Shown here one piece after another: positions 1 to 64,000 of a stretch of 64,000 bases of DNA. The stretch is from Paraburkholderia phenazinium (lineage in GTDB: Bacteria > Pseudomonadota > Gammaproteobacteria > Burkholderiales > Burkholderiaceae). The stretch spans positions 4,278,001-4,342,000 of the forward strand of contig NZ_FSRM01000001.1 of assembly GCF_900141745.1 (NCBI RefSeq). Direction: 5' to 3'. Made by a program: the position numbers and the translations under genes. Position 1 is the stretch's first letter. Every line of letters starts with the position of its first letter. A model generated the notes under the pieces. The model saw only the letters and a list, made by a program, of their open reading frames with translations. It was not told the DNA's origin and made no database searches.

Positions 1-1140
1 GAAGATGCACAGATCGGCGCAGGCGCCCACTGCAATTCGGCCGGCTTCCAGCTTCAGCACGGCGGCCGGGGCTGCGGTGATACGGTTGAGCGCTTTAGCC
101 AACGGTACGCCGGCCTCATCCGCCCACTTCACTGTCAGCGAGAGGAACAGCTCCAGACCCGTCGCGCCCGGCGTCGCTTCGGCGAAGGGCAACAGCTTTT
201 CATCATCGTCGACGGGGGTGTGATCGGAGCAGATTGCATCGATTGTGCCGTCGGCCAGGCCCGAGCGAATCGCTTCGCGATCGCGCTGCGAGCGCAGCGG
301 CGGATCAAGGCGGAACTGCGCGTCGAAGTAGCCGATGTCGAGGTCGATCAGGTGGATATGGTTCACCGTTACATCGCACGTGACCGGCAGGCCTTCTGCC
401 TTGGCCGCGCGCATCAGTTCGATGCCGGCCGCCGAGGACAGGTGCGAGAGGTGCACACGTGCCCCGGTCACGCGGACCAGTTCGAAGATCGTATGGAGCG
501 CGATGGTCTCGGCCGACACCGGCACGCCCGACAGCCCCAGCCGCGACGCCAGCGCCCCGCTCGCAGCGACGCCGCCTTTGCCCAGATATGCATCCACGGG
601 ACGCAGCCACACCGTGTAGCCATAGGTGTTCGCGTACTGCAGCGCGCGCAGCAGCACCTGCGTGTCCACCACGGGAACGTCCGCCTGCGAGAAACCGATG
701 CAGCCCGCTTCGGTCAGCTCGACCATCTCGGTGATCACCTGGCCTTTGAGGCCCACCGTCAGCGCACCAAGCGGATACACGTACGCCTGGTTCAGATTGC
801 GCGCGCGAAACTTGAGCATTTCAACAAGGCCCGGTTCGTCTAGCACCGGATCGGTGTCGGGCAGACAGACGAGGCTCGTCACGCCGCCCGCGAGCGCCGC
901 GGCCATTTCCGATTCGAGCGTGGCCTTATGTTCGTAACCCGGTTCGCGCAGACGCGCGGCGAGATCGACGAGTCCCGGCGCGATCGACAGGCCCTTGGCG
1001 TCGATCGTCTTCGCCGCGTGGAAATCCGCGGGTGCTGCGCCGAGTGCGACGATCTTGCCTGCCGCAATAAAAATGTCCTGCTGCTGTTCAGTGCCGGCCG
1101 CCGGGTCGATCAGCGTGCCGCCTTGAATATGAATCTTCAT
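1..1140 (-). CDS. pyrC': Dihydroorotase-like PyrC' (probably non-catalytic), partial
   Basis: The reading frame starts with ATG at 1140 and stays open to the window edge, so the C-terminus is missing; about 380 residues are visible. It has the amidohydrolase fold of dihydroorotase (start MKIHIQGG, LREPG near residue 64, HLSHLSS, CSDHTP). The N-terminal metal motif, normally D-x-H-x-H before LREPG, reads D-L-A-A-R here, so both zinc-binding histidines are gone. In Pseudomonas and relatives such an inactive homologue (PyrC' or PyrX) is encoded next to pyrB and is needed to assemble active aspartate transcarbamoylase dodecamers. The gene lies 17 bp downstream of pyrB on the same strand, which fits that role. 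The loss of the HxH is seen directly; the structural role is inferred. A separate active pyrC should exist elsewhere in the genome. Confidence 0.9.
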   Translation of the reverse strand, partial: MKIHIQGGTLIDPAAGTEQQQDIFIAAGKIVALGAAPADFHAAKTIDAKGLSIAPGLVDLAARLREPGYEHKATLESEMAAALAGGVTSLVCLPDTDPVLDEPGLVEMLKFRARNLNQAYVYPLGALTVGLKGQVITEMVELTEAGCIGFSQADVPVVDTQVLLRALQYANTYGYTVWLRPVDAYLGKGGVAASGALASRLGLSGVPVSAETIALHTIFELVRVTGARVHLSHLSSAAGIELMRAAKAEGLPVTCDVTVNHIHLIDLDIGYFDAQFRLDPPLRSQRDREAIRSGLADGTIDAICSDHTPVDDDEKLLPFAEATPGATGLELFLSLTVKWADEAGVPLAKALNRITAAPAAVLKLEAGRIAVGACADLCIF

Positions 1141-1157
1141 CGCTGCCTTTGTTTTGC

Positions 1158-2198
1158 TCAGTCGTTGTTGCCAGCCACGATGCCCATCACGGCCATCCGC
1201 ACCGCGATGCCGAACGTCACCTGATTCAGGATCACCGATTGCGGACCGTCCGCCACCTGCGAGTCGATCTCCACTCCACGGTTCATCGGACCCGGATGCA
1301 TGACAATCGCGTCGGGTTTCGCCAGCGCGAGACGCTCGGGCGTCAGTCCCCAGCTCTTGAAGTATTCTTGCGCAGACGGCAGCAGCGCACCGCTCATCCG
1401 CTCGTTCTGCAGACGCAGCATGATGATGACGTCAACGTCCTTCAGGCCTTCGTCAAGGTTGTGGAACACCCGCACGCCCATCTGTTCCAGACCGCCCGGC
1501 AGCAACGTGCGTGGACCGATCGCACGCACTTCCGGCACACCGAGCGTGGTCAGCGCATGGATGTCCGAGCGCGCCACCCGCGAATGCAGGATGTCGCCAA
1601 CAATCGCCACCCGCAGATTCGTGAAATCCTTCTTGTAGTGGCGAATCGTGTACATGTCGAGCAGACCCTGAGTCGGGTGCGCGTGACGGCCATCGCCGGC
1701 GTTGATCACGTGCACGTGCGGCGCGCAATGCTCCGCGATCAGGTACGGCGCGCCGCTCGAAGCATGGCGCACCACGAACATGTCCGCATGCATCGCCGAC
1801 AGGTTGTTGATGGTGTCCAGCAGCGACTCGCCCTTGCTCGTCGACGACGCGTTGATGTTCAGGTTGATCACATCAGCCGACAAGCGTTTCGCGGCAATCT
1901 CGAAGGTGGTACGGGTGCGTGTCGAGTTCTCGAAGAACAGATTGAACACCGATTTGCCGCGTAACAGCGGCACCTTCTTGACCTCGCGGTCCGTCACGCT
2001 GACGAACTGCTCGGCGGTGTCGAGAATGTGCGTGACGATCTTGCGCGGCAGGCCTTCGATGGTCAGCAGATGCTTGAGCTCACCGTTTTTGGTGAGCTGC
2101 GGGTTGCCCTTCAGGAAGCCGTAGCGAAAGCGATCCGGCGACGGCGTAGCGCCGGTGGTGTCCTGAGGATCCTTGGGAACCTGAGTAGCGGTATTCAT
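1158..2198 (-). CDS. pyrB: Aspartate carbamoyltransferase catalytic subunit
   Basis: Condenses carbamoyl phosphate with L-aspartate, the committed step of pyrimidine synthesis in the cytoplasm. The 346-residue protein has the carbamoyl-phosphate loop STRTRTTFE (about 92-100), HPTQGLLD, and [11 protein letters not shown] near the C-terminus. The frame extends upstream to 2261, but the start MNTATQ at 2198 fits the family better because the extra 21 residues overlap the end of pyrR and look non-native. The N-terminal extension of about 25 residues before the conserved fold is typical of class A enzymes that partner with a DHOase-like subunit. It lies between pyrR and pyrC' in one operon. Confidence 0.96.
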
Positions 2199-2257
2199 GG
2201 GGTACCTGAGTTGTTTTGAGTGCGTGCGCCGCGGCGGGCACGGCTCGCACCTCACGC

Positions 2258-2788
2258 TCAATCGACGCGTGCTTCGGTGTGAAATGTGAAACGCTGATCC
2301 GCGGTGTCATCGCGCGCCAGCACGAGGGTCGCCTCGGCCGGCACATCCACCACCCCGCCGACAAAACGCGCCGCCACCGGCAATTCGCGTCCGCCCCGAT
2401 CGGCGAGCACGGCGAGTTCGACCGAAGCAGGGCGCCCATAGTCGTAAAGCTCGTTTAGCGCTGCGCGCACGGTCCGGCCGGTGTACAGCACGTCGTCTAC
2501 CAGCACGATGCGGCGACTGTCCACTTCGAACGGCAGCGAGGTCGGACTTGCCTGCGCGTGCAGCCCTTTCTTCGCGTAGTCGTCGCGATGCAAAGCGACA
2601 TTGACGACGCCGAAACTGCCGACGTTCAGATCTCGCGCGAGACGTTCCACGAGCCACGCGCCGCCGCTGTAGATGCCGGCGAGCACGACGCCGCTGGCGC
2701 CGCTGCGGTCACCGAGTTGTTCACCATAAGCGGCACGGATCTGTTCGAGCAAAGCGCGATACAGCGCCTCGGCGTCAATGGAACTCAT
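2258..2788 (-). CDS. pyrR: Bifunctional pyr operon regulator / uracil phosphoribosyltransferase
   Basis: PyrR family, 176 residues, with the PRPP-binding loop [10 protein letters not shown] at residues 97-106 and the GIYSGG loop near 38-43. Family members convert uracil and PRPP to UMP; in Gram-positives they also bind pyr mRNA to promote attenuation. In beta-proteobacteria the regulatory role is less clear. The gene overlaps ruvX by 14 nt upstream, and pyrB begins about 60 bp downstream, so the genes are probably cotranscribed. No PyrR-binding attenuator was recognised in the short pyrR-pyrB gap. Confidence 0.93.
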
Positions 2789-3215
2789 GATCGTCGGAAA
2801 GTCCGTCTAGATATTGCTGGAGGATGATGCAGGCTGCTTCGGCGTCGAGCATGTCCGCGCGGCCATTGCCGGCTCGAATCCCGGCCTTCGCTTCGACCGA
2901 CGAGTAGCGTTCGTCGATCCATGTCACCGGCAGGTTGAAGCGGCCGTTGAGCTGGTTGCCGAAGCGTTTTGCGAGTTGGGTCATTTCATGCGGTGCGCCG
3001 TCGGGATGCATGGGCAACCCGACCACCAGCGCATCCGGCTTCCACTCGGCGATCAGCTTGCCGAGTTCTTCGAAGCGATACTCGCGGTTACGGTTTTGCA
3101 CCACTACCAGCGGCCGTGCGCTTCGGGTCAGCGAGTTGCCGACCGCCACGCCGATGCGTTTTTCACCATAGTCGAACGCCATCAGCGTTGCCGCCCATCC
3201 GGCCGGGCTACTCAT
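2775..3215 (-). CDS. ruvX: Putative pre-16S rRNA nuclease / Holliday junction resolvase-like YqgF
   Basis: YqgF/RuvX family, 146 residues, RNase H-like fold. Motifs seen are [14 protein letters not shown] near the N-terminus (first catalytic Asp), [12 protein letters not shown] in the middle, and [10 protein letters not shown] followed by the C-terminal [10 protein letters not shown] with its Asp. In E. coli the protein is essential and matures the 5' end of 16S rRNA. The start ATG at 3215 is followed by MSSPAGW. In related genomes yqgE precedes this gene directly; here a TnpB element lies between them. It is the first gene of the ruvX-pyrR-pyrB-pyrC' run. Confidence 0.93.
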
Positions 3216-3249
3216 CGCACATTGCCCCGCGAAATTCTATCCATCATGG

Positions 3250-4515
3250 CGACCGAAAAGGGCATATTCCTCAAGCTGTGGCTTTGTTGCCTCTCACACA
3301 AATATTGCGTACTGTATGAGATATGAACGTTAAGCGCGCATACCGATTCCGGTTCTACCCCACGCCCGAGCAGGAAATGATTCTTGCCCGGACGTTCGGG
3401 TGCGCGCGATTTGCCTATAATTATATGCTGCGACAGCGCACCGACGCGTGGTATGGACGTCAGGAACGCATGGGTTATCACGAAACCTCCGCGGCGCTTA
3501 CCGAACTCAAAAAGAGCGAAGAGCACGCGTGGCTCAATGAGGTCAGCTCGGTCCCAGTGCAGCAGGCGTTAAGGCACCTGCAAACGGCCTTCGCCAATTT
3601 TTTCGCAGGGCGCGCAAAGTACCCGACCTTCCGACGGAGGGACGGCACGCAGTCGGCCGAATACACCACCAGTGCCTTCAAGTGGAACGGGAGCGTTCTC
3701 AGACTGGCGAAGATGAATGCGGCACTTGCAATTCGCTGGTCACGCACAATTCCCAAGGGCGCAAAGGTAACGACCGTCACTGTGTCGAAAGACGTGGCAG
3801 GTCGATACCACGTTTCAATGCTTTGCGACGACGTCGTGACCGCACGACCGGATACCGCTGGGAAGATCGGTATCGATCTCGGGCTTACGCATTTTGCCAT
3901 TCTGTCTACGGGAGAAAAAATTGCCGCGCCGAACACGTTTCGAAAAAACGAGGCCCGGCTGGCAAAGCTGCAAAGGCGCCTCGCGAAAAAACAAAAGGGC
4001 TCGGCGAATCGCAGGAAAGCCAAGCTGAAAGTCGCGCGCATGTGTGCCAAGACAGCAGATTCCCGCAGGGACTTCCTGCACAAACTTTCGACTCGGTTGA
4101 TAAACGAAAACCAAGTGATCGCCGTCGAAAGCCTGTCAGTCCGCAACATGCAAAGCAATCGTTGTATCGCGAAATCGATCGCGGACGCATCTTGGTCGGA
4201 GTTCGTGAGGCAACTTGAGTACAAGGCGCAGTGGTACGGACGATCGCTGATCGGTGTCGACCGCTGGTATCCCAGCTCGAAGCGCTGTTCCAGCTGCGGC
4301 CATACGGTCGCGAAAATGCCGTTAGATGTTCGCGCATGGACGTGCCTTGAATGCGGAGCAACGCATGACCGCGATATCAACGCCGCTCGCAATGTTTTGG
4401 CCGCCGGACTGGCGGTTTCAGCCCATGGAGAGGTTGTAAGTCCCATGTCTCTTTGAGGCATTGGCTAAGCTCTACGAAGTGGGAATCTTCTCCTTTCACG
4501 GAGAGGAGCAGTCAA
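3250..4515 (+). mobile_element. IS200/IS605-type element carrying only tnpB (IS1341-like)
   Basis: A single tnpB gene with no tnpA, inserted between ruvX and yqgE, both on the opposite strand. The right end is clear: after the tnpB stop come GTGGGAATC, a TCTCC/GGAGA hairpin (4489-4493 with 4500-4504), and a terminal GTCAA at 4511-4515, the usual right-end layout of this family. The left end is not sharply defined; a small imperfect hairpin (CAAGC, TGTG, GCTTTG) lies near 3272-3287, so the left boundary is probably between 3240 and 3270. No target-site duplication is expected for this family. The element is less GC-rich than its neighbours. Confidence 0.8.
3323..4456 (+). CDS. tnpB: RNA-guided endonuclease TnpB (IS200/IS605 family)
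   Basis: A 377-residue TnpB with all hallmarks of an intact nuclease. It has an N-terminal helix-turn-helix start (AYRFRFYPTPEQ), RuvC-I GIDLGLTHFA with Asp185, RuvC-II IAVESLSVRNM with Glu269, a zinc ribbon with Cys322/Cys325 and Cys341/Cys344, and RuvC-III HDRDINAARN with Asp349 and Asp351. TnpB enzymes use an omega RNA from the element's right end to cut DNA beside a short target-adjacent motif, helping the element persist at its donor site. Without tnpA the element would need transposase in trans. Length is usual for the family (about 370-420). Confidence 0.93.
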   Translation: MNVKRAYRFRFYPTPEQEMILARTFGCARFAYNYMLRQRTDAWYGRQERMGYHETSAALTELKKSEEHAWLNEVSSVPVQQALRHLQTAFANFFAGRAKYPTFRRRDGTQSAEYTTSAFKWNGSVLRLAKMNAALAIRWSRTIPKGAKVTTVTVSKDVAGRYHVSMLCDDVVTARPDTAGKIGIDLGLTHFAILSTGEKIAAPNTFRKNEARLAKLQRRLAKKQKGSANRRKAKLKVARMCAKTADSRRDFLHKLSTRLINENQVIAVESLSVRNMQSNRCIAKSIADASWSEFVRQLEYKAQWYGRSLIGVDRWYPSSKRCSSCGHTVAKMPLDVRAWTCLECGATHDRDINAARNVLAAGLAVSAHGEVVSPMSL

Positions 4516-4535
4516 GCGTGACCTGCTTCGCCCGA
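4380..4535 (+). ncRNA. Candidate omega RNA (reRNA) of the TnpB element with guide
   Basis: In characterised TnpB systems the guide RNA scaffold comes from the 3' end of tnpB plus the right end, and the guide is the flanking sequence just beyond the element. Here TCCCA (4441-4445) can pair with TGGGA (4480-4484), and the terminal hairpin TCTCC/GGAGA is followed by GTCAA at 4511-4515. The guide would then start at about 4516 and match the end of yqgE. The 5' boundary is a guess. Scaffold pairing is seen in the sequence; transcription and function are inferred. Confidence 0.6.
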
Positions 4536-5090
4536 GAGCATCGAAAGGGAAATACCGAGCAGCGCGAGCGCGGCTTCGAGGCGTTCTTCGGCCGGCACGT
4601 CGAACACGATTTTCGGATCGGATTCGACGGTGAGCCAGCCATTCTTTGAGATCTCTTCCTCGAGCTGGCCCGCGGCCCAACCTGCGTGGCCGAGCGTGAG
4701 CAGAAAACGTTCCGGACCCGTCCCGCTCGCGACGGCCTCGAGCACGTCTTTGGAGGTGGTCATTTCCAGACCGCCGGGCACCGACATCGACGACGTATAA
4801 GGGCTGCCGTCTTTCGGATAATGCAGCACGAAGCCGCGCTCCGTTTGCACCGGGCCGCCGAAATAAACTGGGACATGCAGCAGGGGTTCGATCTCGAGCT
4901 TCAGATCGATGCGACTGAACAGCGCTTCCAGATCGATATCGGTCGGCCGGTTGATCACCAGGCCGAGCGCACCGCGCTCGCTGTGATCGCAAAGGTAGAC
5001 CACCGTTCCTGAAAACGTAGGATCCGCCATGCTCGGCATGGCGATCAGGAACTGGTTAGTCAGATTGATGCGATCGGTACTCTTGGACAT
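4512..5090 (-). CDS. yqgE: UPF0301 family protein YqgE/AlgH
   Basis: A 192-residue YqgE/AlgH protein with the conserved start LTNQFLIAMPSMADPTFSGTVVYLCDH, LGLVINRPTD, and YFGGPVQTERGFVLH. Its biochemical role is unsettled; in Pseudomonas algH was linked to alginate regulation, and the gene is widely paired with yqgF. The frame continues to 5177, but MSKSTDR at 5090 is the better start because the conserved domain begins a few residues later. The stop codon (4512-4514) coincides with the terminal bases of the TnpB element, so the last codon may be supplied or preserved by the insertion. Confidence 0.92.
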   Translation of the reverse strand: MSKSTDRINLTNQFLIAMPSMADPTFSGTVVYLCDHSERGALGLVINRPTDIDLEALFSRIDLKLEIEPLLHVPVYFGGPVQTERGFVLHYPKDGSPYTSSMSVPGGLEMTTSKDVLEAVASGTGPERFLLTLGHAGWAAGQLEEEISKNGWLTVESDPKIVFDVPAEERLEAALALLGISLSMLSGEAGHA

Positions 5091-5290
5091 AGTTCGGATT
5101 TTAGCAAAGACGATGCGGAATGGCGGGCTTTGAGCGTAGGGCAGATCAGCTGCCGCGATCCATGAACTGCGGATCATGTTGCCACTCTATCACGCGCTTA
5201 CACCTCGCCAACGGTGCGTATTCGGGTGCGCATCCGAGGGGTGCCGGTTCCTGCGTCCGCGCATGCAATCTGCAAGGCGGCTCAAGGGCG

Positions 5291-6709
5291 TCAGCCTTGC
5301 TCGATAGCCCGCGTCAGCGCGGCCAACGCAGGACCGGCGGCGGGCGGAGCAACGCCCGCGGCAATCTTGTGCAGCATGGCCCGCAACGCTTCAGCACCTT
5401 GCTCGAGCGCCTGTGCATCGGGCGCGCTCACGATCACGTGCGCACGCACCGCAGGTGTCGAGACACCGGCATGCGCGCGGCGGCGCCACGCGAGGCCGAG
5501 TGCGTCTGCGAGCAGCGCAACATGACCGAGGCCGAGCGCGCACGCAGCGGCGCCGAGACGATACGCGGCGTCGCCGGCCTGCAGCGCTTCGCTCGGATCG
5601 GCTTTTTCCAGTTGACCGGCGCCCCGCGCATGTTCAGCGAGCGCGGCGATGGCCGCGTCAGCCGTCTGCAGGAAATCTTCATACGCGTGCGCGTTGACAG
5701 TCAGCAGGCCCAACTCGCGGGTACGAGTCACGCCCAGGCCACCCGCGCCAAGGCCTTGCACCTCCGTCGCGCCCGCTTCCCACAACGCCTCCGACTCCTG
5801 GGTGGCGGCCACGTGCCAGTCCACGGTCAAGCCGTAATCGTGCAGCAGTTCGACGTGTTCGGCATCCTCCGCTGCAGCACCGAAGAGCGCGTAATCGCGC
5901 CAGAGCAGCGCCAGCGTCGCACGTACCAGCGAGCGCGAAGCGAGCGTCGAGCCGCGAGCGTGATCCGCCAGGGCGAGATTGCAGCGTGCGTGGAAGCGCC
6001 GCGCGTCTGCGTCCCCGACTAAGTGACCGCTCACGCGCAGCGAGCGGGCACATACCGAAGCGAGACGCCAGAAGTCGTAGGGATCGGGGCCCGCGAGTTC
6101 GGCGAGGCACGCGTCGAGTTCATCGAGCGCGGCGCGCGTCAGCGCAGCTACCGCGGCGCTGGCTGCTCCGTCACTCGAATGCGCCCGCAACACCGGCAAC
6201 AAGGCCCGCTCGTAGCGAACCCGCAAGTGAGCGAGACGCTCCGCCGGCTGCGCGCTGAAGGACACGGGCGGCAACGGCCGCGCGGCCAGCGCAAAATCTT
6301 CGTAGGTGACCGTGAAGCCCGGCGTGCGCTGCGAAATCAGTGCACTGAGCGCCTGATAGTGGCCGTACAGAATCGGCGAGCAGGACAGCTCGCGCAGGTT
6401 GTGCCGCGTAGTTGCTGCACGGAAATCGTGCAAGGCCTCAGTGAACACCTGACGCGCGTCAGGTTCTTCGGGGGGGTCCGCAGCCGTTAATGGCGAGACC
6501 AGCACCAAGGCATCTGCCAGCTTCTGCGCCCCGAGCCAGCCCGCCTCGCGGAAAGCCTGCGCCGCGCGCAACAGCGCAGCCGCCGTGTCGCCGCGCTGCT
6601 CGAGCGCAAGCTGCGCCTCAGCGAGCGCGAGTTCCGCGGAACGGACCGATCCGCCACGCGGGTTGGGCAGTGCGTCGAAAGAGGCAGGTGATGCGGATCG
6701 AGGGATCAT
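5291..6709 (-). CDS. ChpA N-terminal/FimL-like protein (Pil-Chp related)
   Basis: A 472-residue, Ala/Leu-rich, mostly helical soluble protein without a signal peptide. The segment about 185-260 (RYERALLPVLR, then DPYDFWRLASVCARSL and DARRFHARCNLALADHARG) has the spacing of the non-catalytic N-terminal region of ChpA/PilL, which FimL of Pseudomonas also resembles. FimL-like proteins adjust cAMP and twitching motility. There is no HPt histidine, kinase or CheW domain. In Ralstonia-like genomes a pil-chp cluster lies beside rubredoxin, and here rubredoxin is the next gene upstream (from 6956), so this may be what remains of such a cluster. The family assignment comes from residue pattern only. 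Confidence 0.5.
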   Translation of the reverse strand: MIPRSASPASFDALPNPRGGSVRSAELALAEAQLALEQRGDTAAALLRAAQAFREAGWLGAQKLADALVLVSPLTAADPPEEPDARQVFTEALHDFRAATTRHNLRELSCSPILYGHYQALSALISQRTPGFTVTYEDFALAARPLPPVSFSAQPAERLAHLRVRYERALLPVLRAHSSDGAASAAVAALTRAALDELDACLAELAGPDPYDFWRLASVCARSLRVSGHLVGDADARRFHARCNLALADHARGSTLASRSLVRATLALLWRDYALFGAAAEDAEHVELLHDYGLTVDWHVAATQESEALWEAGATEVQGLGAGGLGVTRTRELGLLTVNAHAYEDFLQTADAAIAALAEHARGAGQLEKADPSEALQAGDAAYRLGAAACALGLGHVALLADALGLAWRRRAHAGVSTPAVRAHVIVSAPDAQALEQGAEALRAMLHKIAAGVAPPAAGPALAALTRAIEQG

Positions 6710-6785
6710 GGGCAGGCGACATGAACACGGACAAGCCGACGAACGCGATCACGCCGCCCGTCGGGACGCGCGACGCTTGCGACGG

Positions 6786-6956
6786 TCAGATCTGGACCAT
6801 CTCGAAGTCTTCCTTGCGGGCTCCGCATTCGGGGCAGGTCCAGTTAATGGGAACATCTTCCCAACGCGTGCCCGGCGCGATTCCTTCATCTGGCAATCCA
6901 GCTTCTTCGTCGTAGATCCAGCCGCAGATCAGGCACATCCAGCTTCTATATTCCAT
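6786..6956 (-). CDS. rubA: Rubredoxin
   Basis: A 56-residue rubredoxin. It starts MEYRSWMCLICGWIYDEE and contains the two CxxC(G) iron ligands, Cys8/Cys11 (CLICG) and CPECGARKEDF near the C-terminus, with the usual PGTRWEDVP loop between them. The single Fe(Cys)4 centre transfers one electron, for example to alkane hydroxylases or oxidative-stress enzymes. It is divergent from the ThiD-like gene and upstream of the FimL/ChpA-like gene on the same strand, with a gap of 76 bp. Confidence 0.97.
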   Translation of the reverse strand: MEYRSWMCLICGWIYDEEAGLPDEGIAPGTRWEDVPINWTCPECGARKEDFEMVQI

Positions 6957-7227
6957 TCTTGTGTCGCGTCAAAAAGAGCGTTGAAACGAGAGCCATGATG
7001 GTACCGTGTTGCCGCCCCAATGCCTAGCAATCGAAAGTCGCCACGTTGACGTGCCGCAGGCGCTCGGCAGACGAAGCTGGACAAGGCGCGGCGCGATGCC
7101 CCGATTCAGTGCGCAAAGTCCTCTGCGGATGCGAAAAAACGCCCCGTTAGCGCTTTAGGCCGCATAATTGAGGCGACTGCGCCCACGCTGCGCGCTTACA
7201 TACGCCTACTTCCTGCCAACCATTTTC

Positions 7228-8088
7228 ATGCCCAGCGACACGCCTCCGATCGTTCTCACCTTCGGCCTCTCCGATCCGACGGGTGCCTCCGGCCTGCAAG
7301 CCGACCTGATGACGCTAGCCAGCATGGGCTGCCACGGCGTCAGCGTGCTGACGGGTTTCACCGTGCGCGACTCGGCAAACTGTGACGAAGTCACCGGGCT
7401 GGATCCGGAAGTCGTTGCAACCCAGGCGCGCATGCTGCTCGAAGACATGCCCATCGCCGCCTTCAAGGTAGGAGCCGCCACGCGAGCGGAAGTGGTGAGC
7501 GCAATCGCCGAAGTCGTGGCCGACTACGACGATATTCCGCTGATCCTCGCTCCCGATTTCACGCTGGACGACGAGCACGTGCTCGCCGCCGACGAACTGC
7601 GCGAGGCGATTGCCGACCTGCTCGCACCGCAAACCACGTTGCTTGTGGCCGATCACGCCACCCTGCTCGCGCTCGCGCAGCCGGACGGCGACGCCGAGGC
7701 GCCGAGTCTCGACGCGGCAATCTCGCACCTACTATCGCAAGGCTGCGAATACATCCTGTCCACGGAAACCGGCACTCACCGGCTCGTCAATACGCTTTTC
7801 AGCGACGACGGCCAGTTGCGTCAGGATATGTGGGACCGTGGCCCGCACCGCATCATGGGTTTGACCGACACGCTGGGCGCTGCTATTGCCGCATTGCTGG
7901 CCAACGGTCAGGACCCGGCCGAAGCTGTGCGCGAAGCTCAGGAGTATCTGTATCAGGCCATGCGCAACGCGTTTCGTCCCGGGATGGGGGCCTATCTGCC
8001 GGACCGGTTTTTCTGGGCCCGCAGTAGCGATGAAGAAACGCCGCTGGGTAGCGCGAAGGATGCGCCGCCGGGAGAAGCGCGGCACTAG
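7228..8088 (+). CDS. Hydroxymethylpyrimidine/phosphomethylpyrimidine kinase (ThiD-like)
   Basis: PfkB/ribokinase-fold protein of 286 residues. The N-terminus (LTFGLSDPTGASGLQADLMTLASMGCHGVSVLTGFTVRD) matches ThiD, which phosphorylates HMP and HMP-P for thiamine synthesis. The C-terminal anion-hole region is LTDTLGAAIAALLANG, where ThiD usually reads G(T/S)GCT(L/F)SAAIAA; the Cys and neighbouring residues differ, so activity as a true ThiD is less certain. The start MPSDTPP at 7228 is preferred over an upstream in-frame codon at 7168. Burkholderiaceae commonly have this divergent copy beside rubredoxin and apart from the main thiamine operon. Confidence 0.82.
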   Translation: MPSDTPPIVLTFGLSDPTGASGLQADLMTLASMGCHGVSVLTGFTVRDSANCDEVTGLDPEVVATQARMLLEDMPIAAFKVGAATRAEVVSAIAEVVADYDDIPLILAPDFTLDDEHVLAADELREAIADLLAPQTTLLVADHATLLALAQPDGDAEAPSLDAAISHLLSQGCEYILSTETGTHRLVNTLFSDDGQLRQDMWDRGPHRIMGLTDTLGAAIAALLANGQDPAEAVREAQEYLYQAMRNAFRPGMGAYLPDRFFWARSSDEETPLGSAKDAPPGEARH

Positions 8089-8616
8089 GCGATGCGGGGC
8101 GGGGCCGGTCGCGGGCGGCCGGTACGCCCTGGATTATTTCCTGCGCTTACCTCTCAAGCTTACGCAGCACCGACTCCAGCCTTTCATGGGTTTCTGCGCG
8201 CCGCTCAAGACAGCGCCGCCGACAGCATTGGCCGATGCCTTCTCCCCTGACGGACATCCTCAAACTTAGCTGTTTCAGGCCCTCGCCGGGCTAGCCTCCT
8301 TTGGCACCGCTTCGCTCCCACCACATCCGGCCAGTCGCGTTACGAATCATCACGTACTCACGTTGGCACGCGGTGTTCAAGCAGAAAATTCGCACACCCT
8401 GATTACAAACGTAATCAAACGTTACAACTGGATTGCTTATCAGCCAGTAGAATTTACGAACTGTAATGTCGCCGGCGCCCCTTATGCCACCTCGGACCCC
8501 GTCTTTTCACACGCCTCAGGGCGATCACGCGTGCGCGATCGGTTCCCGCCGCAACGAACATTCGAATAGGCGCCCCGGTCAGTTGACCGGCATCGCCCTC
8601 CGCGGGAATCTTTAAA
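8089..8616. other. Intergenic region upstream of cysC
   Basis: About 530 bp with no convincing gene. Short frames here have no recognisable domain. Near 8392-8424 there are two direct 10-bp copies close to CAAACGTAAT / CAAACGTTAC that could belong to the cysC control region. No terminator of clear form was found after the ThiD-like gene. Confidence 0.6.
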
Positions 8617-9336
8617 GTGGACAATTCACACGCCTACGTCCACTCCCCTTCTGACGCCAGCCCTGACCTCCCGGACACCGGACATGGCGCTCGAACCACC
8701 CCCGAAGCAAGCAAATCCGTGGCGTCCGCCAAGCCTGCACAAGCGTTCCTGCAACGCGTCAGCGGTTCGGTAGACGTCCAGGACCGCGCGCGGATGTTCC
8801 AGCAGAAGGCCGTCACGGTCTGGCTCACCGGTTTGTCCGGGGCCGGAAAATCGACGATTGCGTATGAACTGGAACGAGAGCTCATCGCCTTGGGTCACCC
8901 GTGCTATGTGTTAGACGGCGACAACGTCCGGCACGGCCTGGCCAGCGATCTTGGTTTCAGCAAAGAAGACCGGCGCGAGAATATCCGCCGCGTGGCGCAT
9001 GTTGCCCAGTTGATGAACGATGCAGGTCTGATTGTGATTACCGCGTTGATTTCGCCGATGGGCGAAGATCGAGCCATGGCGCGCGAGATCATTGGGTCTG
9101 ACCGGTTTGTCGAGACCTACCTCTCCGCTTCCGTGGATGACTGCGCGCGGCGCGATCCCAAGGGTCTGTATGCCAAAGCCCGGGCTGGCGCGATCACGGC
9201 GTTTACCGGTGTATCCGCGCCCTACGAGGCTCCGGCCAACCCGGAGTTACGCGTGGATACCGCGACGCAGAGCAAAGACGCGAGCGTGGCGGGGATCTTC
9301 GACTACCTGCATGAGACGTATCTCCTGAAGCCCTAA
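8617..9336 (+). CDS. cysC: Adenylylsulfate kinase
   Basis: APS kinase of 239 residues that phosphorylates adenylylsulfate to PAPS. It has the P-loop GLSGAGKST (72-80), LDGDNVRHGL, the FSKEDRRENIRR segment, and DPKGLYAKARAG near the C-terminus. The start is a GTG (8617) with a weak ribosome site; the first 55 residues are low in conservation, and an internal ATG at 8794 would leave a shorter protein close to the core domain. It is a stand-alone kinase, not fused to cysN. A strong hairpin terminator follows at 9362-9385. Confidence 0.93.
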   Translation: MDNSHAYVHSPSDASPDLPDTGHGARTTPEASKSVASAKPAQAFLQRVSGSVDVQDRARMFQQKAVTVWLTGLSGAGKSTIAYELERELIALGHPCYVLDGDNVRHGLASDLGFSKEDRRENIRRVAHVAQLMNDAGLIVITALISPMGEDRAMAREIIGSDRFVETYLSASVDDCARRDPKGLYAKARAGAITAFTGVSAPYEAPANPELRVDTATQSKDASVAGIFDYLHETYLLKP

Positions 9337-9361
9337 AGATCGATCTGGCTTCGGAAACGAA

Positions 9362-9385
9362 AAAACCCGCATCGCTGCGGGTTTT
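9362..9385. terminator. Bidirectional intrinsic terminator between cysC and groEL
   Basis: Perfect 9-bp arms AAAACCCGC and GCGGGTTTT around ATCGCT. The A and T runs flank the stem on both sides, so it can end transcription of cysC on the plus strand and groESL on the minus strand. Confidence 0.93.
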
Positions 9386-9464
9386 CTCTTTTGGGGAGCA
9401 CGCCTTGCAGCGCACCTCCCCCATGTGTTTCGATACGAGGCTCCCGAAGGAGCCCCATCCGAAA

Positions 9465-11111
<1,647 letters not shown>

Positions 11112-11160
11112 CTAACTCCTTGAATTCTTGAGATATAACCGGGTAAGTAGCGCTTTGCGC

Positions 11161-11451
11161 TTACTTCTGCACCACGGCCATGATGTCTTCTTCGCGCATC
11201 ACGAGCAGTTCGCTGCCGTCGACCTTAACGGTCTGGCCTGCGTACTTGCCGAACAGGACGCGGTCACCAACCTTCACGTCGAGCGCGATTTGTGCGCCCT
11301 TGTCGTCACGCTTGCCCGGGCCGACTGCCAGAATTTCGCCTTGATCCGGCTTTTCTGCTGCGGCTTCGGGGATCACGATGCCCGACGCGGTCTTGGTTTC
11401 TTGATCCAGACGTTTGACGATCACGCGATCATGCAAAGGACGAAGGTTCAT
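11161..11451 (-). CDS. groES: Co-chaperonin GroES (10 kDa)
   Basis: 96-residue co-chaperonin starting [18 protein letters not shown] and including the mobile loop ([21 protein letters not shown]) and the [12 protein letters not shown] strand. It caps the GroEL ring. First gene of the groESL operon, with AGGAG upstream of the ATG. Expression is expected to be repressed by HrcA at the CIRCE operator upstream. Confidence 0.99.
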
Positions 11452-11523
11452 ACATACTCCTCTCTTGATTGAGACTGAAGAACGCTGAGAAAACCCGGCT
11501 GGCTGGGCCAGCCGGCGATGTTG

Positions 11524-11550
11524 TTAGCACTCTCGTGCAGCGAGTGCTAA
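11524..11550 (-). promoter_or_regulatory. CIRCE operator (HrcA binding site) for groESL
   Basis: Perfect match to the CIRCE consensus: TTAGCACTC (11524-11532), 9-bp spacer, GAGTGCTAA (11542-11550). It abuts the -10 box of the groES promoter, so HrcA binding would cover the transcription start. Confidence 0.97.
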
Positions 11551-11578
11551 TTATATGGACGGGTGGTGACAAATTCAA
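11550..11578 (-). promoter_or_regulatory. Sigma-70-type promoter of groESL
   Basis: On the minus strand, TTGAAT (11578-11573) and TATAAT (11555-11550) are separated by 17 bp. The -10 box touches the CIRCE palindrome by one base. The CTTGAA start of the -35 also resembles part of a heat-shock sigma-32 box, so dual use is possible. Confidence 0.8.
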
Positions 11579-11682
11579 GAAGGATGGGGGTGGGAATTTT
11601 TTGCGGGGGTGGGATCCGCTCGGCCCCTCGCATAATTAGCGGGTAAACCCTATGCAACATGAGCGAAGCACCGCCAACCTCG

Positions 11683-13356
11683 TCATCGCGTGCTGGCGAC
11701 GCTGCACCACTGATACGGATACGTACCTTGTCCGATATGCCCGTGAAAAATCCTGCATGATCCGGCGTCAAGCAAGAATCCGTAGTCGGCTAACGCTCTA
11801 CCCGAGTCAGTGAGTTCCGCTGAGTTCTTCGCTGTGTCCTCGCGACCATCAGTCCAGTAACCAGGTATTAGCGCGTACACAGGACCACCTCGCGTCCTGG
11901 CGATATCGTGAACCTTGTTGTCATACGCCGGCCGCGTCTGCGGGAACGCCGACCTGATCGAAGCGAATGCAACCGTATTGGGGAACATCGGCACCAGCCA
12001 GGCGAGCGGCGGATCGCCGGCAGTAAGCAGCACGGTCGTTTTCTCCGGGTCGGGCAGTGGCGGCACGTCCACATCGAACATTTTCTTGGCCCACAGATCA
12101 TGTCCCCACGAATGCGCGCCTCCGACGAGCACGACGATGGAGCAGACCACCAACAATACCGTCGCCAGGTTCCGCGCAACCCGATACGCAAGCAACTGTG
12201 TGAGCAGCAAATAAATAAAGAGAGGAAGGCAGAGCTCGATGGGCACCAGATATCGCTGGATACTGAACACCTTCAGCCATACGAGATACCCGATTACGAC
12301 ATAGGCGACCACCGGGCGGGCGGTAGACGGCAGCCTCGTCATCGAAACGCCTTTGCGAGCTCGCACAAAAGCCGCGATCATCCACCACCAGAAAATGACG
12401 TACGCAACGGCCCAGATTCCTTGATGCAGTCTCGCCTGTCCAACCCGGTAGGGATTAATTGAGAAGACGAACGGAAAAGCCACTGCTTCCCAGATGCTGC
12501 TTGGGAACCATCTGGTGTCGACGGCCCCTACCTTCGCCGTCAATGCGCTCGGGAAGACGGAACTGAACTGCGGATAAAGAGGGTTGCCATACAGGTGCCA
12601 TAGATTTGCAAACCAGTAGCCGCCCGTCGCAGCCAAACCCAGAAGTACGCCAACCCCGAAGACGAACGAAAGTCGCAGCCGTGCAATCGCAGTTGTCGGG
12701 ACACACAGCAGTCCTGCACATACCGCGACCGAATACACGACGTTTGTGAGCTTCAGCCCCGCCCCCATACCGGAAATCACGCCCGCGACTGCAATGATTA
12801 AAACGACACGCGCACTCGCCCCGGTAAGGCGGGACCAGACTGTCATCACGATCAGCAGTGCGCCCAAGCTAAAGAGCGATGTCGTGTTGTCGCCCATCGA
12901 ATTGCCTATGGCCGACATGAAGTTTGCGGTAAGGCAGCCCGCGAGCGCCAGCCAGAACGACGTCCTGTTCCGCTCCTGCTCCGGCAGATTGGCAAGCGCC
13001 TGGTGACATATTCCAAGCAGCAGCACAAAGTTGAGGCCGTGCACAACACCCATAATGAATCCCACCACCATCGCGGGGAGGTGCATCGCCATCAGGTAGT
13101 ACGGGACATCCAATAACGGGTTGAAATAACTCTGCATTCCGGCTGGCGCCAGATCGATGGACATCTTTCCATGCAGTAATGCGAACGCGTTATACAGGTG
13201 ATAATTGCGGATGTCCCAGTTCGAATCCGCACCCTGTGTCAGCGAATAGATGCCGAATATCAACGGCACAATCCAGCATGCGATCAATAGGGATCGAGCG
13301 CTGTTCATACGCGGCAGAAAAGGCCAGCTCTGGCGCGCGGTGACATTTGTATTCAT
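11683..13356 (-). CDS. Polytopic membrane protein, probable lipid-linked glycosyltransferase (GT-C type)
   Basis: 557 residues with about 10-12 hydrophobic segments. Early in the sequence comes a periplasmic-type loop with DSNWDIRNYHLYNAFALLHGK; acidic residues in the first large loop are typical of GT-C enzymes that take sugar from a polyprenyl-phosphate carrier. A soluble C-terminal domain follows the last membrane segment. It is third in a run with a GT2 (GtrB-like) and a GtrA protein, the same three-part logic as gtr serotype-conversion cassettes. GtrB-type enzymes load the sugar on the lipid, GtrA flips it, and the third protein transfers it. The sugar acceptor is unknown. GC is lower than in the flanking core genes. 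Confidence 0.65.
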   Translation of the reverse strand: MNTNVTARQSWPFLPRMNSARSLLIACWIVPLIFGIYSLTQGADSNWDIRNYHLYNAFALLHGKMSIDLAPAGMQSYFNPLLDVPYYLMAMHLPAMVVGFIMGVVHGLNFVLLLGICHQALANLPEQERNRTSFWLALAGCLTANFMSAIGNSMGDNTTSLFSLGALLIVMTVWSRLTGASARVVLIIAVAGVISGMGAGLKLTNVVYSVAVCAGLLCVPTTAIARLRLSFVFGVGVLLGLAATGGYWFANLWHLYGNPLYPQFSSVFPSALTAKVGAVDTRWFPSSIWEAVAFPFVFSINPYRVGQARLHQGIWAVAYVIFWWWMIAAFVRARKGVSMTRLPSTARPVVAYVVIGYLVWLKVFSIQRYLVPIELCLPLFIYLLLTQLLAYRVARNLATVLLVVCSIVVLVGGAHSWGHDLWAKKMFDVDVPPLPDPEKTTVLLTAGDPPLAWLVPMFPNTVAFASIRSAFPQTRPAYDNKVHDIARTRGGPVYALIPGYWTDGREDTAKNSAELTDSGRALADYGFLLDAGSCRIFHGHIGQGTYPYQWCSVASTR

Positions 13357-13383
13357 CTCGTTTTATGCCAATGAGGTATCAGA

Positions 13384-13770
13384 TTACCTTTTGAAGGCCC
13401 ACAGCTTCGCGGCAAAGAAGTTAACAAATAACCCCGCGACCGAACCGCAAGCCACGGCAATCAGAGGGATCAGTCGTCCACCGTGGATGGTAAGCACAAC
13501 GGTCGAGTAGGCTGCATAGTTCACGCTGGCGCCGCCGAGCATGGACAAAAGATAGCGCCACCATTCGACCCACGCCGATCTTTGCGCACGCTCGCGGAAG
13601 GCATGCCGCCTGTTGATGCGCCACGTCACCCAGACCGCCGCCATGAACGAAACGCCCCGTCCTGCGAACAGGCCCAGGCCGCAGGCAAGCGCGAGGTACA
13701 GAACTCCGGCATCGACAACGAAACCGATCACGCCCGCGATGGCGAACCGGATGAATTGACTGCCGATCAC
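13384..13770 (-). CDS. GtrA family membrane protein
   Basis: 128 residues with four predicted membrane helices, starting IGSQFIRFAIAGVIGFVVDAGVLYLAL and containing VTWRINRRHAF, both typical of GtrA. GtrA proteins are thought to flip polyprenyl-phosphate-linked sugars across the inner membrane. The start overlaps the stop of the GT2 gene by 4 nt, indicating translational coupling. It is followed after 27 bp by the polytopic glycosyltransferase. Confidence 0.92.
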   Translation of the reverse strand: MIGSQFIRFAIAGVIGFVVDAGVLYLALACGLGLFAGRGVSFMAAVWVTWRINRRHAFRERAQRSAWVEWWRYLLSMLGGASVNYAAYSTVVLTIHGGRLIPLIAVACGSVAGLFVNFFAAKLWAFKR

Positions 13771-14705
13771 GAGTGTTTTGGTCCTGGAGTGGCCAGATAA
13801 GCCAGGCGCTTGGTTTCAGCCCGTCCGTGAGTAACGGTGTCGAGTACGATGCCACAAACCAGCAGGATGCCGCCGAACAGCATGAGCGCCACACACAGCA
13901 AGGCAGTCGGAAGGCGCGGTACGAGTCCCGTCTGCAGGAATGTCTGCAGGAGCGGTATCGCCAGCAAGACTGAAGCGATCGCGCACAATAGAGAACCCGA
14001 GGAAAAAAACGCGAAAGGTTTTTCGGACTTCAGAAGCTTGACGATGGTGACCAGGATACGGAAGCCGTCGCGGTAAGTATTCAGCTTGCTGGCCGAACCT
14101 TCCGGGCGCGACCTGTAGACGGTAGCGACTTCCGACACGGGCATCCTGAGTTCCAATGCATGCACGGTAAGTTCGGTTTCCGTTTCAAATCCAGACGCAT
14201 GAGCCGGGAAAGACTTGACATAGCGCCGCGAGAAAACGCGAAAACCCGAAAGCATGTCCGTAAACGTACTCCCGAAGACCGAAGAGACGCATCGGGTCAG
14301 CGCAACATTGCCGAACCGATGACCGAACCGGTACGCAGACTGTTCTTCACTGATACGCGTTCCCACAACCATGTCCAGGCCTTCATCGAGAAGCGCTGCG
14401 ACCATCCCTGGCGCCGCATTGGCATCGTACGTATCGTCACCGTCGACCAGCACATAAACGTCCGCCTCTACATCCGCAAACATGCGCCGGATAACGTTGC
14501 CCTTGCCTCGCAGCGTGACCTTTCGAACGGTTGCGCCCGCCGCTTGCGCGGCTTCAATGGTTCCATCCGTGGAGTTGTTGTCGAAGACGAACACCTGAGC
14601 GCCCGGCAACGCTTCCCTGAAGTCGCGTATCACGTTCGGAACCGTCAAGGCTTCGTTAAGGCAGGGGATCAAAACTGCGATTCGACAGGTGGACGATGCG
14701 GTCAT
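13767..14705 (-). CDS. GT2 family glycosyltransferase, GtrB/DPM1-like
   Basis: 312 residues. The N-terminal GT-A domain has VLIPCLNEALTVPNVI, VFDNNSTDGT and the metal motif DGDDTYD, followed by MLSGFRVFSRR. Two hydrophobic segments close the protein (about 235-300), as in GtrB and dolichyl-phosphate-mannose synthase-like enzymes that transfer a sugar to undecaprenyl phosphate. First gene of the three-gene cassette, overlapping gtrA by 4 nt. Confidence 0.88.
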   Translation of the reverse strand: MTASSTCRIAVLIPCLNEALTVPNVIRDFREALPGAQVFVFDNNSTDGTIEAAQAAGATVRKVTLRGKGNVIRRMFADVEADVYVLVDGDDTYDANAAPGMVAALLDEGLDMVVGTRISEEQSAYRFGHRFGNVALTRCVSSVFGSTFTDMLSGFRVFSRRYVKSFPAHASGFETETELTVHALELRMPVSEVATVYRSRPEGSASKLNTYRDGFRILVTIVKLLKSEKPFAFFSSGSLLCAIASVLLAIPLLQTFLQTGLVPRLPTALLCVALMLFGGILLVCGIVLDTVTHGRAETKRLAYLATPGPKHS

Positions 14706-15650
14706 TCGATTTGGGCTGAGATAAAGGGTCGATCAGGCGACGGAATGATCCGCCGGGTCGCGTTGCGGTCGACAGGCGGTCTGGCATTCCTGCCACTACC
14801 CCCCGTCAGCCTGATTCTTACGAGAACCGTGGGAGTATAGGGACCACTTTCATTGCGTGCAATGAGACCAAAACGACAATTCGTGTGACACGGAAGGCGC
14901 GGTCGCGTTGAAATCGTCGGATTTGTGGCAACTAGCGTAGGACGCGGGCCAGCGAGCGGCTCACTTCTCTGCTATTTCGGGTGGCCTATCGAAAGCAACC
15001 GCTTGATTGGAGATTCTATTTTGCAAAAATAGAATTCTGCCTTTTGCATCGTTTTCAATCGGCGGCAATTTCATCGTTCATATTTTCCGATTCGCCGGCG
15101 TGCCCTCCAAACTTGCAGTTCCAAAAGTGGCGCGCGCGCAACACGAACCGCCAAGTGTAAGAGGACGTTACCCCTGGATTTCAAGCTCATTTTTTGTTCC
15201 TGCCCTGCCGCTTCGCCATCTTCATACGCAAGCTCGCCATTCGCCGCGCGACGCTACACGGCTGCGCGACATCCAGCCAGTTTTTCCGCCCCCGTTTAAC
15301 CTCCCCGCAGTCCATTTTCATTTCGTAACAAACCGCGCGCGTTCGTAACCGGGACTTGCTCTAGATTTTGGGTACCGGGATTCACTCCCATGTTTGATTC
15401 ACGTTCTTCAATCTGCGAAGTCATCGCACATTCCAACGTGCCGGCTACCTCTGCAACTCTGCCACGGCTGTGACCCGGTCAGACGCGCAGATTGCAATGG
15501 CTATCGTTTCAATCACAAACAGGCCTAGGGGACGCGATGAGCTGCAAAGCTCGCCTGCCCACTGGCATCAAGCCAACGGGTGGAACCGCGCGCGTTCCCG
15601 TGCATCGTTGCTTGTCAGGTCGCACTCCTAATTGTCAAAGAGGTGAGGTT
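14706..15650. other. Long intergenic region between divergent glycosyltransferase and EPS loci
   Basis: About 945 bp separate two divergent transcription units. It is AT-richer than its surroundings around 15000-15080 and holds only short frames without recognisable domains. It must contain the promoter(s) of the exopolysaccharide operon; no operator or RNA element could be identified with confidence. Confidence 0.6.
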
Positions 15651-17045
15651 ATGGTGAACAAGGTGCAAACATCCGCGTCCGATCTAGGCGCTCCCCGCGG
15701 AGGCACGTCCTCGGGGCTGTCGCGCTGGTTCAGCGGACAGTCGATCGCACGGCTCGCCGGCTTCGGCGTGGTGATCTTCATCGCGTGGACGCTGCTTTCG
15801 ATGGTGATGCCGCCTATGTTCTTCCGCTCCTCGCAACGGGCCGTGGTCGATGTACCCACCACTCTCGTCACCACACCGATTGAAGGCACGGTCGCATCGC
15901 AGCGGCTGCACATCGGAGACCGGTTTCATGCCGGCGATGCACTGGTGGATATCCAGAACCAGAACGTCGACCGCTCGACGCTCGTCGAACTGACCAGCAA
16001 AAGGATGGAACTCGCCCAGCAATACGATGCAGTCAGCACGCAACTCGATGCATCGCGTATCCGCCTTGCCACCGCCGATCAGCAAATGACCAAGTATCAG
16101 GCGGCCACGCAGAAGATGAACGACGCCACCCTTTCCGGCATCCGCTCGAAACTGGCCATCGCCAACACACAGATCGACGCACAGCAGGACATCGTCAACC
16201 GCGACTCGACGCTGGCCGCGGCCGGCGCAATCAGCGGGTCGGTCAGCGACACCTCGAAATACCAGCTATCCGAGTTACAGAATGCGAAAGCCGCGATACA
16301 GGCGGAACTGCAGGCAGCCGAGACGGATAGCCAGGCGTCGAAGAACAAGGTCTTCTTCGACGACAAGGACAACGGCGTATCCACGCTCGCCCACGAGCGC
16401 GAAGATCTGCACAACACGGTGGACCAGTTGACCGCGCAGGCAAGCGCACTCCAGCAATCGCAGAGCACCATCGATCAGTTGATCGCCAAGGAACGCGACC
16501 GGGTCGACCGCATGTCCAATTTTGAAATCAAGGCTTATGGCGACGGTGTCGTCAAGGACGTGCTGGCTCCTCCGGGCACGCAGGTAAGCGCCGGCGCAAC
16601 GTTGATTCGCGCTGTCGATTGCTCGCGCGCCCAGGTCGTCGCCGTCTTTCCGCGCAGCCTCAGCGACAGCCTGCTGCCAGGCACGCGTCTGAAGGTACGT
16701 GTCGATGGCGTCGACCATCCGGTTGGCGCTTCCGTCACCGGGCTCTTGCCGCGTGCGTCCGATGGTGACCAGGCCCGCTACTTCGTGCCGTTCCCATCAA
16801 TCGAATCCAACGAGATCTACGCACTCGCCACTTTCGACAAGCCACTCGATGCGAATGCACAAGGTGATGCGGTGCAAAGCGGCAGCGTTCAGGGCAACAA
16901 CGCGCCGGGTGACGGCACGCAAAGCGGCTCGTGCAAGCTGGGCCAATGGGTGCATGTAAGCATCGACCGGCCTTGGACGAACCGGCTGCAGGCCTTCCTT
17001 GGCGGCCACATGCCGGGACTGTCGTCCGGCGGCAGCCAGTCGTGA
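15651..17045 (+). CDS. HlyD/Alg44-like membrane-fusion protein of exopolysaccharide locus
   Basis: 464 residues from ATG 15651, which has GAGGTGAGG just upstream; the frame extends to 15492 but without a good start. One membrane helix (about 33-55) is followed by a biotinyl-lipoyl-like half (TTPIEGTVASQRLHIGDRFHAGD), a long alpha-helical coiled coil rich in Gln/Ala, the second lipoyl half (GDGVVKDVLAPPGTQVSAG), and a beta-barrel domain. This is the layout of periplasmic adaptors such as HlyD, EmrA, Alg44 and BgsB. A Gly/Ser/Gln/Asn-rich insert lies at about 402-427. First gene of the operon with the alpha/alpha-barrel protein, the GT2-PilZ synthase and the NodT lipoprotein; it probably links synthase to outer-membrane channel. 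Confidence 0.85.
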   Translation: MVNKVQTSASDLGAPRGGTSSGLSRWFSGQSIARLAGFGVVIFIAWTLLSMVMPPMFFRSSQRAVVDVPTTLVTTPIEGTVASQRLHIGDRFHAGDALVDIQNQNVDRSTLVELTSKRMELAQQYDAVSTQLDASRIRLATADQQMTKYQAATQKMNDATLSGIRSKLAIANTQIDAQQDIVNRDSTLAAAGAISGSVSDTSKYQLSELQNAKAAIQAELQAAETDSQASKNKVFFDDKDNGVSTLAHEREDLHNTVDQLTAQASALQQSQSTIDQLIAKERDRVDRMSNFEIKAYGDGVVKDVLAPPGTQVSAGATLIRAVDCSRAQVVAVFPRSLSDSLLPGTRLKVRVDGVDHPVGASVTGLLPRASDGDQARYFVPFPSIESNEIYALATFDKPLDANAQGDAVQSGSVQGNNAPGDGTQSGSCKLGQWVHVSIDRPWTNRLQAFLGGHMPGLSSGGSQS

Positions 17046-17077
17046 TTCGTGTGTCTCGGCGCGGCCCGGAGGTCGTC

Positions 17078-18367
17078 ATGCGAAGTTTTTCGACACGGTT
17101 GCGGATACAGGCGTTAGAGGCGCTCGCTATGCTGATCTCCCTGGTAATTTTCCTGTCGCCCGCCCCTGCCAGGGCTGCGGATTCCCCCGCGCAGCAACAG
17201 AAAATGCTGGAGACGGGCTGCGACGCACTCGTCCATCAGGTCGCTGCGATACCCGGCAACGGACCGGCGTTTGTGCAGAGCTATGAAGCCGCAGATGGCC
17301 AACCGCTCGCTCCCGCCTTGCAAAACGCCGCCTTCGTCTACGACAACGCGCTCGCCAGTATTGCGCTCGTCGCTTGCGGCAAGACCGCAGAAGCGCGACG
17401 GATTGCCGATGCATTGGTCCTCGCGACCTCACATGACCGCCACTACCACGACGGACGTTTGCGCAACGCGTATCGTGCCGGAGCCGCCAGTCACGACCCG
17501 CTCGAGTTGCCGGGATGGTGGGACGCGCCCGCGAATCGGTGGGATGAAGATGCGTATCAGGTCGGCTCGGCCACCGGTAATGTCGCGTGGGCCGCGTTAG
17601 CTCTCATGACGCTGTACGACACCACGCACGACCGGCGCTATCTCGATGCCGCGGCTTCGCTGATGAACTGGGTCGCCACCAACACCTTCGATGCTGGACC
17701 GCCCGATGGTTTTATCGGTGGCTATTTCGGCGAGGAGCCGCAGCCGCTGCGGCAGTCGTGGAAGTCGACAGAACAGAACGTCGATACGTACGCCGCTTTC
17801 AGTTGGCTCGCGCGCGCAACCGGCGACTCGCATTGGACAGCGCAAGCCCAACACGCGCGAGATTTCGTCGCGGCCATGTGGAACGCGCAGGAAGGACGCT
17901 TCAACATCGGCACACAGAATGATGGCCGCACGCTCAATGCGGGTCCATCGGCCATCGACGCCGAGCTATGGCCATTGATCGCACTGCCAGGCAACGCCAC
18001 CAGCGGCTGGGACCACTCAATCGACTGGACCCTGCAGCATCACCGCACCGGCGCCGGCTTTGGCTTCAACGCCGCACCCGATGGCATATGGACTGAAGGC
18101 ACCGGGCAAGCGGCTTTGGTGCTGCAAGCCCGAGGACACGGTCAGGATGCGGTGCCGCTGTGGGACGTATTGCTCAGTCAACGCGCCCCGTCCGGACTGC
18201 TGTATGCCACACCGAACGAGCGCATCCGTACGGGCCTCGCGATCGGGCCCACCTCGAAGAACGCGGATTTCGACTACTTCCACCTGCCTCACCTGGGCGC
18301 TACCGCCTGGGCTGTGCTGGCGGCAGCAGGATGGAATCCTTTTACGGGCCGCAGGCTCGGCGCCTGA
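17078..18367 (+). CDS. Secreted six-hairpin (alpha/alpha-barrel) glycosidase-like protein
   Basis: 429 residues from ATG 17078, placed 5 bp after GGAGG; a longer frame overlaps the preceding gene and is unlikely. An N-terminal signal peptide (hydrophobic LAMLISLVIFLSPAPARAADS) directs it to the periplasm. The body has repeated paired helices with aromatic-acidic motifs such as GWWDAPANRWDEDAYQVGS, STEQNVDTYAAFSWLA, SAIDAELWPLIAL and IWTEGTGQAALVL, as in six-hairpin glycosidases. It is not the GH8 BcsZ type. Placement inside an exopolysaccharide operon suggests trimming or editing of the nascent polymer. The exact glycoside hydrolase or lyase family is not recognised, and activity is inferred. 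Confidence 0.72.
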   Translation: MRSFSTRLRIQALEALAMLISLVIFLSPAPARAADSPAQQQKMLETGCDALVHQVAAIPGNGPAFVQSYEAADGQPLAPALQNAAFVYDNALASIALVACGKTAEARRIADALVLATSHDRHYHDGRLRNAYRAGAASHDPLELPGWWDAPANRWDEDAYQVGSATGNVAWAALALMTLYDTTHDRRYLDAAASLMNWVATNTFDAGPPDGFIGGYFGEEPQPLRQSWKSTEQNVDTYAAFSWLARATGDSHWTAQAQHARDFVAAMWNAQEGRFNIGTQNDGRTLNAGPSAIDAELWPLIALPGNATSGWDHSIDWTLQHHRTGAGFGFNAAPDGIWTEGTGQAALVLQARGHGQDAVPLWDVLLSQRAPSGLLYATPNERIRTGLAIGPTSKNADFDYFHLPHLGATAWAVLAAAGWNPFTGRRLGA

Positions 18368-18381
18368 CTGGATACGCTGCC

Positions 18382-20343
18382 ATGTACGAACAATTCTTCG
18401 ATACCAGCACGCTGTTCAATATCAATCTGGGTACGCTCGCGATCGTGACGGTGCTCTGCCTCGTGTCGGATCGGCGTCGCACTTTCGACCGGATCGTCGT
18501 CGGCAGCGTGACGGCCTTTCTGCTCGTCAACTACCTGCTATGGCGCAGCACCTCGACGTTGCCCGAATTCAAACCGGAACTCGCGAGCGTCTGGCCATAT
18601 TGCTTCTTCGCGTTCGAACTGCTGACCGTGACGTACACGCTGTTCTCGATCGTCGTGCTGACGCGCAGTTCCGACCATAGCGAGCGGGCCAACCGTGGCG
18701 AAGCGAAGCTCAGGCGTAGCCCAGCCGTGCCGGCCGTCGACATCTTCATTGCCACGTATAACGAAGGCCTCGACGTGCTCGAGAAAACCATCGTTGCCGC
18801 TTTGGCTGTCGACTATCCGAACTTTAAGGTGTGGGTGCTCGACGACACACGTCGCGACTGGTTGCGCTCGTTTTGCGAGGAAGTCGGCGCGCACTATCTG
18901 ACGCGTCCCGACAATACGCACGCAAAAGCCGGCAATCTCAACAACGGCCTGCAGGCAACCGCAGCGCTCACCAACGCGCCCTACATCCTCGTGCTCGATG
19001 CGGATTTCGCGCCGCAGCGAAACATCCTCATGCGGACCATCGGCCTCTTTGACTCGCCTGATATCGGTGTCGTACAGACTCCGCAGTTCTATTACAACGC
19101 CGATCCGATCCAGTACAACCTGCGTTCGACCGAGTGCTGGGTCGACGAACAACGCGTCTTCTTCGACGTGTTTCAACCCGCGAAGGATGCCTGGGGCGCG
19201 GCCTTTTGCGTCGGCACCTCGTTCGTCGTGCGGCGCGATCTGCTGAATCTGATCGGCGGATTTCCCACTGGCACAGTGACGGAAGACATCCACCTGACGT
19301 ACCGGCTATTGCCGCGCGGCTACAAAACACGCTGGCTCAACGAGCGGCTAAGCGTCGGACTGTCTGCCGAAGGACTGCCTGAATACATCACGCAGCGAAG
19401 CCGCTGGTGTCTGGGCACGATACAGGTAGCACTCCTGCCGGACGGACCGTTTCGTGGCAAAGGCTTTGCGTTCATGCACCGGTTGCACTATCTGCACGGC
19501 ATGCTGCACTGGTTCAGCCGTCCGTTCATTCTGATGATGCTGGTGGCGCCGCTCCTTTACTGGTACCTCGGGATTCCCTCGATCTACACGAACCCGGCGG
19601 AATTCCTCGCTTACGGCACACCCGCGCTGCTCGCATTCTGGTTTTACAGCAGCTGGATTTCCGGCTCGCGCACGCTGCCGGTGTTTACCGAAGTCACGCA
19701 GATCGTCGCGGCGTTGACCGTCAGCGCCACGCTGGCGAGTGCGCTCCTCAGACCGTTCGGACGTCCCTTCAAGGTCACCAACAAGGGCCTTGATCGTTCA
19801 CGCGTCGTCGTGCACGCCAAGCTGGCTGGTTTTTTCGGCAGCCTGATTGTGCTGTCGTCGCTGGGCCTCGTGCGCTCGCTGCTCGACAATCCCGGCGCTC
19901 CTGGCTTCGCCTTCAATGTCGTGTGGACCGCCATCGCACTCGCGCTGTATCTGGTGTCGTTGCTCGTCTGCATCGAGTTGCCGCGTCCACGAAAGGAAGA
20001 GCGCTTTCCGTTCGATGCCACCGCGCGGCTGAATGTGAACGGCATCGAATTTCCCGGCAACACGCGCGACCTTTCGTGCAGCGGTGTCGGCATGATCTGC
20101 GGGCGCGCACGTGACATCCCCGACGGCGCCGAAGGCTGGGTGAAGATCGAGCCAGCTGGCTGGGTCGCGTGCCGGGTCGTGCGTCATCAGGGCGATTTCA
20201 TCGGGCTCGAATTCAATCACATCAAGGCGACGCGTCACGCGTTGATCCGGCTGCTATTCAGCGAGACGCCGGTCAACCTGGCGAGCAAGGCGAAGCGCCG
20301 CATGGCGCTGGCGAGATTGCTACAACGAGCGTTCCTCGGCTGA
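18382..20343 (+). CDS. BcsA-like processive GT2 polysaccharide synthase with C-terminal PilZ domain
   Basis: 653 residues from ATG 18382, 14 bp after the upstream gene. There are membrane helices near 13-30, 37-55 and 72-95. The GT-A domain carries IATYNEG (123-129), VLDD (152-155), LDADF (205-209), TED (300-302) and QRSRW (338-342), the set that defines processive beta-glycan synthases. More helices lie in about 380-530. A PilZ domain follows with RKEER (537-541) and DLSCSG (563-568), the RxxxR and DxSxxG residues that bind c-di-GMP. Unlike cellulose loci there is no bcsB, bcsC, bcsZ or bcsQ; the partners are a HlyD-like adaptor and a NodT lipoprotein. This resembles BgsA of Sinorhizobium, which makes mixed-linkage beta-glucan with BgsB, but the polymer cannot be told from sequence. 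Confidence 0.92.
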   Translation: MYEQFFDTSTLFNINLGTLAIVTVLCLVSDRRRTFDRIVVGSVTAFLLVNYLLWRSTSTLPEFKPELASVWPYCFFAFELLTVTYTLFSIVVLTRSSDHSERANRGEAKLRRSPAVPAVDIFIATYNEGLDVLEKTIVAALAVDYPNFKVWVLDDTRRDWLRSFCEEVGAHYLTRPDNTHAKAGNLNNGLQATAALTNAPYILVLDADFAPQRNILMRTIGLFDSPDIGVVQTPQFYYNADPIQYNLRSTECWVDEQRVFFDVFQPAKDAWGAAFCVGTSFVVRRDLLNLIGGFPTGTVTEDIHLTYRLLPRGYKTRWLNERLSVGLSAEGLPEYITQRSRWCLGTIQVALLPDGPFRGKGFAFMHRLHYLHGMLHWFSRPFILMMLVAPLLYWYLGIPSIYTNPAEFLAYGTPALLAFWFYSSWISGSRTLPVFTEVTQIVAALTVSATLASALLRPFGRPFKVTNKGLDRSRVVVHAKLAGFFGSLIVLSSLGLVRSLLDNPGAPGFAFNVVWTAIALALYLVSLLVCIELPRPRKEERFPFDATARLNVNGIEFPGNTRDLSCSGVGMICGRARDIPDGAEGWVKIEPAGWVACRVVRHQGDFIGLEFNHIKATRHALIRLLFSETPVNLASKAKRRMALARLLQRAFLG

Positions 20344-20401
20344 GGACGCAACAGCATTCTCCACCGCACTTCTCAGCTTTTGCGAATCGGAAATCAGAAG
20401 A

Positions 20402-22090
20402 ATGAGGATCAGCATGCATAAGTCCTGTCTCTCGATGATCTGCCTGAGCCTGCTCACTGCATGCTCGTTCGAACCGACCTATGAAAGGCCGGCTGCCCCA
20501 GTCGCCGGTACCTACCCGAACGGCCCCGAATACCAGTCGGGATCCTCCGGGCAAAATGGCGGTAACGGCGCCGGGCCGGCCGCGGATATCGGCTGGCGCG
20601 ACTTCTTTGCCGATCCGCGCCTGCAACGCCTGATTTCGATTGCATTGCAAAACAACCGCGACTTGCGTATCGCGACGCTAAACGTCGAGGATTTGCGCGC
20701 AAAGTATCAGATTCAACGTTCGACCCTGTTTCCGACCGTCGATGCGCTGGCCAACTCGACCACGCTGCATCAACCGGGCGCGCTGCAGTATGCGGGCGAG
20801 CCATCGACCATCTATAGCGTAGGCGTCGGTGTGACCTCCTATGAACTGGACTTCTTCGGGCGCGTGCGCAGCCTTAAGGATCAGGCGTTACAGCAGTACT
20901 TCTCGACTGAACAGGCGCGTACCAGTGCGCAGATCACGCTGGTTGCCGAAGTCGCAAACGCGTATCTGACGTGGGAAGCGAATCAGGAACTGGTGGCGCT
21001 GGCGCAGGCAACCTTGAAGTCGCAGAAGGAAGGCTATGACATGATGACGCGCCGGGTCGAGGGCCGCGCGGCCTCGCAACTCGATCTGGAGCGCGCGCAA
21101 ACCCAGGTGGAGACGGCCGATACGGCACTCGATGAATACCGTCGCCAGGCGGCGAAAAGCGAAAACGAGCTGACGCTGCTCATCGGCAGGCCGATTCCGA
21201 ACGATCTTCCGCCTGCGCGTCCGCTCGAAGCACAAGGCATTCTGGCGGACCTGCCGGCAGGCCTGCCGTCCGATCTGCTCGAGCGCCGGCCTGACATCAT
21301 CGCAGCGGAAGACCAGCTCAAGGGCGCGAACGCAAATATCGGCGCGGCGCGCGCGGCATTCTTTCCGCGCATTACCTTGACTGGTACGTTTGGTGTCCAA
21401 AGTACTTCGCTCGCGGGGCTCTTTTCCAGTGGTCTTGCGTGGAGCTTTGCGCCCCAGGTCACCTTACCGATCTTCGACGCCGGCTCGAACAAGGCGAACC
21501 TGGCCTCCGCAAATGTCGAGAAAAACATCTACGTGGCGCAGTACGAAAAGACCATTCAGACGGCCTTTCGCGAGGTATCGGATGGGCTGGTGGGACGCAC
21601 CACCCTGGATAGCGAGGCACGCAAGGAGCAGACGCTCGTCGACACCACGTCGAAGAGCTATGATCTTTCGATGATGCGTTACCGCGCAGGCGTAGGGGAT
21701 TACTTCGATGCGCTCGATACTCAGCGTTCGTTGTTTGCCGCGCAGCAGACGCTGGTTGAAGTGCGTCTGGCGCGTCTGACCAACCTCGTCACGCTCTACA
21801 AGGCACTCGGCGGCGGATGGACTGAAACGACTGCGCAGGCCGCGCAGCCGGCGCCGGTGGCGGCTGTCGCGCCGGCTGTCGCGCCTCGGGCTGCGCCGGC
21901 TGCGGCGCCCAGGGTTGCGGCTGCGGCGGCCGCTGCGCCGACGGTTGTTACTACACCATCGGCTGCGCCTGCCACTGCGTCGACCGCCGCACCTGCACCT
22001 CCAGTTGTCGTTGCCTCGCCCGCTCCGCAGCCCGCGCCATCCGAAACACAGCATCGAATGTTCGCCCCGATCCAGTCCAGCAGCAACTGA
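20402..22090 (+). CDS. NodT/TolC-type outer-membrane efflux lipoprotein
   Basis: 562 residues. A lipoprotein signal with lipobox LTAC is near residue 20, followed by CSFEPTYERPAAP, typical of NodT-family outer-membrane factors. Two repeated OEP domains form the TolC-like barrel and helical tunnel (RIATLNVEDLRAKYQIQRS, then LLERRPDIIAAEDQLKGANANIGAARAAFFPRITL). The last ~75 residues are an unusual Ala/Pro/Val-rich tail. An alternative ATG at 20414 sits closer to GAGGA. As last gene of the EPS operon it probably supplies the outer-membrane exit for the polymer, replacing a BcsC/AlgE-type porin. Confidence 0.88.
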   Translation: MRISMHKSCLSMICLSLLTACSFEPTYERPAAPVAGTYPNGPEYQSGSSGQNGGNGAGPAADIGWRDFFADPRLQRLISIALQNNRDLRIATLNVEDLRAKYQIQRSTLFPTVDALANSTTLHQPGALQYAGEPSTIYSVGVGVTSYELDFFGRVRSLKDQALQQYFSTEQARTSAQITLVAEVANAYLTWEANQELVALAQATLKSQKEGYDMMTRRVEGRAASQLDLERAQTQVETADTALDEYRRQAAKSENELTLLIGRPIPNDLPPARPLEAQGILADLPAGLPSDLLERRPDIIAAEDQLKGANANIGAARAAFFPRITLTGTFGVQSTSLAGLFSSGLAWSFAPQVTLPIFDAGSNKANLASANVEKNIYVAQYEKTIQTAFREVSDGLVGRTTLDSEARKEQTLVDTTSKSYDLSMMRYRAGVGDYFDALDTQRSLFAAQQTLVEVRLARLTNLVTLYKALGGGWTETTAQAAQPAPVAAVAPAVAPRAAPAAAPRVAAAAAAAPTVVTTPSAAPATASTAAPAPPVVVASPAPQPAPSETQHRMFAPIQSSSN

Positions 22091-22146
22091 CACGGCAGCG
22101 CATTGCCAAACTGGCGGTAGCGGCCGCGACAGACACAGGGCCGCAG

Positions 22147-22509
22147 CTACACCATCCTGTCCAGACATGCCCATACGGCGCCGTCGATCTCTTCGGCGTC
22201 GTATGTCATCGCGCGGGCACCCTCGAGGCACGCGTTAGAGGTAGTCAGGCGCCGCACCACCTGCCCGTTGACGTCGAATCGCCACCCGTGTTCAGGACAT
22301 GCGATCAACCCACCCGTCACCCGCCCACGCGACAGCTCCGCCCCCCGGTGCGGGCAATGGTCACGCCACACATGCACGTCCCCTTCCGCGTCTCGCCACA
22401 CCACAAGCTGCCTGTCCTGGACCACGCACCCTAGCGCAGTCTCCTTGCCGACCTCCGCAGACTGGCAGACAAGCTCCCAGCCCTTCCGCTGATGTGATAT
22501 GTGGGTCAT
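22147..22509 (-). CDS. Rieske [2Fe-2S] domain protein
   Basis: 120-residue single-domain Rieske protein with ligands Cys52-x-His54 (CPHRGAELSRG) and Cys71-x-x-His74 (CPEHGWRFD). It is soluble with no membrane anchor or catalytic oxygenase domain, so it resembles ferredoxin components or the N-terminal part of ring-hydroxylating oxygenases. No oxygenase gene is adjacent. It converges on the EPS operon and its partner is unknown. Confidence 0.92.
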   Translation of the reverse strand: MTHISHQRKGWELVCQSAEVGKETALGCVVQDRQLVVWRDAEGDVHVWRDHCPHRGAELSRGRVTGGLIACPEHGWRFDVNGQVVRRLTTSNACLEGARAMTYDAEEIDGAVWACLDRMV

Positions 22510-22817
22510 CGTTTACATGATTATCGTATGACTGTCCGGCGCAACCCGGTCTGGACAGGTGGCCCGAACGGTACAACAATGGGCGTGCGCATCCGGACGG
22601 CCGCACCAGGACGAAACGCCTTGCCGCAGCCTCTGCGATGCACTGGATTTACTGGGAAAAGAACGATCCGCCCACTGAATCGTATTACTAACTTCGCATC
22701 GATAGACTATCTGTCGGCGTCGAGACATCCGCGAAACGGCCGTCTCGACGCGCTCGCATTATAAATTCCGGCTTAAGACGCGATTTCGCGGCATGTAGAA
22801 ATATTTGTGGGCAACGT
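22510..22817. other. Intergenic region upstream of PAS histidine kinase
   Basis: About 310 bp between divergently read Rieske and kinase genes. No coding frame or structured element stands out; it presumably contains both promoters. Confidence 0.55.
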
Positions 22818-25800
22818 ATGAACGAATCCGCACGCGACGCTGAGACCGATGCGCTTCTCGCGAAACTTAAACGGGAAAATGCGGAGCTTCGCGAGGAGCG
22901 CGAAAACCTGCAACGCCTCGTGACCGAACACAACGAACTGCTGCATCTGACCAGCTTCGTGCTCAACAGGGTGCACGAGGCCGCCTATCTGCTCGACGAA
23001 GCCGGCCGGCTCGTCTACGTCAACGAAGAGGCCTGCCGCACGCTCGGGTACAGCAATGCCGAATTGTTGCAGATGAGCGTGGCAGACATCGATCCGGAAT
23101 GGACCATCCCCCTGTGGAAACAGGAATGGTCGGTGCTGCGCGAGCGAGGCTCACGCATCATCGAGACCACGCACCGCCGCAGGGACGGCAGCTCGTTTCC
23201 GGTCCAGGTCAACGCCAACCACTTCGAATACGGCGGGAAAGAATACAACCTGGCGCTCGCACGCGATGTCACGGAGCGCGAGCACGCAAAGCACGCACTG
23301 CGGGAAAGCGAACAGCGTTACCGGCAAGTCTTCGATAATGTCTCGGACGTGCTTTATCTGCTCGAGGTCACGCCGGAAGGACGCTTTCGCATACTCGAAA
23401 TGAACCCGAGCGGCGTGCAGTCGCTCGGCATTCCAAGGGCGGAGTTGATCGGCAAGCTCTTCGACGATGTGGTGCCCAACGAAGTATCCAGCGTCCTGAT
23501 CGAAAAATTCAGGCGATGCGCCCAGTCCGGCGAGGCGTTCGACGATCAAAGGACGCTCCAGCTACCGACTGGGCCGCACCACTACCACTCCACCCTGATC
23601 CCCGTGCACGACGAGTCAGGACGGGTGCACAGAATTGTTGGTATCGCGCGCGACATGACGGCTCATCACCGGACGGAATCGCTGCTGACCACCCAGCTGG
23701 AACTCGAAGCGCAGTTTCGCAGGCTGGCAGAAAGCACGCTCGACGTGATCTGCCGTTATGACCGCCAATGCCGTCTGGTCTACGCAAATTCAGGGCTTTC
23801 CACGACATTGCGCAAGCCCTTGCGGGAGATGCTGGGTAGGACTCCGACCGAACACGAGCCCGATGGCCGCTACGCGCAGTACCAGGCGCTGCTCGCGGAC
23901 GTCATCGCAACCGGCACCGAGCACCAGATTGAAGTCGTGATACAGGATAGCGGCAATGGCACGCGCCATCATCATGTTCGCCTCCTCCCCGAGCGCGGCC
24001 TGCAGGACGAGATTGTGGGCGCGCTTGCTCTTGGGCTCGACATTACCGCGCGCAAGGAGGCCGAGTTGCGCCTCTATGCGAGCGAACAGGCCTTCCGTGC
24101 CGTTGTCGAACATTCGCCCGATTACATCGCCCGCTACGATCTGAGCTACCGCCGCATCTACGCCAACCCGGCGCTTCTCAAGCTGATGCGTCTGCCTGCC
24201 AGCGACGTGCTCGGCACGACGCCGGCCGAGCGAGGGTCGTTCGTCGATGCCGCCCGCTACATGCAGCAGTTGCAACACGTGGTCGAAACAGGCATGGAAG
24301 TGACCGAAGAGTTAGCGCTGCGGGATGCCGGAGGCCGGATCCGCTGGGGGCATATGCGTATCGTTCCCGAGTTTGCACCCGACGGTACGGTGGCCAGCGT
24401 GCTCGCCATCAGCCGCGACATCGACGAACTGAAGCGTAGCGAGCAGCTCTTTCGTACGCTCACCGAGAATTTCCCGGACTTCATTGCCCGCTTCGACTGC
24501 GAGAGCCGTCATCTGTACGCCAATCCGGCCATCGCCCGAGCCTTTGGCGCGCCGCAGGAAGCCTTTATCGGCAAGACGCCCCGGGAGTTGGCGCCAACCT
24601 CCGACGCAGAACAGAACCTACGCCTCGAGGAGGCCGTCCGGCGTGCGTTCGTGGAGGGGCAACCGAACACGCATGAAGCACGTTGGCTAACTGCCAATGG
24701 CCCCCGTATCTTCGAGGTGCGGCACGTTCCGGAGAAGGACGACGAAGGCCGCGTCGTCAGCGTGCTGGGCATTGCTCACGACGTCACGCGTCTGAGAGAT
24801 ATTGAACTGGCATTGCGCGATAGCGAACGGGCCTTTCGCACGCTGGCGGAAAACGCGCCGGATCCCATCATTCGCTACGACCGTGACTGCCTGCGCACGT
24901 ATGTGAACCCAGAGTTCGAACGCATCAGCGGTGTCGGGGCGCCGAAGCTGCTTCGCAAGCAGGCCGGTCAGGTACCGGCTGCGACGGCCGAAGTCGCGCG
25001 GCGCACCCGCGCGAAACTGAAGGAGATCATGGAAAGTGGCGTGGCGGCCAAATTCGAGCTGGCCTGGACCAAACACGGAAAATCGCAATGCTGGTACGTG
25101 CATGCGGTGCCCGAGTACAACGCGGATGGGGTCGTGCAGAGTGTACTGACTATCTGGCGCGATATCTCCGAACGCAAGGAAGCCGAACAACGCCTGTACG
25201 AGTCCTACGACTTGCTGCGCGAACTCACCTCGCGCCGCGAAACAGCACGTGAGGAAGAGCGCAAACGTATCGCCCGCGAGATGCACGACGAACTCGGCCA
25301 GCACCTGACCGCACTGCGCATGGGTGCCTCGACGCTGCGTCTGCGCTTCGGCCACGACAACCCGGCTCTCGGCGAGCACGTTCAGAAGATATTGCTGCTG
25401 GCGGACAAGACGATCCAGGTGGTACGCGACGTGGTTGCCTCGTTGCGCCCCGCGGTGCTCGACGCGGGTATCGCAGCAGCGCTCGAATGGCTCGCCGACG
25501 AATATTCGCAGAATGGCGAGACGGCCTGCCGCCTGCGCGTGCCGCAGGAAAGTCCGGAGCTTGCCGAGGACCGGGCCATTGCGTTGTTCCGGATCGTGCA
25601 GGAGGCGCTCACCAATGTCACGCGGCATGCCAACGCGAAAGAAGTGTTCATCACGCTCGAACAGAAGGGCAACGACTGCCTGCTGGAAGTGCGCGACGAT
25701 GGCCGCGGATTCGATCCCGTAGCAATCCGCAATAAATCCTTTGGCCTCGCGGGAATGAAGGAGCGTGTGCTGATGCTCGGTGGTGCGCTCGACGTGGTCA

Positions 25801-25871
25801 GTTCGCCGGGCAACGGCACCCTCATCAAGGTGCGCGTGCCCGTTTCGGTCAGGGCGGTGGACTTCTCCTGA
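22818..25871 (+). CDS. Multi-PAS sensor histidine kinase (NarL/HisKA_3 type)
   Basis: 1017 residues without membrane helices. An N-terminal coiled coil (about 5-45) precedes six tandem PAS domains, recognisable by repeated starts (SEQxFR...xxDxIxRYD...xYANP) near 55, 165, 295, 420, 545 and 675. The last four are close relatives, suggesting duplication inside the gene. A HisKA_3 domain follows with RKRIAREMHDELGQHL and His823, then HATPase_c with EALTNVTRHANAKE, DDGRGFD and FGLAGMKERV. Such kinases phosphorylate LuxR-type regulators; none is encoded next to it, so it is an orphan. The ligands of the PAS domains (for example haem or flavin) cannot be told. Confidence 0.93.
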   Translation: MNESARDAETDALLAKLKRENAELREERENLQRLVTEHNELLHLTSFVLNRVHEAAYLLDEAGRLVYVNEEACRTLGYSNAELLQMSVADIDPEWTIPLWKQEWSVLRERGSRIIETTHRRRDGSSFPVQVNANHFEYGGKEYNLALARDVTEREHAKHALRESEQRYRQVFDNVSDVLYLLEVTPEGRFRILEMNPSGVQSLGIPRAELIGKLFDDVVPNEVSSVLIEKFRRCAQSGEAFDDQRTLQLPTGPHHYHSTLIPVHDESGRVHRIVGIARDMTAHHRTESLLTTQLELEAQFRRLAESTLDVICRYDRQCRLVYANSGLSTTLRKPLREMLGRTPTEHEPDGRYAQYQALLADVIATGTEHQIEVVIQDSGNGTRHHHVRLLPERGLQDEIVGALALGLDITARKEAELRLYASEQAFRAVVEHSPDYIARYDLSYRRIYANPALLKLMRLPASDVLGTTPAERGSFVDAARYMQQLQHVVETGMEVTEELALRDAGGRIRWGHMRIVPEFAPDGTVASVLAISRDIDELKRSEQLFRTLTENFPDFIARFDCESRHLYANPAIARAFGAPQEAFIGKTPRELAPTSDAEQNLRLEEAVRRAFVEGQPNTHEARWLTANGPRIFEVRHVPEKDDEGRVVSVLGIAHDVTRLRDIELALRDSERAFRTLAENAPDPIIRYDRDCLRTYVNPEFERISGVGAPKLLRKQAGQVPAATAEVARRTRAKLKEIMESGVAAKFELAWTKHGKSQCWYVHAVPEYNADGVVQSVLTIWRDISERKEAEQRLYESYDLLRELTSRRETAREEERKRIAREMHDELGQHLTALRMGASTLRLRFGHDNPALGEHVQKILLLADKTIQVVRDVVASLRPAVLDAGIAAALEWLADEYSQNGETACRLRVPQESPELAEDRAIALFRIVQEALTNVTRHANAKEVFITLEQKGNDCLLEVRDDGRGFDPVAIRNKSFGLAGMKERVLMLGGALDVVSSPGNGTLIKVRVPVSVRAVDFS

Positions 25872-25926
25872 GCGGCGTCTGCTTCAGCGCCGCGTCATAA
25901 GCGTAGCGCTCCTAACGTAACGTAGG

Positions 25927-27225
25927 TTACGTCCGCCACACCGGCCCCGCCGGAAAATCATGCTGATCGAGCGACGCCGCATGCATCTCGATGCTGTAGC
26001 CGGGGCGTTGCGGTGGCATGTAACGGCCCTGGCGGATCACCACCGGATCGACGAAGTGCTCATGCAGATGATCCACGTATTCGAGCACGCGGTTCTCTAG
26101 CGACCCCGACACGCAGATATAGTCGAACAGCGAAATGTGCTGCACGTATTCGCACAAGCCGACGCCGCCCGCATGCGGGCACACGGGCACGCCGGATTTC
26201 GCCGCCATCAGCAACACGACGATCACCTCGTTCAGGCCGCCCAGACGGCAGCTATCGACCTGACAGAAATCGATGGCCTGCGCCTGCAGCAACTGCTTGA
26301 ACATCACGCGGTTATGGCAATGTTCGCCGGTCGCGACGCCAATGGGCCGCAGGCGCTCGCGGATGGTCGCATGACCGAGAACGTCGTCGGGACTCGTGGG
26401 CTCCTCGATCCACCACGGATCGAATTGCGCGAGACGCCGCATGTTCGCAACGGCCTCATCGACATCCCACACCTGGTTCGCATCCATCATCAGCTTGCGG
26501 TCCTGGCCGATTTCTTCGCGCAGGATGCGGGCCCGGCGCATGTCTTCCTCGAGGTTGCCACCCACCTTCTGCTTGAAATGCGTCCAGCCCTGCGCCACGC
26601 CTTCGCGGGCAAGGCGGCGAATCTTCTCGTCGTCGTAGCCGAGCCAGCCGGCCGAGGTCGTGTAGGCCGGATAACCGTGCGCCAGCATTTCCTTTTCGCG
26701 CTCGCCTTTCGTTCTTGCATGACGGTGCAGCATGGCGATCGCTTCATTGGGCGTGATCGCATCGGTCACGTAGCGGAAGTCGAGGCAACGCACGAGTTCC
26801 TCGGGGCTCATGTCGACGAGCAGCTTCCACACCGGCTTGCCTTCCGCCTTCGCCCACAGATCCCAGGCCGCATTCACGACCGCCGCGGTCGCCAGATGAA
26901 TCGCGCCCTTGTCCGGACCGATCCAGCGCAACTGGCTATCCGAGGTCAACGCGCGCCAGAACGCGCCCATGTTGGCGGCGATGTCCTCGAGTGTCTTGCC
27001 GACGACGAGCGGCGCCAGCGCCTGCGCCGCGCTCACGCAGATCTCGTTGCCACGCCCGATGGTGAACGTGAGGCCATGTCCCGTCAGCCCATGTGGCGAG
27101 TCGGTTTCGAGCGTCACATAGGTGGCGGAGTAATCCGGTGCGGCGTTCATCGCGTCGGAGCCGTCGAGCGAACGCGACGTCGGAAACCGGATGTCCCGGA
27201 CAGTTAGCCTGGTGATCGTAGTCAT
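25927..27225 (-). CDS. L-fuconate dehydratase (enolase superfamily)
   Basis: 432 residues, mandelate-racemase subgroup of the enolase superfamily. It contains the KxK base motif in THFKQKVGGN, metal ligands in LMMDANQVWD, WWIEEPTSPDD and IGVATGEHCHNR, and VCPHAGGVGL. L-fuconate dehydratase turns L-fuconate into 2-keto-3-deoxy-L-fuconate. Its position last in an operon with a complete sugar ABC importer supports use of L-fucose or a related 6-deoxy sugar. The dehydrogenase, lactonase and aldolase steps are not in this window. Confidence 0.9.
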   Translation of the reverse strand: MTTITRLTVRDIRFPTSRSLDGSDAMNAAPDYSATYVTLETDSPHGLTGHGLTFTIGRGNEICVSAAQALAPLVVGKTLEDIAANMGAFWRALTSDSQLRWIGPDKGAIHLATAAVVNAAWDLWAKAEGKPVWKLLVDMSPEELVRCLDFRYVTDAITPNEAIAMLHRHARTKGEREKEMLAHGYPAYTTSAGWLGYDDEKIRRLAREGVAQGWTHFKQKVGGNLEEDMRRARILREEIGQDRKLMMDANQVWDVDEAVANMRRLAQFDPWWIEEPTSPDDVLGHATIRERLRPIGVATGEHCHNRVMFKQLLQAQAIDFCQVDSCRLGGLNEVIVVLLMAAKSGVPVCPHAGGVGLCEYVQHISLFDYICVSGSLENRVLEYVDHLHEHFVDPVVIRQGRYMPPQRPGYSIEMHAASLDQHDFPAGPVWRT

Positions 27226-27272
27226 CTAAAGCACCTTCCTCTGCGAGAGCTTTCAGCTTGCATCCATGAACA

Positions 27273-27311
27273 AAGAGGGGCGTGGCGTCATGCAACGCCG
27301 CCGCCCCTCTT
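27273..27311 (-). promoter_or_regulatory. Stem-loop between sugar-binding protein gene and fuconate dehydratase gene
   Basis: Inverted repeat with arms AAGAGGGGCG (27273-27282) and CGCCCCTCTT (27302-27311). On the minus strand the 3' arm is followed by a short T-rich stretch (TTTGTTC). It may be a partial terminator or an mRNA-stabilising stem that keeps the binding-protein transcript more abundant than the downstream enzyme. Confidence 0.7.
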
Positions 27312-27348
27312 CTCTTTTGTCGCGCGCTACAGCAACGTCTGGCGACGC

Positions 27349-28290
27349 TCAGTCGTACAGCACGGCGGCGATCTTCGGATCGGTGATATTGCTCTTGTCG
27401 TACCAGTAGAAGCCCGTGTCGACCTTCTTGGGCAGCGTTTCACCCTTCAGCGCCTTCACCGCGGAGTCGACCACGCACTTGCCGATACCAATCGGATTCT
27501 GCGTGATGGCGCCGTACATCAGGCCCGACGTGATGTCGTCCTTTTGCTCCTTGCCCGAATCGTAGCCAATCAGAATCAGCTTCTTGCCCGATTCCTTGAC
27601 GCCGATTGCAGCACCTTCGGCCGACCCTTCATTCGAGCCGAAAATGCCCTTCAGGTTCGGATTGGCCTGGATCATGGTCTTGGCAATTTCCGCCGATTTC
27701 AGATGGTCACCGCCACCGTACTGCACCGAGACGATCTTGATGTTCGGGTACTTCGCCTTGATCTCGTTCAGGAAGCCATCGCGGCGATCCACGCCGGTGC
27801 GGCTCGTCTGGTCGTGCACGATCAGGCCGACTTCACCCGAACCGCCAATCGCTTCGGCCATCTTGTCGGCGGCGAGCGCGGCCGCGGCGATGTTATCGGT
27901 CGCGCACGTCGTCAACGGAATGGTGCTGTCGACGCCCGAGTCGAAGGCGATGATCGGGATCTTCTGGTTCTGCGCGCGCTTCAGCAGCGGAATGGCTGCC
28001 TTGCTGTCGAGCGCGGCGATACCGAGTGCCTGCGGCTTCTTGGCGAGCGCCGCCGAGAGCATGTCGATCTGCTTGTCGACCATTGCCTCGGTTTCCGGAC
28101 CTTCAAACGAGATCCTGACGTTCTGCTCCTTCGCGGACTGCTCCGCACCGGCTTTGACGGCCTGCCAGAACTGGTGCTGGAAGCCCTTCGAGATGAGCGG
28201 GATGTACGGCTGATCCGCGAGCGCGATGCTCGTGCCGCCAACCAGTGTGCCGACGCCGATTGCGACGCTGATAAGCTTTCTTTTCAACAT
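27349..28290 (-). CDS. ABC transporter periplasmic sugar-binding protein (RbsB family)
   Basis: 313 residues. Signal peptide of about 25 residues (LISVAIGVGTLVGGTSIALAD), then the type I periplasmic-binding fold of ribose/galactose-type proteins (YIPLISKGFQHQFWQAVKAGAEQSAKEQNV, PIIAFDSGVDS, IFGSNEGSAEGAA). It captures a sugar in the periplasm for the permease and ATPase encoded upstream. The fuconate dehydratase downstream suggests L-fucose or a similar sugar, by inference only. Confidence 0.93.
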   Translation of the reverse strand: MLKRKLISVAIGVGTLVGGTSIALADQPYIPLISKGFQHQFWQAVKAGAEQSAKEQNVRISFEGPETEAMVDKQIDMLSAALAKKPQALGIAALDSKAAIPLLKRAQNQKIPIIAFDSGVDSTIPLTTCATDNIAAAALAADKMAEAIGGSGEVGLIVHDQTSRTGVDRRDGFLNEIKAKYPNIKIVSVQYGGGDHLKSAEIAKTMIQANPNLKGIFGSNEGSAEGAAIGVKESGKKLILIGYDSGKEQKDDITSGLMYGAITQNPIGIGKCVVDSAVKALKGETLPKKVDTGFYWYDKSNITDPKIAAVLYD

Positions 28291-28405
28291 AAGGTATCTC
28301 CTCCTGATGTGTGGGCCATCTATCTTCAGCCATTGAGGGAGCCAACCGCACTCCCGTTTCTTGATGTTTGCTTCTGCTCCTGCCTGTCACCTTTGCCGCG
28401 CCATC

Positions 28406-29431
28406 TCAGCCTTTCCTGCGCCGCAAAATATCGGCGTAGACCGCGAGAATGATGATGAGACCGGTCACGACGATCTGCCACTCCTGAGCCACCGACATAA
28501 TGCGCAGGCCATTGGTCAGCACGCTCATGATGAACGCGCCGATGATGGTGCCCAGAATCGTGCCCGAACCGCCGCTCAGCGAAGTCCCGCCAATCACCAC
28601 CGCAGCGATCGCTTCGAGCTCATAACCCTGGCCTAGCGCCGGCTGGGCCGAATTCAGGCGCGAGGCAATCAGCAGTCCGGCAATGCCGCAAATGGCCCCG
28701 CCCAGGCTGTAAATAGCGATCTTCCAGCGGTCGACATTCACGCCGGAAAGACGCACCGCTTCCTCGTTGCTGCCAAGCGCAAAGGTGTAGCGGCCGAGTG
28801 CCGTGCGATTGAGCGTGATCGAACTCGCGACAGCAAGGAAAAACAGGATCAGCACGGCGTTCGGAATCGGCACGCTCGGCAGAAAATACGCGATCAGCGA
28901 ATCCTGCGAGATCATGTAGAAGTTGTCGGTGTCCGTGAAGTAGATCGGCTTATCTGCCGAGACGACTAGCGACAGTCCCTTCAGCAACATCATCATGCCC
29001 AGCGTGGCGATGAACGGCGGTATTTTCATTTTCGCCGTGAGCGTGCCCGAAATGCTTCCGCACAACGCGCCGGTGCCGATCGCGGCCAGCACGCCGATCC
29101 ACATCGGAAAGTGCCAGTTGGTGAGAAACACACCGCAAATCACGGCCGTAAACGTCATCAAGGTGCCGACAGACAGGTCGATGCCCCCGGTGATGATGAC
29201 GAATGTACAGGCAATCGCCAGCACACCGTTGACCGCCGTCGCCTGCAGAATCCCGAGCATGTTGTCCATCTGCATGAACGAGGGCGACGCGAAGCTGAAG
29301 AAGATCAGCAGCAGAATCAGGCTGCCGAAGGCCAGCAGTTTTTGCAGGGCGGTCGGCGAGAAGAAGCGGGCCCTCAGGCCGGACGATCGTCCCTGGCTAC
29401 CCAGCGCCGAACTATCCGATGGCTGTGTCAT
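28406..29431 (-). CDS. ABC sugar transporter permease (RbsC family)
   Basis: 341 residues with about 8-10 membrane helices; motifs include ITGGIDLSVGTLM, GTLTAKMKIPPFIATLGMM, YELEAIAAVVIGGTSLSGGSG. It forms the inner-membrane channel for the sugar importer as a dimer. It is spaced 19 bp from the ATPase gene upstream and about 115 bp from the binding-protein gene downstream. Confidence 0.95.
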   Translation of the reverse strand: MTQPSDSSALGSQGRSSGLRARFFSPTALQKLLAFGSLILLLIFFSFASPSFMQMDNMLGILQATAVNGVLAIACTFVIITGGIDLSVGTLMTFTAVICGVFLTNWHFPMWIGVLAAIGTGALCGSISGTLTAKMKIPPFIATLGMMMLLKGLSLVVSADKPIYFTDTDNFYMISQDSLIAYFLPSVPIPNAVLILFFLAVASSITLNRTALGRYTFALGSNEEAVRLSGVNVDRWKIAIYSLGGAICGIAGLLIASRLNSAQPALGQGYELEAIAAVVIGGTSLSGGSGTILGTIIGAFIMSVLTNGLRIMSVAQEWQIVVTGLIIILAVYADILRRRKG

Positions 29432-29450
29432 AAATTGGACCTCTTGAGAT

Positions 29451-30962
29451 TCACGCTGCTTTTAAGGTTTCGCGCCGCGTCGCCAGTTGCATGATGCGCT
29501 CCTGCGTCGCCTCCGCGGCTGAAAGTTCGCCAGTAATGCGGCCCTCGCACATCACGACGATGCGGTCGCTCATGCGCAGGACTTCCGGCAGCTCGGAGGA
29601 GATCATCACAATCGCCTTGCCCTGCCCGGCCAGTTCGCGCAGCAGCTTGTAGATTTCGCTCTTCGCGCCCACGTCGATGCCACGCGTCGGCTCGTCGAAG
29701 AACAGCACGTCGCAGTCGCGCTCGAGCCATTTCGCAATCACGATTTTCTGCTGGTTGCCGCCCGACAGAAGCCGCACCGTTTGCGTCGCCGAGGGCGTGC
29801 GGATGCCGAGCAGCTTGATGAAATGCGAAGCGGTCTTGCGCATCTGATTGCGGCGCAGGAAAAAATTGAACGACAGGAATTTGCGCAGGTTGGACATGAC
29901 GATGTTCGATTCGACATCCATGCCGGTTGCAAGACCGAAGCGCTTGCGATCTTCCGAGAGATAGCCGATACCGCGCTTTACCGCGTCGCTCGGCGTCCTG
30001 ATCGTCGCCTTCACACCGTTGACGATGATTTCGCCGGATTCAACCGGATCAGCGCCGAACACGGCGCGCGCAACTTCGGTGCGGCCCGCGCCCATCAGGC
30101 CGGCAAAGCCCAGGATCTCACCTTTGTGCAGCGCAAAACTCACGTCTCGCACGAGTGGCCCAGCGTTCAGATGATTGACTTCGAGCGCGACCTCGCCTTT
30201 GTCTGTTCCGCGCTGGGAAGGCTCGGCGTCGGTCAAGGTTCGGCCCACCATCATGCCGATGATCGTTTCCACGCCGGTATCTTGCGCATTGACCGTTGCC
30301 ACATATTCCCCGTCGCGCAGCACGGTGACGCGGTCGGAAATCTGCTTGAGCTCATCCATCTTGTGGGAGATATAGATGATTCCCACGCCCCCGCTCTTCA
30401 GTTCCCGAATGATGCGGAATAGCTCAGCGATCTCGGCGTCGTTGAGTGCCGAGGTCGGTTCATCCATGATCAGCACGCGCGAATCGAAGGACAAGGCCTT
30501 GGCGATCTCGACCATCTGCTGCTTCGCGACCGTCAGCGTGCTGACGATGGCGCGCGGATCGAGCTTCATATGCATTCGCGCAAGGATCTCACTCGCCTGC
30601 TTATTGAGCTTGTCTTCATCGAGGAACACGCCGAGCCGTCCACGCGGCTCGCGGCCGATGAACATGTTCTGGGCGACGCTCAGATGATTCATCAACTGCA
30701 GTTCCTGATGGATGATGCATACGCCCACAGCCTGCGCCTCGCGCGGGCTCTGGAAGTCCACGGGCTGGCCGTCGTAGACAATCTCGCCGGAATCGCGGGT
30801 ATACACGCCCGCGAGGATTTTCATCAGCGTCGATTTGCCTGCACCGTTCTCGCCCATTAGCGTGTGGACTTCGCCCGCTACGAGATCGAACTGGATGTCG
30901 TGAAGCGCTCGCACGCCGGGAAAGCTCTTGCTGAGCTTCTTGACGGAAATGAGCGGGGTCAT
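29451..30962 (-). CDS. ABC sugar transporter ATP-binding protein (RbsA family)
   Basis: 503 residues with two nucleotide-binding domains in tandem. The first has [10 protein letters not shown] and [10 protein letters not shown]; the second is degenerate at Walker A (GLMGAGRTE) but keeps [15 protein letters not shown] and [14 protein letters not shown], as usual in this family. It powers the sugar importer. First gene of the operon, which runs ATPase, permease, binding protein, fuconate dehydratase. Confidence 0.95.
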
Positions 30963-31234
30963 GAGGCGGACACAGCAAGAATGCCGCGGCTGCCGCTGGC
31001 CTTCCCGGAAGAAGCGGATCGAACAGGCACCGCAGACGCCACGTGGCGCCGGATATCGCGGTCAAATTCGCAACGAGAAGCCAGACACATTGCTGGACCC
31101 CCAATCAGATGTAAGACGATTTTACGATGCTGGGTGGCAGCCGCTCAAGCGTAGGCATTCCCTAATGTCTGAGCAAATTCGAGCTGCGCCGATTGTGTCG
31201 GCTTAGCGTCTGCTTGCAACTCCTTGTGCCTGCT

Positions 31235-32182
31235 CTATTGCGATCGCGACGGGCGACGGGAGCGCCGTGTACGCGGAGAAGGCGAGGAACGCGGCAAATC
31301 CGCGCCTTCGCGTTCGAGCCACGCGCGGAACAGCGCGACCAGGTCGTTGTCGCATTTCCCATCCGGAACATACGTGCAATAGCTTCGAGACGGCAGGCGC
31401 GGACCAGCAAACGGCGCGACCAGCCGGCCAGCGGCGAGATCGTCGGAGACCAGCGCAGTCGGGCCCATCGCGATGCCGATTCCATCAATGGCGGCCTGCA
31501 AGGTCAGGTAGAAGTGGTCGAACGTCAGGGTGGCAGCCGGCCGCAGCGAGGGAATCTCTGCCCTTGCCAGCCAGTCCGGCCAGAGCCGCGGCAAACTCGA
31601 CGTATGCAGCAACGTATGCTGCCGCAGGTCGTCAGGCATCCGCAGCGGCAGTCGCTGAAGGAGTGCCGGGCTACAGACCGGGAGCCGCTCCTCGGCGAGA
31701 AAAGGCTGCATCGCGTAGCCATAGAACGTATCCGGACCGCCCCGGATGATGATGTCGTAAGGCTCCTTCAGACTCTCCACCGGCTCGTTCGACGTCTCCA
31801 CTGTCACATCCACGTCGACATGCTCAGCGCGGAATTTTGCCAGCCTCGGCACCAGCCAGCGCAAGGTGAAGGTCGCGGGAGCGTTCACGGCCAGGGTGCG
31901 CGAAGCCGTTCCGGAGACACCATATCTGGCGGTTGCCTGCGAGAGTTGCTCGAAGAGCGGGCCGACTTCCTCCAGATAGGCCTTTGCCGCCGGAGTGAGC
32001 GCCACGCGCCGGTTATGCCGTTCGAACAACGGCGCACCAAGCCAATCCTCGAGCAGACGCACGTGCTGGCTCACCGCACCGTGAGTCACGTGCAATTCGG
32101 TGGCGGCATCCTTGAAGCTGCCGAGCCGGCCGGCAGCCTCGAAGGCACGCAGTGCATTAAGTGGAGGCAATACCCGTTTCAT
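31235..32182 (-). CDS. LysR-type regulator, GcvA-like
   Basis: 315 residues. An N-terminal winged HTH (PPLNALRAFEAAGRLGSFKDAATELHVTHGAVSQHVRLLEDWLG) and an effector domain of the GcvA/AmpR subgroup (FTLRWLVPRLAKF, YDIIIRGG). The C-terminus ends in an Arg/Ser/Pro-rich tail of about 20 residues, which looks like read-through beyond the domain. It is divergent from the epoxide hydrolase gene with a 183-bp gap, the usual LysR arrangement, so it may control that gene; the sugar operon is on its other side. Confidence 0.92.
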   Translation of the reverse strand: MKRVLPPLNALRAFEAAGRLGSFKDAATELHVTHGAVSQHVRLLEDWLGAPLFERHNRRVALTPAAKAYLEEVGPLFEQLSQATARYGVSGTASRTLAVNAPATFTLRWLVPRLAKFRAEHVDVDVTVETSNEPVESLKEPYDIIIRGGPDTFYGYAMQPFLAEERLPVCSPALLQRLPLRMPDDLRQHTLLHTSSLPRLWPDWLARAEIPSLRPAATLTFDHFYLTLQAAIDGIGIAMGPTALVSDDLAAGRLVAPFAGPRLPSRSYCTYVPDGKCDNDLVALFRAWLEREGADLPRSSPSPRTRRSRRPSRSQ

Positions 32183-32365
32183 TCACGAGAGTTTCTCTAA
32201 CACGAAGGGTCAATCTAACGGGTTTGTGGTCGAACCACAAGATAGATATCTTGCCTGGTGCCCTCGGGCTGCTCGCTCACCTGCGGGAAAACCGAATTTC
32301 GTTAGACTGCGTATTGCTGGCAATCAGTGGTTGCCAATCGACTGCCCCCTTCCAGAGGACGTGCC

Positions 32366-33517
32366 ATGCATATCGAGCCATTTCAAATTTGCGTGTCCGA
32401 TGTTGAGATCGACGACTTGCGCCGGCGTTTGCGCGACAGCCGGTGGGCGCCCGCGACACCGTCCGATCCATGGCAACAAGGCGCAGACGCCACATGGCTG
32501 CGCGAACTGGTGAAATACTGGGCCGACAGTTTTGATTGGAGGGCTGCGGAACGCGGTCTGAACCAGCAGCCTCAATTCATGGCCGACGTGAACGGTCAGC
32601 GTGTGCACTTCGTTCATCAGCGTGGTGTTGGACCCCGGCCTTATCCGCTGGTTATCACGCACGGGTGGCCCGGATCGTTCTTCGAATTTCATGAGCTGGC
32701 GGAGCGTTTGCGTGACCCGGCTGCATTCGGCGCGGATCCGAACGATGCCTTCGACGTCGTTATTCCTTCACTGCCGGGCTTTGCGTTTTCGACGGCGCCT
32801 GCCGCCGCGGGCACTTCGGCGTTTCAGGTGGCCGATCTGTGGGCTTCGCTGATGCGAGGTCTTGGGTACCAGCGTTTTGGTGCTCAGGGTGGCGACCTGG
32901 GCGCGGGGGTGTCGATCGCGCTTGCCTTGCGGCACGCCCAGGTAGTCGATGGAATTCATCTAAACTTTCTGCCGAGCTCGTACGAACCGGCAATTGACGC
33001 CACTGATCCGCCACTTACCACCGCAGAGCAAAACTATCTTCGGGAGAAAGCTGAGTGGGCTGCACTCGAGGGGGGTTATGCGCATATGCATGGCACGAGG
33101 CCGCAAACATTGGCCGCATCGCTTAACGACTCGCCGGCCGGATTGGCCGCGTGGATCGGCGAGAAGTTTCGCGCGTGGAGCGATTGCGACGGGGTTATCG
33201 AGCGGCGATTTTCGAAAGATGAATTGCTTACCAACCTGTCGCTCTACTGGTTCACCCAGAGCATTGGTACCGCCATTCAGATGTACTGGGAAAACCGGCT
33301 GCAACCCATGCGTTTCACCGCCGGACAACGGGTATTGCCGCCGGTGAGCTTTGCACACTTTCCGAAAGAGATTAACCACCCGCCACGCGGATGGCTGGAG
33401 CGAGTGTTCAATGTCGCGCAATGGACCGACATGCCGCGCGGCGGCCATTTTGCGGCCATGGAAGAACCTGAACTTCTTGCGGCCGACATTCGGAGTTTTT
33501 TCAGGCGCTTCCGCTAG
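32366..33517 (+). CDS. Epoxide hydrolase (EHN-type alpha/beta hydrolase)
   Basis: 383 residues from ATG 32366 (an upstream in-frame start at 32327 is less likely). The N-terminal EHN domain (about 1-110: FQICVSDVEIDDLRRRL, WADSFDWRAAER) precedes an alpha/beta-hydrolase core with the oxyanion motif HGWPGSFFEFHEL, the nucleophile elbow GAQGGDLGAG containing the catalytic Asp, and a C-terminal GGHFAAMEEPE with the catalytic His. It resembles juvenile-hormone and microsomal epoxide hydrolases, which open epoxides to diols. The substrate is unknown. Confidence 0.9.
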   Translation: MHIEPFQICVSDVEIDDLRRRLRDSRWAPATPSDPWQQGADATWLRELVKYWADSFDWRAAERGLNQQPQFMADVNGQRVHFVHQRGVGPRPYPLVITHGWPGSFFEFHELAERLRDPAAFGADPNDAFDVVIPSLPGFAFSTAPAAAGTSAFQVADLWASLMRGLGYQRFGAQGGDLGAGVSIALALRHAQVVDGIHLNFLPSSYEPAIDATDPPLTTAEQNYLREKAEWAALEGGYAHMHGTRPQTLAASLNDSPAGLAAWIGEKFRAWSDCDGVIERRFSKDELLTNLSLYWFTQSIGTAIQMYWENRLQPMRFTAGQRVLPPVSFAHFPKEINHPPRGWLERVFNVAQWTDMPRGGHFAAMEEPELLAADIRSFFRRFR

Positions 33518-33893
33518 TGCGGTTGTTGAACACAATCGCGACATCAACAATGCCCCCGACGATCGATAGTTCTCCTCTGTCATGCAGAGACTTTTCCGTC
33601 CGCATGCATCGCGGGCGGTATTGCGGGTCCCCTCGGCAAGGCGATCCATGTAAGGTCCTTGCGGCTATTCGCTGATGGCCTGAAGCACGTCACGCGCGTT
33701 CACAACTTTTTGGCTGGACGGATGGAATAGTCACGCGTGTTATTCGTTGCACAGCATCTGCTTTTATCTAGCCAGTTCAACCATTGTAGTCACACGAAAT
33801 CGCACACGAAATAAGCCCTGTCGCGGGAATAAACCCCGTGTCTACTTCGTTCAATGACTGTCACGGCTTTTGGACAGAACAGGGGGTGCGGTC
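33518..33893. other. Intergenic region, no gene recognised
   Basis: About 375 bp, no reading frame with recognisable features and no clear repeat; probably the 3' region of the epoxide hydrolase gene and the promoter of the next gene. Confidence 0.55.
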
Positions 33894-35066
33894 ATGAAAT
33901 CTCTACTCGACGTGTTCGGCGTCGTAGCATGCGGCGCGGCTATCGCGACTCTCGTGTCATGCGGGGGCAGCTCCGGTTCGAATAATTCAAACCCACCCAT
34001 CCAGTCGTCGTTCAGTGTGACGGCCCTCGTGTCGGATGGCGCGGTGCCCGCTGCGCACACGGACGCGAATCTGAAAAACCCATGGGGCGTCGCCTTCAAT
34101 CCGAAAGGCTTCGTTTGGGTCGCGGACAACGGTACCAATGTCGCGACGCTCTATGACGGCAACGGCGTGCCGCAATCGCTGGTCGTCACGATACCCGACG
34201 GCAAGAATGGTCCAGCATCGCCCACGGGCATCGTCTTCAACGGCACACAAAGCTTCACCGTCCTGGAAAGCGGCAAGTCCGGCGCCGCTGCATTCATCTT
34301 CGCTGGGGAAGGCGGAACCATCACCGCCTGGGCGCCCTCCGTCGGGCCGACCAACGCGTTCGTGATGTACGACGACGGCACGGGCGGCGCCGTGTACAAG
34401 GGTCTCGCGCTCGCGGCAATGAACGGAAACAACTTTCTTTACGCGACGGACTTCCATAACAACAAGATCGACGTCTTCAATACCAACTTCACCAAGGTCG
34501 CGATGCCAGGCAACTTCACGGACCCGGCGATTCCGGCCGGCTTCGCGCCGTTCGGCATTCAGGCGATAGGCTCGAATCTGTTCGTCACCTATGCGATGCA
34601 GGATGCGGCCAAGCACGACGATGTCGCGGGCGCGGGTCTCGGCATGATCGATGTGTACGACACGGCGGGCAACCTGAAGCAGCGCTTCGCGACGGGCGGC
34701 TCGTTAAACGCGCCCTGGGGCATTGCGCAGGCGCCCGGCAACTTCGGCTCGATGAGCGGTGCGATACTGATCGGCAATTTCGGCGACGGCACGATCAACG
34801 CGTTCAATGCATCAAGCGGCCAGTCGATCGGGCCGCTCAATGGACCGAACGGCGGTCCGGTCGCTGAGCACGGCATGTGGGGCATTGCGTTCGGCAACGA
34901 TCTCAGCAATCAGCCGTCCAACACACTGTTCTTCGCCGCGGGGCCGAATGACGAAGCCGATGGCGTCTATGGAAGAATCGATCTGAATACAACGTCGAGT
35001 TCAGGCGTGGGCACGGGTTCGGGCACGGGCACAAACGCGGGCGTTGGGACGAGCATGGGCATGTAG
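33894..35066 (+). CDS. Secreted lipoprotein of the TIGR03118 type (beta-propeller)
   Basis: 390 residues from ATG 33894, preceded by AGGGGG. Signal peptide with lipobox near LVSCGG, then a Gly/Ser/Asn-rich linker and a domain with repeated NHL-like blades (LKNPWGVAFNPKGFVWVADNGTNVATLYDGNG; APWGIAQAPGNF; MWGIAFGNDLSNQPSNTLFFAAGPND). The C-terminus is a Gly/Thr/Ser-rich low-complexity tail. This family of uncharacterised proteins is common in soil bacteria; the function is unknown. Confidence 0.85.
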   Translation: MKSLLDVFGVVACGAAIATLVSCGGSSGSNNSNPPIQSSFSVTALVSDGAVPAAHTDANLKNPWGVAFNPKGFVWVADNGTNVATLYDGNGVPQSLVVTIPDGKNGPASPTGIVFNGTQSFTVLESGKSGAAAFIFAGEGGTITAWAPSVGPTNAFVMYDDGTGGAVYKGLALAAMNGNNFLYATDFHNNKIDVFNTNFTKVAMPGNFTDPAIPAGFAPFGIQAIGSNLFVTYAMQDAAKHDDVAGAGLGMIDVYDTAGNLKQRFATGGSLNAPWGIAQAPGNFGSMSGAILIGNFGDGTINAFNASSGQSIGPLNGPNGGPVAEHGMWGIAFGNDLSNQPSNTLFFAAGPNDEADGVYGRIDLNTTSSSGVGTGSGTGTNAGVGTSMGM

Positions 35067-35454
35067 TGCTGATCGCGCAATAGACAACGGTCGTTCTCTA
35101 TGCGAGCGCGGCCGCATTTTTTTGCAACTCGACGCGCGCCGCAGACCTGGCGACGCAATTTGGCGGGCGCCGCGCGAGTGGCCGTTAGATCGCTAACGTC
35201 TTCCTCTTACGTCGAGAATTGGGCTGCTGCTCCCGGCCATAAAAAGCCCTTCGAACTGCGTTCACGAACGTCCGGATGTGAGGGGCAGATCTGCCGTTGG
35301 AGCCGGGTATTGCCAACCGGCTAATGCCAGAGCGGCGCTCTGGTCCGCGAAAAACATCAATGGTATGGCTCATGGTGCGGAGCCTGAAAATTGACTACAT
35401 GGCACACAAGGGCAAACCGTGCGCCTGGGATTGGACGTACCACGCTGTGGCGAC
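35067..35454. other. Intergenic region, no gene recognised
   Basis: About 390 bp between a plus-strand and a minus-strand gene that face each other. Short frames here lack domains. No intrinsic terminator of clear shape was found. Confidence 0.55.
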
Positions 35455-36123
35455 TTATGAAGACGTGAGGGTATCCAGGTTCGCACGTTGGATCGCGTCC
35501 TGCAGGTAATGACGCATAAGGCCCTCCAGTTCGTCCATGACAGCTTTACGACTGGCTATGGAGGTATCGCCATTAACCGCGACGGCCGCCTTCATGATCT
35601 GCTGGATCACGGCGGCACGGACGGCGATCTCTGCCGGTGCCAGATGCGGCGCCACTTCAGCCAGCACGGATTCGATCTGTCTACGCAGACTTTCGCGGAT
35701 GCTCATGGTGCCCGGCAGAGCGTAACTGTAGGTCTCGACCAGGACCGCAAATGCCGGATGGGTCGCGCGGAACTTCACGAACGTTCTCGTCAACCGGCTC
35801 GCAAGCAGCGATACGTCCAGAGACGGCGCAGCCTCGCGCAGCTTGTGGAACGTCTCTGCCAGTATGTCCAGATAGCTTTCGAGCAACGCACCCGCGATCC
35901 GGTCCTTGGTGGGAAAAAATTGATACAGCGAGCCAATTGATGCGCCCGCGCGGGAGGCAATCGCCGTCATGGTTGCTGCATCGTATCCCTTGTCTGCGAA
36001 TTCGGTACCCGCTGCCTCCAGCAGCGCTGCGACCCGTGCGTGACCGCGTGCACGCTGTGGGGCTTTCGCTCGCCCGCTTTCGGCACGCAATGTTGCGGTT
36101 GACTTTTGTGAGGGCATGCTCAT
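35455..36123 (-). CDS. TetR family regulator next to YecD-type hydrolase
   Basis: 222 residues from ATG 36123 (second ATG at 36117). HTH: RVAALLEAAGTEFADKGYDAATMTAIASRAGASIGSLYQFFPTKD; the rest is helical ligand-binding domain. It is divergent from the hydrolase gene at 36191. Two palindromic boxes in and beside its start codon make auto-regulation and control of the hydrolase likely. The frame continues to 36498 but that extension overlaps the hydrolase gene and is not coding. Confidence 0.92.
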   Translation of the reverse strand: MSMPSQKSTATLRAESGRAKAPQRARGHARVAALLEAAGTEFADKGYDAATMTAIASRAGASIGSLYQFFPTKDRIAGALLESYLDILAETFHKLREAAPSLDVSLLASRLTRTFVKFRATHPAFAVLVETYSYALPGTMSIRESLRRQIESVLAEVAPHLAPAEIAVRAAVIQQIMKAAVAVNGDTSIASRKAVMDELEGLMRHYLQDAIQRANLDTLTSS

Positions 36124-36151
36124 AAAATAGAAATGTGAGACGAGCCTCACA
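36099..36151 (+). promoter_or_regulatory. Promoter of hydrolase gene with two TetR-type operator boxes
   Basis: TTGACT (36099-36104) and TAAAAT (36123-36128) are 18 bp apart. Box 1, TGTGAG-N6-CTCATA (36107-36124), fills the spacer; box 2, TGTGAG-N6-CTCACA (36134-36151), is a perfect palindrome near the expected start. Centres are 27 bp apart. Confidence 0.72.
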
Positions 36152-36190
36152 ATACACCTTTGGCTCACTAACTTCAACGGAAGGCAAAAG

Positions 36191-36772
36191 ATGCTGCAGA
36201 AACTTGACTCCAAAACTACGGCGCTCGTTCTGATCGACCTCCAACAGGGCATCCTTGGTTTTGGAAAGGCCCCTCGCAGCGCCGAATCCGTGCTGACGGC
36301 CTCAGCGAAGCTCGCGAAGCGCTTTCGAGAACTCAGTGCGCCGGTCGTGCTGGTCCGCGTAGGCTGGAGCGACGATTTCGGCGACGCGCTGAAGCAACCC
36401 GTCGACCAGCCCGCGGCGCTTCCTGCCGGAGGACTTCCGTCGACGTGGTGGGACTTCCCCGAAGCGCTCGAAGCCGCCGAGCACGATCTCAAGATCACGA
36501 AGCGGCAATGGAACGCATTTCACGGCACGGAACTCGATCTGCAATTGCGCCGCCGTGGCATCAAGACCATTGTGCTCGGCGGAATTTCGACGAATATCGG
36601 TGTGGAGTCGACGGCACGAGCTGCCTATGAACTCGGTTACACACTCGTGCTCGCCGAGGATGCGATGAGTTGCGCCACGGCTGAGCATCATCACGCGTCG
36701 GTTAATTACATTTTTCCGAGGCTCGGCCTGGTGCGTCAGTCCGCGGACGTGATCCAGGCACTCGCAGACTGA
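36191..36772 (+). CDS. Isochorismatase-family hydrolase, YecD-like
   Basis: 193 residues, starting MLQKLDSKTTALVLIDLQQG (catalytic Asp region) with the Lys in TKRQWNAF and the loop GGISTNIGVESTARAAYE. The usual catalytic Cys (TxxC in nicotinamidases) is Gly here, as in E. coli YecD and true isochorismatases, so it is not a classical cysteine amidase. The end (AEHHHASVNYIFPRLGLVRQSADVI) also follows YecD. RBS GGAAGG upstream. Regulated most likely by the divergent TetR protein. Confidence 0.9.
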   Translation: MLQKLDSKTTALVLIDLQQGILGFGKAPRSAESVLTASAKLAKRFRELSAPVVLVRVGWSDDFGDALKQPVDQPAALPAGGLPSTWWDFPEALEAAEHDLKITKRQWNAFHGTELDLQLRRRGIKTIVLGGISTNIGVESTARAAYELGYTLVLAEDAMSCATAEHHHASVNYIFPRLGLVRQSADVIQALAD

Positions 36773-36961
36773 CGCTGGTCCACGAAGGCGCATGAGGGCC
36801 CGAATGCGCAGCCGCTGACAGGCCGGAAAGTGCGCCGGTCGGTACGCCTTCATCTGGAACAACCGATCGGATCGGGTCAACTCGCGGATTTGTACATCGA
36901 CCTGTCTGCGCACGCGAGAGGGCAGCAGCAGAGCACGAAGATTCGGTGCAGGAGTTCCGGG

Positions 36962-38080
36962 ATGTCCAAATCAAGGTCCGACGATCAATCAATTAACCGT
37001 ATAACCGACGCTTCGCCGACGCAAAAAAGTCGTTACGAGGCTGTCGGATCGGCCGTGTCGCGCATCGGGGCTGCTATCGATAGCAAGGCGCTTGTTCGCA
37101 CGTTGACGGCCCTTTCCCCATTAGTCGTCCTCGCGCTGGTTTCCGGTCAGACAAAGTGGTTGCTCGTTTCGCTGGTGACGGTGTCGACCGCTATCGCAGT
37201 GGATCGCTCGCATCTCGCTCCGCTCGGGGTTATTTCCCACGGGATAACCATCGGAGCGGGCTTCCTGGTATTGATGGCCTCGCTTGCGTATCCACCACTG
37301 TTTGTCGTAGCCACTGCCCTAATGGCAATGGGGTCGATTTTGGTGACCGCACGGGGAAGCGAATTGCGCTCACTCGGTAGCTATACGTTCATTCCGGTAC
37401 TTTACCTCGCCTGCGAGAGCGCCGAGGGAGTGAGGCAATCTTCACTCATTCATCGCGGGTTCGAACTTCTTCCCTTCGTATTGGCTGCTTTCTTGCCGGT
37501 TCTGCTGATTTCCTCGATCAATCATTACCGCGAACGCCGTCCAGAGATTTCATATCTAGCGCACTATGCGAAATGGTCGAAGCGTTCTGAGCGTGGCGAC
37601 CGTGTTCCGTACGTCGAAGCGATGATCGCAATAGCACTCGCCGTAGGCCTCGCCGCAGCGCTCGTGGAGTGGAGGCATATCGAGCGCGGACAATGGATGA
37701 TCTGGTCTGCGGCGAGCGTGGTGACGGGCAGTGCGGCGAGCGCCCGAGTCAAGTTCCGGAATCGTATCGCGGGGGCCATCTTAGGCGTGCCGGCCGGTAT
37801 CTTCGTCGGGTTGTTGGTCCCCCACGACTATTTCGTGCGAGACCTGGTTATCCTCGCTGCGTTGCTGACACTCGTCTGCATTCGGCCCTACGTTATGGCA
37901 TTCGGCACGCGTTGCGCCTGCGCCGCGATGGCATTCGTGGTTGCCGGGCAGTCGTGGACTTTCGCTAGCGAGCGTCTGATCAACGTAGCGGCCGGCAGTG
38001 CAATCGGTCTCTTGATTACGCTGGCTGTGCACGTTATCGCGAGGCGCATCGAACGCTCGCGCAAACCGGTCTCATTTTGA
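36962..38080 (+). CDS. FUSC-family (aromatic acid exporter-like) membrane protein
   Basis: 372 residues from ATG 36962, with GGAG 8 bp upstream. Two blocks of hydrophobic helices (about 45-165 and 220-370) separated by a short soluble stretch (HYRERRPEISYLAHYAKWSKRSERGD). The second block starts VEAMIAIALAVGLAAALVEW and includes GQWMIWSAASVVTGSAASARVKFRNRIAGAILGVPAG, the FUSC signature also found in p-hydroxybenzoate efflux protein AaeB and in YccS. Shorter than typical AaeB (about 650). The substrate is unknown. Confidence 0.82.
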   Translation: MSKSRSDDQSINRITDASPTQKSRYEAVGSAVSRIGAAIDSKALVRTLTALSPLVVLALVSGQTKWLLVSLVTVSTAIAVDRSHLAPLGVISHGITIGAGFLVLMASLAYPPLFVVATALMAMGSILVTARGSELRSLGSYTFIPVLYLACESAEGVRQSSLIHRGFELLPFVLAAFLPVLLISSINHYRERRPEISYLAHYAKWSKRSERGDRVPYVEAMIAIALAVGLAAALVEWRHIERGQWMIWSAASVVTGSAASARVKFRNRIAGAILGVPAGIFVGLLVPHDYFVRDLVILAALLTLVCIRPYVMAFGTRCACAAMAFVVAGQSWTFASERLINVAAGSAIGLLITLAVHVIARRIERSRKPVSF

Positions 38081-38161
38081 TGATCGGCAAGATTCCGGTC
38101 GCCCCTGTCGACGGGTCCGATGTTGCGTCGCGCGCGCAAGCGAATGGCCGCTCGGAGCCGC

Positions 38162-38458
38162 TCATCGGCCGTTTAGCGATCCGCGCGACCATACCGACAA
38201 TTGCACGATAGCTACTCTCGCAACGATTGGAATCGCGATTTCCGGCGCGAGCAGCGGAATGAGACTATCAAACATCCGCGACGACGACGGAAAGCCGTGA
38301 AGAAGCACGATGGTTGGCGCGTCTTTCGGCCCCGCCTCTCGATAGAAAACGCCAACACCTTTCACTTCTGCCCGGTGATAAGTAAGGGTCGATGAGGACG
38401 ATCCGCTCGGATCAGTTCTGCGTGGGCGGGAATCGGTAGACGAACTCTTTGTATTCAT
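38162..38458 (-). pseudogene. Truncated alpha/beta hydrolase (epoxide hydrolase/dehalogenase type)
   Basis: 98-residue remnant starting MNTKSSSTD at 38458. It has the usual opening of this hydrolase family (YREAGPKDAPTIVLLHGFPSSSRMFDSLIPLLAP), including the oxyanion loop HGFPSSS. After LLAP the sequence becomes unrelated and stops after about 26 residues, so the nucleophile elbow and the rest of the fold are missing. The deletion endpoint lies near 38230. Not expected to be functional. Confidence 0.82.
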
Positions 38459-38548
38459 GGTGACTCCGTTATGAGGCAACGTTGGAGCGGCAAGTTAAGT
38501 CTGCGCCCTTCGGTCCCTCGAAGCAGACGACATTGCTCGTCAGTCACC

Positions 38549-40249
38549 TTAGCTGGCGACCGAGGCGGACGCATTTTCCCGCTCCTGCAGCAGTCGCCAC
38601 TGAACCTTTCCGCTGCCCGTTCGGGGTAGCCCAGCGACGAATTCAACGATCTGGGGTACCTTATACGCAGCCATATGCTCATGTGCCCATTCAGTGATCT
38701 GCTTTGCTGATACATCAGCGCCGGCCCGCACGACCACGAATGCCTTCACCGCCTCACCCTTGCGCGCGTCTGTTGTTGCTACGACACATGCTTCCTGAAC
38801 CGCAGGGTGCGCAAACAACAAAGTCTCGACTTCCGCGGGCCATACCTTATAGCCAGACACATTTATCATTCGCTTCAACCGGTCGACGAAGAAGAAATAT
38901 CCGTCCTCGTCGATATAGCCGAGATCGCCAGTGCGCAGATAACGTATGCCTGAAACCTCGACGAAGGCGTCGCGCGTGGCATCGGGGCGTCCCCAGTAAC
39001 CCGTGAACACCTGCGGACCGCTGATCAGAATCTCGCCCGTTTCCCGCGGACCGAGCACTTCGAGCGTGATGGGATCAACCACAATTGATTCGGTATCCTG
39101 TATCGGTATGCCCAGACACTGCAGCTTGCATCGCTGCGGTGGATTGATGTGAGTCGCTGAGATGGTCTCGGACAACCCGTAGCCCTCCATGTAGGGGACA
39201 CCCAAGCGAGCTTCGATGCGCTGTGCCAGTGCGTTCGGCATGGCGGCGCCACCGCCCGCCAGACGCTCGATGGAACTCAAGTCGAAACGCTCAAGATCGG
39301 GCAGGCTCATAAAGTCAACCATCATCGTCGATATCGCAATCCAGAGCCCTACGCGATAGCGCTCGATCAGGAGAGCGGCACATCGACTGTCCCATCGGGT
39401 CATCACAACCATGGTCGAACCGAGAGAGATCGCCACGTTCATGCATTGCTGCATGCCGGTAACATGAAACATCGGCATCGCGCACAAGATCGCCGAGTCA
39501 GGAGACACATGACACCATTGCGCAGAGGCCGCGACGACATGCGTTGCGCTACGATTGGTGTGCATGCATCCTTTCGGCGCGCCCGTGGTGCCCGACGTGT
39601 AGGGGATCACCGCAAGGTCCTCGGGCGATGCCACGTACGGCGACGGCTGCTGAGCGGCCGCAAGCGCGGCACGCCAACGCACCACGTTCGGCGCAATAGC
39701 TACAGAGTGCTCGGAGTAGATATCGAGTTCGGGGACGGTTTCAGTCAGCACGACTGGCAGCGGCAGGTCGGTGTTGTCAGCAAGATAGTCGGAATAGCGC
39801 GCCACAATCGCGTGGCTGATCGCGCCGCCAAGAAGAGGCTGGGCATTCTCGTAGAGTTCTTCACCCAGCAGAACGACCTTGGCGCCGCAGTCCTCAATAA
39901 TCTGCCGAAGTTCGGCGGTCGTGTTCATCGGATTCACCGGCACAACCACTGCATTGGCTCGCAAGATTGCATAGTAGCCGATCACGTATTGCGGGCTGTT
40001 CTGCATATACAGTGCGACGCGATCGCCACGCGCGACGGCGCACTGACACTGCAGAAAGCCGGCCAGCGCCTCTACTTCTTGCCGCAATTGCGCATAACTC
40101 AACGTCCCGCCGTAGTAGTGAAGCGCCGTCTTCCCGGGATATCGGCTGGCAGAGGTTTCGAGGTTTCCGTACAGCGAAGGCTGCGGCGATGACAGGTGAT
40201 GCGCAAGGCCCTCGGGCCAGTATGGCGAATCTTTCACGTTTCCCTCCAT
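38549..40249 (-). CDS. Acyl-CoA synthetase / long-chain fatty acid CoA ligase-like (AMP-binding)
   Basis: 566 residues. ANL-superfamily motifs: the P-loop AVIPYTSGTTGAPKGCMHTN, EGYGLSE, the ribose-binding YLRTGDLGYIDEDGY, and the C-terminal Lys in RTGSGKVQW. It activates a carboxylic acid with ATP and ligates it to CoA. The first residues (SPYWPEGLAHHLSSPQPSLYGNLETSASRYPGKTAL) match long-chain acyl-CoA ligases. No beta-oxidation gene is next to it, so the substrate is open. Confidence 0.92.
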   Translation of the reverse strand: MEGNVKDSPYWPEGLAHHLSSPQPSLYGNLETSASRYPGKTALHYYGGTLSYAQLRQEVEALAGFLQCQCAVARGDRVALYMQNSPQYVIGYYAILRANAVVVPVNPMNTTAELRQIIEDCGAKVVLLGEELYENAQPLLGGAISHAIVARYSDYLADNTDLPLPVVLTETVPELDIYSEHSVAIAPNVVRWRAALAAAQQPSPYVASPEDLAVIPYTSGTTGAPKGCMHTNRSATHVVAASAQWCHVSPDSAILCAMPMFHVTGMQQCMNVAISLGSTMVVMTRWDSRCAALLIERYRVGLWIAISTMMVDFMSLPDLERFDLSSIERLAGGGAAMPNALAQRIEARLGVPYMEGYGLSETISATHINPPQRCKLQCLGIPIQDTESIVVDPITLEVLGPRETGEILISGPQVFTGYWGRPDATRDAFVEVSGIRYLRTGDLGYIDEDGYFFFVDRLKRMINVSGYKVWPAEVETLLFAHPAVQEACVVATTDARKGEAVKAFVVVRAGADVSAKQITEWAHEHMAAYKVPQIVEFVAGLPRTGSGKVQWRLLQERENASASVAS

Positions 40250-40919
40250 CAGGTGGCGCTCCGGATGCCTTCAACGATTGATGCCGTTGAGTCGGCGCCG
40301 TTGCCGTGGCATCCGTTATGTACGACTGGAAAAGCCGACGGCGTTATCGAGCTTTGTTTGTGCGTTCGATCCCGTCTTAAGCTTAGTACGCCAGTGACGC
40401 TGCGACACAGTATCGACGGCTCTACTTGCTGGCCGACCTACGAGGCCTTCGCAGTCATTTGCTCCCAGCGATAGCGCGTTATTCGCGCCGCGCGATTCTG
40501 AATATGCCTGCCTTTTGTCCGATGTTCATCTGGCATCTGTGAATATTGTGGATTACGCTACCTTTTGCTATGCGACTTTAAAACGTAGCTGACTCACGAA
40601 GTCACAATTGCGCGGACTTTCGTGCACCCCTTCTGCACGTGCCTGCCGACACCGAGCGAAAAACGACCGCCTGGTGGGGCATTTCGCCATTTAATTACTT
40701 TGACCAACGCCGCGGCTTTCTCGCATCCCCAGCGGGAACAGCCGACCGCATCGACAGCCCCTCGTTGTCTTATCGCGCGTTTCCGCAAACGGCAGCAGCC
40801 AGGTATTACTCCAGCAATCTTTAATTTCATTGGTTTGAATTGGACGCCGCATCCGGCCGGCAAACAGGCTCCTGCCCGCCGCGACGTTACGCGCCTGATT
40901 TGGCGACAAGGAGATGGCC
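40250..40919. other. Intergenic region, no gene recognised
   Basis: About 670 bp between divergent genes. Several overlapping short frames occur on both strands but none has a domain, signal peptide or good ribosome site. It is AT-richer near 40480-40600, consistent with promoter DNA. Confidence 0.55.
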
Positions 40920-41498
40920 ATGAAGATCAAGCATTTAAGCATTTTGTCGGCAACCGCCGTTGCACTTCTCTCGCTCAGCGGTGCCGCGCAGGCCGGCGGC
41001 CCCGGCGGCGTTTGCTCGAACGCAACGCTAAAGGGAGCGTTCGGGTTTATCGGTCACGGAGAGATTCTTGGACTGATAGGCGCCGATGGTACGGTGCACC
41101 CTTACGCTGCCCCATCGATCCTTGATGACGTCGCGCTGGTGACGTTCGACGGCGCGGGCAATTTTTCGCGCACCGACTTCGGGGTTATTGGCGGGCTGCC
41201 GAAAGGGGGTGAGACCACATTCAATCCGAACCAGACCGGCACCTACACGGTGAACTCCGATTGCACCGGCACCATGAAAATCGTCTATACCCCCGGCGGA
41301 GGCGTTCCGGCCGGCGTCGAGACTGATCTGAACATCGTCGTGGCTGCTGACGGCACGCTCATCGAATCGGTTGTCTACAGGGCGATCACTGTCTCAGGTG
41401 CGAGCGCGGACGGCGTAGTAACGTGTCCGTCATATTGCCAGCAAGGTGTGCAGGAAAGTTTTGAGGGGAAAAAAGTCCTGGTCTACGGTTTTCGTTAG
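40920..41498 (+). CDS. Small secreted protein of unknown function
   Basis: 192 residues from ATG 40920; AAGGAG at 40908-40913 is correctly spaced for this ATG, not for one at 40914. Signal peptide MKIKHLSILSATAVALLSLSGAAQA, then a Gly-rich beta-type domain with four Cys (C33-type near the start, DCTG, and CPSYC) that could form disulfides. Repeated motifs such as VALVTFDGAGNFSRTD and QTGTYTVNSDCTGTMKI resemble many small exported proteins of Burkholderiaceae. No known function. Confidence 0.82.
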   Translation: MKIKHLSILSATAVALLSLSGAAQAGGPGGVCSNATLKGAFGFIGHGEILGLIGADGTVHPYAAPSILDDVALVTFDGAGNFSRTDFGVIGGLPKGGETTFNPNQTGTYTVNSDCTGTMKIVYTPGGGVPAGVETDLNIVVAADGTLIESVVYRAITVSGASADGVVTCPSYCQQGVQESFEGKKVLVYGFR

Positions 41499-41664
41499 TC
41501 AGGTCCGGATGGGCTCACAACGGTCGGACGGGCTTTCAATCTGGAGTCCATATTCGCGCCACACGCGAGATTGATCCATCGTCGTTTGAGCATACCCAGG
41601 GGTTTTCCCGCCTGTGGAAGCAGGTGGGCGCGCCGTTACTACAGGTCATCGGTAAGGACTGGTA

Positions 41665-44103
41665 ATGATCATGAGGCGCGAATTCAACCGGCTGGATGTA
41701 TTGACGCAACTGCTCGCGGGATCAGCGGCCATGGTCGTGCTGATCGTCTTGCTGGGCGTGGTGGCCATTATCGAGATGCACGCAGGTAACAGCCGGGTAT
41801 CAGCGCTGCAGGGAATCCAGCTACCCGCGGTGCGCAGCAGCCTGCAGATGGCCGCGAGCACGCGCGAGATCGCGCTGGGCGAATTTCTCGCCGTCGGGGC
41901 GAACACGCCGCTAGACATAAAGCACGGCACAGACATGACCGACGCCGGCATCGGCATGTTCCGTAACGCGCTCGCCGGCTATCGCGCGCTCGCTTCGGGC
42001 GATGACGTGGCGCGCGTCCGACGCGTGGCCGATTTCTTCGAACACTACATTGCTATCGACGCGAAGATCCGTGCCGCGCTGGCCGACGGCAATCAGGCGG
42101 ATGCCTCGCAGCAGATCATGGGGGCGGCTGCACAAACCCGTGCCGCGCTTGATCGCGAACTGGAGGCCATTGTGGCGGGCAACGATGCCGCGGCCGCGAG
42201 AGAGGGCGCCGCCGCGCAGGCCGCGTATCACCACACGATCCTCACGGTCGCGGGTTTCATCCTGTTCGCGTCGCTCATCGCGCTCATCGTCTCGCTCGTG
42301 ATCGCCAGAGGCATCCTGCGCCAGCTCGGCGGAGAGCCGCGGGTTGCCGCTGCCCTCACTGCCCGCATTGCCGCTGGTGACCTCTCGACGGCCATCCGCA
42401 CGCGCCCTGGCGATGGCACGAGCCTGATGGTCGGGCTTGAGTTCATGCGTGAGCGTCTGGCCGCCATGGTCGAGGAGATCCAGCAGAGCTCGCTCCAGCT
42501 GAAACAGAAAACCGCCGACATCCAGGCGATGCTGCAGAACATGCAACAAGGCATTCTGACCGTCGTCGACGGCGGCATCGTGCATCCGGAATACTCGGCG
42601 TACCTCGAAGCAATTCTCGAGACGACCGACATTGCGGGGCAGCCGCTGCTCGATCTCGTGTTCGACAACACCGACGTGGGCAGCGATGCGCGTGCGCAGA
42701 TCGAGGCCGCGCTCGACGCGTGCCTCGGCGAAGACAGCATGAACTTCGCGTTCAACGAGCATCTGCTTGTCAACGAAATCTCGAAGACGATGGCCGATGG
42801 CCGCGTGAAAATTCTCGACCTGAGCTGGTCGGCGATCATCGGCGAAAACGACATCGTCGTGCGCCTGATGCTGTGCGTGCGCGACGTAACCGAGCTGCGT
42901 GCGCTTGCCGCCGAAGCGGGCGAGCAGCGCCGCCGCCTCGAAATGATCGGCGAGATCCTTGCGGTGAGCGAAGAGAAGTTCCACCAGTTCGTGGAAAGCT
43001 CGATCGGCTTTATCCACGAAAACGAACGCATCATCCGCGAGCATGACAGGCCCGATCTGGACGCGGTCGCGAAGCTGTTCCGCAACATGCATACGGTGAA
43101 GGGCAATGCACGCACCTACAGCTTCCAGCACCTCACGAGCATCGTGCACGACGCCGAGCAGCGCTATGACGCGCTGCGCACGGCGCAAGGCGATCACATT
43201 TGGGACCAGCAGGCGCTGATCGCCGACCTCGGGCGCGTGAAGGCCGCGCTCGAAGCGTACGCGACGATCAACGAAGTGAGCCTCGGCCGCAAGGGAGGCA
43301 AGGCCGCGAGCAGCGCCGAGCGCTACCTGATGGTCGACATCGCGCTGATCCAGCAACACCTCGAAATGCTCGAGGGGGCAGATGCATCGGATCCGCAGGC
43401 GCTGCTGGAGATGCGTGAGTCGATGCACCGCACGCTTCGGCTGCTCGGTACTGAGACGCTCGGCGAAGCGCTCGGCGGCGTACTCGGCTCGCTGCCGTCG
43501 CTCGCGAAGGAGCTCGGCAAGGAAGTGCCGCACGTGCGGATTGACGACAACGGCTACCGGGTCCGCAGCCAGGCGTGCGGTGTGCTGTGCGATGTCTTCA
43601 CGCATTTGCTGCGCAACTGCGTCGACCACGGCATTGAGCCGGCGGACGAGCGCATCGCCGCAGGCAAACCGGCGCCGGGCACGATCGCACTGGAGATGGG
43701 CGTTGACGACCACGCGCTGCAGATCACGGTCAGCGACGACGGACGCGGCCTCGCGCTGGCGAAGATCCGCCGCGCGGCAATTGAACGCGGATGGCTCAGC
43801 ATTGACGAAGCGGCGAGCGACGAGACCATCGCCGCCTTCATCTTCCGTCCGGGCTTCTCCACCGCGCAGACGGTGAGCGAAGTGTCGGGACGCGGCGTCG
43901 GCATGGACGCGGTGCGCGATTTCATCCGCCGTGAGCATGGCCGCATTGAGCTGCGCTTCACCGATGACCGTCAGGGCGCCGACTTCCGCAGCTTCCAGAC
44001 GGTCGCCTGGCTGCCCGAAACGTGGACGGTAGACAGTCTCGGGGAGCCGGACCGCGCGCAACGCAGGCGCGGTGACGAAGTAAGCACAGCGATCGCAGGA
44101 TAG
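41665..44103 (+). CDS. Membrane-bound CheA-like histidine kinase with MCP-type sensor domain
   Basis: 812 residues. TM1 (about 16-38) and TM2 (about 193-215) flank a periplasmic four-helix-bundle domain as in chemoreceptors. Then come a HAMP linker (about 215-270), a coiled coil, a PAS-like region (MLQNMQQGILTVVDGG...), an HPt domain with phospho-acceptor His476 (NMHTVKGNAR), and a CheA-type ATPase domain with LLRNCVDHGIEPADER, VSDDGRGL, FRPGFSTAQTVSEVSGRGVGMDAV. There is no CheW-like regulatory domain and no receiver. So sensor, HPt and kinase are joined in one chain, bypassing the receptor-CheW-CheA array. No response regulator is adjacent. Confidence 0.9.
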   Translation: MIMRREFNRLDVLTQLLAGSAAMVVLIVLLGVVAIIEMHAGNSRVSALQGIQLPAVRSSLQMAASTREIALGEFLAVGANTPLDIKHGTDMTDAGIGMFRNALAGYRALASGDDVARVRRVADFFEHYIAIDAKIRAALADGNQADASQQIMGAAAQTRAALDRELEAIVAGNDAAAAREGAAAQAAYHHTILTVAGFILFASLIALIVSLVIARGILRQLGGEPRVAAALTARIAAGDLSTAIRTRPGDGTSLMVGLEFMRERLAAMVEEIQQSSLQLKQKTADIQAMLQNMQQGILTVVDGGIVHPEYSAYLEAILETTDIAGQPLLDLVFDNTDVGSDARAQIEAALDACLGEDSMNFAFNEHLLVNEISKTMADGRVKILDLSWSAIIGENDIVVRLMLCVRDVTELRALAAEAGEQRRRLEMIGEILAVSEEKFHQFVESSIGFIHENERIIREHDRPDLDAVAKLFRNMHTVKGNARTYSFQHLTSIVHDAEQRYDALRTAQGDHIWDQQALIADLGRVKAALEAYATINEVSLGRKGGKAASSAERYLMVDIALIQQHLEMLEGADASDPQALLEMRESMHRTLRLLGTETLGEALGGVLGSLPSLAKELGKEVPHVRIDDNGYRVRSQACGVLCDVFTHLLRNCVDHGIEPADERIAAGKPAPGTIALEMGVDDHALQITVSDDGRGLALAKIRRAAIERGWLSIDEAASDETIAAFIFRPGFSTAQTVSEVSGRGVGMDAVRDFIRREHGRIELRFTDDRQGADFRSFQTVAWLPETWTVDSLGEPDRAQRRRGDEVSTAIAG

Positions 44104-44221
44104 AGTGCCACGCCAGTGGCGTGATGAATTGATTCAGTAAATCAACAGGCACCGTCCTGCTTCCCACGCTACACGCTGTTGCGTTCCGCATGCAGCGACT
44201 CGACATCTTATGCGGTACTCC

Positions 44222-44827
44222 TTAGCGAAGTGCAGCCGCTACCGCCTCGTCGATCTGCAGCGCAAAGCGTGCTTCAACATCGGGCACCGTGTAGCCAATT
44301 GACAGTTCCAGATACGCGTCGCCAAGCACCAACTGAACGAATGTCGCTGACCGCAAGGCAGCAGTCGACTCGTCAAACCGCTTGCGCAGAATCTTTGCGG
44401 CGAAGGCACGCACGACCTTTGCACCATTTTCGTAAAACACCTGGCCAAGTTCCGGAAGACGCTCGGCCTCAGCAACGATGGCCCGGTAAAGCCGCAAATT
44501 ATCCGGCGTAATAAGACCTCGTGCCAGCAACCATCCCAACTCGCGCAACTCAACTTCGGGTGCGCCATCGGTTTGCTCGCCCTGAGCGCTGGCAAGCAAC
44601 GCGCCCACCTGAGCGCACATCTCGCCGACCAGACCAACGAAGAGCGCCTCCTTCGACTTGAAGTGGCGGTAGACCGTCTGTTTGCCGACGCCGGCGGCCG
44701 AGGCGACATCGTCCATCGTTGCCAGGCCGAAACCTTGGCTTAAAAAAACGGTTTTTGCACCGTCGAGGATGGCGAATCGCTTACGGCGTTGCAGCGGGCT
44801 CAGGTCGGGGAGAGAAGAAGTGTCCAT
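44222..44827 (-). CDS. TetR family regulator of SDR/DoxX operon
   Basis: 201 residues from ATG 44827 (a further in-frame ATG at 44848 would lengthen it by 7). HTH region: RKRFAILDGAKTVFLSQGFGLATMDDVASAAGVGKQTVYRHFKSKEALF; C-terminal ligand domain of the AefR/TetR_C type. Divergent from the SDR gene across two copies of a palindromic operator, so it probably represses both directions. Confidence 0.93.
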   Translation of the reverse strand: MDTSSLPDLSPLQRRKRFAILDGAKTVFLSQGFGLATMDDVASAAGVGKQTVYRHFKSKEALFVGLVGEMCAQVGALLASAQGEQTDGAPEVELRELGWLLARGLITPDNLRLYRAIVAEAERLPELGQVFYENGAKVVRAFAAKILRKRFDESTAALRSATFVQLVLGDAYLELSIGYTVPDVEARFALQIDEAVAAALR

Positions 44828-44855
44828 GCGAGATAAATAGCAGATCATCGAGTAG

Positions 44856-44914
44856 TTGACAAGACTGGTCAGTCTCGTTTAGATTTGCGGAAACGAGACT
44901 GATTAGTCTCGTTT
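44856..44914 (+). promoter_or_regulatory. SDR promoter with tandem TetR operators
   Basis: TTGACA (44856-44861) and TTAGAT (44879-44884) are 17 bp apart. Operator 1 (44857-44880) lies across the promoter spacer with right arm AGTCTCGTTT and a 7/10 left arm. Operator 2 (44891-44914) is perfect: arms AAACGAGACT and AGTCTCGTTT around GATT, at the expected start site. Confidence 0.8.
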
Positions 44915-44954
44915 GTACGACTATTCAACTCGCAGCCAAACATTGGAGAACGCT

Positions 44955-45878
44955 TTGAAACTGTTCATCACAGGTGGTACTGGCTTTATCGGGCAAGCGG
45001 TCGCGCGCAAGGCTATCAACCTCGGCCATCAGGTGACGGCGTTGGTTCGCAAGGACAGTTCGGCGGCCGCCAGCGCACTGGCACGCCTCGGTGTGACACT
45101 GCATTCCGGCGACCTGCGCGAGCCACAGTCTTTCGCCGCGATTGCAGGCGCCGCTGATGGGGTGGTGCACACCGCGTCGACCAACGATGCTTCCGCCGGC
45201 GCTGCTGATGAGGCCGCGGCTGTCGCGATGCTTTCGCATCTGCATCCGGGCGCGGCATTTGTTTATACGTCGGGCACCTGGGTCTACGGCAATACGGAGG
45301 GGGAAGCCGCGACTGAAGCATCGGCGCTGAATCCGACGCCACTCATCGCCTGGCGCCCCGCAGTGGAGCAACAGGTGCAGGCGCTAGCAGCAAGCCGCTC
45401 GATTGCTGCAGTGATCCTCAGGCCGGCGATGGTGCATGGCGACGGTGGCGGCGTTTTTGGCATGCTTGCCGGCATGGCCCGTCAAACTGGCAGTGTGAGG
45501 ATCGTAGGCGATGGTCGCAACCACTGGCCTGCCGTTCACGTCGATGATCTCGCCACGGCCTATCTGAGCGCGATGGAGCGGGCGGCACGCGGGGACGCAC
45601 AAGTCACGGGACAGATCTTCAACGTGGTCTCGGAAGAGGCCGTTGCCCTTGCCGAAATAGGTGAAGCAATTCGGGCCTCGGTCGGCGCCGATCGCGTCGA
45701 ACCCTGGCCGCTCGACGATGCTCGCCAATCGCTGGGACCGTTCGCTGACGCACTGGCACTCGATCAGACAGTAAGCGGCCAGCATGCCCGGCGAGTTCTT
45801 GCGTGGACGCCCCGCGGCCCCGGCCTGATTGCGGATCTCTCTGCGCAAAAGCACTTCCAGCAAGTCAACGGAGCATGA
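44955..45878 (+). CDS. NAD(P)-dependent SDR/epimerase-type oxidoreductase
   Basis: 307 residues if read from TTG 44955, which has GGAGA 6 bp upstream and starts directly at the Rossmann strand (KLFITGGTGFIGQAVARKA); an earlier TTG at 44913 would add residues that lie inside the operator. The extended SDR fold has TGGTGFIG, a DGVVHTAS motif and YTSGTWVYG; the YxxxK pair is not obvious, so the protein may be an atypical member. Operon partner of the DoxX gene, whose ATG overlaps its stop. Controlled by the divergent TetR protein. Confidence 0.85.
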   Translation: MKLFITGGTGFIGQAVARKAINLGHQVTALVRKDSSAAASALARLGVTLHSGDLREPQSFAAIAGAADGVVHTASTNDASAGAADEAAAVAMLSHLHPGAAFVYTSGTWVYGNTEGEAATEASALNPTPLIAWRPAVEQQVQALAASRSIAAVILRPAMVHGDGGGVFGMLAGMARQTGSVRIVGDGRNHWPAVHVDDLATAYLSAMERAARGDAQVTGQIFNVVSEEAVALAEIGEAIRASVGADRVEPWPLDDARQSLGPFADALALDQTVSGQHARRVLAWTPRGPGLIADLSAQKHFQQVNGA

Positions 45879-46225
45879 CCATGGCGTGGAACAGTGCATC
45901 TTTCGAGTCGATTCTCGCGATGATCGTAGCGGTTCTGTTCGCGGTTGCCGGGGTGGTCAATCTCGCGGGACGCGGCGCGGTGAAGCGCGACTTCGCGCGC
46001 TGGGGTTACCCGGCATGGTTTCATTTGCTCTGTGGCGCACTTGAGCTGTTGTGCGCGGCACTTCTTTTTGGACAACAAACCAGAGTTCTGGGCCTGATGC
46101 TGGCCGGTGCGATTTTGATCGCCGTGCTCTTCACGTTGGTGCGAAACCGCGAGTCGTTCGGGCATCTCGCCCCGGCGCTGGTCTTCTCGGCTCTCGTTGT
46201 GGTTACTGTGGCGCTCCGCGGTTGA
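45875..46225 (+). CDS. DoxX-like small membrane protein
   Basis: 116 residues with four hydrophobic segments; ESILAMIVAVLFAVAGVVNLAG and FHLLCGALELLCAALLF follow the DoxX pattern. ATGA overlap (45875-45878) with the SDR stop shows translational coupling. DoxX proteins are membrane components often placed next to oxidoreductases and TetR regulators of electrophile or redox stress; the exact role is unknown. Confidence 0.85.
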   Translation: MTMAWNSASFESILAMIVAVLFAVAGVVNLAGRGAVKRDFARWGYPAWFHLLCGALELLCAALLFGQQTRVLGLMLAGAILIAVLFTLVRNRESFGHLAPALVFSALVVVTVALRG

Positions 46226-46494
46226 GGCTTGCCGCCACGGTGCGTCCCTCGCCGCGTTGTAAGGCATCTTTCAGGCATGCCCGCCAACTTGCGCTATCAG
46301 TACCACTACCAGGTCACATTTGATTGACAATTCTCACATCGTCTTACAACAATAGCAGTAAGGATCCCATCAGAAGGTCCTGCCCGATCTCGTCACTGCG
46401 TCTATGCATTCCGCCGCGCACGAGCGTCGCCACGTCGCTCCCTGGAAGACGAATGGATGACCACTTATCGGTAAGACAAAAGGAGATGAATCAA

Positions 46495-48690
46495 ATGGCA
46501 GCGCATGACAAAGACGATACTCCGCTCCCCGCACCCCACAACAACGCGCCCGCCTCGCCTGGCCGGCGCGCGTTTATGGCCTTTGCCGGAGTATCCGCAG
46601 GTGCAACCCTTCTCGCGACCGGCCGCGCAGCGGTAGCGGCAGACCCCATGTTTCCGTTTCCTTCAGGTCCCGGAGACCAGCTTCCGCCACAACCCGGCCA
46701 CCCGTTCGCGTCCGACCCAATCTGGGGCCCAGCCGGCGAGGCCACGGCCGTCATCAGGAGGCTCGCCTACATCAGGCCCGAGATGTTCTCCCGCGCAGAC
46801 TTTCACGTGATGAGCTACGGTGCGCGCACGCTGCCCGCCTCCGCGCTGATTTCGTCGACCGCGTGGCCGGGCGGCAAGATTCCCTGGGTGACCGGCGGCA
46901 CGGAGCAGACGGCGCATCCGACCAGCGACCTGCAAAGCCCCGGCTCGGACGTGATGGTGCCGTGCGACTACACGGGCACGCAGCACGACTCGTGCGCCGC
47001 GTTCAATGCCGCGATCATGGACGCGAATCGTGCCGGCGGCGGCCGCGTGGTGGTGCCGGCCGGCAACTGGTATTGCGGCGGTCCGATCGTGCTCCTGAGC
47101 CACGTGAACTTCCATCTGGAGTCGGGCTGCACGATCTATTTCAGCCCTAACCCGGCGGATTACGCGAAGAGCGGTCCGTACAGGACGGCGAACGGCAATC
47201 TGTACCACACGCGCTGGCAGGCGAACGACTGTCTGAATTTCGGCTCGCCGATCTATGCGTTCCGCCAGACCAACATTGCACTGACCGCCGACGACAACAC
47301 CTGCGTGCTGAACGGTCAGGCGATGACGCCGATACAACTGAGCAATCAGCCGCCGACCTCGTGCTGGTGGACCTACAAGGGCAGCAGCAACACGTATGGC
47401 TGTGCGGGTTCGTCGACGCCATCGCAGGCTTATGCGAATCCGAACAACGTCCCACTGACGAGCCTCCCCGCTTCCCAGATCAAGAACCCGCAGGCAAACG
47501 TCTCCTTTACCAATCAGTACGGTGTGACGGGTTCGCTGATGGACCTGCTCACAGGCACGGGCTGGAACCAGGACCAGAACTATCTGCCCGCGCTGTCCGA
47601 GCTGCGCGTGCCGTTCGAGGACCGCATCTTCGGCAACGGACACTTTCTGCGTCCATGCATGATCGAGTTCATCGGGTGCACGAACGTGCTCCTGCAGAAC
47701 TACCACACGCAGAACACGCCGTTCTGGCAGCACCATCCAACCGATTGCATGAACGTCGTGATCGACGGCGTGTTTGCCGACAGCGTTGGCCCGAACAACG
47801 ACGGCTTCGATCCGGACGCGTGCAACTACGTGCTCGTACAGAACGTTCAGTTCAACACCGGCGACGACTGCATTGCAATGAAGTCCGGCAAGTACCTCGA
47901 CACCGAGTACGGTCCGATGCAGAACATCGTCGTGCAGAATTGTACGATGCAGAGTGGCCACGGCGGCCTGACGATCGGCAGCGAATTGAGCGCGGGCGTG
48001 CAGAACGTCTACGCTCGCAATCTGACGATGCAAAACGAGAACTGGGCGAGCAATCCGCTAAATATCGCACTGCGGTTCAAGACCAACATGAACCGCGGCG
48101 GGTACATCAAAAACGTGTGGATCAATGGCGTGACGCTGCCCAACGGTGTGAACCTCGCCGGCAAATATGGCGGCGGCGCGCTCGGCGCCGCCATCAGCAA
48201 GATCACCGGTACCGGAACGACCGGTCTTGCGACGAACCCGTCCACGGGTCAAGGCGGCCTGATTACGTTCGACTGCGATTACAGCCCGTCCGGCGATGCG
48301 GTACGCTGGACTCCGTCGGTGATCAGCAACATCAACATCTCGAACGTGAACGCGAGCGATGTGTCGGGGGCGGTATCGTACTCAATGCCTTCGGGCTTCG
48401 TCGCCGGGTCGAACTCGTGCTTCCAGGCGATCGTCATGCAGGGCCCCGAGGCGGTCGACTACAACGGTCCGCTGCCGGTGCCGACCGTAAGTCCGATCAG
48501 CGGCGTCACGATCTCGAACTGCAACCTCGGCTCGCCGGTGTGCACCGGCGCAGCCCCGACGACGCCTTCGACGTCTGCGTCGGCGGCACCGGGTCCGATC
48601 TTCGTGAGCAATGTCAGCGGTATTACGCTGAATAATGTGGTGATCACGGGCACCACGTACAACACGACGCTGAGCGCGTCGGCGACTTGA
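46495..48690 (+). CDS. Tat-exported GH28 polygalacturonase-like pectinase
   Basis: 731 residues from ATG 46495 (AGGAG at 46481-46485 is well spaced for it; the frame goes on to 46324). Twin-arginine signal (GRRAFMAFAGVSAGATLLATGRAAVAA) near residues 22-48. The parallel beta-helix domain holds the GH28 catalytic set: NNDGFDPDAC, NTGDDCIAMKSGK with Asp457/Asp458, GHGGLTIGSE with His489, and RFKTN in place of RIK. GH28 enzymes hydrolyse the alpha-1,4-galacturonan of pectin. It is much longer than typical (about 400) because of N-terminal and loop extensions. It suggests contact with plant material. Confidence 0.9.
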   Translation: MAAHDKDDTPLPAPHNNAPASPGRRAFMAFAGVSAGATLLATGRAAVAADPMFPFPSGPGDQLPPQPGHPFASDPIWGPAGEATAVIRRLAYIRPEMFSRADFHVMSYGARTLPASALISSTAWPGGKIPWVTGGTEQTAHPTSDLQSPGSDVMVPCDYTGTQHDSCAAFNAAIMDANRAGGGRVVVPAGNWYCGGPIVLLSHVNFHLESGCTIYFSPNPADYAKSGPYRTANGNLYHTRWQANDCLNFGSPIYAFRQTNIALTADDNTCVLNGQAMTPIQLSNQPPTSCWWTYKGSSNTYGCAGSSTPSQAYANPNNVPLTSLPASQIKNPQANVSFTNQYGVTGSLMDLLTGTGWNQDQNYLPALSELRVPFEDRIFGNGHFLRPCMIEFIGCTNVLLQNYHTQNTPFWQHHPTDCMNVVIDGVFADSVGPNNDGFDPDACNYVLVQNVQFNTGDDCIAMKSGKYLDTEYGPMQNIVVQNCTMQSGHGGLTIGSELSAGVQNVYARNLTMQNENWASNPLNIALRFKTNMNRGGYIKNVWINGVTLPNGVNLAGKYGGGALGAAISKITGTGTTGLATNPSTGQGGLITFDCDYSPSGDAVRWTPSVISNINISNVNASDVSGAVSYSMPSGFVAGSNSCFQAIVMQGPEAVDYNGPLPVPTVSPISGVTISNCNLGSPVCTGAAPTTPSTSASAAPGPIFVSNVSGITLNNVVITGTTYNTTLSASAT

Positions 48691-48696
48691 TATTGA

Positions 48697-48730
48697 CGCA
48701 CACGGCCACGGGCAATCGTGGCCGTGTGCG
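48697..48730. terminator. Strong stem-loop after the polygalacturonase gene
   Basis: Perfect 14-bp arms CGCACACGGCCACG and CGTGGCCGTGTGCG around GGCAAT. No T run follows on either side. It starts 6 bp after the polygalacturonase stop and lies between two converging genes, so it may act as a bidirectional terminator or mRNA end protector. Confidence 0.8.
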
Positions 48731-48808
48731 CGGAGATATCAAGTGACGAGCCGGTTCAAACCCCGGCCTTTCCGATTTGCCATCAGCAGAAACGGACGGC
48801 TGGTCCGA

Positions 48809-49669
48809 TCATCCCAACCCTACGGCTCGCCCGACCAGAGCCAGGCCCACGCTGACAATCACAACGCCGATCACGCGCGCGACATCTTCGCTGAATGGCG
48901 CGAGACGCTCTATGGTGATAGCCGCTGTTACTCCAGCCATCACCCAAACATTCATGACCCCGGCAACGAGCAGGATCGACGTCAGGCCAGCGCAGCAGTA
49001 GCTGCAATGAAGCCCAAGGCGCAGGCCGTATCGCCACGCTGCGCCGGCATCCGTTGGCAGTTCGCAGTCACCGTACCCCGGAGCTTCCCGGCAGCAGTCA
49101 AGGTGGCGGACCTTCCAGCTAGTGAACTGAAGCGCCCCCGCTCCGAGCACGACCATACCGGCCACGACCGGAACGGCGCGCGCCAACACCGATAGCCGCA
49201 TCTCCAGCGCCGACAGCGCGGCGCCCACCGCAAAAGCAGCCAGCCCCAACAAGGCCCAGACAAAGAAATACCCCACGCCCGCCAGTAGGGTGAGCCGGTC
49301 AGGCTGCATCTGACCTGCCCCGGCCAACGCCTCACGATAGCGCCACAACGCGGGCGCGAGCGATGGCAGCATCATCGCGACCATCATCACGAGCCACATG
49401 CCGAGGAACGATGCCGCGACACCGGACCATGTCTGTCCGCACATCGGCAGCCACGCCATCGACATCGTCCAGCCGCCTGGCATCGGCATCCCGCCCATCG
49501 CCGACATCGACGCGCACCACATGAGCGTCACCGTCGCGCTTGCTGCAAACAGCAGCGCGCAGATGCCGTAAAAAGTGAAGCCGGCGCGTTGGAAAACCGC
49601 GTGGCGCAAGAACGCCCCACGCGGTGTCCGCTGACCGGTTGCGCGAACGTCGCTCATCACCGCGCTCAA
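48809..49669 (-). CDS. DUF2182 integral membrane protein
   Basis: 286 residues, about 6-7 membrane helices. DUF2182 hallmarks include WLVMMVAMMLPSLAPALWRYR, a Cys/His-rich loop (HLDCCREAPGYGDCELPTDAGAAWRYGLRLGLHCSYCCAG) and LLVAGVMNVWVMAGVTAAITIERL. The Cys-rich motifs suggest metal handling, and the family has been described as predicted metal-binding membrane proteins. It overlaps the DUF899 gene by 4 nt (49666-49669), which indicates coupling. Confidence 0.9.
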   Translation of the reverse strand: MSAVMSDVRATGQRTPRGAFLRHAVFQRAGFTFYGICALLFAASATVTLMWCASMSAMGGMPMPGGWTMSMAWLPMCGQTWSGVAASFLGMWLVMMVAMMLPSLAPALWRYREALAGAGQMQPDRLTLLAGVGYFFVWALLGLAAFAVGAALSALEMRLSVLARAVPVVAGMVVLGAGALQFTSWKVRHLDCCREAPGYGDCELPTDAGAAWRYGLRLGLHCSYCCAGLTSILLVAGVMNVWVMAGVTAAITIERLAPFSEDVARVIGVVIVSVGLALVGRAVGLG

Positions 49670-50433
49670 CCCCTGGCGTACTCATCGTGGCGCTTCCACC
49701 AGACGCCCGTCTCGTTGCGTCCCTTCGGCGCACGGTCGAGCCACTGGTACATGCCCCAGATGCCGTCCACGCCGCGCGCATAGGTGGAATACGTGTGATA
49801 CACGACGCCATCCTCGAGTATGAAAGCGCTCATTCCAGGCCGGTCGCGCGCGTACGTTTGCGCGTCGGTTCCGCAGTTAGCTGCAAACTGGACAACGGGC
49901 TCGGGTGCCGGTGTCGCATCCATCGCATGCCGGCCACGCAGGTAGTTGTATTCGACTTCGCCATCACGCTGTTGCGCCTCGGTGAACGAAATATTGAAGT
50001 CGAAGTTGAAATCGCTCCCGGCCGAGGACGCCCACGGAAACGTCCATCCCATGCGCCGCCGGTAGGCCAGCAGCTTCTCCAGCGGCGCCCGCGACACAGC
50101 GGTGAGCGTGACGTCATGGTTCGCGAGGTGAACGGCGATGCCGTCGAACCCATCCGCAATCGATGAACACGACGGGCACCCGGCCTTATAGTCCGGCCCG
50201 AACATGAAGTGATAAACGAGAAGCTGCGAGCGTCCACTGAAAAGCTCCGCCAGCGATACGCTGCCTTGCTCGGTATCGAACCGGTACGCCTTGTCGATCC
50301 GCACCCACGGCAGGGCCTGGCGTTGCTGCACCAGTTCGTCGCCGCGGCGCGTGAACTCCTTCTCCGCTGCGAGCAATTTGAGCCGCGCCGCCAGCCATTC
50401 TTCGCGTGTCCCGGTTGCATGTGTCGTCGTCAT
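49666..50433 (-). CDS. DUF899 thioredoxin-like protein
   Basis: 255 residues. N-terminal REEWLAARLKLLAAEKEFTRRGDEL and the central LLVYHFMFGPDYKAGCPSCSSIADGF with CPSC, then the C-terminal VYHTYSTYARGVDGIWGMYQWLDRAPKGRNE are diagnostic of DUF899. The thioredoxin-like fold with a CxxC suggests disulfide or peroxide chemistry. It is encoded with DUF2182 and opposite the HTH regulator at 50544, an arrangement that suggests one regulated unit. Confidence 0.92.
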   Translation of the reverse strand: MTTTHATGTREEWLAARLKLLAAEKEFTRRGDELVQQRQALPWVRIDKAYRFDTEQGSVSLAELFSGRSQLLVYHFMFGPDYKAGCPSCSSIADGFDGIAVHLANHDVTLTAVSRAPLEKLLAYRRRMGWTFPWASSAGSDFNFDFNISFTEAQQRDGEVEYNYLRGRHAMDATPAPEPVVQFAANCGTDAQTYARDRPGMSAFILEDGVVYHTYSTYARGVDGIWGMYQWLDRAPKGRNETGVWWKRHDEYARG

Positions 50434-50543
50434 GATTCGCTCCTTAGGTGTCCTGTGTCGTTTGTTCCGTTCCCAAATCCGCTGAGAGGCTTGGGTGTCG
50501 TGCTAGATTAATCCCGGGCACCGCAGGAGGGGGAGTGACAAGT

Positions 50544-51803
50544 GTGACGCGATTAGAGCAGCCGATGGACTCGCCAGTCTCAGCCGCGGCGCATGCGCTC
50601 GCGGCCGGCGACCCGCTCGGCGCGCTGAAGCGGATCGCATTGCGCGACGACGCGCCCGCACTTGCGCTACGCGGCATCGCGATGGCGCAACTCGGCGATT
50701 TCGTGCGAGCCAGGGCGCTGGTGCGCAGTGCAGCACGCGCCTTCGGTGCAGGAGAGGCCGTATCCCGGGCTCGATGTGTGGTCGCCGAAGCCGAGATCGC
50801 GCTCGCCTCGCGCGACCTCGCCTGGCCCACCAAGGCGCTCGACGCCGCACGGGCGACGCTCGAAGCGAGCGGCGACCGGGCTAATGCGGCGTATGCGCGG
50901 TATCTCGAGATGCGGCGTCTGCTACTGATCGGGCGCCTTGACGAGGCTGAGCACGCACTCACCGAACTTGACCCCACGCCCTTTCCGCCCGGACTCAGGG
51001 CCGCTCACGAACTGGTCGTCGCAGGTATAGCAATGCGCCGCCTGCACACGCAAACGGCCCTTGCCGCGCTCAAACAGGCCGAATACGCCGCGCACCGCGC
51101 GGGCATCCCTGCGTTGAAGGCCGAGGTCGAAAACGCATTCTTCGTATTGAACGCGCCCGCCGCAAGGTTAATTGCGTGTGGCGAGGAACGCCCTCTTCTG
51201 CTTGCCGAAGTCGAAGCCTTGCTGGCATCCGACACGCTCATCGTCGATGCATGCCACTATGCCGTGCGCGAAGCGGACACCGTCGTTTCGCTCGCAAGGC
51301 GTCCTGTGTTGTTCGCGCTTGCACGCGCGCTCGCCGAAGCGTGGCCGTCCGACGTGCCACGGGACAGGCTGATCTCGCAGGCATTCCGCACCCGGCATCC
51401 CGACGAATCGCATCGCGTACGCCTGCGCGTCGAAATCGGACGGCTTCGCACATTGCTCGGGACGCTGGCGAGCGTGAATGCAACGAGAGCCGGTTTTGCC
51501 CTGGCGCCGCAGCGGGCACGAGAAATCGTGGTGCTGGCGCGACCCGTCGAAGAAGGACATGCGGTGGTACTCGCCTTGCTCGCCGACGGTGAGTCGTGGT
51601 CGAGCTCGGCGCTCGCGCTTGTGCTTGGCGCCAGCCAGCGCACCGTACAGCGGACGCTCGACTCGCTGGCGGCGGCCGGCAAGGTGCAGTCGTTTGGACG
51701 TGGACGGGCGCGTCGCTGGATGACCCCGGCCCTGCCGGGATTCACGACGACATTGTTACTCCCCGCGCCGCTACCGGTTGATTATGATGGAATCGACAGG
51801 TGA
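50544..51803 (+). CDS. Transcriptional regulator with C-terminal HTH and TPR-like repeats
   Basis: 419 residues if read from GTG 50544, which fits the strong AGGAGGGGG at 50525-50533; an ATG at 50565 is the alternative. The N-terminal two thirds are Ala/Leu-rich paired helices like TPRs, which could bind a partner or ligand. Near the C-terminus a winged-helix segment (SWSSSALALVLGASQRTVQRTLDSLAAAGKVQSFGRGRARRW) reads like an HTH of MarR/IclR shape. It is divergent from the DUF899/DUF2182 pair and may regulate it. Confidence 0.78.
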   Translation: MTRLEQPMDSPVSAAAHALAAGDPLGALKRIALRDDAPALALRGIAMAQLGDFVRARALVRSAARAFGAGEAVSRARCVVAEAEIALASRDLAWPTKALDAARATLEASGDRANAAYARYLEMRRLLLIGRLDEAEHALTELDPTPFPPGLRAAHELVVAGIAMRRLHTQTALAALKQAEYAAHRAGIPALKAEVENAFFVLNAPAARLIACGEERPLLLAEVEALLASDTLIVDACHYAVREADTVVSLARRPVLFALARALAEAWPSDVPRDRLISQAFRTRHPDESHRVRLRVEIGRLRTLLGTLASVNATRAGFALAPQRAREIVVLARPVEEGHAVVLALLADGESWSSSALALVLGASQRTVQRTLDSLAAAGKVQSFGRGRARRWMTPALPGFTTTLLLPAPLPVDYDGIDR

Positions 51804-51820
51804 CCAGCCAGGGAGACGCC

Positions 51821-52468
51821 ATGAAGCGTGCAACAGCAGAAATCGTCAATGAATACGGCCCATTTCCGGGTATCGATGGCGTGCATGGCGTCACCTATGA
51901 TGGTGCGCACGTCTGGTTTGCGAGCGGAGACAGGCTGAACGTGCTCGATCCGCAGAGCGGCAAGACGCTGCGCTCGCTCGATGTCGCCGCGCACGCAGGC
52001 ACGGCCTTCGACGGTCAGCACCTGTACCAGATCGCCGATCATCACATCCAGAAGATCGATCCGCAGACCGGCCGTGTGCTCGCCTCGATCCCGGCCCCTG
52101 GCGGCGACGATGCCGCAGGACTCACGTGGGCCGAAGGGTCGCTGTGGGTGGGGCAGTATCGGGATCGGAAGATTCTTCAGATCGACCCCGAAACCGGGAA
52201 GGTTCTTCGCAGCATCGAATCGAACCGCTTCGTCACCGGTGTGACGTGGGTTGACGGAGAGCTTTGGCACGCCACATGGGACGATAACGAAAGCGAGCTA
52301 CGACACGTCGATCCACGCAGTGGCGAAGTCGTGGAGAGTCTCGAAATGCCGCCCGGCACCCACGTGTCCGGGCTGGAGTCCGACGGAGCCGAGCAGTTCT
52401 TCTGCGGCGGCGGACGCAGCGGCAAGCTGCGAGCCGTCCGCCGGCCGAAGCGCGGCTCCCCCGCCTAA
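51821..52468 (+). CDS. Beta-propeller protein (SMP-30/glutamine cyclotransferase-like)
   Basis: 215 residues from ATG 51821, with GGGAGA upstream. It has no signal peptide. Repeated blades of about 45 residues appear as (V/L)xWxxGxxLWxGQ (YDGAHVWFASGDRLNVLDPQSGKTLRSL; WAEGSLWVGQYRDRKILQIDPETGKVLRSI; WVDGELWHATWDDNESELRHVDPRSGEVVESL). Propellers of this kind bind small molecules or act as hydrolases and cyclotransferases. It follows the regulator by 17 bp, so it is in the same operon. The 12-bp repeat begins at its stop codon. Confidence 0.8.
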   Translation: MKRATAEIVNEYGPFPGIDGVHGVTYDGAHVWFASGDRLNVLDPQSGKTLRSLDVAAHAGTAFDGQHLYQIADHHIQKIDPQTGRVLASIPAPGGDDAAGLTWAEGSLWVGQYRDRKILQIDPETGKVLRSIESNRFVTGVTWVDGELWHATWDDNESELRHVDPRSGEVVESLEMPPGTHVSGLESDGAEQFFCGGGRSGKLRAVRRPKRGSPA

Positions 52469-52525
52469 AACGCCGCCTGGAACGCTGCCTAAAACGCCGT
52501 CTGGAACGCCGCCTGGAACGCTGCC
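52466..52525. repeat. Five tandem 12-bp repeats between convergent genes
   Basis: Five consecutive copies close to TGGAACGCCGCC fill the exact gap between the TAA of the propeller gene (part of the first copy) and the btuB stop. Copies 1 and 3 read TAAAACGCCGcc/tc, the others TGGAACGC(C/T)GCC. In frame with the propeller gene they would code for Trp/Asn-Ala-Ala units if the stops were absent. Confidence 0.95.
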
Positions 52526-54451
52526 TTAGAACGTGTAAGCCAGCTTGCCGAACGCCGTCCGGCCCAACGTGTTGTAGCCGTACGCGGTTACGTACTGCCG
52601 GTTGAACAGATTCGACAGATTGGCGGACACGGTGAGATGCGAGTTGACCTTGTACGCAGCGCGCAGGCCCACCGTTGTATAGGATGGCAGATAGATCGAG
52701 TTGGCCTGATCGTCGAAGGTCGATCCACCGTACAGCACGGAGATGCCCGTGCTCAGTGCGTGCAGGTGGAACTCGTCCCACATGTGATCGATGTTCAGGC
52801 TGAACGTCTGACGCGGGCGGCGGTTAAGCCAGGTCTGATCCGTGACGTCCTGCGGATTCAGGAAACCGACCGAGAGGCTCACCGGCGTCGATTTGCCGAT
52901 GGTGCCCTTGTACGACAGGTCGATGCCCTGAATATGCGCGCGTCCGACGTTCACCGGCAGGAAGGTCACCGAGTCGTATTCGATCAGGTTGTGAACGCGC
53001 GTGTCGTACACCGCCGCCGTGAAGGTCCCGAACGACGTGGCGGCATCCAGCGCCGCCTCAACCGTATCGCTGCGCTCCGGCAGAAGGTTTGGGTTCCCGT
53101 AGCCCGGATAGTACAGGTCGTCGAAGGTCGGCAGACGGAACGCATTGCCATACGAAACGCGCGCCGTATAAACCGGCGTGATCGCATAAGACAAGGCAAC
53201 GTTGCCGGTATTGACCGACTGCCCCTCGATGATCTCGTGACGGCCTGCCAGGAACACGGTCAACGGGCCGAGCGTCGCCGACTGATGCAGCGAAACCGCT
53301 GAATCGTCGCGCGTCGGCACACCCGACGGAATGTCGTATGGCAGGAAGGCCTGCTCGCGCGAGAAGTCGTAGGCAAGCTTGGTCTCGCCGGACAGCGGCA
53401 GGTTGAACAGCGCGGGCCCACGCTCCTGATGCGTCAGCGAGGTCGACGTGCTCAGGCGCGTCGAGTCGATCTCATCGGATGGGATGCCCGGCGTATTCGT
53501 ATACAGGAACTCGCGGTCCGTGGCGTAGCCGACCGACTGATCGAGCTGCGTGAACGGCGTGATATCCAGATGGAACGCGGCGCCCGTCGTCAGCTGATAA
53601 TCGGCCTGCCGGTCGTCGCCGCCCGCGTCATCGTAGGAGAGATCCGAGCGGTGATACAGGAAGAACGTGGAGAGCGACCAGTTGTTGTGCGCGTAACCCA
53701 GGCGTCCATCCACGTCCTGTGCATGGTACGGGTTACGGCCGTCTTCGTGACCGAAGACAACCGGCTGCGTCGCATCGATCCCCGCCGTGTTGTAGTCATG
53801 CAAGCCGAGCGAGTAGGTCAGCCCGCTCAACGCCGAGAGCGCGCCGGTGGACGGGACCGAGCCCGATGTGCGGACCTGCGTATCGAAGGTCTTGTTCGAC
53901 CCGCCGCCCACCGACACCGTGGTCTGATTGGGCTGATTGGAAGCGTGGTTCGTGAAGAGCTGGATCACGCCACCCATCGCATCGGCGCCGAACGAAGCGG
54001 CTGCCGGACCGGAGATCACCTCCACGCGGTCGAATGCGGAGGTCGGCAGATCAGCCCACTCGGCCTGACCGCTGGTCGCGGAACCGACCCGGATGCCGTC
54101 GATAAACACGGCCACCTGATTTCCCGCCGAGCCACGGATGCTGACGGACGCAAGCGAACCTGGGCCGCCGTTCTGCGCAACGGTCACACCGGGCAGTGTA
54201 GCGAGCGCCTGCGTGATGCTTGGGTCAATGGGCGAAAGACGGTCGAGATCTGCGCGAGTCAGAACCTGGGTCGTGGCGTATCGCTGATCGAACGATTGCG
54301 GCAGATGCTGCGTGTCGCCAGTGACGAGGATATTCGGTAGCGTGGTTTGCGCGACGGCCTGATCCTGGGTTGACGACGAGTCGTCGGCGTGGGCGATCTG
54401 GCAAGCGATAGCCGTCAGCGCGGAGCTGATGATGAGATGACGAAGCTTCAT
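52526..54451 (-). CDS. btuB: TonB-dependent vitamin B12 (cobalamin) receptor BtuB
   Basis: 641 residues from ATG 54451 (MKLRHLIISSALTAIACQIAHA is a signal peptide). A plug domain (TTLPNILVTGD; ALATLPGVTVAQNGGPGSLASVSIRGSAGNQVAVFIDGIRVGS; DRVEVISGPAAASFGADAMGGVIQLFT) precedes a 22-strand barrel ending in the terminal Phe of KLAYTF. Identification as BtuB is supported by the cobalamin riboswitch in its leader. It takes up cobalamin through the outer membrane with TonB energy. The frame runs on to 54832 over the riboswitch and is not coding there. Confidence 0.93.
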   Translation of the reverse strand: MKLRHLIISSALTAIACQIAHADDSSSTQDQAVAQTTLPNILVTGDTQHLPQSFDQRYATTQVLTRADLDRLSPIDPSITQALATLPGVTVAQNGGPGSLASVSIRGSAGNQVAVFIDGIRVGSATSGQAEWADLPTSAFDRVEVISGPAAASFGADAMGGVIQLFTNHASNQPNQTTVSVGGGSNKTFDTQVRTSGSVPSTGALSALSGLTYSLGLHDYNTAGIDATQPVVFGHEDGRNPYHAQDVDGRLGYAHNNWSLSTFFLYHRSDLSYDDAGGDDRQADYQLTTGAAFHLDITPFTQLDQSVGYATDREFLYTNTPGIPSDEIDSTRLSTSTSLTHQERGPALFNLPLSGETKLAYDFSREQAFLPYDIPSGVPTRDDSAVSLHQSATLGPLTVFLAGRHEIIEGQSVNTGNVALSYAITPVYTARVSYGNAFRLPTFDDLYYPGYGNPNLLPERSDTVEAALDAATSFGTFTAAVYDTRVHNLIEYDSVTFLPVNVGRAHIQGIDLSYKGTIGKSTPVSLSVGFLNPQDVTDQTWLNRRPRQTFSLNIDHMWDEFHLHALSTGISVLYGGSTFDDQANSIYLPSYTTVGLRAAYKVNSHLTVSANLSNLFNRQYVTAYGYNTLGRTAFGKLAYTF

Positions 54452-54499
54452 TATTGGAATCCTGGGGATAGCGCGCCCCACAGTTGAATAGTAGACAAC

Positions 54500-54625
54500 G
54501 ACGCCGAGGTCTGACTTCCGGTTCGGACTGAAACCGGTCACAGTGGCGCGACCGCGCTGGATTTGCACCAGCTTCCACGAGTCGTTTGCGCGCATTCTAC
54601 TTGCGAATCTAACGGGGACCGGAAT
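54500..54625 (-). promoter_or_regulatory. Cobalamin (AdoCbl) riboswitch in the btuB leader
   Basis: Read on the minus strand, the leader has the B12-riboswitch core in order: GGAAGCTGGTGCAAATCCAGC near 54576, GCGCGGTC, GCCACTG (54547-54541), a hairpin (ACCGGTTT and GAACCGG), and AAGTCAGACC (54517-54508). When B12 binds, expression of btuB is expected to fall. The 5' edge is approximate. Confidence 0.9.
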
Positions 54626-54845
54626 AATTCCCGCCAATCGACGCGTCATTGCAACATCGCACCAGCGCGGTTCTGACGCCCAACGATCGGGCGTTTCGCG
54701 CCAGACGGGTGCATCCGAGAACGGCTCGGGCATGGCGTCCATGCCTGTATCGCCCTGCCCTGAAAAGGCGTGACAGCCTCCCCGCGCGGTTGGCATGAGT
54801 CTTGAGTACAATTCCCCTGAACTTGTACACAAGAGGGAATACGAG

Positions 54846-56675
54846 ATGCGCGGATGGACAATTTCGGATTGGCAGGAAGCGTATCGGGACGGTGCGACGC
54901 CCGCCCAGTTGCTTGGCGAACTGGTCCACGGACTGACGCCCGAAGATGACCCCGCATGGATATCGACCGTGACGCAAGCAGTGCTTGAAGCGCAGCTCGC
55001 GGGCCTCGAGGGCAGGCTGGCCGCGGTGGGTGGCGATCTGACGAAGCTGCCGCTCTATGGCGTGCCATTCGCCGCGAAAGACAATATCGACGCCGCCGGC
55101 TTCGAGACCACAGCCGCCTGCCCTGCCTTCGCCTATACGCCAGGGCGCAGCGCGACGGTCGTGCAGCGGCTGACCGATGCCGGCGCAATCGTCATTGGTA
55201 AAACCAATCTCGATCAGTTCGCGACCGGCCTCGTGGGCGTGCGCTCCCCTTACGGCATCCCGGCCAACAGCTTCGACGCCGAGTACATCTCGGGCGGCTC
55301 GAGTTCGGGGTCGGCCTCGGTAGTTGCGCGCGGCATCGTCCCTTTCTCGCTGGGCACGGATACGGCCGGCTCGGGACGCGTCCCTGCGGGCCTCAACAAT
55401 ATCGTCGGAATCAAACCTACTCGTGGCGCGTTTAGCAATGCAGGCGTGGTGCCGGCATGCCGCACGCTCGACTGCGTGTCGGTCTTCGCGACCACTTTCG
55501 ACGACGCCGCGCTCGTGTACGACCTGGCCGCCTCGCTCGATCTGGCCGACGGTCTGTCCCGCGAAACGCCCGCCTCCGCGCTTCAGTGGCGCGTTCCCGC
55601 CGCGCCGCGTTTTGCGGTCCCGTCACAGCCGGAATTCTTCGGCGATGAACTGTCCGCGCAAGCCTTCAAGGCCGCCGTGGCACACCTTGAAGCGCGCGGC
55701 GCGATCTGCGTGCCGCTCGATTTTTCGCTCTTCGACGACGTCACTGCGCTGCTGTATGACGGCGCATGGGTAGCGGAACGCTATGCGGCGATTCGCGACT
55801 TTGCTGGCTCGAACGAAGCCGACATTCACCCGGTTGTGCGCGACATCATCTTCAAGGCCAAGGAATTCTCCGCCACCGACACCTTCGAATCGATCTACCG
55901 TCTCGCCGATCTCAAACGCCGCGCCGATTCGATGCTGGCGCAGTTCGACGCCCTCGTCGTGCCGACAGCCCCAGCCCACTACAGGATCGCCGAACTGCTG
56001 GCGGATCCGGTACGTCTGAACAGCAATCTCGGCAAGTACACCAACTTTGTCAATCTGCTCGACTGGAGCGCAGTGGCCGCGCCGGCAAACTTCCGCGAAG
56101 ACGGACTGCCGTTTGGGATTACCTTCATTGGCGAGGCGTGGCGGGAACGCGCGCTGGCTGACTTTGCGGCGCAATGGCATCGGGCCACCGGGCTGCCGCG
56201 TGGAGCGACTGGAATGCCGCAGGCTGCGCAGTCGGGTGCCGCGCAGTCCGGTGCCGCGCAACCAGCGCCTGAGGCAAAACGCAGCGCGGCGAGCGACACC
56301 ATTCGCGTCGCCGTCGTCGGTGCCCATTTGCGCGGCATGCCGCTCAACCATGAACTGACGAGTCGTGGCGCAAGCTTCGCGGAGAGCACGACGACCGCGA
56401 GCAACTATCGTCTCTTCTCGCTCGCAAACACGACTCCGCCGAAACCAGGGCTGCTGCGTTCCGAAAGCGGCGCACCGATTCAGCTGGAACTCTGGGACGT
56501 GCCGGCGACTGCATTTGGTTCTTTCGTCGCTGGCGTCCCTGCACCACTTGGCATCGGCACTGTAACGCTCGCGGACGGCAGACAGGTGAAGGGTTTCATC
56601 TGCGAGCCTTACGCCCTGCAGGATGCGCAGGACATCACGGCATTCGGCGGCTGGGCTGCCTGGCTCGCGCGTTAG
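54846..56675 (+). CDS. atzF: Allophanate hydrolase
   Basis: 609 residues from ATG 54846. Amidase-signature N-domain with Lys78 (AAKDNID), the GGSSSGSAS loop (150-158) and TAGSGRVP with the nucleophile Ser176; then a C-terminal domain (about 495-609) typical of allophanate hydrolase. An Ala/Gly/Ser/Gln linker (AQSGAAQSGAAQPAP) joins the two. It splits allophanate to ammonia and CO2, normally after urea carboxylase. Start MRGWTISDWQEAYRDG matches the family. The urea carboxylase gene is not in this window; a GntR regulator and UrtA follow. Confidence 0.93.
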   Translation: MRGWTISDWQEAYRDGATPAQLLGELVHGLTPEDDPAWISTVTQAVLEAQLAGLEGRLAAVGGDLTKLPLYGVPFAAKDNIDAAGFETTAACPAFAYTPGRSATVVQRLTDAGAIVIGKTNLDQFATGLVGVRSPYGIPANSFDAEYISGGSSSGSASVVARGIVPFSLGTDTAGSGRVPAGLNNIVGIKPTRGAFSNAGVVPACRTLDCVSVFATTFDDAALVYDLAASLDLADGLSRETPASALQWRVPAAPRFAVPSQPEFFGDELSAQAFKAAVAHLEARGAICVPLDFSLFDDVTALLYDGAWVAERYAAIRDFAGSNEADIHPVVRDIIFKAKEFSATDTFESIYRLADLKRRADSMLAQFDALVVPTAPAHYRIAELLADPVRLNSNLGKYTNFVNLLDWSAVAAPANFREDGLPFGITFIGEAWRERALADFAAQWHRATGLPRGATGMPQAAQSGAAQSGAAQPAPEAKRSAASDTIRVAVVGAHLRGMPLNHELTSRGASFAESTTTASNYRLFSLANTTPPKPGLLRSESGAPIQLELWDVPATAFGSFVAGVPAPLGIGTVTLADGRQVKGFICEPYALQDAQDITAFGGWAAWLAR

Positions 56676-56803
56676 CTTCTCTCATTGCGCGCCGGAATCG
56701 TCCAAACATTCCATCGCAAGCCGCGTATCATGATCCAAGCTCGCGATCTTCCGTTGCCGTTGGAACAAGCTAGCCGCATCCCCTCACGCACCTGGAAATA
56801 CTG

Positions 56804-57520
56804 ATGGTGGACAACAGCGCGCCGACTGCGTCGGCGAAAAGCGCCAGCAACCTTGCTGCGCAAATCTATACGCAACTGAAGGCCGATATCTTCGACTTCC
56901 GCCTGCTGCCAGGCGACAAGTTCAGCGAAGGCGATATCGCAACACGTATGCAGGTCAGCCGCACACCGGTCCGGCAGGCGCTGTTCTGGCTGCAGCGCGA
57001 AGGCTACGTGGATGTCAACTTCAAGAGCGGCTGGCAGGTCCGCGCGTTCGACTTCAAGTATTTCGAAGACCTCTACGAAGTGCGCGTCATGATGGAAACT
57101 TCCGCAATCGCGAAGCTCGTGGAGCTGGACGCCACCTCACGGCTCGACGCCCTGCGCGAGATCTGGTGCGTGCCCGTGAAGAAGCAGCTTGACGATCCCG
57201 CCACCGTCGCCGCGCTGGACGAAGCCTTCCATGGACGTCTCGTCGCCGCCGTGGGCAACAACGAAATGGCGCGGATGCATGAGGACATCACTGAACGCAT
57301 CCGCATCATCCGCCGGCTGGACTTCACCAAGAAACCGCGCGTGGCGGCAACCTATAAGGAACACGCGGCGATTCTCAAGGCGATCTTTGCTGGCGAAGCG
57401 TCGGACGCCCAGCAGATGATCCGTGCTCATATCGCGGAGAGTCAGGCCGAGGTCAAACGCATCACGCTCTATATGATGCAGACCGCGCGCGAACGTTACG
57501 GTGCGCGCGAAACGATCTAG
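56804..57520 (+). CDS. GntR family regulator (FadR/FCD subgroup)
   Basis: 238 residues. The N-terminal winged HTH (AAQIYTQLKADIFDFRLLPGDKFSEGDIATRMQVSRTPVRQALFWLQREGYV) and an FCD effector domain with metal-site residues (YEVRVMMETSAIAKLV, DEAFHGRLVAAVGN, EHAAILKAIFAGEASDAQQMIRAHI). It lies between the allophanate hydrolase and the UrtA gene on the same strand and probably controls urea/allophanate use. Confidence 0.93.
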   Translation: MVDNSAPTASAKSASNLAAQIYTQLKADIFDFRLLPGDKFSEGDIATRMQVSRTPVRQALFWLQREGYVDVNFKSGWQVRAFDFKYFEDLYEVRVMMETSAIAKLVELDATSRLDALREIWCVPVKKQLDDPATVAALDEAFHGRLVAAVGNNEMARMHEDITERIRIIRRLDFTKKPRVAATYKEHAAILKAIFAGEASDAQQMIRAHIAESQAEVKRITLYMMQTARERYGARETI

Positions 57521-57718
57521 CGCCTTCGCCATCCCTGGATACGTGCACGACGCACCAGCGTGGCGCGTCGTGCGCACCGCTGTCACACAGCGTCTCTCGA
57601 CCTCGCAAGCGTGGCAAAGCCTCCCGTTCCTCATCTCCCGCCTGGCTTGGAAGTTGCTCAAGCACTGCGCCTTGTATTCAAGGCGATATCCAACTTTCAA
57701 AATGGCAGAGGACGATCA

Positions 57719-59032
57719 ATGAACAAGCGTGAGTTTCTGAAGGTCGCATCGGCAGCAGGGGTTGCGGGTGTGACAGGGGTCGCAGGCGGGATTCCTTCCG
57801 CGTTCGCACAAGGCGACACCGGTCCGATCAAGGTAGGCATTCTGCATTCACTGTCGGGCACGATGGCGATCTCCGAAACGTCGCTGAAAGATACCGCGTT
57901 GATGACGATCGCACAGATCAACGCAAGCGGTGGTGTCAATGGCCGCCAGCTCGAGCCGGTAGTCGTGGACCCGGCTTCGAACTGGCCGCTGTTCGCCGAG
58001 AAGGCACGCCAGTTGATCACGCAGGACAAGTGTGCTGTGGTGTTCGGCTGCTGGACTTCGGTGTCGCGCAAGTCGGTGCTGCCGGTGTTCGAGGAACTCA
58101 ACGGCCTGCTGTTCTACCCCGTGCAGTACGAAGGCGAAGAAATGTCACGCAACGTGTTCTACACGGGTGCCGCACCGAACCAGCAGGCGATTCCTGCTAC
58201 CGAATATCTGATGAGTGCAGAAGGCGGCGGGGCCAAACGTTTCTTCCTGCTCGGCACGGACTATGTGTACCCGCGTACGACCAACAAGATCCTGCGCGCG
58301 TTCCTGAAATCGAAGGGCGTTCAGGAAGCGGATATTCAGGAGGTCTACACGCCGTTCGGTCACAGCGACTATCAGACCATCGTCGCCAACATCAAGACCT
58401 TCTCGCAGGGCGGCAAGACCGCGGTGATCTCGACCGTCAACGGTGACTCGAATGTGCCGTTCTACAAGGAACTGGGCAACCAGGGCCTGAAAGCGACGGA
58501 CGTGCCGGTGGTGGCGTTCTCGGTGGGCGAAGAAGAACTGCGCGGGATCGATACGAAGCCGCTGGTGGGCAACCTCGCTGCGTGGAACTACTTCATGTCG
58601 CTGCGTAATCCGGAGAACACCAAGTTCAAGGCGATGTTCGCCAAATGGGTCAAGGACAACAACCTGCCGGGCGGCGACAAGCGCGTCACGAACGACCCGA
58701 TGGAAGCGACCTTCGTCGGTATCCATATGTGGAAGCAGGCGGCCGAAAAGGCCAAGAGCACCGATGTCGACAAGGTGCGCGTGGCGATGATCGGCCAGAA
58801 GTTTGCAGCGCCGTCGGGCTTCACGCTCGAGATGGACGGCAACCACCACCTGCACAAGCCGGTGATGATTGGCGAAGTGCGCGCCGATGGTCAGTTCAAC
58901 GTCGTGTGGCGCACCAAGACGACTGTGCGCGCGCAGCCGTGGAGCCCGTATATCGACGGTAACAAGGGTAAGCCGGACGTGGTCAGCTCGATCTCCGACT
59001 TCCTGCGCCGTCGCCGCGTCGCTGAGGTCTGA
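57719..59032 (+). CDS. urtA: Urea ABC transporter substrate-binding protein UrtA
   Basis: 437 residues from ATG 57719 with AGAGGA upstream. Signal region (NKREFLKVASAAGVAGVTGVAGGIPSAFAQ) looks Tat-like, although the second Arg of the RR is Lys-Arg. Type I periplasmic-binding fold: IKVGILHSLSGTMAISETSLKDTALMTIAQINASGGVNG, GCWTSVSRKSVLPVFEELNGLLFYPVQYEG, FFLLGTDYVYPRTTN, NHHLHKPVMIGEV, all matching UrtA of urea importers. The permease and ATPase genes (urtBCDE) do not follow; metE converges instead. Confidence 0.93.
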   Translation: MNKREFLKVASAAGVAGVTGVAGGIPSAFAQGDTGPIKVGILHSLSGTMAISETSLKDTALMTIAQINASGGVNGRQLEPVVVDPASNWPLFAEKARQLITQDKCAVVFGCWTSVSRKSVLPVFEELNGLLFYPVQYEGEEMSRNVFYTGAAPNQQAIPATEYLMSAEGGGAKRFFLLGTDYVYPRTTNKILRAFLKSKGVQEADIQEVYTPFGHSDYQTIVANIKTFSQGGKTAVISTVNGDSNVPFYKELGNQGLKATDVPVVAFSVGEEELRGIDTKPLVGNLAAWNYFMSLRNPENTKFKAMFAKWVKDNNLPGGDKRVTNDPMEATFVGIHMWKQAAEKAKSTDVDKVRVAMIGQKFAAPSGFTLEMDGNHHLHKPVMIGEVRADGQFNVVWRTKTTVRAQPWSPYIDGNKGKPDVVSSISDFLRRRRVAEV

Positions 59033-59061
59033 GCTGGGTGATGTGGGTTTGACGTGAGTAT

Positions 59062-59089
59062 CGCGTGATGGCGGCAACGCCATCACGCG
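59062..59089. terminator. Bidirectional stem-loop between urtA and metE
   Basis: Perfect 12-bp arms CGCGTGATGGCG and CGCCATCACGCG closed by a GCAA tetraloop (GNRA type). No long T run; placed between converging genes, so it likely ends or protects both transcripts. Confidence 0.85.
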
Positions 59090-59114
59090 TGCAGCAAGCC
59101 TGCAGCCAGCGCCG

Positions 59115-61430
59115 TCAGGCTGCTGCTTCGCTCGCGCTTTCCCGCTTCTCCCCCTTCGCCGTTTCTTCGAGCTTCTTCCGCATGGATCGCGCTGCCGCGA
59201 TCATGTTTCTAAGGGCCGCCTCCGTTTCCGGCCAGCCACGCGTCTTCAGGCCGCAGTCCGGATTCACCCACAAACGCCCGGCAGGAATCACCTCGCAGGC
59301 GCGCTCGAGCAAGCGCTCCATCGTGTCCACGTTCGGCACACGCGGCGAATGCGTGTCATAGACTCCGGGCCCAATTCCATTCGGATAGGCAAATTCGCCG
59401 AAGCCGTCGAGCAGTTCCATCGAGGAACGCGAGGTTTCAATCGTGATGACGTCCGCGTCCAGCGCCGCAATCGATGGCAGGATGTCGTTGAATTCCGAAT
59501 AGCACATATGCGTGTGAATCTGCGTGGCATCCGAGACCCCGCTCGACGCGATCCTGAACGCCTGCGTCGCCCATTCCAGATAGGCGGTCCAATCCGCCTT
59601 GCGTAGCGGCAGGCCTTCGCGGAACGCCGGCTCGTCGATCTGAATGATGCGGATGCCAGCCTGTTCCAGGTCGTTCACTTCGTCGCGAATCACCAGTGCC
59701 AGTTGCAAGGCAGTTGTCGAGCGCGGCTGGTCGTCGCGCACGAAAGACCATTCGAGCATTGTCACCGGTCCTGTGAGCACGCCCTTCACCAGACGGTCCG
59801 TCAGGGACTGTGCGTGACAGGCGGTATCCACCATCATCGGTTCGGGACGAAATACGTCGCCAAAGATGATGGGCGGTTTCACGCACTGCGAACCATAGTT
59901 CTGCACCCAGCCGTTTTCGGTGATCGCATAGCCCCACAGTTTCTCAGCGAAGAACTCGACCAGGTCGTTGCGCTCTACCTCGCCGTGCACCAGCACATCG
60001 AGTCCGAGTTCCTCCTGCTTGCGCATCACCGTGGCCGTTTCGGCGCGCATGCGTTCGAGGTAGTCGAGCGCGCGCAATTCGCCGCGCTTATAAGCCGCGC
60101 GGGCCTGGCGGATCGCGGGCGTCTGCGGGAACGAACCAATCGTTGTGGTGGGCAGGAGCGGCAGTTTCAGGGCGTGCCGCTGCACGCGGCTGCGGGCTTC
60201 GAACGGGCTCTTGCGGCTCGCCATCGCCTCCGTCACAGCCGCAATCTTTCTTTGCACCAGCACGTTCGTGACCGCCTTCGACGCGCGCCGCGCAGCGAGA
60301 GCCTTGTCCGCGGCGGCAAGCGAAGGCTCGGCCGCGGCCTGATCGTGCAGCGCCAGCGCAAGCGTACCGATTTCCGCGAGCTTTTCCGTCGCAAAGGCTA
60401 ACCACGTCTTCACCTCGGGATCGAGCCGCTTCTCCACTGTGAGCGAAACGGGGACGTGCTGCAGCGAACACGACGGCGCAATCCAGAGCGTGTCGCCGCG
60501 TTCGTCATGCAACTGCTGCAACGATCCGACGATTTCGCGCAAAGCAGCGCGCCAGACATTGCGTCCGTCGATCACACCGACCGACAGCGCCTTGTCCTTC
60601 GGCAGCACCGTGCGCCACGTGTCGAGTTGCTGCGGAGCCCTGACCAGATCGATATGCACGCCGTGGACCGGCAGCTTCGCGACGAGCGCGGCGTGATCGG
60701 CGGCGGTGTCGAAATAGGTGGCGAGCAATACCTTCACGCCTGCGGCGCCCAGCACGTCATACACGGCTGAAAACGCTTCGAGCCACTCGGCGTCGAGGTC
60801 GAGACACAGCGCGGGTTCGTCGATCTGTACCCACTCGACACCACGCCGCTTCAACTCATCAAGAATGCGTAAGTAGCGGATCACGAGCTTCGGCAGCAGC
60901 GACAAGCGGTCGAATCCCGGCGTCTGGCTCTTGGACAGCCACAGATACGTGATCGGCCCAATCAACACCGGTTTGACCGGCAGATCGAGCGCAAGCGCTT
61001 CATCGATCTCTTCGAAGAACCAGTTCACGCCACCGTTAAAGGTCGTCTGTGGTCCCAGTTCCGGCACGAGGTAGTGGTAGTTGGTGTCGAACCACTTGGT
61101 CATTTCCATGGCCGGCTGCGCCTTGTTACCGCGCGCCAGTTCGTAGTACTGAGCCAACGACAACGCTGCCGGTTCGAATTCGAAGCGCTCGGGCAGCGCG
61201 CCCAACAATGCGGTCAGGTTCAGCATGGGGTCGTAGTACGCGAAATCGCCGACCGTCACGAAGTCCAGCTTTGCCGCGCGTTGCTGCTCCCAGTGACGCG
61301 CGCGTAATTCCCGCGCGACGCCGCGCAGGTACGCGTCGTCAGACTCCCCGCGCCAGAACGACTCCTGGGCGAACTTGAGTTCGCGATGCGCGCCGATGCG
61401 CGGAAAGCCATGTATGTGGGTGCGAGCCAT
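59115..61430 (-). CDS. metE: Cobalamin-independent methionine synthase
   Basis: 771 residues; transfers the methyl group from methyltetrahydropteroyl-triglutamate to homocysteine. Landmarks are the start [37 protein letters not shown], the zinc site residues in THMCYSEF (His and Cys) and the terminal [13 protein letters not shown] short N-terminus and an Ala/Glu-rich C-tail are normal. Divergent from metR, whose product is the usual activator of metE. Confidence 0.98.
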
Positions 61431-61507
61431 TGCCGATCCTTGACTGAATGGCGCACAGTTTGAGAGGCACGCTATGATTCATCAAGCGACATCTTTTCAT
61501 TATCGTA

Positions 61508-61520
61508 TGAGCCACATTCA
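61508..61520. promoter_or_regulatory. Candidate MetR site in the metE-metR intergenic region
   Basis: TGAGCCACATTCA (61508-61520) matches 7 of the 9 fixed positions of the MetR consensus TGAANNTNNTTCA and sits within a slightly longer TATGA / TCATA palindrome. It lies between the two divergent genes, as expected. Confidence 0.5.
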
Positions 61521-61561
61521 TATCAAAGACACCTCGGCTTACGGCCACCGCGGGCGGCAGC

Positions 61562-62485
61562 ATGCTTGAACTGCGCCATCTTCGCTCCCTGATCGCGATC
61601 GCCGATTCGGGCAAGCTCGTCACGGCCGCCGAGCGCGTCAATCTCAGTCAGTCCGCGCTATCCCACCAGATCCGCGACATGGAAGCCCACTACGAGGTAT
61701 CGCTATTCGAGCGGACCCGGCAAGGTCTGCGCTTTACGGTGGCAGGCGAACGGCTGCTGGCTCTCGCTCGCGAAACGGTGGCGGGAGTAGCGGCCGCTGA
61801 ACGGGATCTGGTTCGCCTGAAGGAAGAAGTGCGCGGCGAGCTTCGCATCGTGCTGAAATGCCACACGTGCTTCGACTGGCTGATGCCGGTGATGGATGAG
61901 TTCCGGCGCCGCTGGCCGGAGGTCGAGGTTGACCTTGTGGCGGGATTTCACGCAGATCCGATGCGGCTCCTGAGTGAGGGAAAAGCCGATGTGGTGATCG
62001 GATCAAAACCGGCCACCCGGCGCAATCTGGACATCGCACCGCTGTTCAGGTTTGAAATCCAGGTAGTGCTTGCCAATGAACACCGTCTGCGCAGCAAGCG
62101 GCGTCTGACCGCTGAAGATCTGCGCGGCGAAACCCTCATCACTTACCCGGTTCCCGAAGCGCGCATCGACCTGATCCGCGAGGTGCTGGAGCCGGCCGGC
62201 ATCCGGCTCGAGCGCCGCACCGCCGAGTTGACCATTGCGATCATGCAACTGGTGGCGAGCCGCCGGGGTATCGCAGCGTTGCCGAACTGGGGCTTGAAGA
62301 ATTACGTCGACCACGACTATGTGCTGGCGAAACGCGTCGGCACGAGCGGACTATGGAGCGAGCTTTACGCCATCGCGCCGAAGGGGACAGCGGGCCGTCC
62401 TTACTTCGAGGATTTCGTGTCGATAGTGCGCGACACCTGCGCGGCGCAGCTCGACAGCATCGAACTGCTGACGAGTGTCGAGTGA
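61562..62485 (+). CDS. metR: LysR-type regulator MetR
   Basis: 307 residues. HTH: LELRHLRSLIAIADSGKLVTAAERVNLSQSALSHQIRDMEAHYEVSLFERTRQG. The effector domain reads LRIVLKCHTCFDWLMPVMDEFRRRWPEVEVDLVAGF, a close match to MetR, which binds homocysteine to activate metE. Divergent from metE with 131 bp between, the classic arrangement. Confidence 0.95.
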   Translation: MLELRHLRSLIAIADSGKLVTAAERVNLSQSALSHQIRDMEAHYEVSLFERTRQGLRFTVAGERLLALARETVAGVAAAERDLVRLKEEVRGELRIVLKCHTCFDWLMPVMDEFRRRWPEVEVDLVAGFHADPMRLLSEGKADVVIGSKPATRRNLDIAPLFRFEIQVVLANEHRLRSKRRLTAEDLRGETLITYPVPEARIDLIREVLEPAGIRLERRTAELTIAIMQLVASRRGIAALPNWGLKNYVDHDYVLAKRVGTSGLWSELYAIAPKGTAGRPYFEDFVSIVRDTCAAQLDSIELLTSVE

Positions 62486-62593
62486 TCGTGCGCCAGTCGG
62501 CGGTCGCTGGTACCTTAGCTTGAACCCGACGCCCTTGTGTAACGCGAGTTGTGCGTCTCCCGTCTAATCAGGCTGAAGCCCTCTGGAGAAAAC

Positions 62594-63514
62594 ATGCTTG
62601 CATCGCCTGTCAGGCTGCGCAAAACCGCAGCGGTCATCGCAACGTTTAGCTTTGTCGCAGCGCTGGCCGGTTGCAGTACCCCTCAAACCGTTGTCCAGGC
62701 GCAGAAAACCGCCGTCGATGCGTTGCCGAACGGGATTGCCGTGCGGCCAGCCGATGGCGCGCTCTTCATCACCGATGACCGCACCAGCAGCGTGTTGTCC
62801 TCGCACGGAGGGGCATTCTCGCCATATGCAGCGATTCCGGTTGGAGTGGCCCAAGGTAAAAGCCTCAGCCAGATCACCTTCGCGCAGTCAGGCGCCTTGC
62901 TCGCCGAACGGTTCGGGTTTGGCACCGCGAGCGCGATATTCGAAGTCAGCGGCAATGGCACAGCCGTGGCGCTAAGCGGACCCAACCCGGCCCGGCGCAG
63001 GTTGGGACTGGTTGAACTTGCGCCTGGCCAGCTCCTGTCTACCTGGTTCATCAAGACCGGCAGCAACCCGCCGCAAGGTGCCCTGAGTCTGGTGACCTAT
63101 GACGGGGCGACCCACGCCGCAACCGAACGCGATCTGCTCACAGGGCTCGGCAAACCAGTTGGGATTGCCGTATCAGGGGGGAACGTGTTTGTCTCCGATC
63201 AGGCCAACGGCAATATCTTGAAGGCGAATCTGGGTGCGCTTCTGAGCTCTCCGGCGCCGGTGACGCCTACCGTGTTTGCACGCGTAGATAGCCCCGATCT
63301 GATGACCGTGGATAGCGAGGGTCGGCTCTATACGAAATGCAACAAGAACGGCCTCTGCGCGATCGCCCCGGACGGCACGGTCAGCGTGATGGCCAACGAC
63401 TTCCAGGATGCCCGAGGCGTCGCGATCGATGCCGCGCATCATGTCCTGTATGCGGTCGATCGCGGGCCGTCATCCGGCGGGACCAGTTATGTGCGCAGCT
63501 TTCCTATCAAGTGA
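62594..63514 (+). CDS. Secreted lipoprotein with beta-propeller (SMP-30-like) domain
   Basis: 306 residues from ATG 62594, with GGAGAA upstream. Lipoprotein signal with lipobox ALAGC (about residue 26), then propeller-type blades (LPNGIAVRPADGALFITDDRTSSVLS; GKPVGIAVSGGNVFVSDQANGNILKA; DARGVAIDAAHHVLYAVDRG). No catalytic residues are obvious. It is related in style to the TIGR03118-type lipoprotein at 33894. Function unknown. Confidence 0.82.
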   Translation: MLASPVRLRKTAAVIATFSFVAALAGCSTPQTVVQAQKTAVDALPNGIAVRPADGALFITDDRTSSVLSSHGGAFSPYAAIPVGVAQGKSLSQITFAQSGALLAERFGFGTASAIFEVSGNGTAVALSGPNPARRRLGLVELAPGQLLSTWFIKTGSNPPQGALSLVTYDGATHAATERDLLTGLGKPVGIAVSGGNVFVSDQANGNILKANLGALLSSPAPVTPTVFARVDSPDLMTVDSEGRLYTKCNKNGLCAIAPDGTVSVMANDFQDARGVAIDAAHHVLYAVDRGPSSGGTSYVRSFPIK

Positions 63515-63586
63515 CGACGATGGGATGAAGCAAGCGGGCGAAGGGTATGCGACTGCAGGCAAACCCTCGCCTCACGCAACACCTCG

Positions 63587-64000
63587 TTATTGATCGACAC
63601 CCACGATCACACTCGACGCCTTGAAAATGGCGGTCGCGGATTTGCCGGTTGCGAGACCCAGGCGGTCGACGCTTTCATTGGTGATGATGGCCGCGATCTG
63701 CGCGCCATTGGGCGCCGCAATTTCGATTTCGGCATTGACCGCGCCCTTGGTCACGGCGGACACCGTCCCCGAGATGCAATTGCGCGCCGACACCTGGCTA
63801 CTCTTCACGTCCACCATTACGATGATCGACGAAGCCTTCACTAGCGCGAACGCCGGTTTGCCTTCGGCAAGGCCGAGCGATGTCGCACTGCCATGCGTGA
63901 TGACCGCGACGATTTCGAGGCCGTCCTTCGTGCGCAGCGTGACCTCATCGTTCACGGCGCCGTGCTTGAGCTCCACCACCTCGCCTTCAAACTGATTCCG
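63587..64000 (-). CDS. Molybdate-binding di-TOBE domain protein, ModE-like, partial
   Basis: C-terminal 137 residues of a protein that continues past the window edge; the frame is open at 64000. It holds two TOBE domains in tandem (NQFEGEVVELKHGAVNDEVTLRTKDGLEIVAVITHGSATSLGLAEG; SARNCISGTVSAVTKGAVNAEIEIAAPNGAQIAAIITNESVDRLGLATG), each ending ALVKASSI / AIFKASSV. Two TOBE domains at the C-terminus and the SARN linker are typical of the molybdate-responsive repressor ModE. The HTH half would lie beyond 64000; a stand-alone molbindin is the alternative. Confidence 0.8.
   Translation of the reverse strand, partial: RNQFEGEVVELKHGAVNDEVTLRTKDGLEIVAVITHGSATSLGLAEGKPAFALVKASSIIVMVDVKSSQVSARNCISGTVSAVTKGAVNAEIEIAAPNGAQIAAIITNESVDRLGLATGKSATAIFKASSVIVGVDQ

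Follow-up and report, generated by a model that had tools for sequence, protein, structure and literature searches.

Genes and motifs at the locus

The window was the whole 64,000-nucleotide stretch of Paraburkholderia phenazinium DNA that was analysed. ORF analysis found four closely spaced open reading frames, all on the forward strand, matching the coordinates, strand and tight packing given in an initial annotation of this DNA. The genes (MFP, GH, GT and OEP) and their key motifs were as follows.

15651..17045, + strand: MFP, periplasmic adaptor of the HlyD/EmrA type (HlyD_3, 3.8e-9)
16200..16235, + strand: RLS motif at the hairpin tip of the MFP (R184-x3-L188-x6-S195)
17078..18367, + strand: GH-like, putatively secreted protein of 429 aa (signal-like N-terminus by hydropathy; position; weak similarity)
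18331..20343, + strand, likelier start ATG 18382: GT, GT2 synthase with a C-terminal PilZ domain (domain search, motifs)
19279..19287, + strand: TED, catalytic-base motif of the GT
19393..19407, + strand: QRSRW, acceptor motif of the GT
19990..20004, + strand: RKEER (PilZ RxxxR), first half of the c-di-GMP site
20068..20085, + strand: DLSCSG (PilZ DxSxxG), second half of the c-di-GMP site
20402..22090, + strand: OEP, outer-membrane factor of the NodT/OprM type (TIGR01845 match, clade test)

The intergenic gaps were 32 bp between MFP and GH and 58 bp between GT and OEP. A GT start at 18331 overlapped the GH stop, and the ATG at 18382 lay 14 bp past it; the latter start was favoured because many relatives could be aligned only from residue 18. 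ORF, domain and NCBIfam searches found no inner-membrane pump of the RND, MFS or ABC type at the locus, and domain and NCBIfam searches found no bcs genes there. Thus, the absence of cellulose partners described in the initial annotation held for the locus but not for the genome, which carried a separate bcsA-B-Z-C-type cellulose operon on another replicon (C2). Around the locus, an Rfam search gave zero RNA elements at gathering scores. Promoter and terminator scans were uninformative: the 2 promoter matches were at chance level (2.1 expected), and of the 13 terminator-like sites (versus 7.2 expected, sd 2.9) none lay between the four genes.

The GT matched Glyco_trans_2_3 (1e-22) and PilZ (1.7e-11) in the domain search. 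It contained the DD, DAD, TED, QRSRW, FKVTNK, RKEER and DLSCSG motifs, so that the full GT2 motif set and the intact PilZ site claimed earlier were indeed present. The PilZ patterns recurred across relative loci, RxxxR in 47/47 and DxSxxG in 46/47; the loci overlapped between samples, and these counts, like those of DEQR, were pattern matches anywhere in the six frames of a locus.

According to a hydropathy scan and alignment, the MFP had a single N-terminal hydrophobic helix (residues 31-59) and a long hairpin between two lipoyl-like halves. The RLS motif, defined for TolC docking in the available part of PMC3391258, was placed about 85 residues past the first half and 98 ahead of the second. 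The tip pattern R-x3-[LM]-x6-S was kept in 44 of 44 relatives (28 and 16 from two samples), and R-x3-[LM]-x6-[ST] was found in only 10 of 16 adaptors outside the host family; the adaptor of locus L168, from another family, had a tip motif without the Arg. The accessible text of PMC4446572 states that RLS is no strict predictor of TolC docking. The OEP matched the OEP domain (6.6e-48) and the NodT model TIGR01845 (411 bits, cut-off 210). It carried a lipobox LTAC with Cys21, assigned by eye, and a Pro/Ala-rich C-terminal tail.

The GH of the window matched no Pfam or NCBIfam family above the curated cut-off, and the Pfam entry was empty among the matches listed for its relatives (120 of 1949 and 120 of 1919). 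There were weak matches to GH76, GH127 and epimerase families, and the fold could possibly be an (alpha/alpha)6 barrel. The earlier label of an alpha/alpha-barrel hydrolase was therefore in line with weak similarity but found no family match. The hydrolase label came from position and weak similarity, and the protein may be no hydrolase. E232, D294 and E340 were our pick of candidate catalytic acids among the invariant ones. A divergent BcsZ was rejected, as a profile comparison with the one BcsZ sequence used detected no similarity.

Relationship of the synthase to known systems

The best NCBIfam match of the GT was CelA (TIGR03030; 395 bits, below the cut-off of 699), and its best solved relatives were cellulose synthases. 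In the tree, the GT was placed in the superclade that contained BgsA and not BcsA, outside the BcsA rows and in a clade separate from that of BgsA. The GH-linked GTs, 20 rows of which 18 were distinct, grouped together to the exclusion of all others (SH-like 1.0), and GH was absent beside other GTs in 21/21 loci searched, some with 1.5-kb flanks. L110/L129 and L108/L160 were doubles in this tree; L109, L059, L061 and L062 were left out. The compared GTs were BgsA-like, BcsA-like and other adaptor-linked ones, none identified as CrdS, and the BgsA labels of L065 and L123 were based on the replicon and a HlyD neighbour, not on an accession. According to the part of PMC6821405 consulted, BcsA has Glu299, and solely Arg occurs in CrdS/BgsA. 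The window GT had Arg at a position where 20/21 BcsA rows carried Glu and 40/40 of the remaining rows Arg, and FC[VI]GTS in place of FFCGS. The same portion of that paper describes a GT2 clade 4 from alpha-, beta- and gamma-proteobacteria with unknown function. The taxonomic spread fitted and the window GT was neither BcsA nor BgsA; on this description it would be a putative member of clade 4.

An ordinary bcs operon was rejected since the GT scored under the CelA cut-off and a bcs set was elsewhere in the genome, with BcsA at 891 bits, BcsB and BcsZ above cut-off and a BcsC-like ORF at 438 bits (cut-off 858). Similar to BcsABZC, the locus would combine a PilZ-GT2, a periplasmic hydrolase and an outer-membrane exit. 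However, it had neither BcsB nor a TPR-barrel BcsC, its GH was unlike BcsZ, and its GT was outside the BcsA rows.

By description, the cyanobacterial Xcs system was closer in its parts than BgsBA. The available sections of a 2025 review (PMC12430437) relate a proposal, attributed to Maeda 2018, in which a synthase, HlyD and TolC make up the conduit and an endoglucanase is found close by, and describe XcsA as a cellulose synthase; they regard the TolC model as lacking validation and doubt it partly because TolC is unlinked. The likeness comprised a PilZ-GT2 and a HlyD adaptor, and may extend to an adjacent hydrolase, present in some Xcs species and putative here, and to a proposed TolC-type exit, with which the gene linkage, the OEP clade and the RLS tip agreed. 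In contrast to the unlinked cyanobacterial TolC gene, the channel gene of the window was inside the operon, and while XcsC is termed an endoglucanase there, the window GH was in no named family.

The initial annotation had named BgsA/BgsB as the nearest parallel. This has to give way to Xcs as far as the parts are concerned. In line with its remark that the bgs system lacks such a hydrolase and channel, BgsBA of Sinorhizobium meliloti and Rhizobium etli had no GH-family neighbour, and the bicistronic operon described in the consulted part of PMC9495663 contains no channel. As in BgsBA, the GT at the window locus had a HlyD adaptor gene as a neighbour, with GH in between. The two systems shared the non-BcsA superclade, the DAD and DEQR motifs, c-di-GMP control and a similar adaptor tip (RLT-type in BgsB, RLS in the MFP). 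BgsA, however, is without PilZ motifs according to the excerpt of PMC5567048, and the window GT had the PilZ domain and both motifs. EmrAB-TolC and RND pumps resembled the locus in having an RLS-tip adaptor and a NodT/OprM channel, but the inner-membrane part of the window locus was a polysaccharide synthase rather than a pump.

These comparisons bear on whether the product might simply be plain beta-1,4-glucan, that is cellulose, with the adaptor and the channel acting instead of BcsB and BcsC as for XcsA. The description of XcsA, a PilZ-GT2 with a HlyD partner and an endoglucanase, as a cellulose synthase is consistent with it, and so is the rank of CelA as the top NCBIfam match. Nevertheless, the genome already had a bcsA-B-Z-C-type operon, the GT was outside the BcsA rows, and the Arg and FC[VI]GTS residues departed from BcsA, neither residue set proving a linkage. 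We therefore consider cellulose a possible but rather unlikely product. The suggestion in the initial annotation that the polymer may be new fits a synthase that is not of the BcsA type, though the description of XcsA keeps cellulose among the candidates.

Conservation of the gene order and of the linked channel

A survey of the four-gene order, proposed with the initial annotation, found GH-GT-OEP in 30/30 loci of named relatives, with MFP visible upstream in 28; in the other two (L033 and L041) the contig started at GH, hence MFP was missing. Additionally, OEP came after GT in all 17 other host-family genomes with GH (13 and 4 from two analyses). The two relative samples shared at least 7 contigs. 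At the one locus from another family of the same taxonomic order (L109/L168), MFP-GH-GT-OEP was shown by tblastn. The fixed order in many species ruled out a chance arrangement, and the four genes most likely act as one unit. There was no wider conserved cluster: shadow ORFs aside, 10 was the upper limit of the 34 loci, several with short flanks, that shared any gene beyond the four; the recurring extra neighbours, as listed, were those common to Cupriavidus loci. Outside the taxonomic order, the GT-GH-MFP set occurred without a nearby OEP in 6/6 loci (L003, L004, L006, L050, L108 and L110). Thus, a linked channel was not essential to this kind of locus. GH was also found without a nearby GT at six loci (L005 and L111-L115).

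In the OEP tree, all 33 linked OEPs (32 distinct) were exclusive with respect to 28 NodT paralogs from the window's own genome, the separating branch having 99 UFBoot. L039 and L118 were identical in this tree. It was built without L052, in which GT and OEP were split over several frames, and L033, where the contig stopped inside OEP; L081 was the window OEP itself and was taken out of the paralog set, and further NodT genes, two in L026 and L027, were not GT-linked and were kept out of the linked set. The linked clade stayed exclusive (0.998) once the L168 channel was added. That channel was outside it, with three RND-linked paralogs branching in between, so co-inheritance was shown only within the family, and the order may have acquired such a channel on more than one occasion.

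Could the OEP be a general efflux channel that is in the operon by chance, with the polymer leaving elsewhere or the OEP serving RND pumps? Its closest own-genome paralogs (51, 46 and 44% identity) were located in RND-pump operons, the accessible part of PMC8277102 reports some promiscuity of OprM between pumps, and the L168 channel was not in the linked clade. However, the exclusivity of the 33 family-linked OEPs and their adjacency in every family locus examined make this improbable. The fixed order and the exclusive clade bore out the earlier assignment of the efflux-type channel to the synthase unit within the family; a separate HlyD/NodT drug-efflux unit, named at the time as the reading that would break this link, failed on the order, the clade and the lack of an inner-membrane pump at the locus.

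Proposed secretion route and its significance

Building on the computed gene content, order, motifs and co-inheritance, we propose, with a probability of roughly two in three, that the locus encodes all parts of a synthase-dependent apparatus that secretes a beta-glucan and is switched on by c-di-GMP. In this model the GT would polymerise a nucleotide sugar in the cytoplasm, most likely UDP-glucose, and guide the chain across the membrane in a channel of its own, the gating loop being released when c-di-GMP binds the C-terminal PilZ domain. The long hairpin of the HlyD/EmrA-type adaptor, itself seated on the synthase, would dock through the RLS motif onto the NodT/OprM-type factor, giving one conduit from the synthase to the outside. 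The secreted GH-like protein might trim or clear stray periplasmic polymer, a role that BcsZ or XcsC would have elsewhere. More tentatively, at somewhat less than even odds, a processive GT2 may have replaced the pump of a HlyD-TolC-type assembly to give a tripartite exporter with all its conduit genes in one operon; the polymer would be a non-cellulosic beta-glucan, and an (alpha/alpha)6 hydrolase of a new family would edit it.

Members of the GT2 family produce many kinds of polymer. An exported product other than glucan, such as an amino-sugar polymer or an oligosaccharide, is compatible with this breadth even though the nearest amino-sugar-type models scored weakly, but it is very improbable given PgaC at 57 and NodC at 34 bits versus 395 for CelA (NCBIfam), galU directly 3' of OEP on the same strand in L116 and L117 (2/46 loci searched, both from one genus), and BgsA as the nearest characterised relative among those included.

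No treatment of the four-gene locus or experiment on it was found in the open-access literature, which is weak evidence of absence; the clusters named in the available part of a B. pseudomallei biofilm paper (PMC5507470) are other ones. The synthase-HlyD-TolC route itself has already been proposed for cyanobacteria, and what differs here is the channel gene inside the operon. As the consulted sections of PMC12430437 indicate, it is still an open matter if a HlyD adaptor lets a polysaccharide synthase deliver its product to a TolC-type channel. With an operon-borne channel in every family locus examined, this becomes testable by single-gene deletions, for example in a non-pathogenic Cupriavidus; strains of C. 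necator carry the locus (L030, L047 and L051). On the more tentative reading above, the RLS/RLT tip common to BgsB and most GT-linked adaptors examined suggests TolC-type exits across the wider class of adaptor-linked synthases, which most lineages would borrow and the host family would have as a dedicated part. The beta-glucan secretion route proposed here could point to the exit for BgsBA-type glucans, whose outer-membrane partner is not named in the portions of the literature covered, and it gives the nameless GH family a biological setting.

A conserved four-gene unit

As the initial annotation had observed, four genes occupied positions 15651-22090 of the window. All were on the forward strand and encoded, in order, a HlyD-type adaptor (MFP), a secreted hydrolase-like protein (GH), a PilZ-containing GT2 synthase (GT, starting at 18331 or at the ATG at 18382) and an outer-membrane channel (OEP). 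The MFP-GH and GT-OEP gaps were 32 bp and 58 bp, and GH and GT were separated by 14 bp or overlapped, depending on the GT start. The GC content was 0.60-0.64 over the four genes; it was 0.56-0.58 in the left-hand 5 kb and 0.61-0.64 on the right-hand side. The neighbouring features were as follows.

Genes flanking the four-gene locus (window positions)
11683-14705, reverse strand: left of the locus, three opposite-facing ORFs (GT2, GtrA and one of 557 aa that matched no Pfam family)
22147-22509, reverse strand: right of the locus, Rieske protein
22818-25871, forward strand: right of the locus, PAS histidine kinase

Elsewhere in the window, we noted an IS605 OrfB/TnpB-like transposase carrying a TNB domain (3323-4456, forward), a large protein of the GH28 (polygalacturonase) type, whose Tat-like leader was recognised by eye (46324-48690, forward), and an AdoCbl (B12) riboswitch (54497-54586, reverse) near the start of a candidate TonB-dependent receptor ORF (52526-54832, reverse).

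The four genes formed a conserved unit. A GT-based scan of named genomes returned 39 loci. The 30 that came from Cupriavidus, Burkholderia, Ralstonia, 'Burkholderiaceae bacterium 16' and one Bordetella MAG all kept the order GH-GT-OEP on one strand. The MFP gene was visible ahead of GH in 28 of them, and the remaining two contigs started at GH; in one of the 30 loci (L052) GT and OEP were split over several frames, and in another (L033) the contig stopped within OEP. Of 200 evenly sampled Burkholderiaceae genomes, a set that shared at least seven contigs, matched by length, with the 30-locus set, 18 including the source genome carried GH, and OEP followed GT in the 17 others (13/13 and 4/4 in two rounds). 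An identical MFP-GH-GT-OEP order was found in G569, a genome from another family of the same order (one locus, labelled L109 and L168). No OEP was nearby in the six GT-GH loci examined from outside the order. Homologues with 82-92% identity were present in the database. Within the source genus, GH was found in only one of 144 genomes, the source genome itself, suggesting that the locus was either gained by transfer or lost from the others.

The synthase and the hydrolase-like protein

GT was a GT2-type synthase that carried a PilZ domain at its C-terminus and had the catalytic motif set and the gating loop. Its best solved relatives were cellulose synthases. It scored 395 bits against the CelA model (cut-off 699), compared with 891 bits for the BcsA of the same genome. 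The latter belonged to a separate cellulose operon on another replicon, where BcsB and BcsZ also exceeded their cut-offs and the BcsC-like ORF, at 438 bits, was under its cut-off of 858.

Separate cellulose operon (L120)
G000:C2:2516500-2536400: BcsP/BcsR-like, BcsA, BcsB, BcsZ and BcsC-like ORF

In a tree of 61 rows (40 non-BcsA, 21 BcsA), GT grouped with every other GH-neighbouring GT (20 rows, 18 distinct, SH-like 1.0). This clade was nested in that of the 40 non-BcsA rows, which included BgsA of the mixed-linkage glucan system and most of which had a recognisable adjoining adaptor gene. At the column of BcsA Glu299, as matched by our alignment, Arg was present in 40/40 non-BcsA rows and Glu in 20/21 BcsA rows. 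It has been reported that this position is solely Arg in the curdlan synthase CrdS and in BgsA, and that clade 4 of the same study comprises alpha-, beta- and gamma-proteobacterial synthases with no known function (PMC6821405); GT probably belongs to that clade. Judged by these comparisons, GT was not a BcsA. One of the two PilZ motifs was found in all 47 Burkholderiaceae loci and the other in 46, and both were degenerate in the aligned GH-linked relatives from outside the family. Among other GT-adaptor pairs, an HD-domain (HDIG) gene overlapped the GT stop in one from Victivallaceae (L057), an ORF of similar size followed GT in a second (L058), and a convergent cache-domain gene adjoined two Agrobacterium/Rhizobium plasmid pairs (L064, L067).

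A galU gene was found in two of the 46 loci searched, L116 and L117, directly 3' of OEP on the same strand and over the NCBIfam cut-off in L116. These loci came from two genomes of a single genus, and their GHs resembled Pandoraea proteins. Together with the relationship of GT to CelA and BgsA, the galU gene points to UDP-glucose as the likely donor.

GH had 429 residues and a signal-like N-terminus, and profile searches assigned it no Pfam or NCBIfam family (no Pfam match better than 0.01). The closest solved sequence was a GH76 mannanase, at an E-value of 0.005 that was below confidence. Among 19 members of the GH family, four touched the Pfam GH127 model (best 3.3e-4), and others weakly matched GH76, C5-epimerase and GlcNAc-epimerase models. 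These matches are compatible with an (alpha/alpha)6 barrel, but do not prove it. The acids invariant across both alignments included D89, D120, D158, E232, D236, D294, D335, E340 and D397. The distribution of GH followed the GT clade, and GH was found in none of 21 other GT loci searched, some with flanks of only ~1.5 kb. GH also occurred without a nearby GT in L111-L115 and in Azospirillum thermophilum (L005, 8914-10134), where it was close to hydrogenase genes.

The adaptor and the neighbouring channel

MFP was a HlyD-type adaptor with a single N-terminal hydrophobic helix. An R-x3-L-x6-S motif lay between its two lipoyl-like halves, ~85 residues past the first and 98 ahead of the second. 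RxxxLxxxxxxS has been described as the TolC-binding motif of MacA, AcrA and MexA, with an RLT form in HlyD (PMC3391258), though it was also reported not to be an absolute predictor of TolC docking (PMC4446572). The motif, with Leu or Met at the middle position, was present in 44/44 Burkholderiaceae adaptors. Among 16 adaptors from outside the family, R-x3-[LM]-x6-[ST] occurred at the equivalent column in 10, including BgsB (as RLT), and was absent from L006, L050, L056, L057, L063 and L109. Thus, MFP looks able to dock on a TolC-type channel.

By Pfam and NCBIfam profiles, OEP was a NodT/OprM-type outer-membrane lipoprotein, one of 29 genes over the cut-off among 31 NodT-model matches in the source genome. 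In an IQ-TREE phylogeny of 63 sequences, all 33 GT-linked OEPs (32 distinct) formed a single group that contained none of the 28 other NodT proteins of the source genome (separating branch 99). By this phylogeny, OEP belongs with the synthase within Burkholderiaceae. Its three closest paralogs in the genome (51, 46 and 44% identity) were all in RND pump operons. When the L168 channel was added (FastTree), the 33 remained exclusive (0.998) and L168 fell outside them, with these three RND-linked paralogs intervening (0.894). This placement suggests that OEP was probably recruited from RND-type pumps. Within the order, either more than one channel recruitment took place, the L168 channel being a possible second, or the RND-linked copies descend from a linked one. 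The C-terminus of OEP (20402-22090) was a Pro/Ala-rich tail of ~85 residues, and linked OEPs extended 2-145 residues past the matched part.

Relation to proposed export machines

The initial annotation interpreted the locus as a synthase coupled to an efflux-like conduit. Our results confirmed the observation and largely supported this reading, with the synthase-adaptor-channel conduit itself a predicted one; its principle, however, has precedent. The closest published idea that we found was the cyanobacterial Xcs proposal, in which XcsA, XcsB and TolC act with the endoglucanase XcsC (PMC12430437); according to this review, the model is without experimental validation and the unlinked genes raise questions. 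The adaptor-GT pair is also common to BgsBA, and in R. etli the HlyD-like domain was considered likely to take part in channel formation (PMC5567048, PMC9495663). The locus would therefore be a variation on a proposed type of machine. It appears to encode the same kind of machine as Xcs, with the channel gene in the operon, PilZ control and a hydrolase-like protein of an unnamed family.
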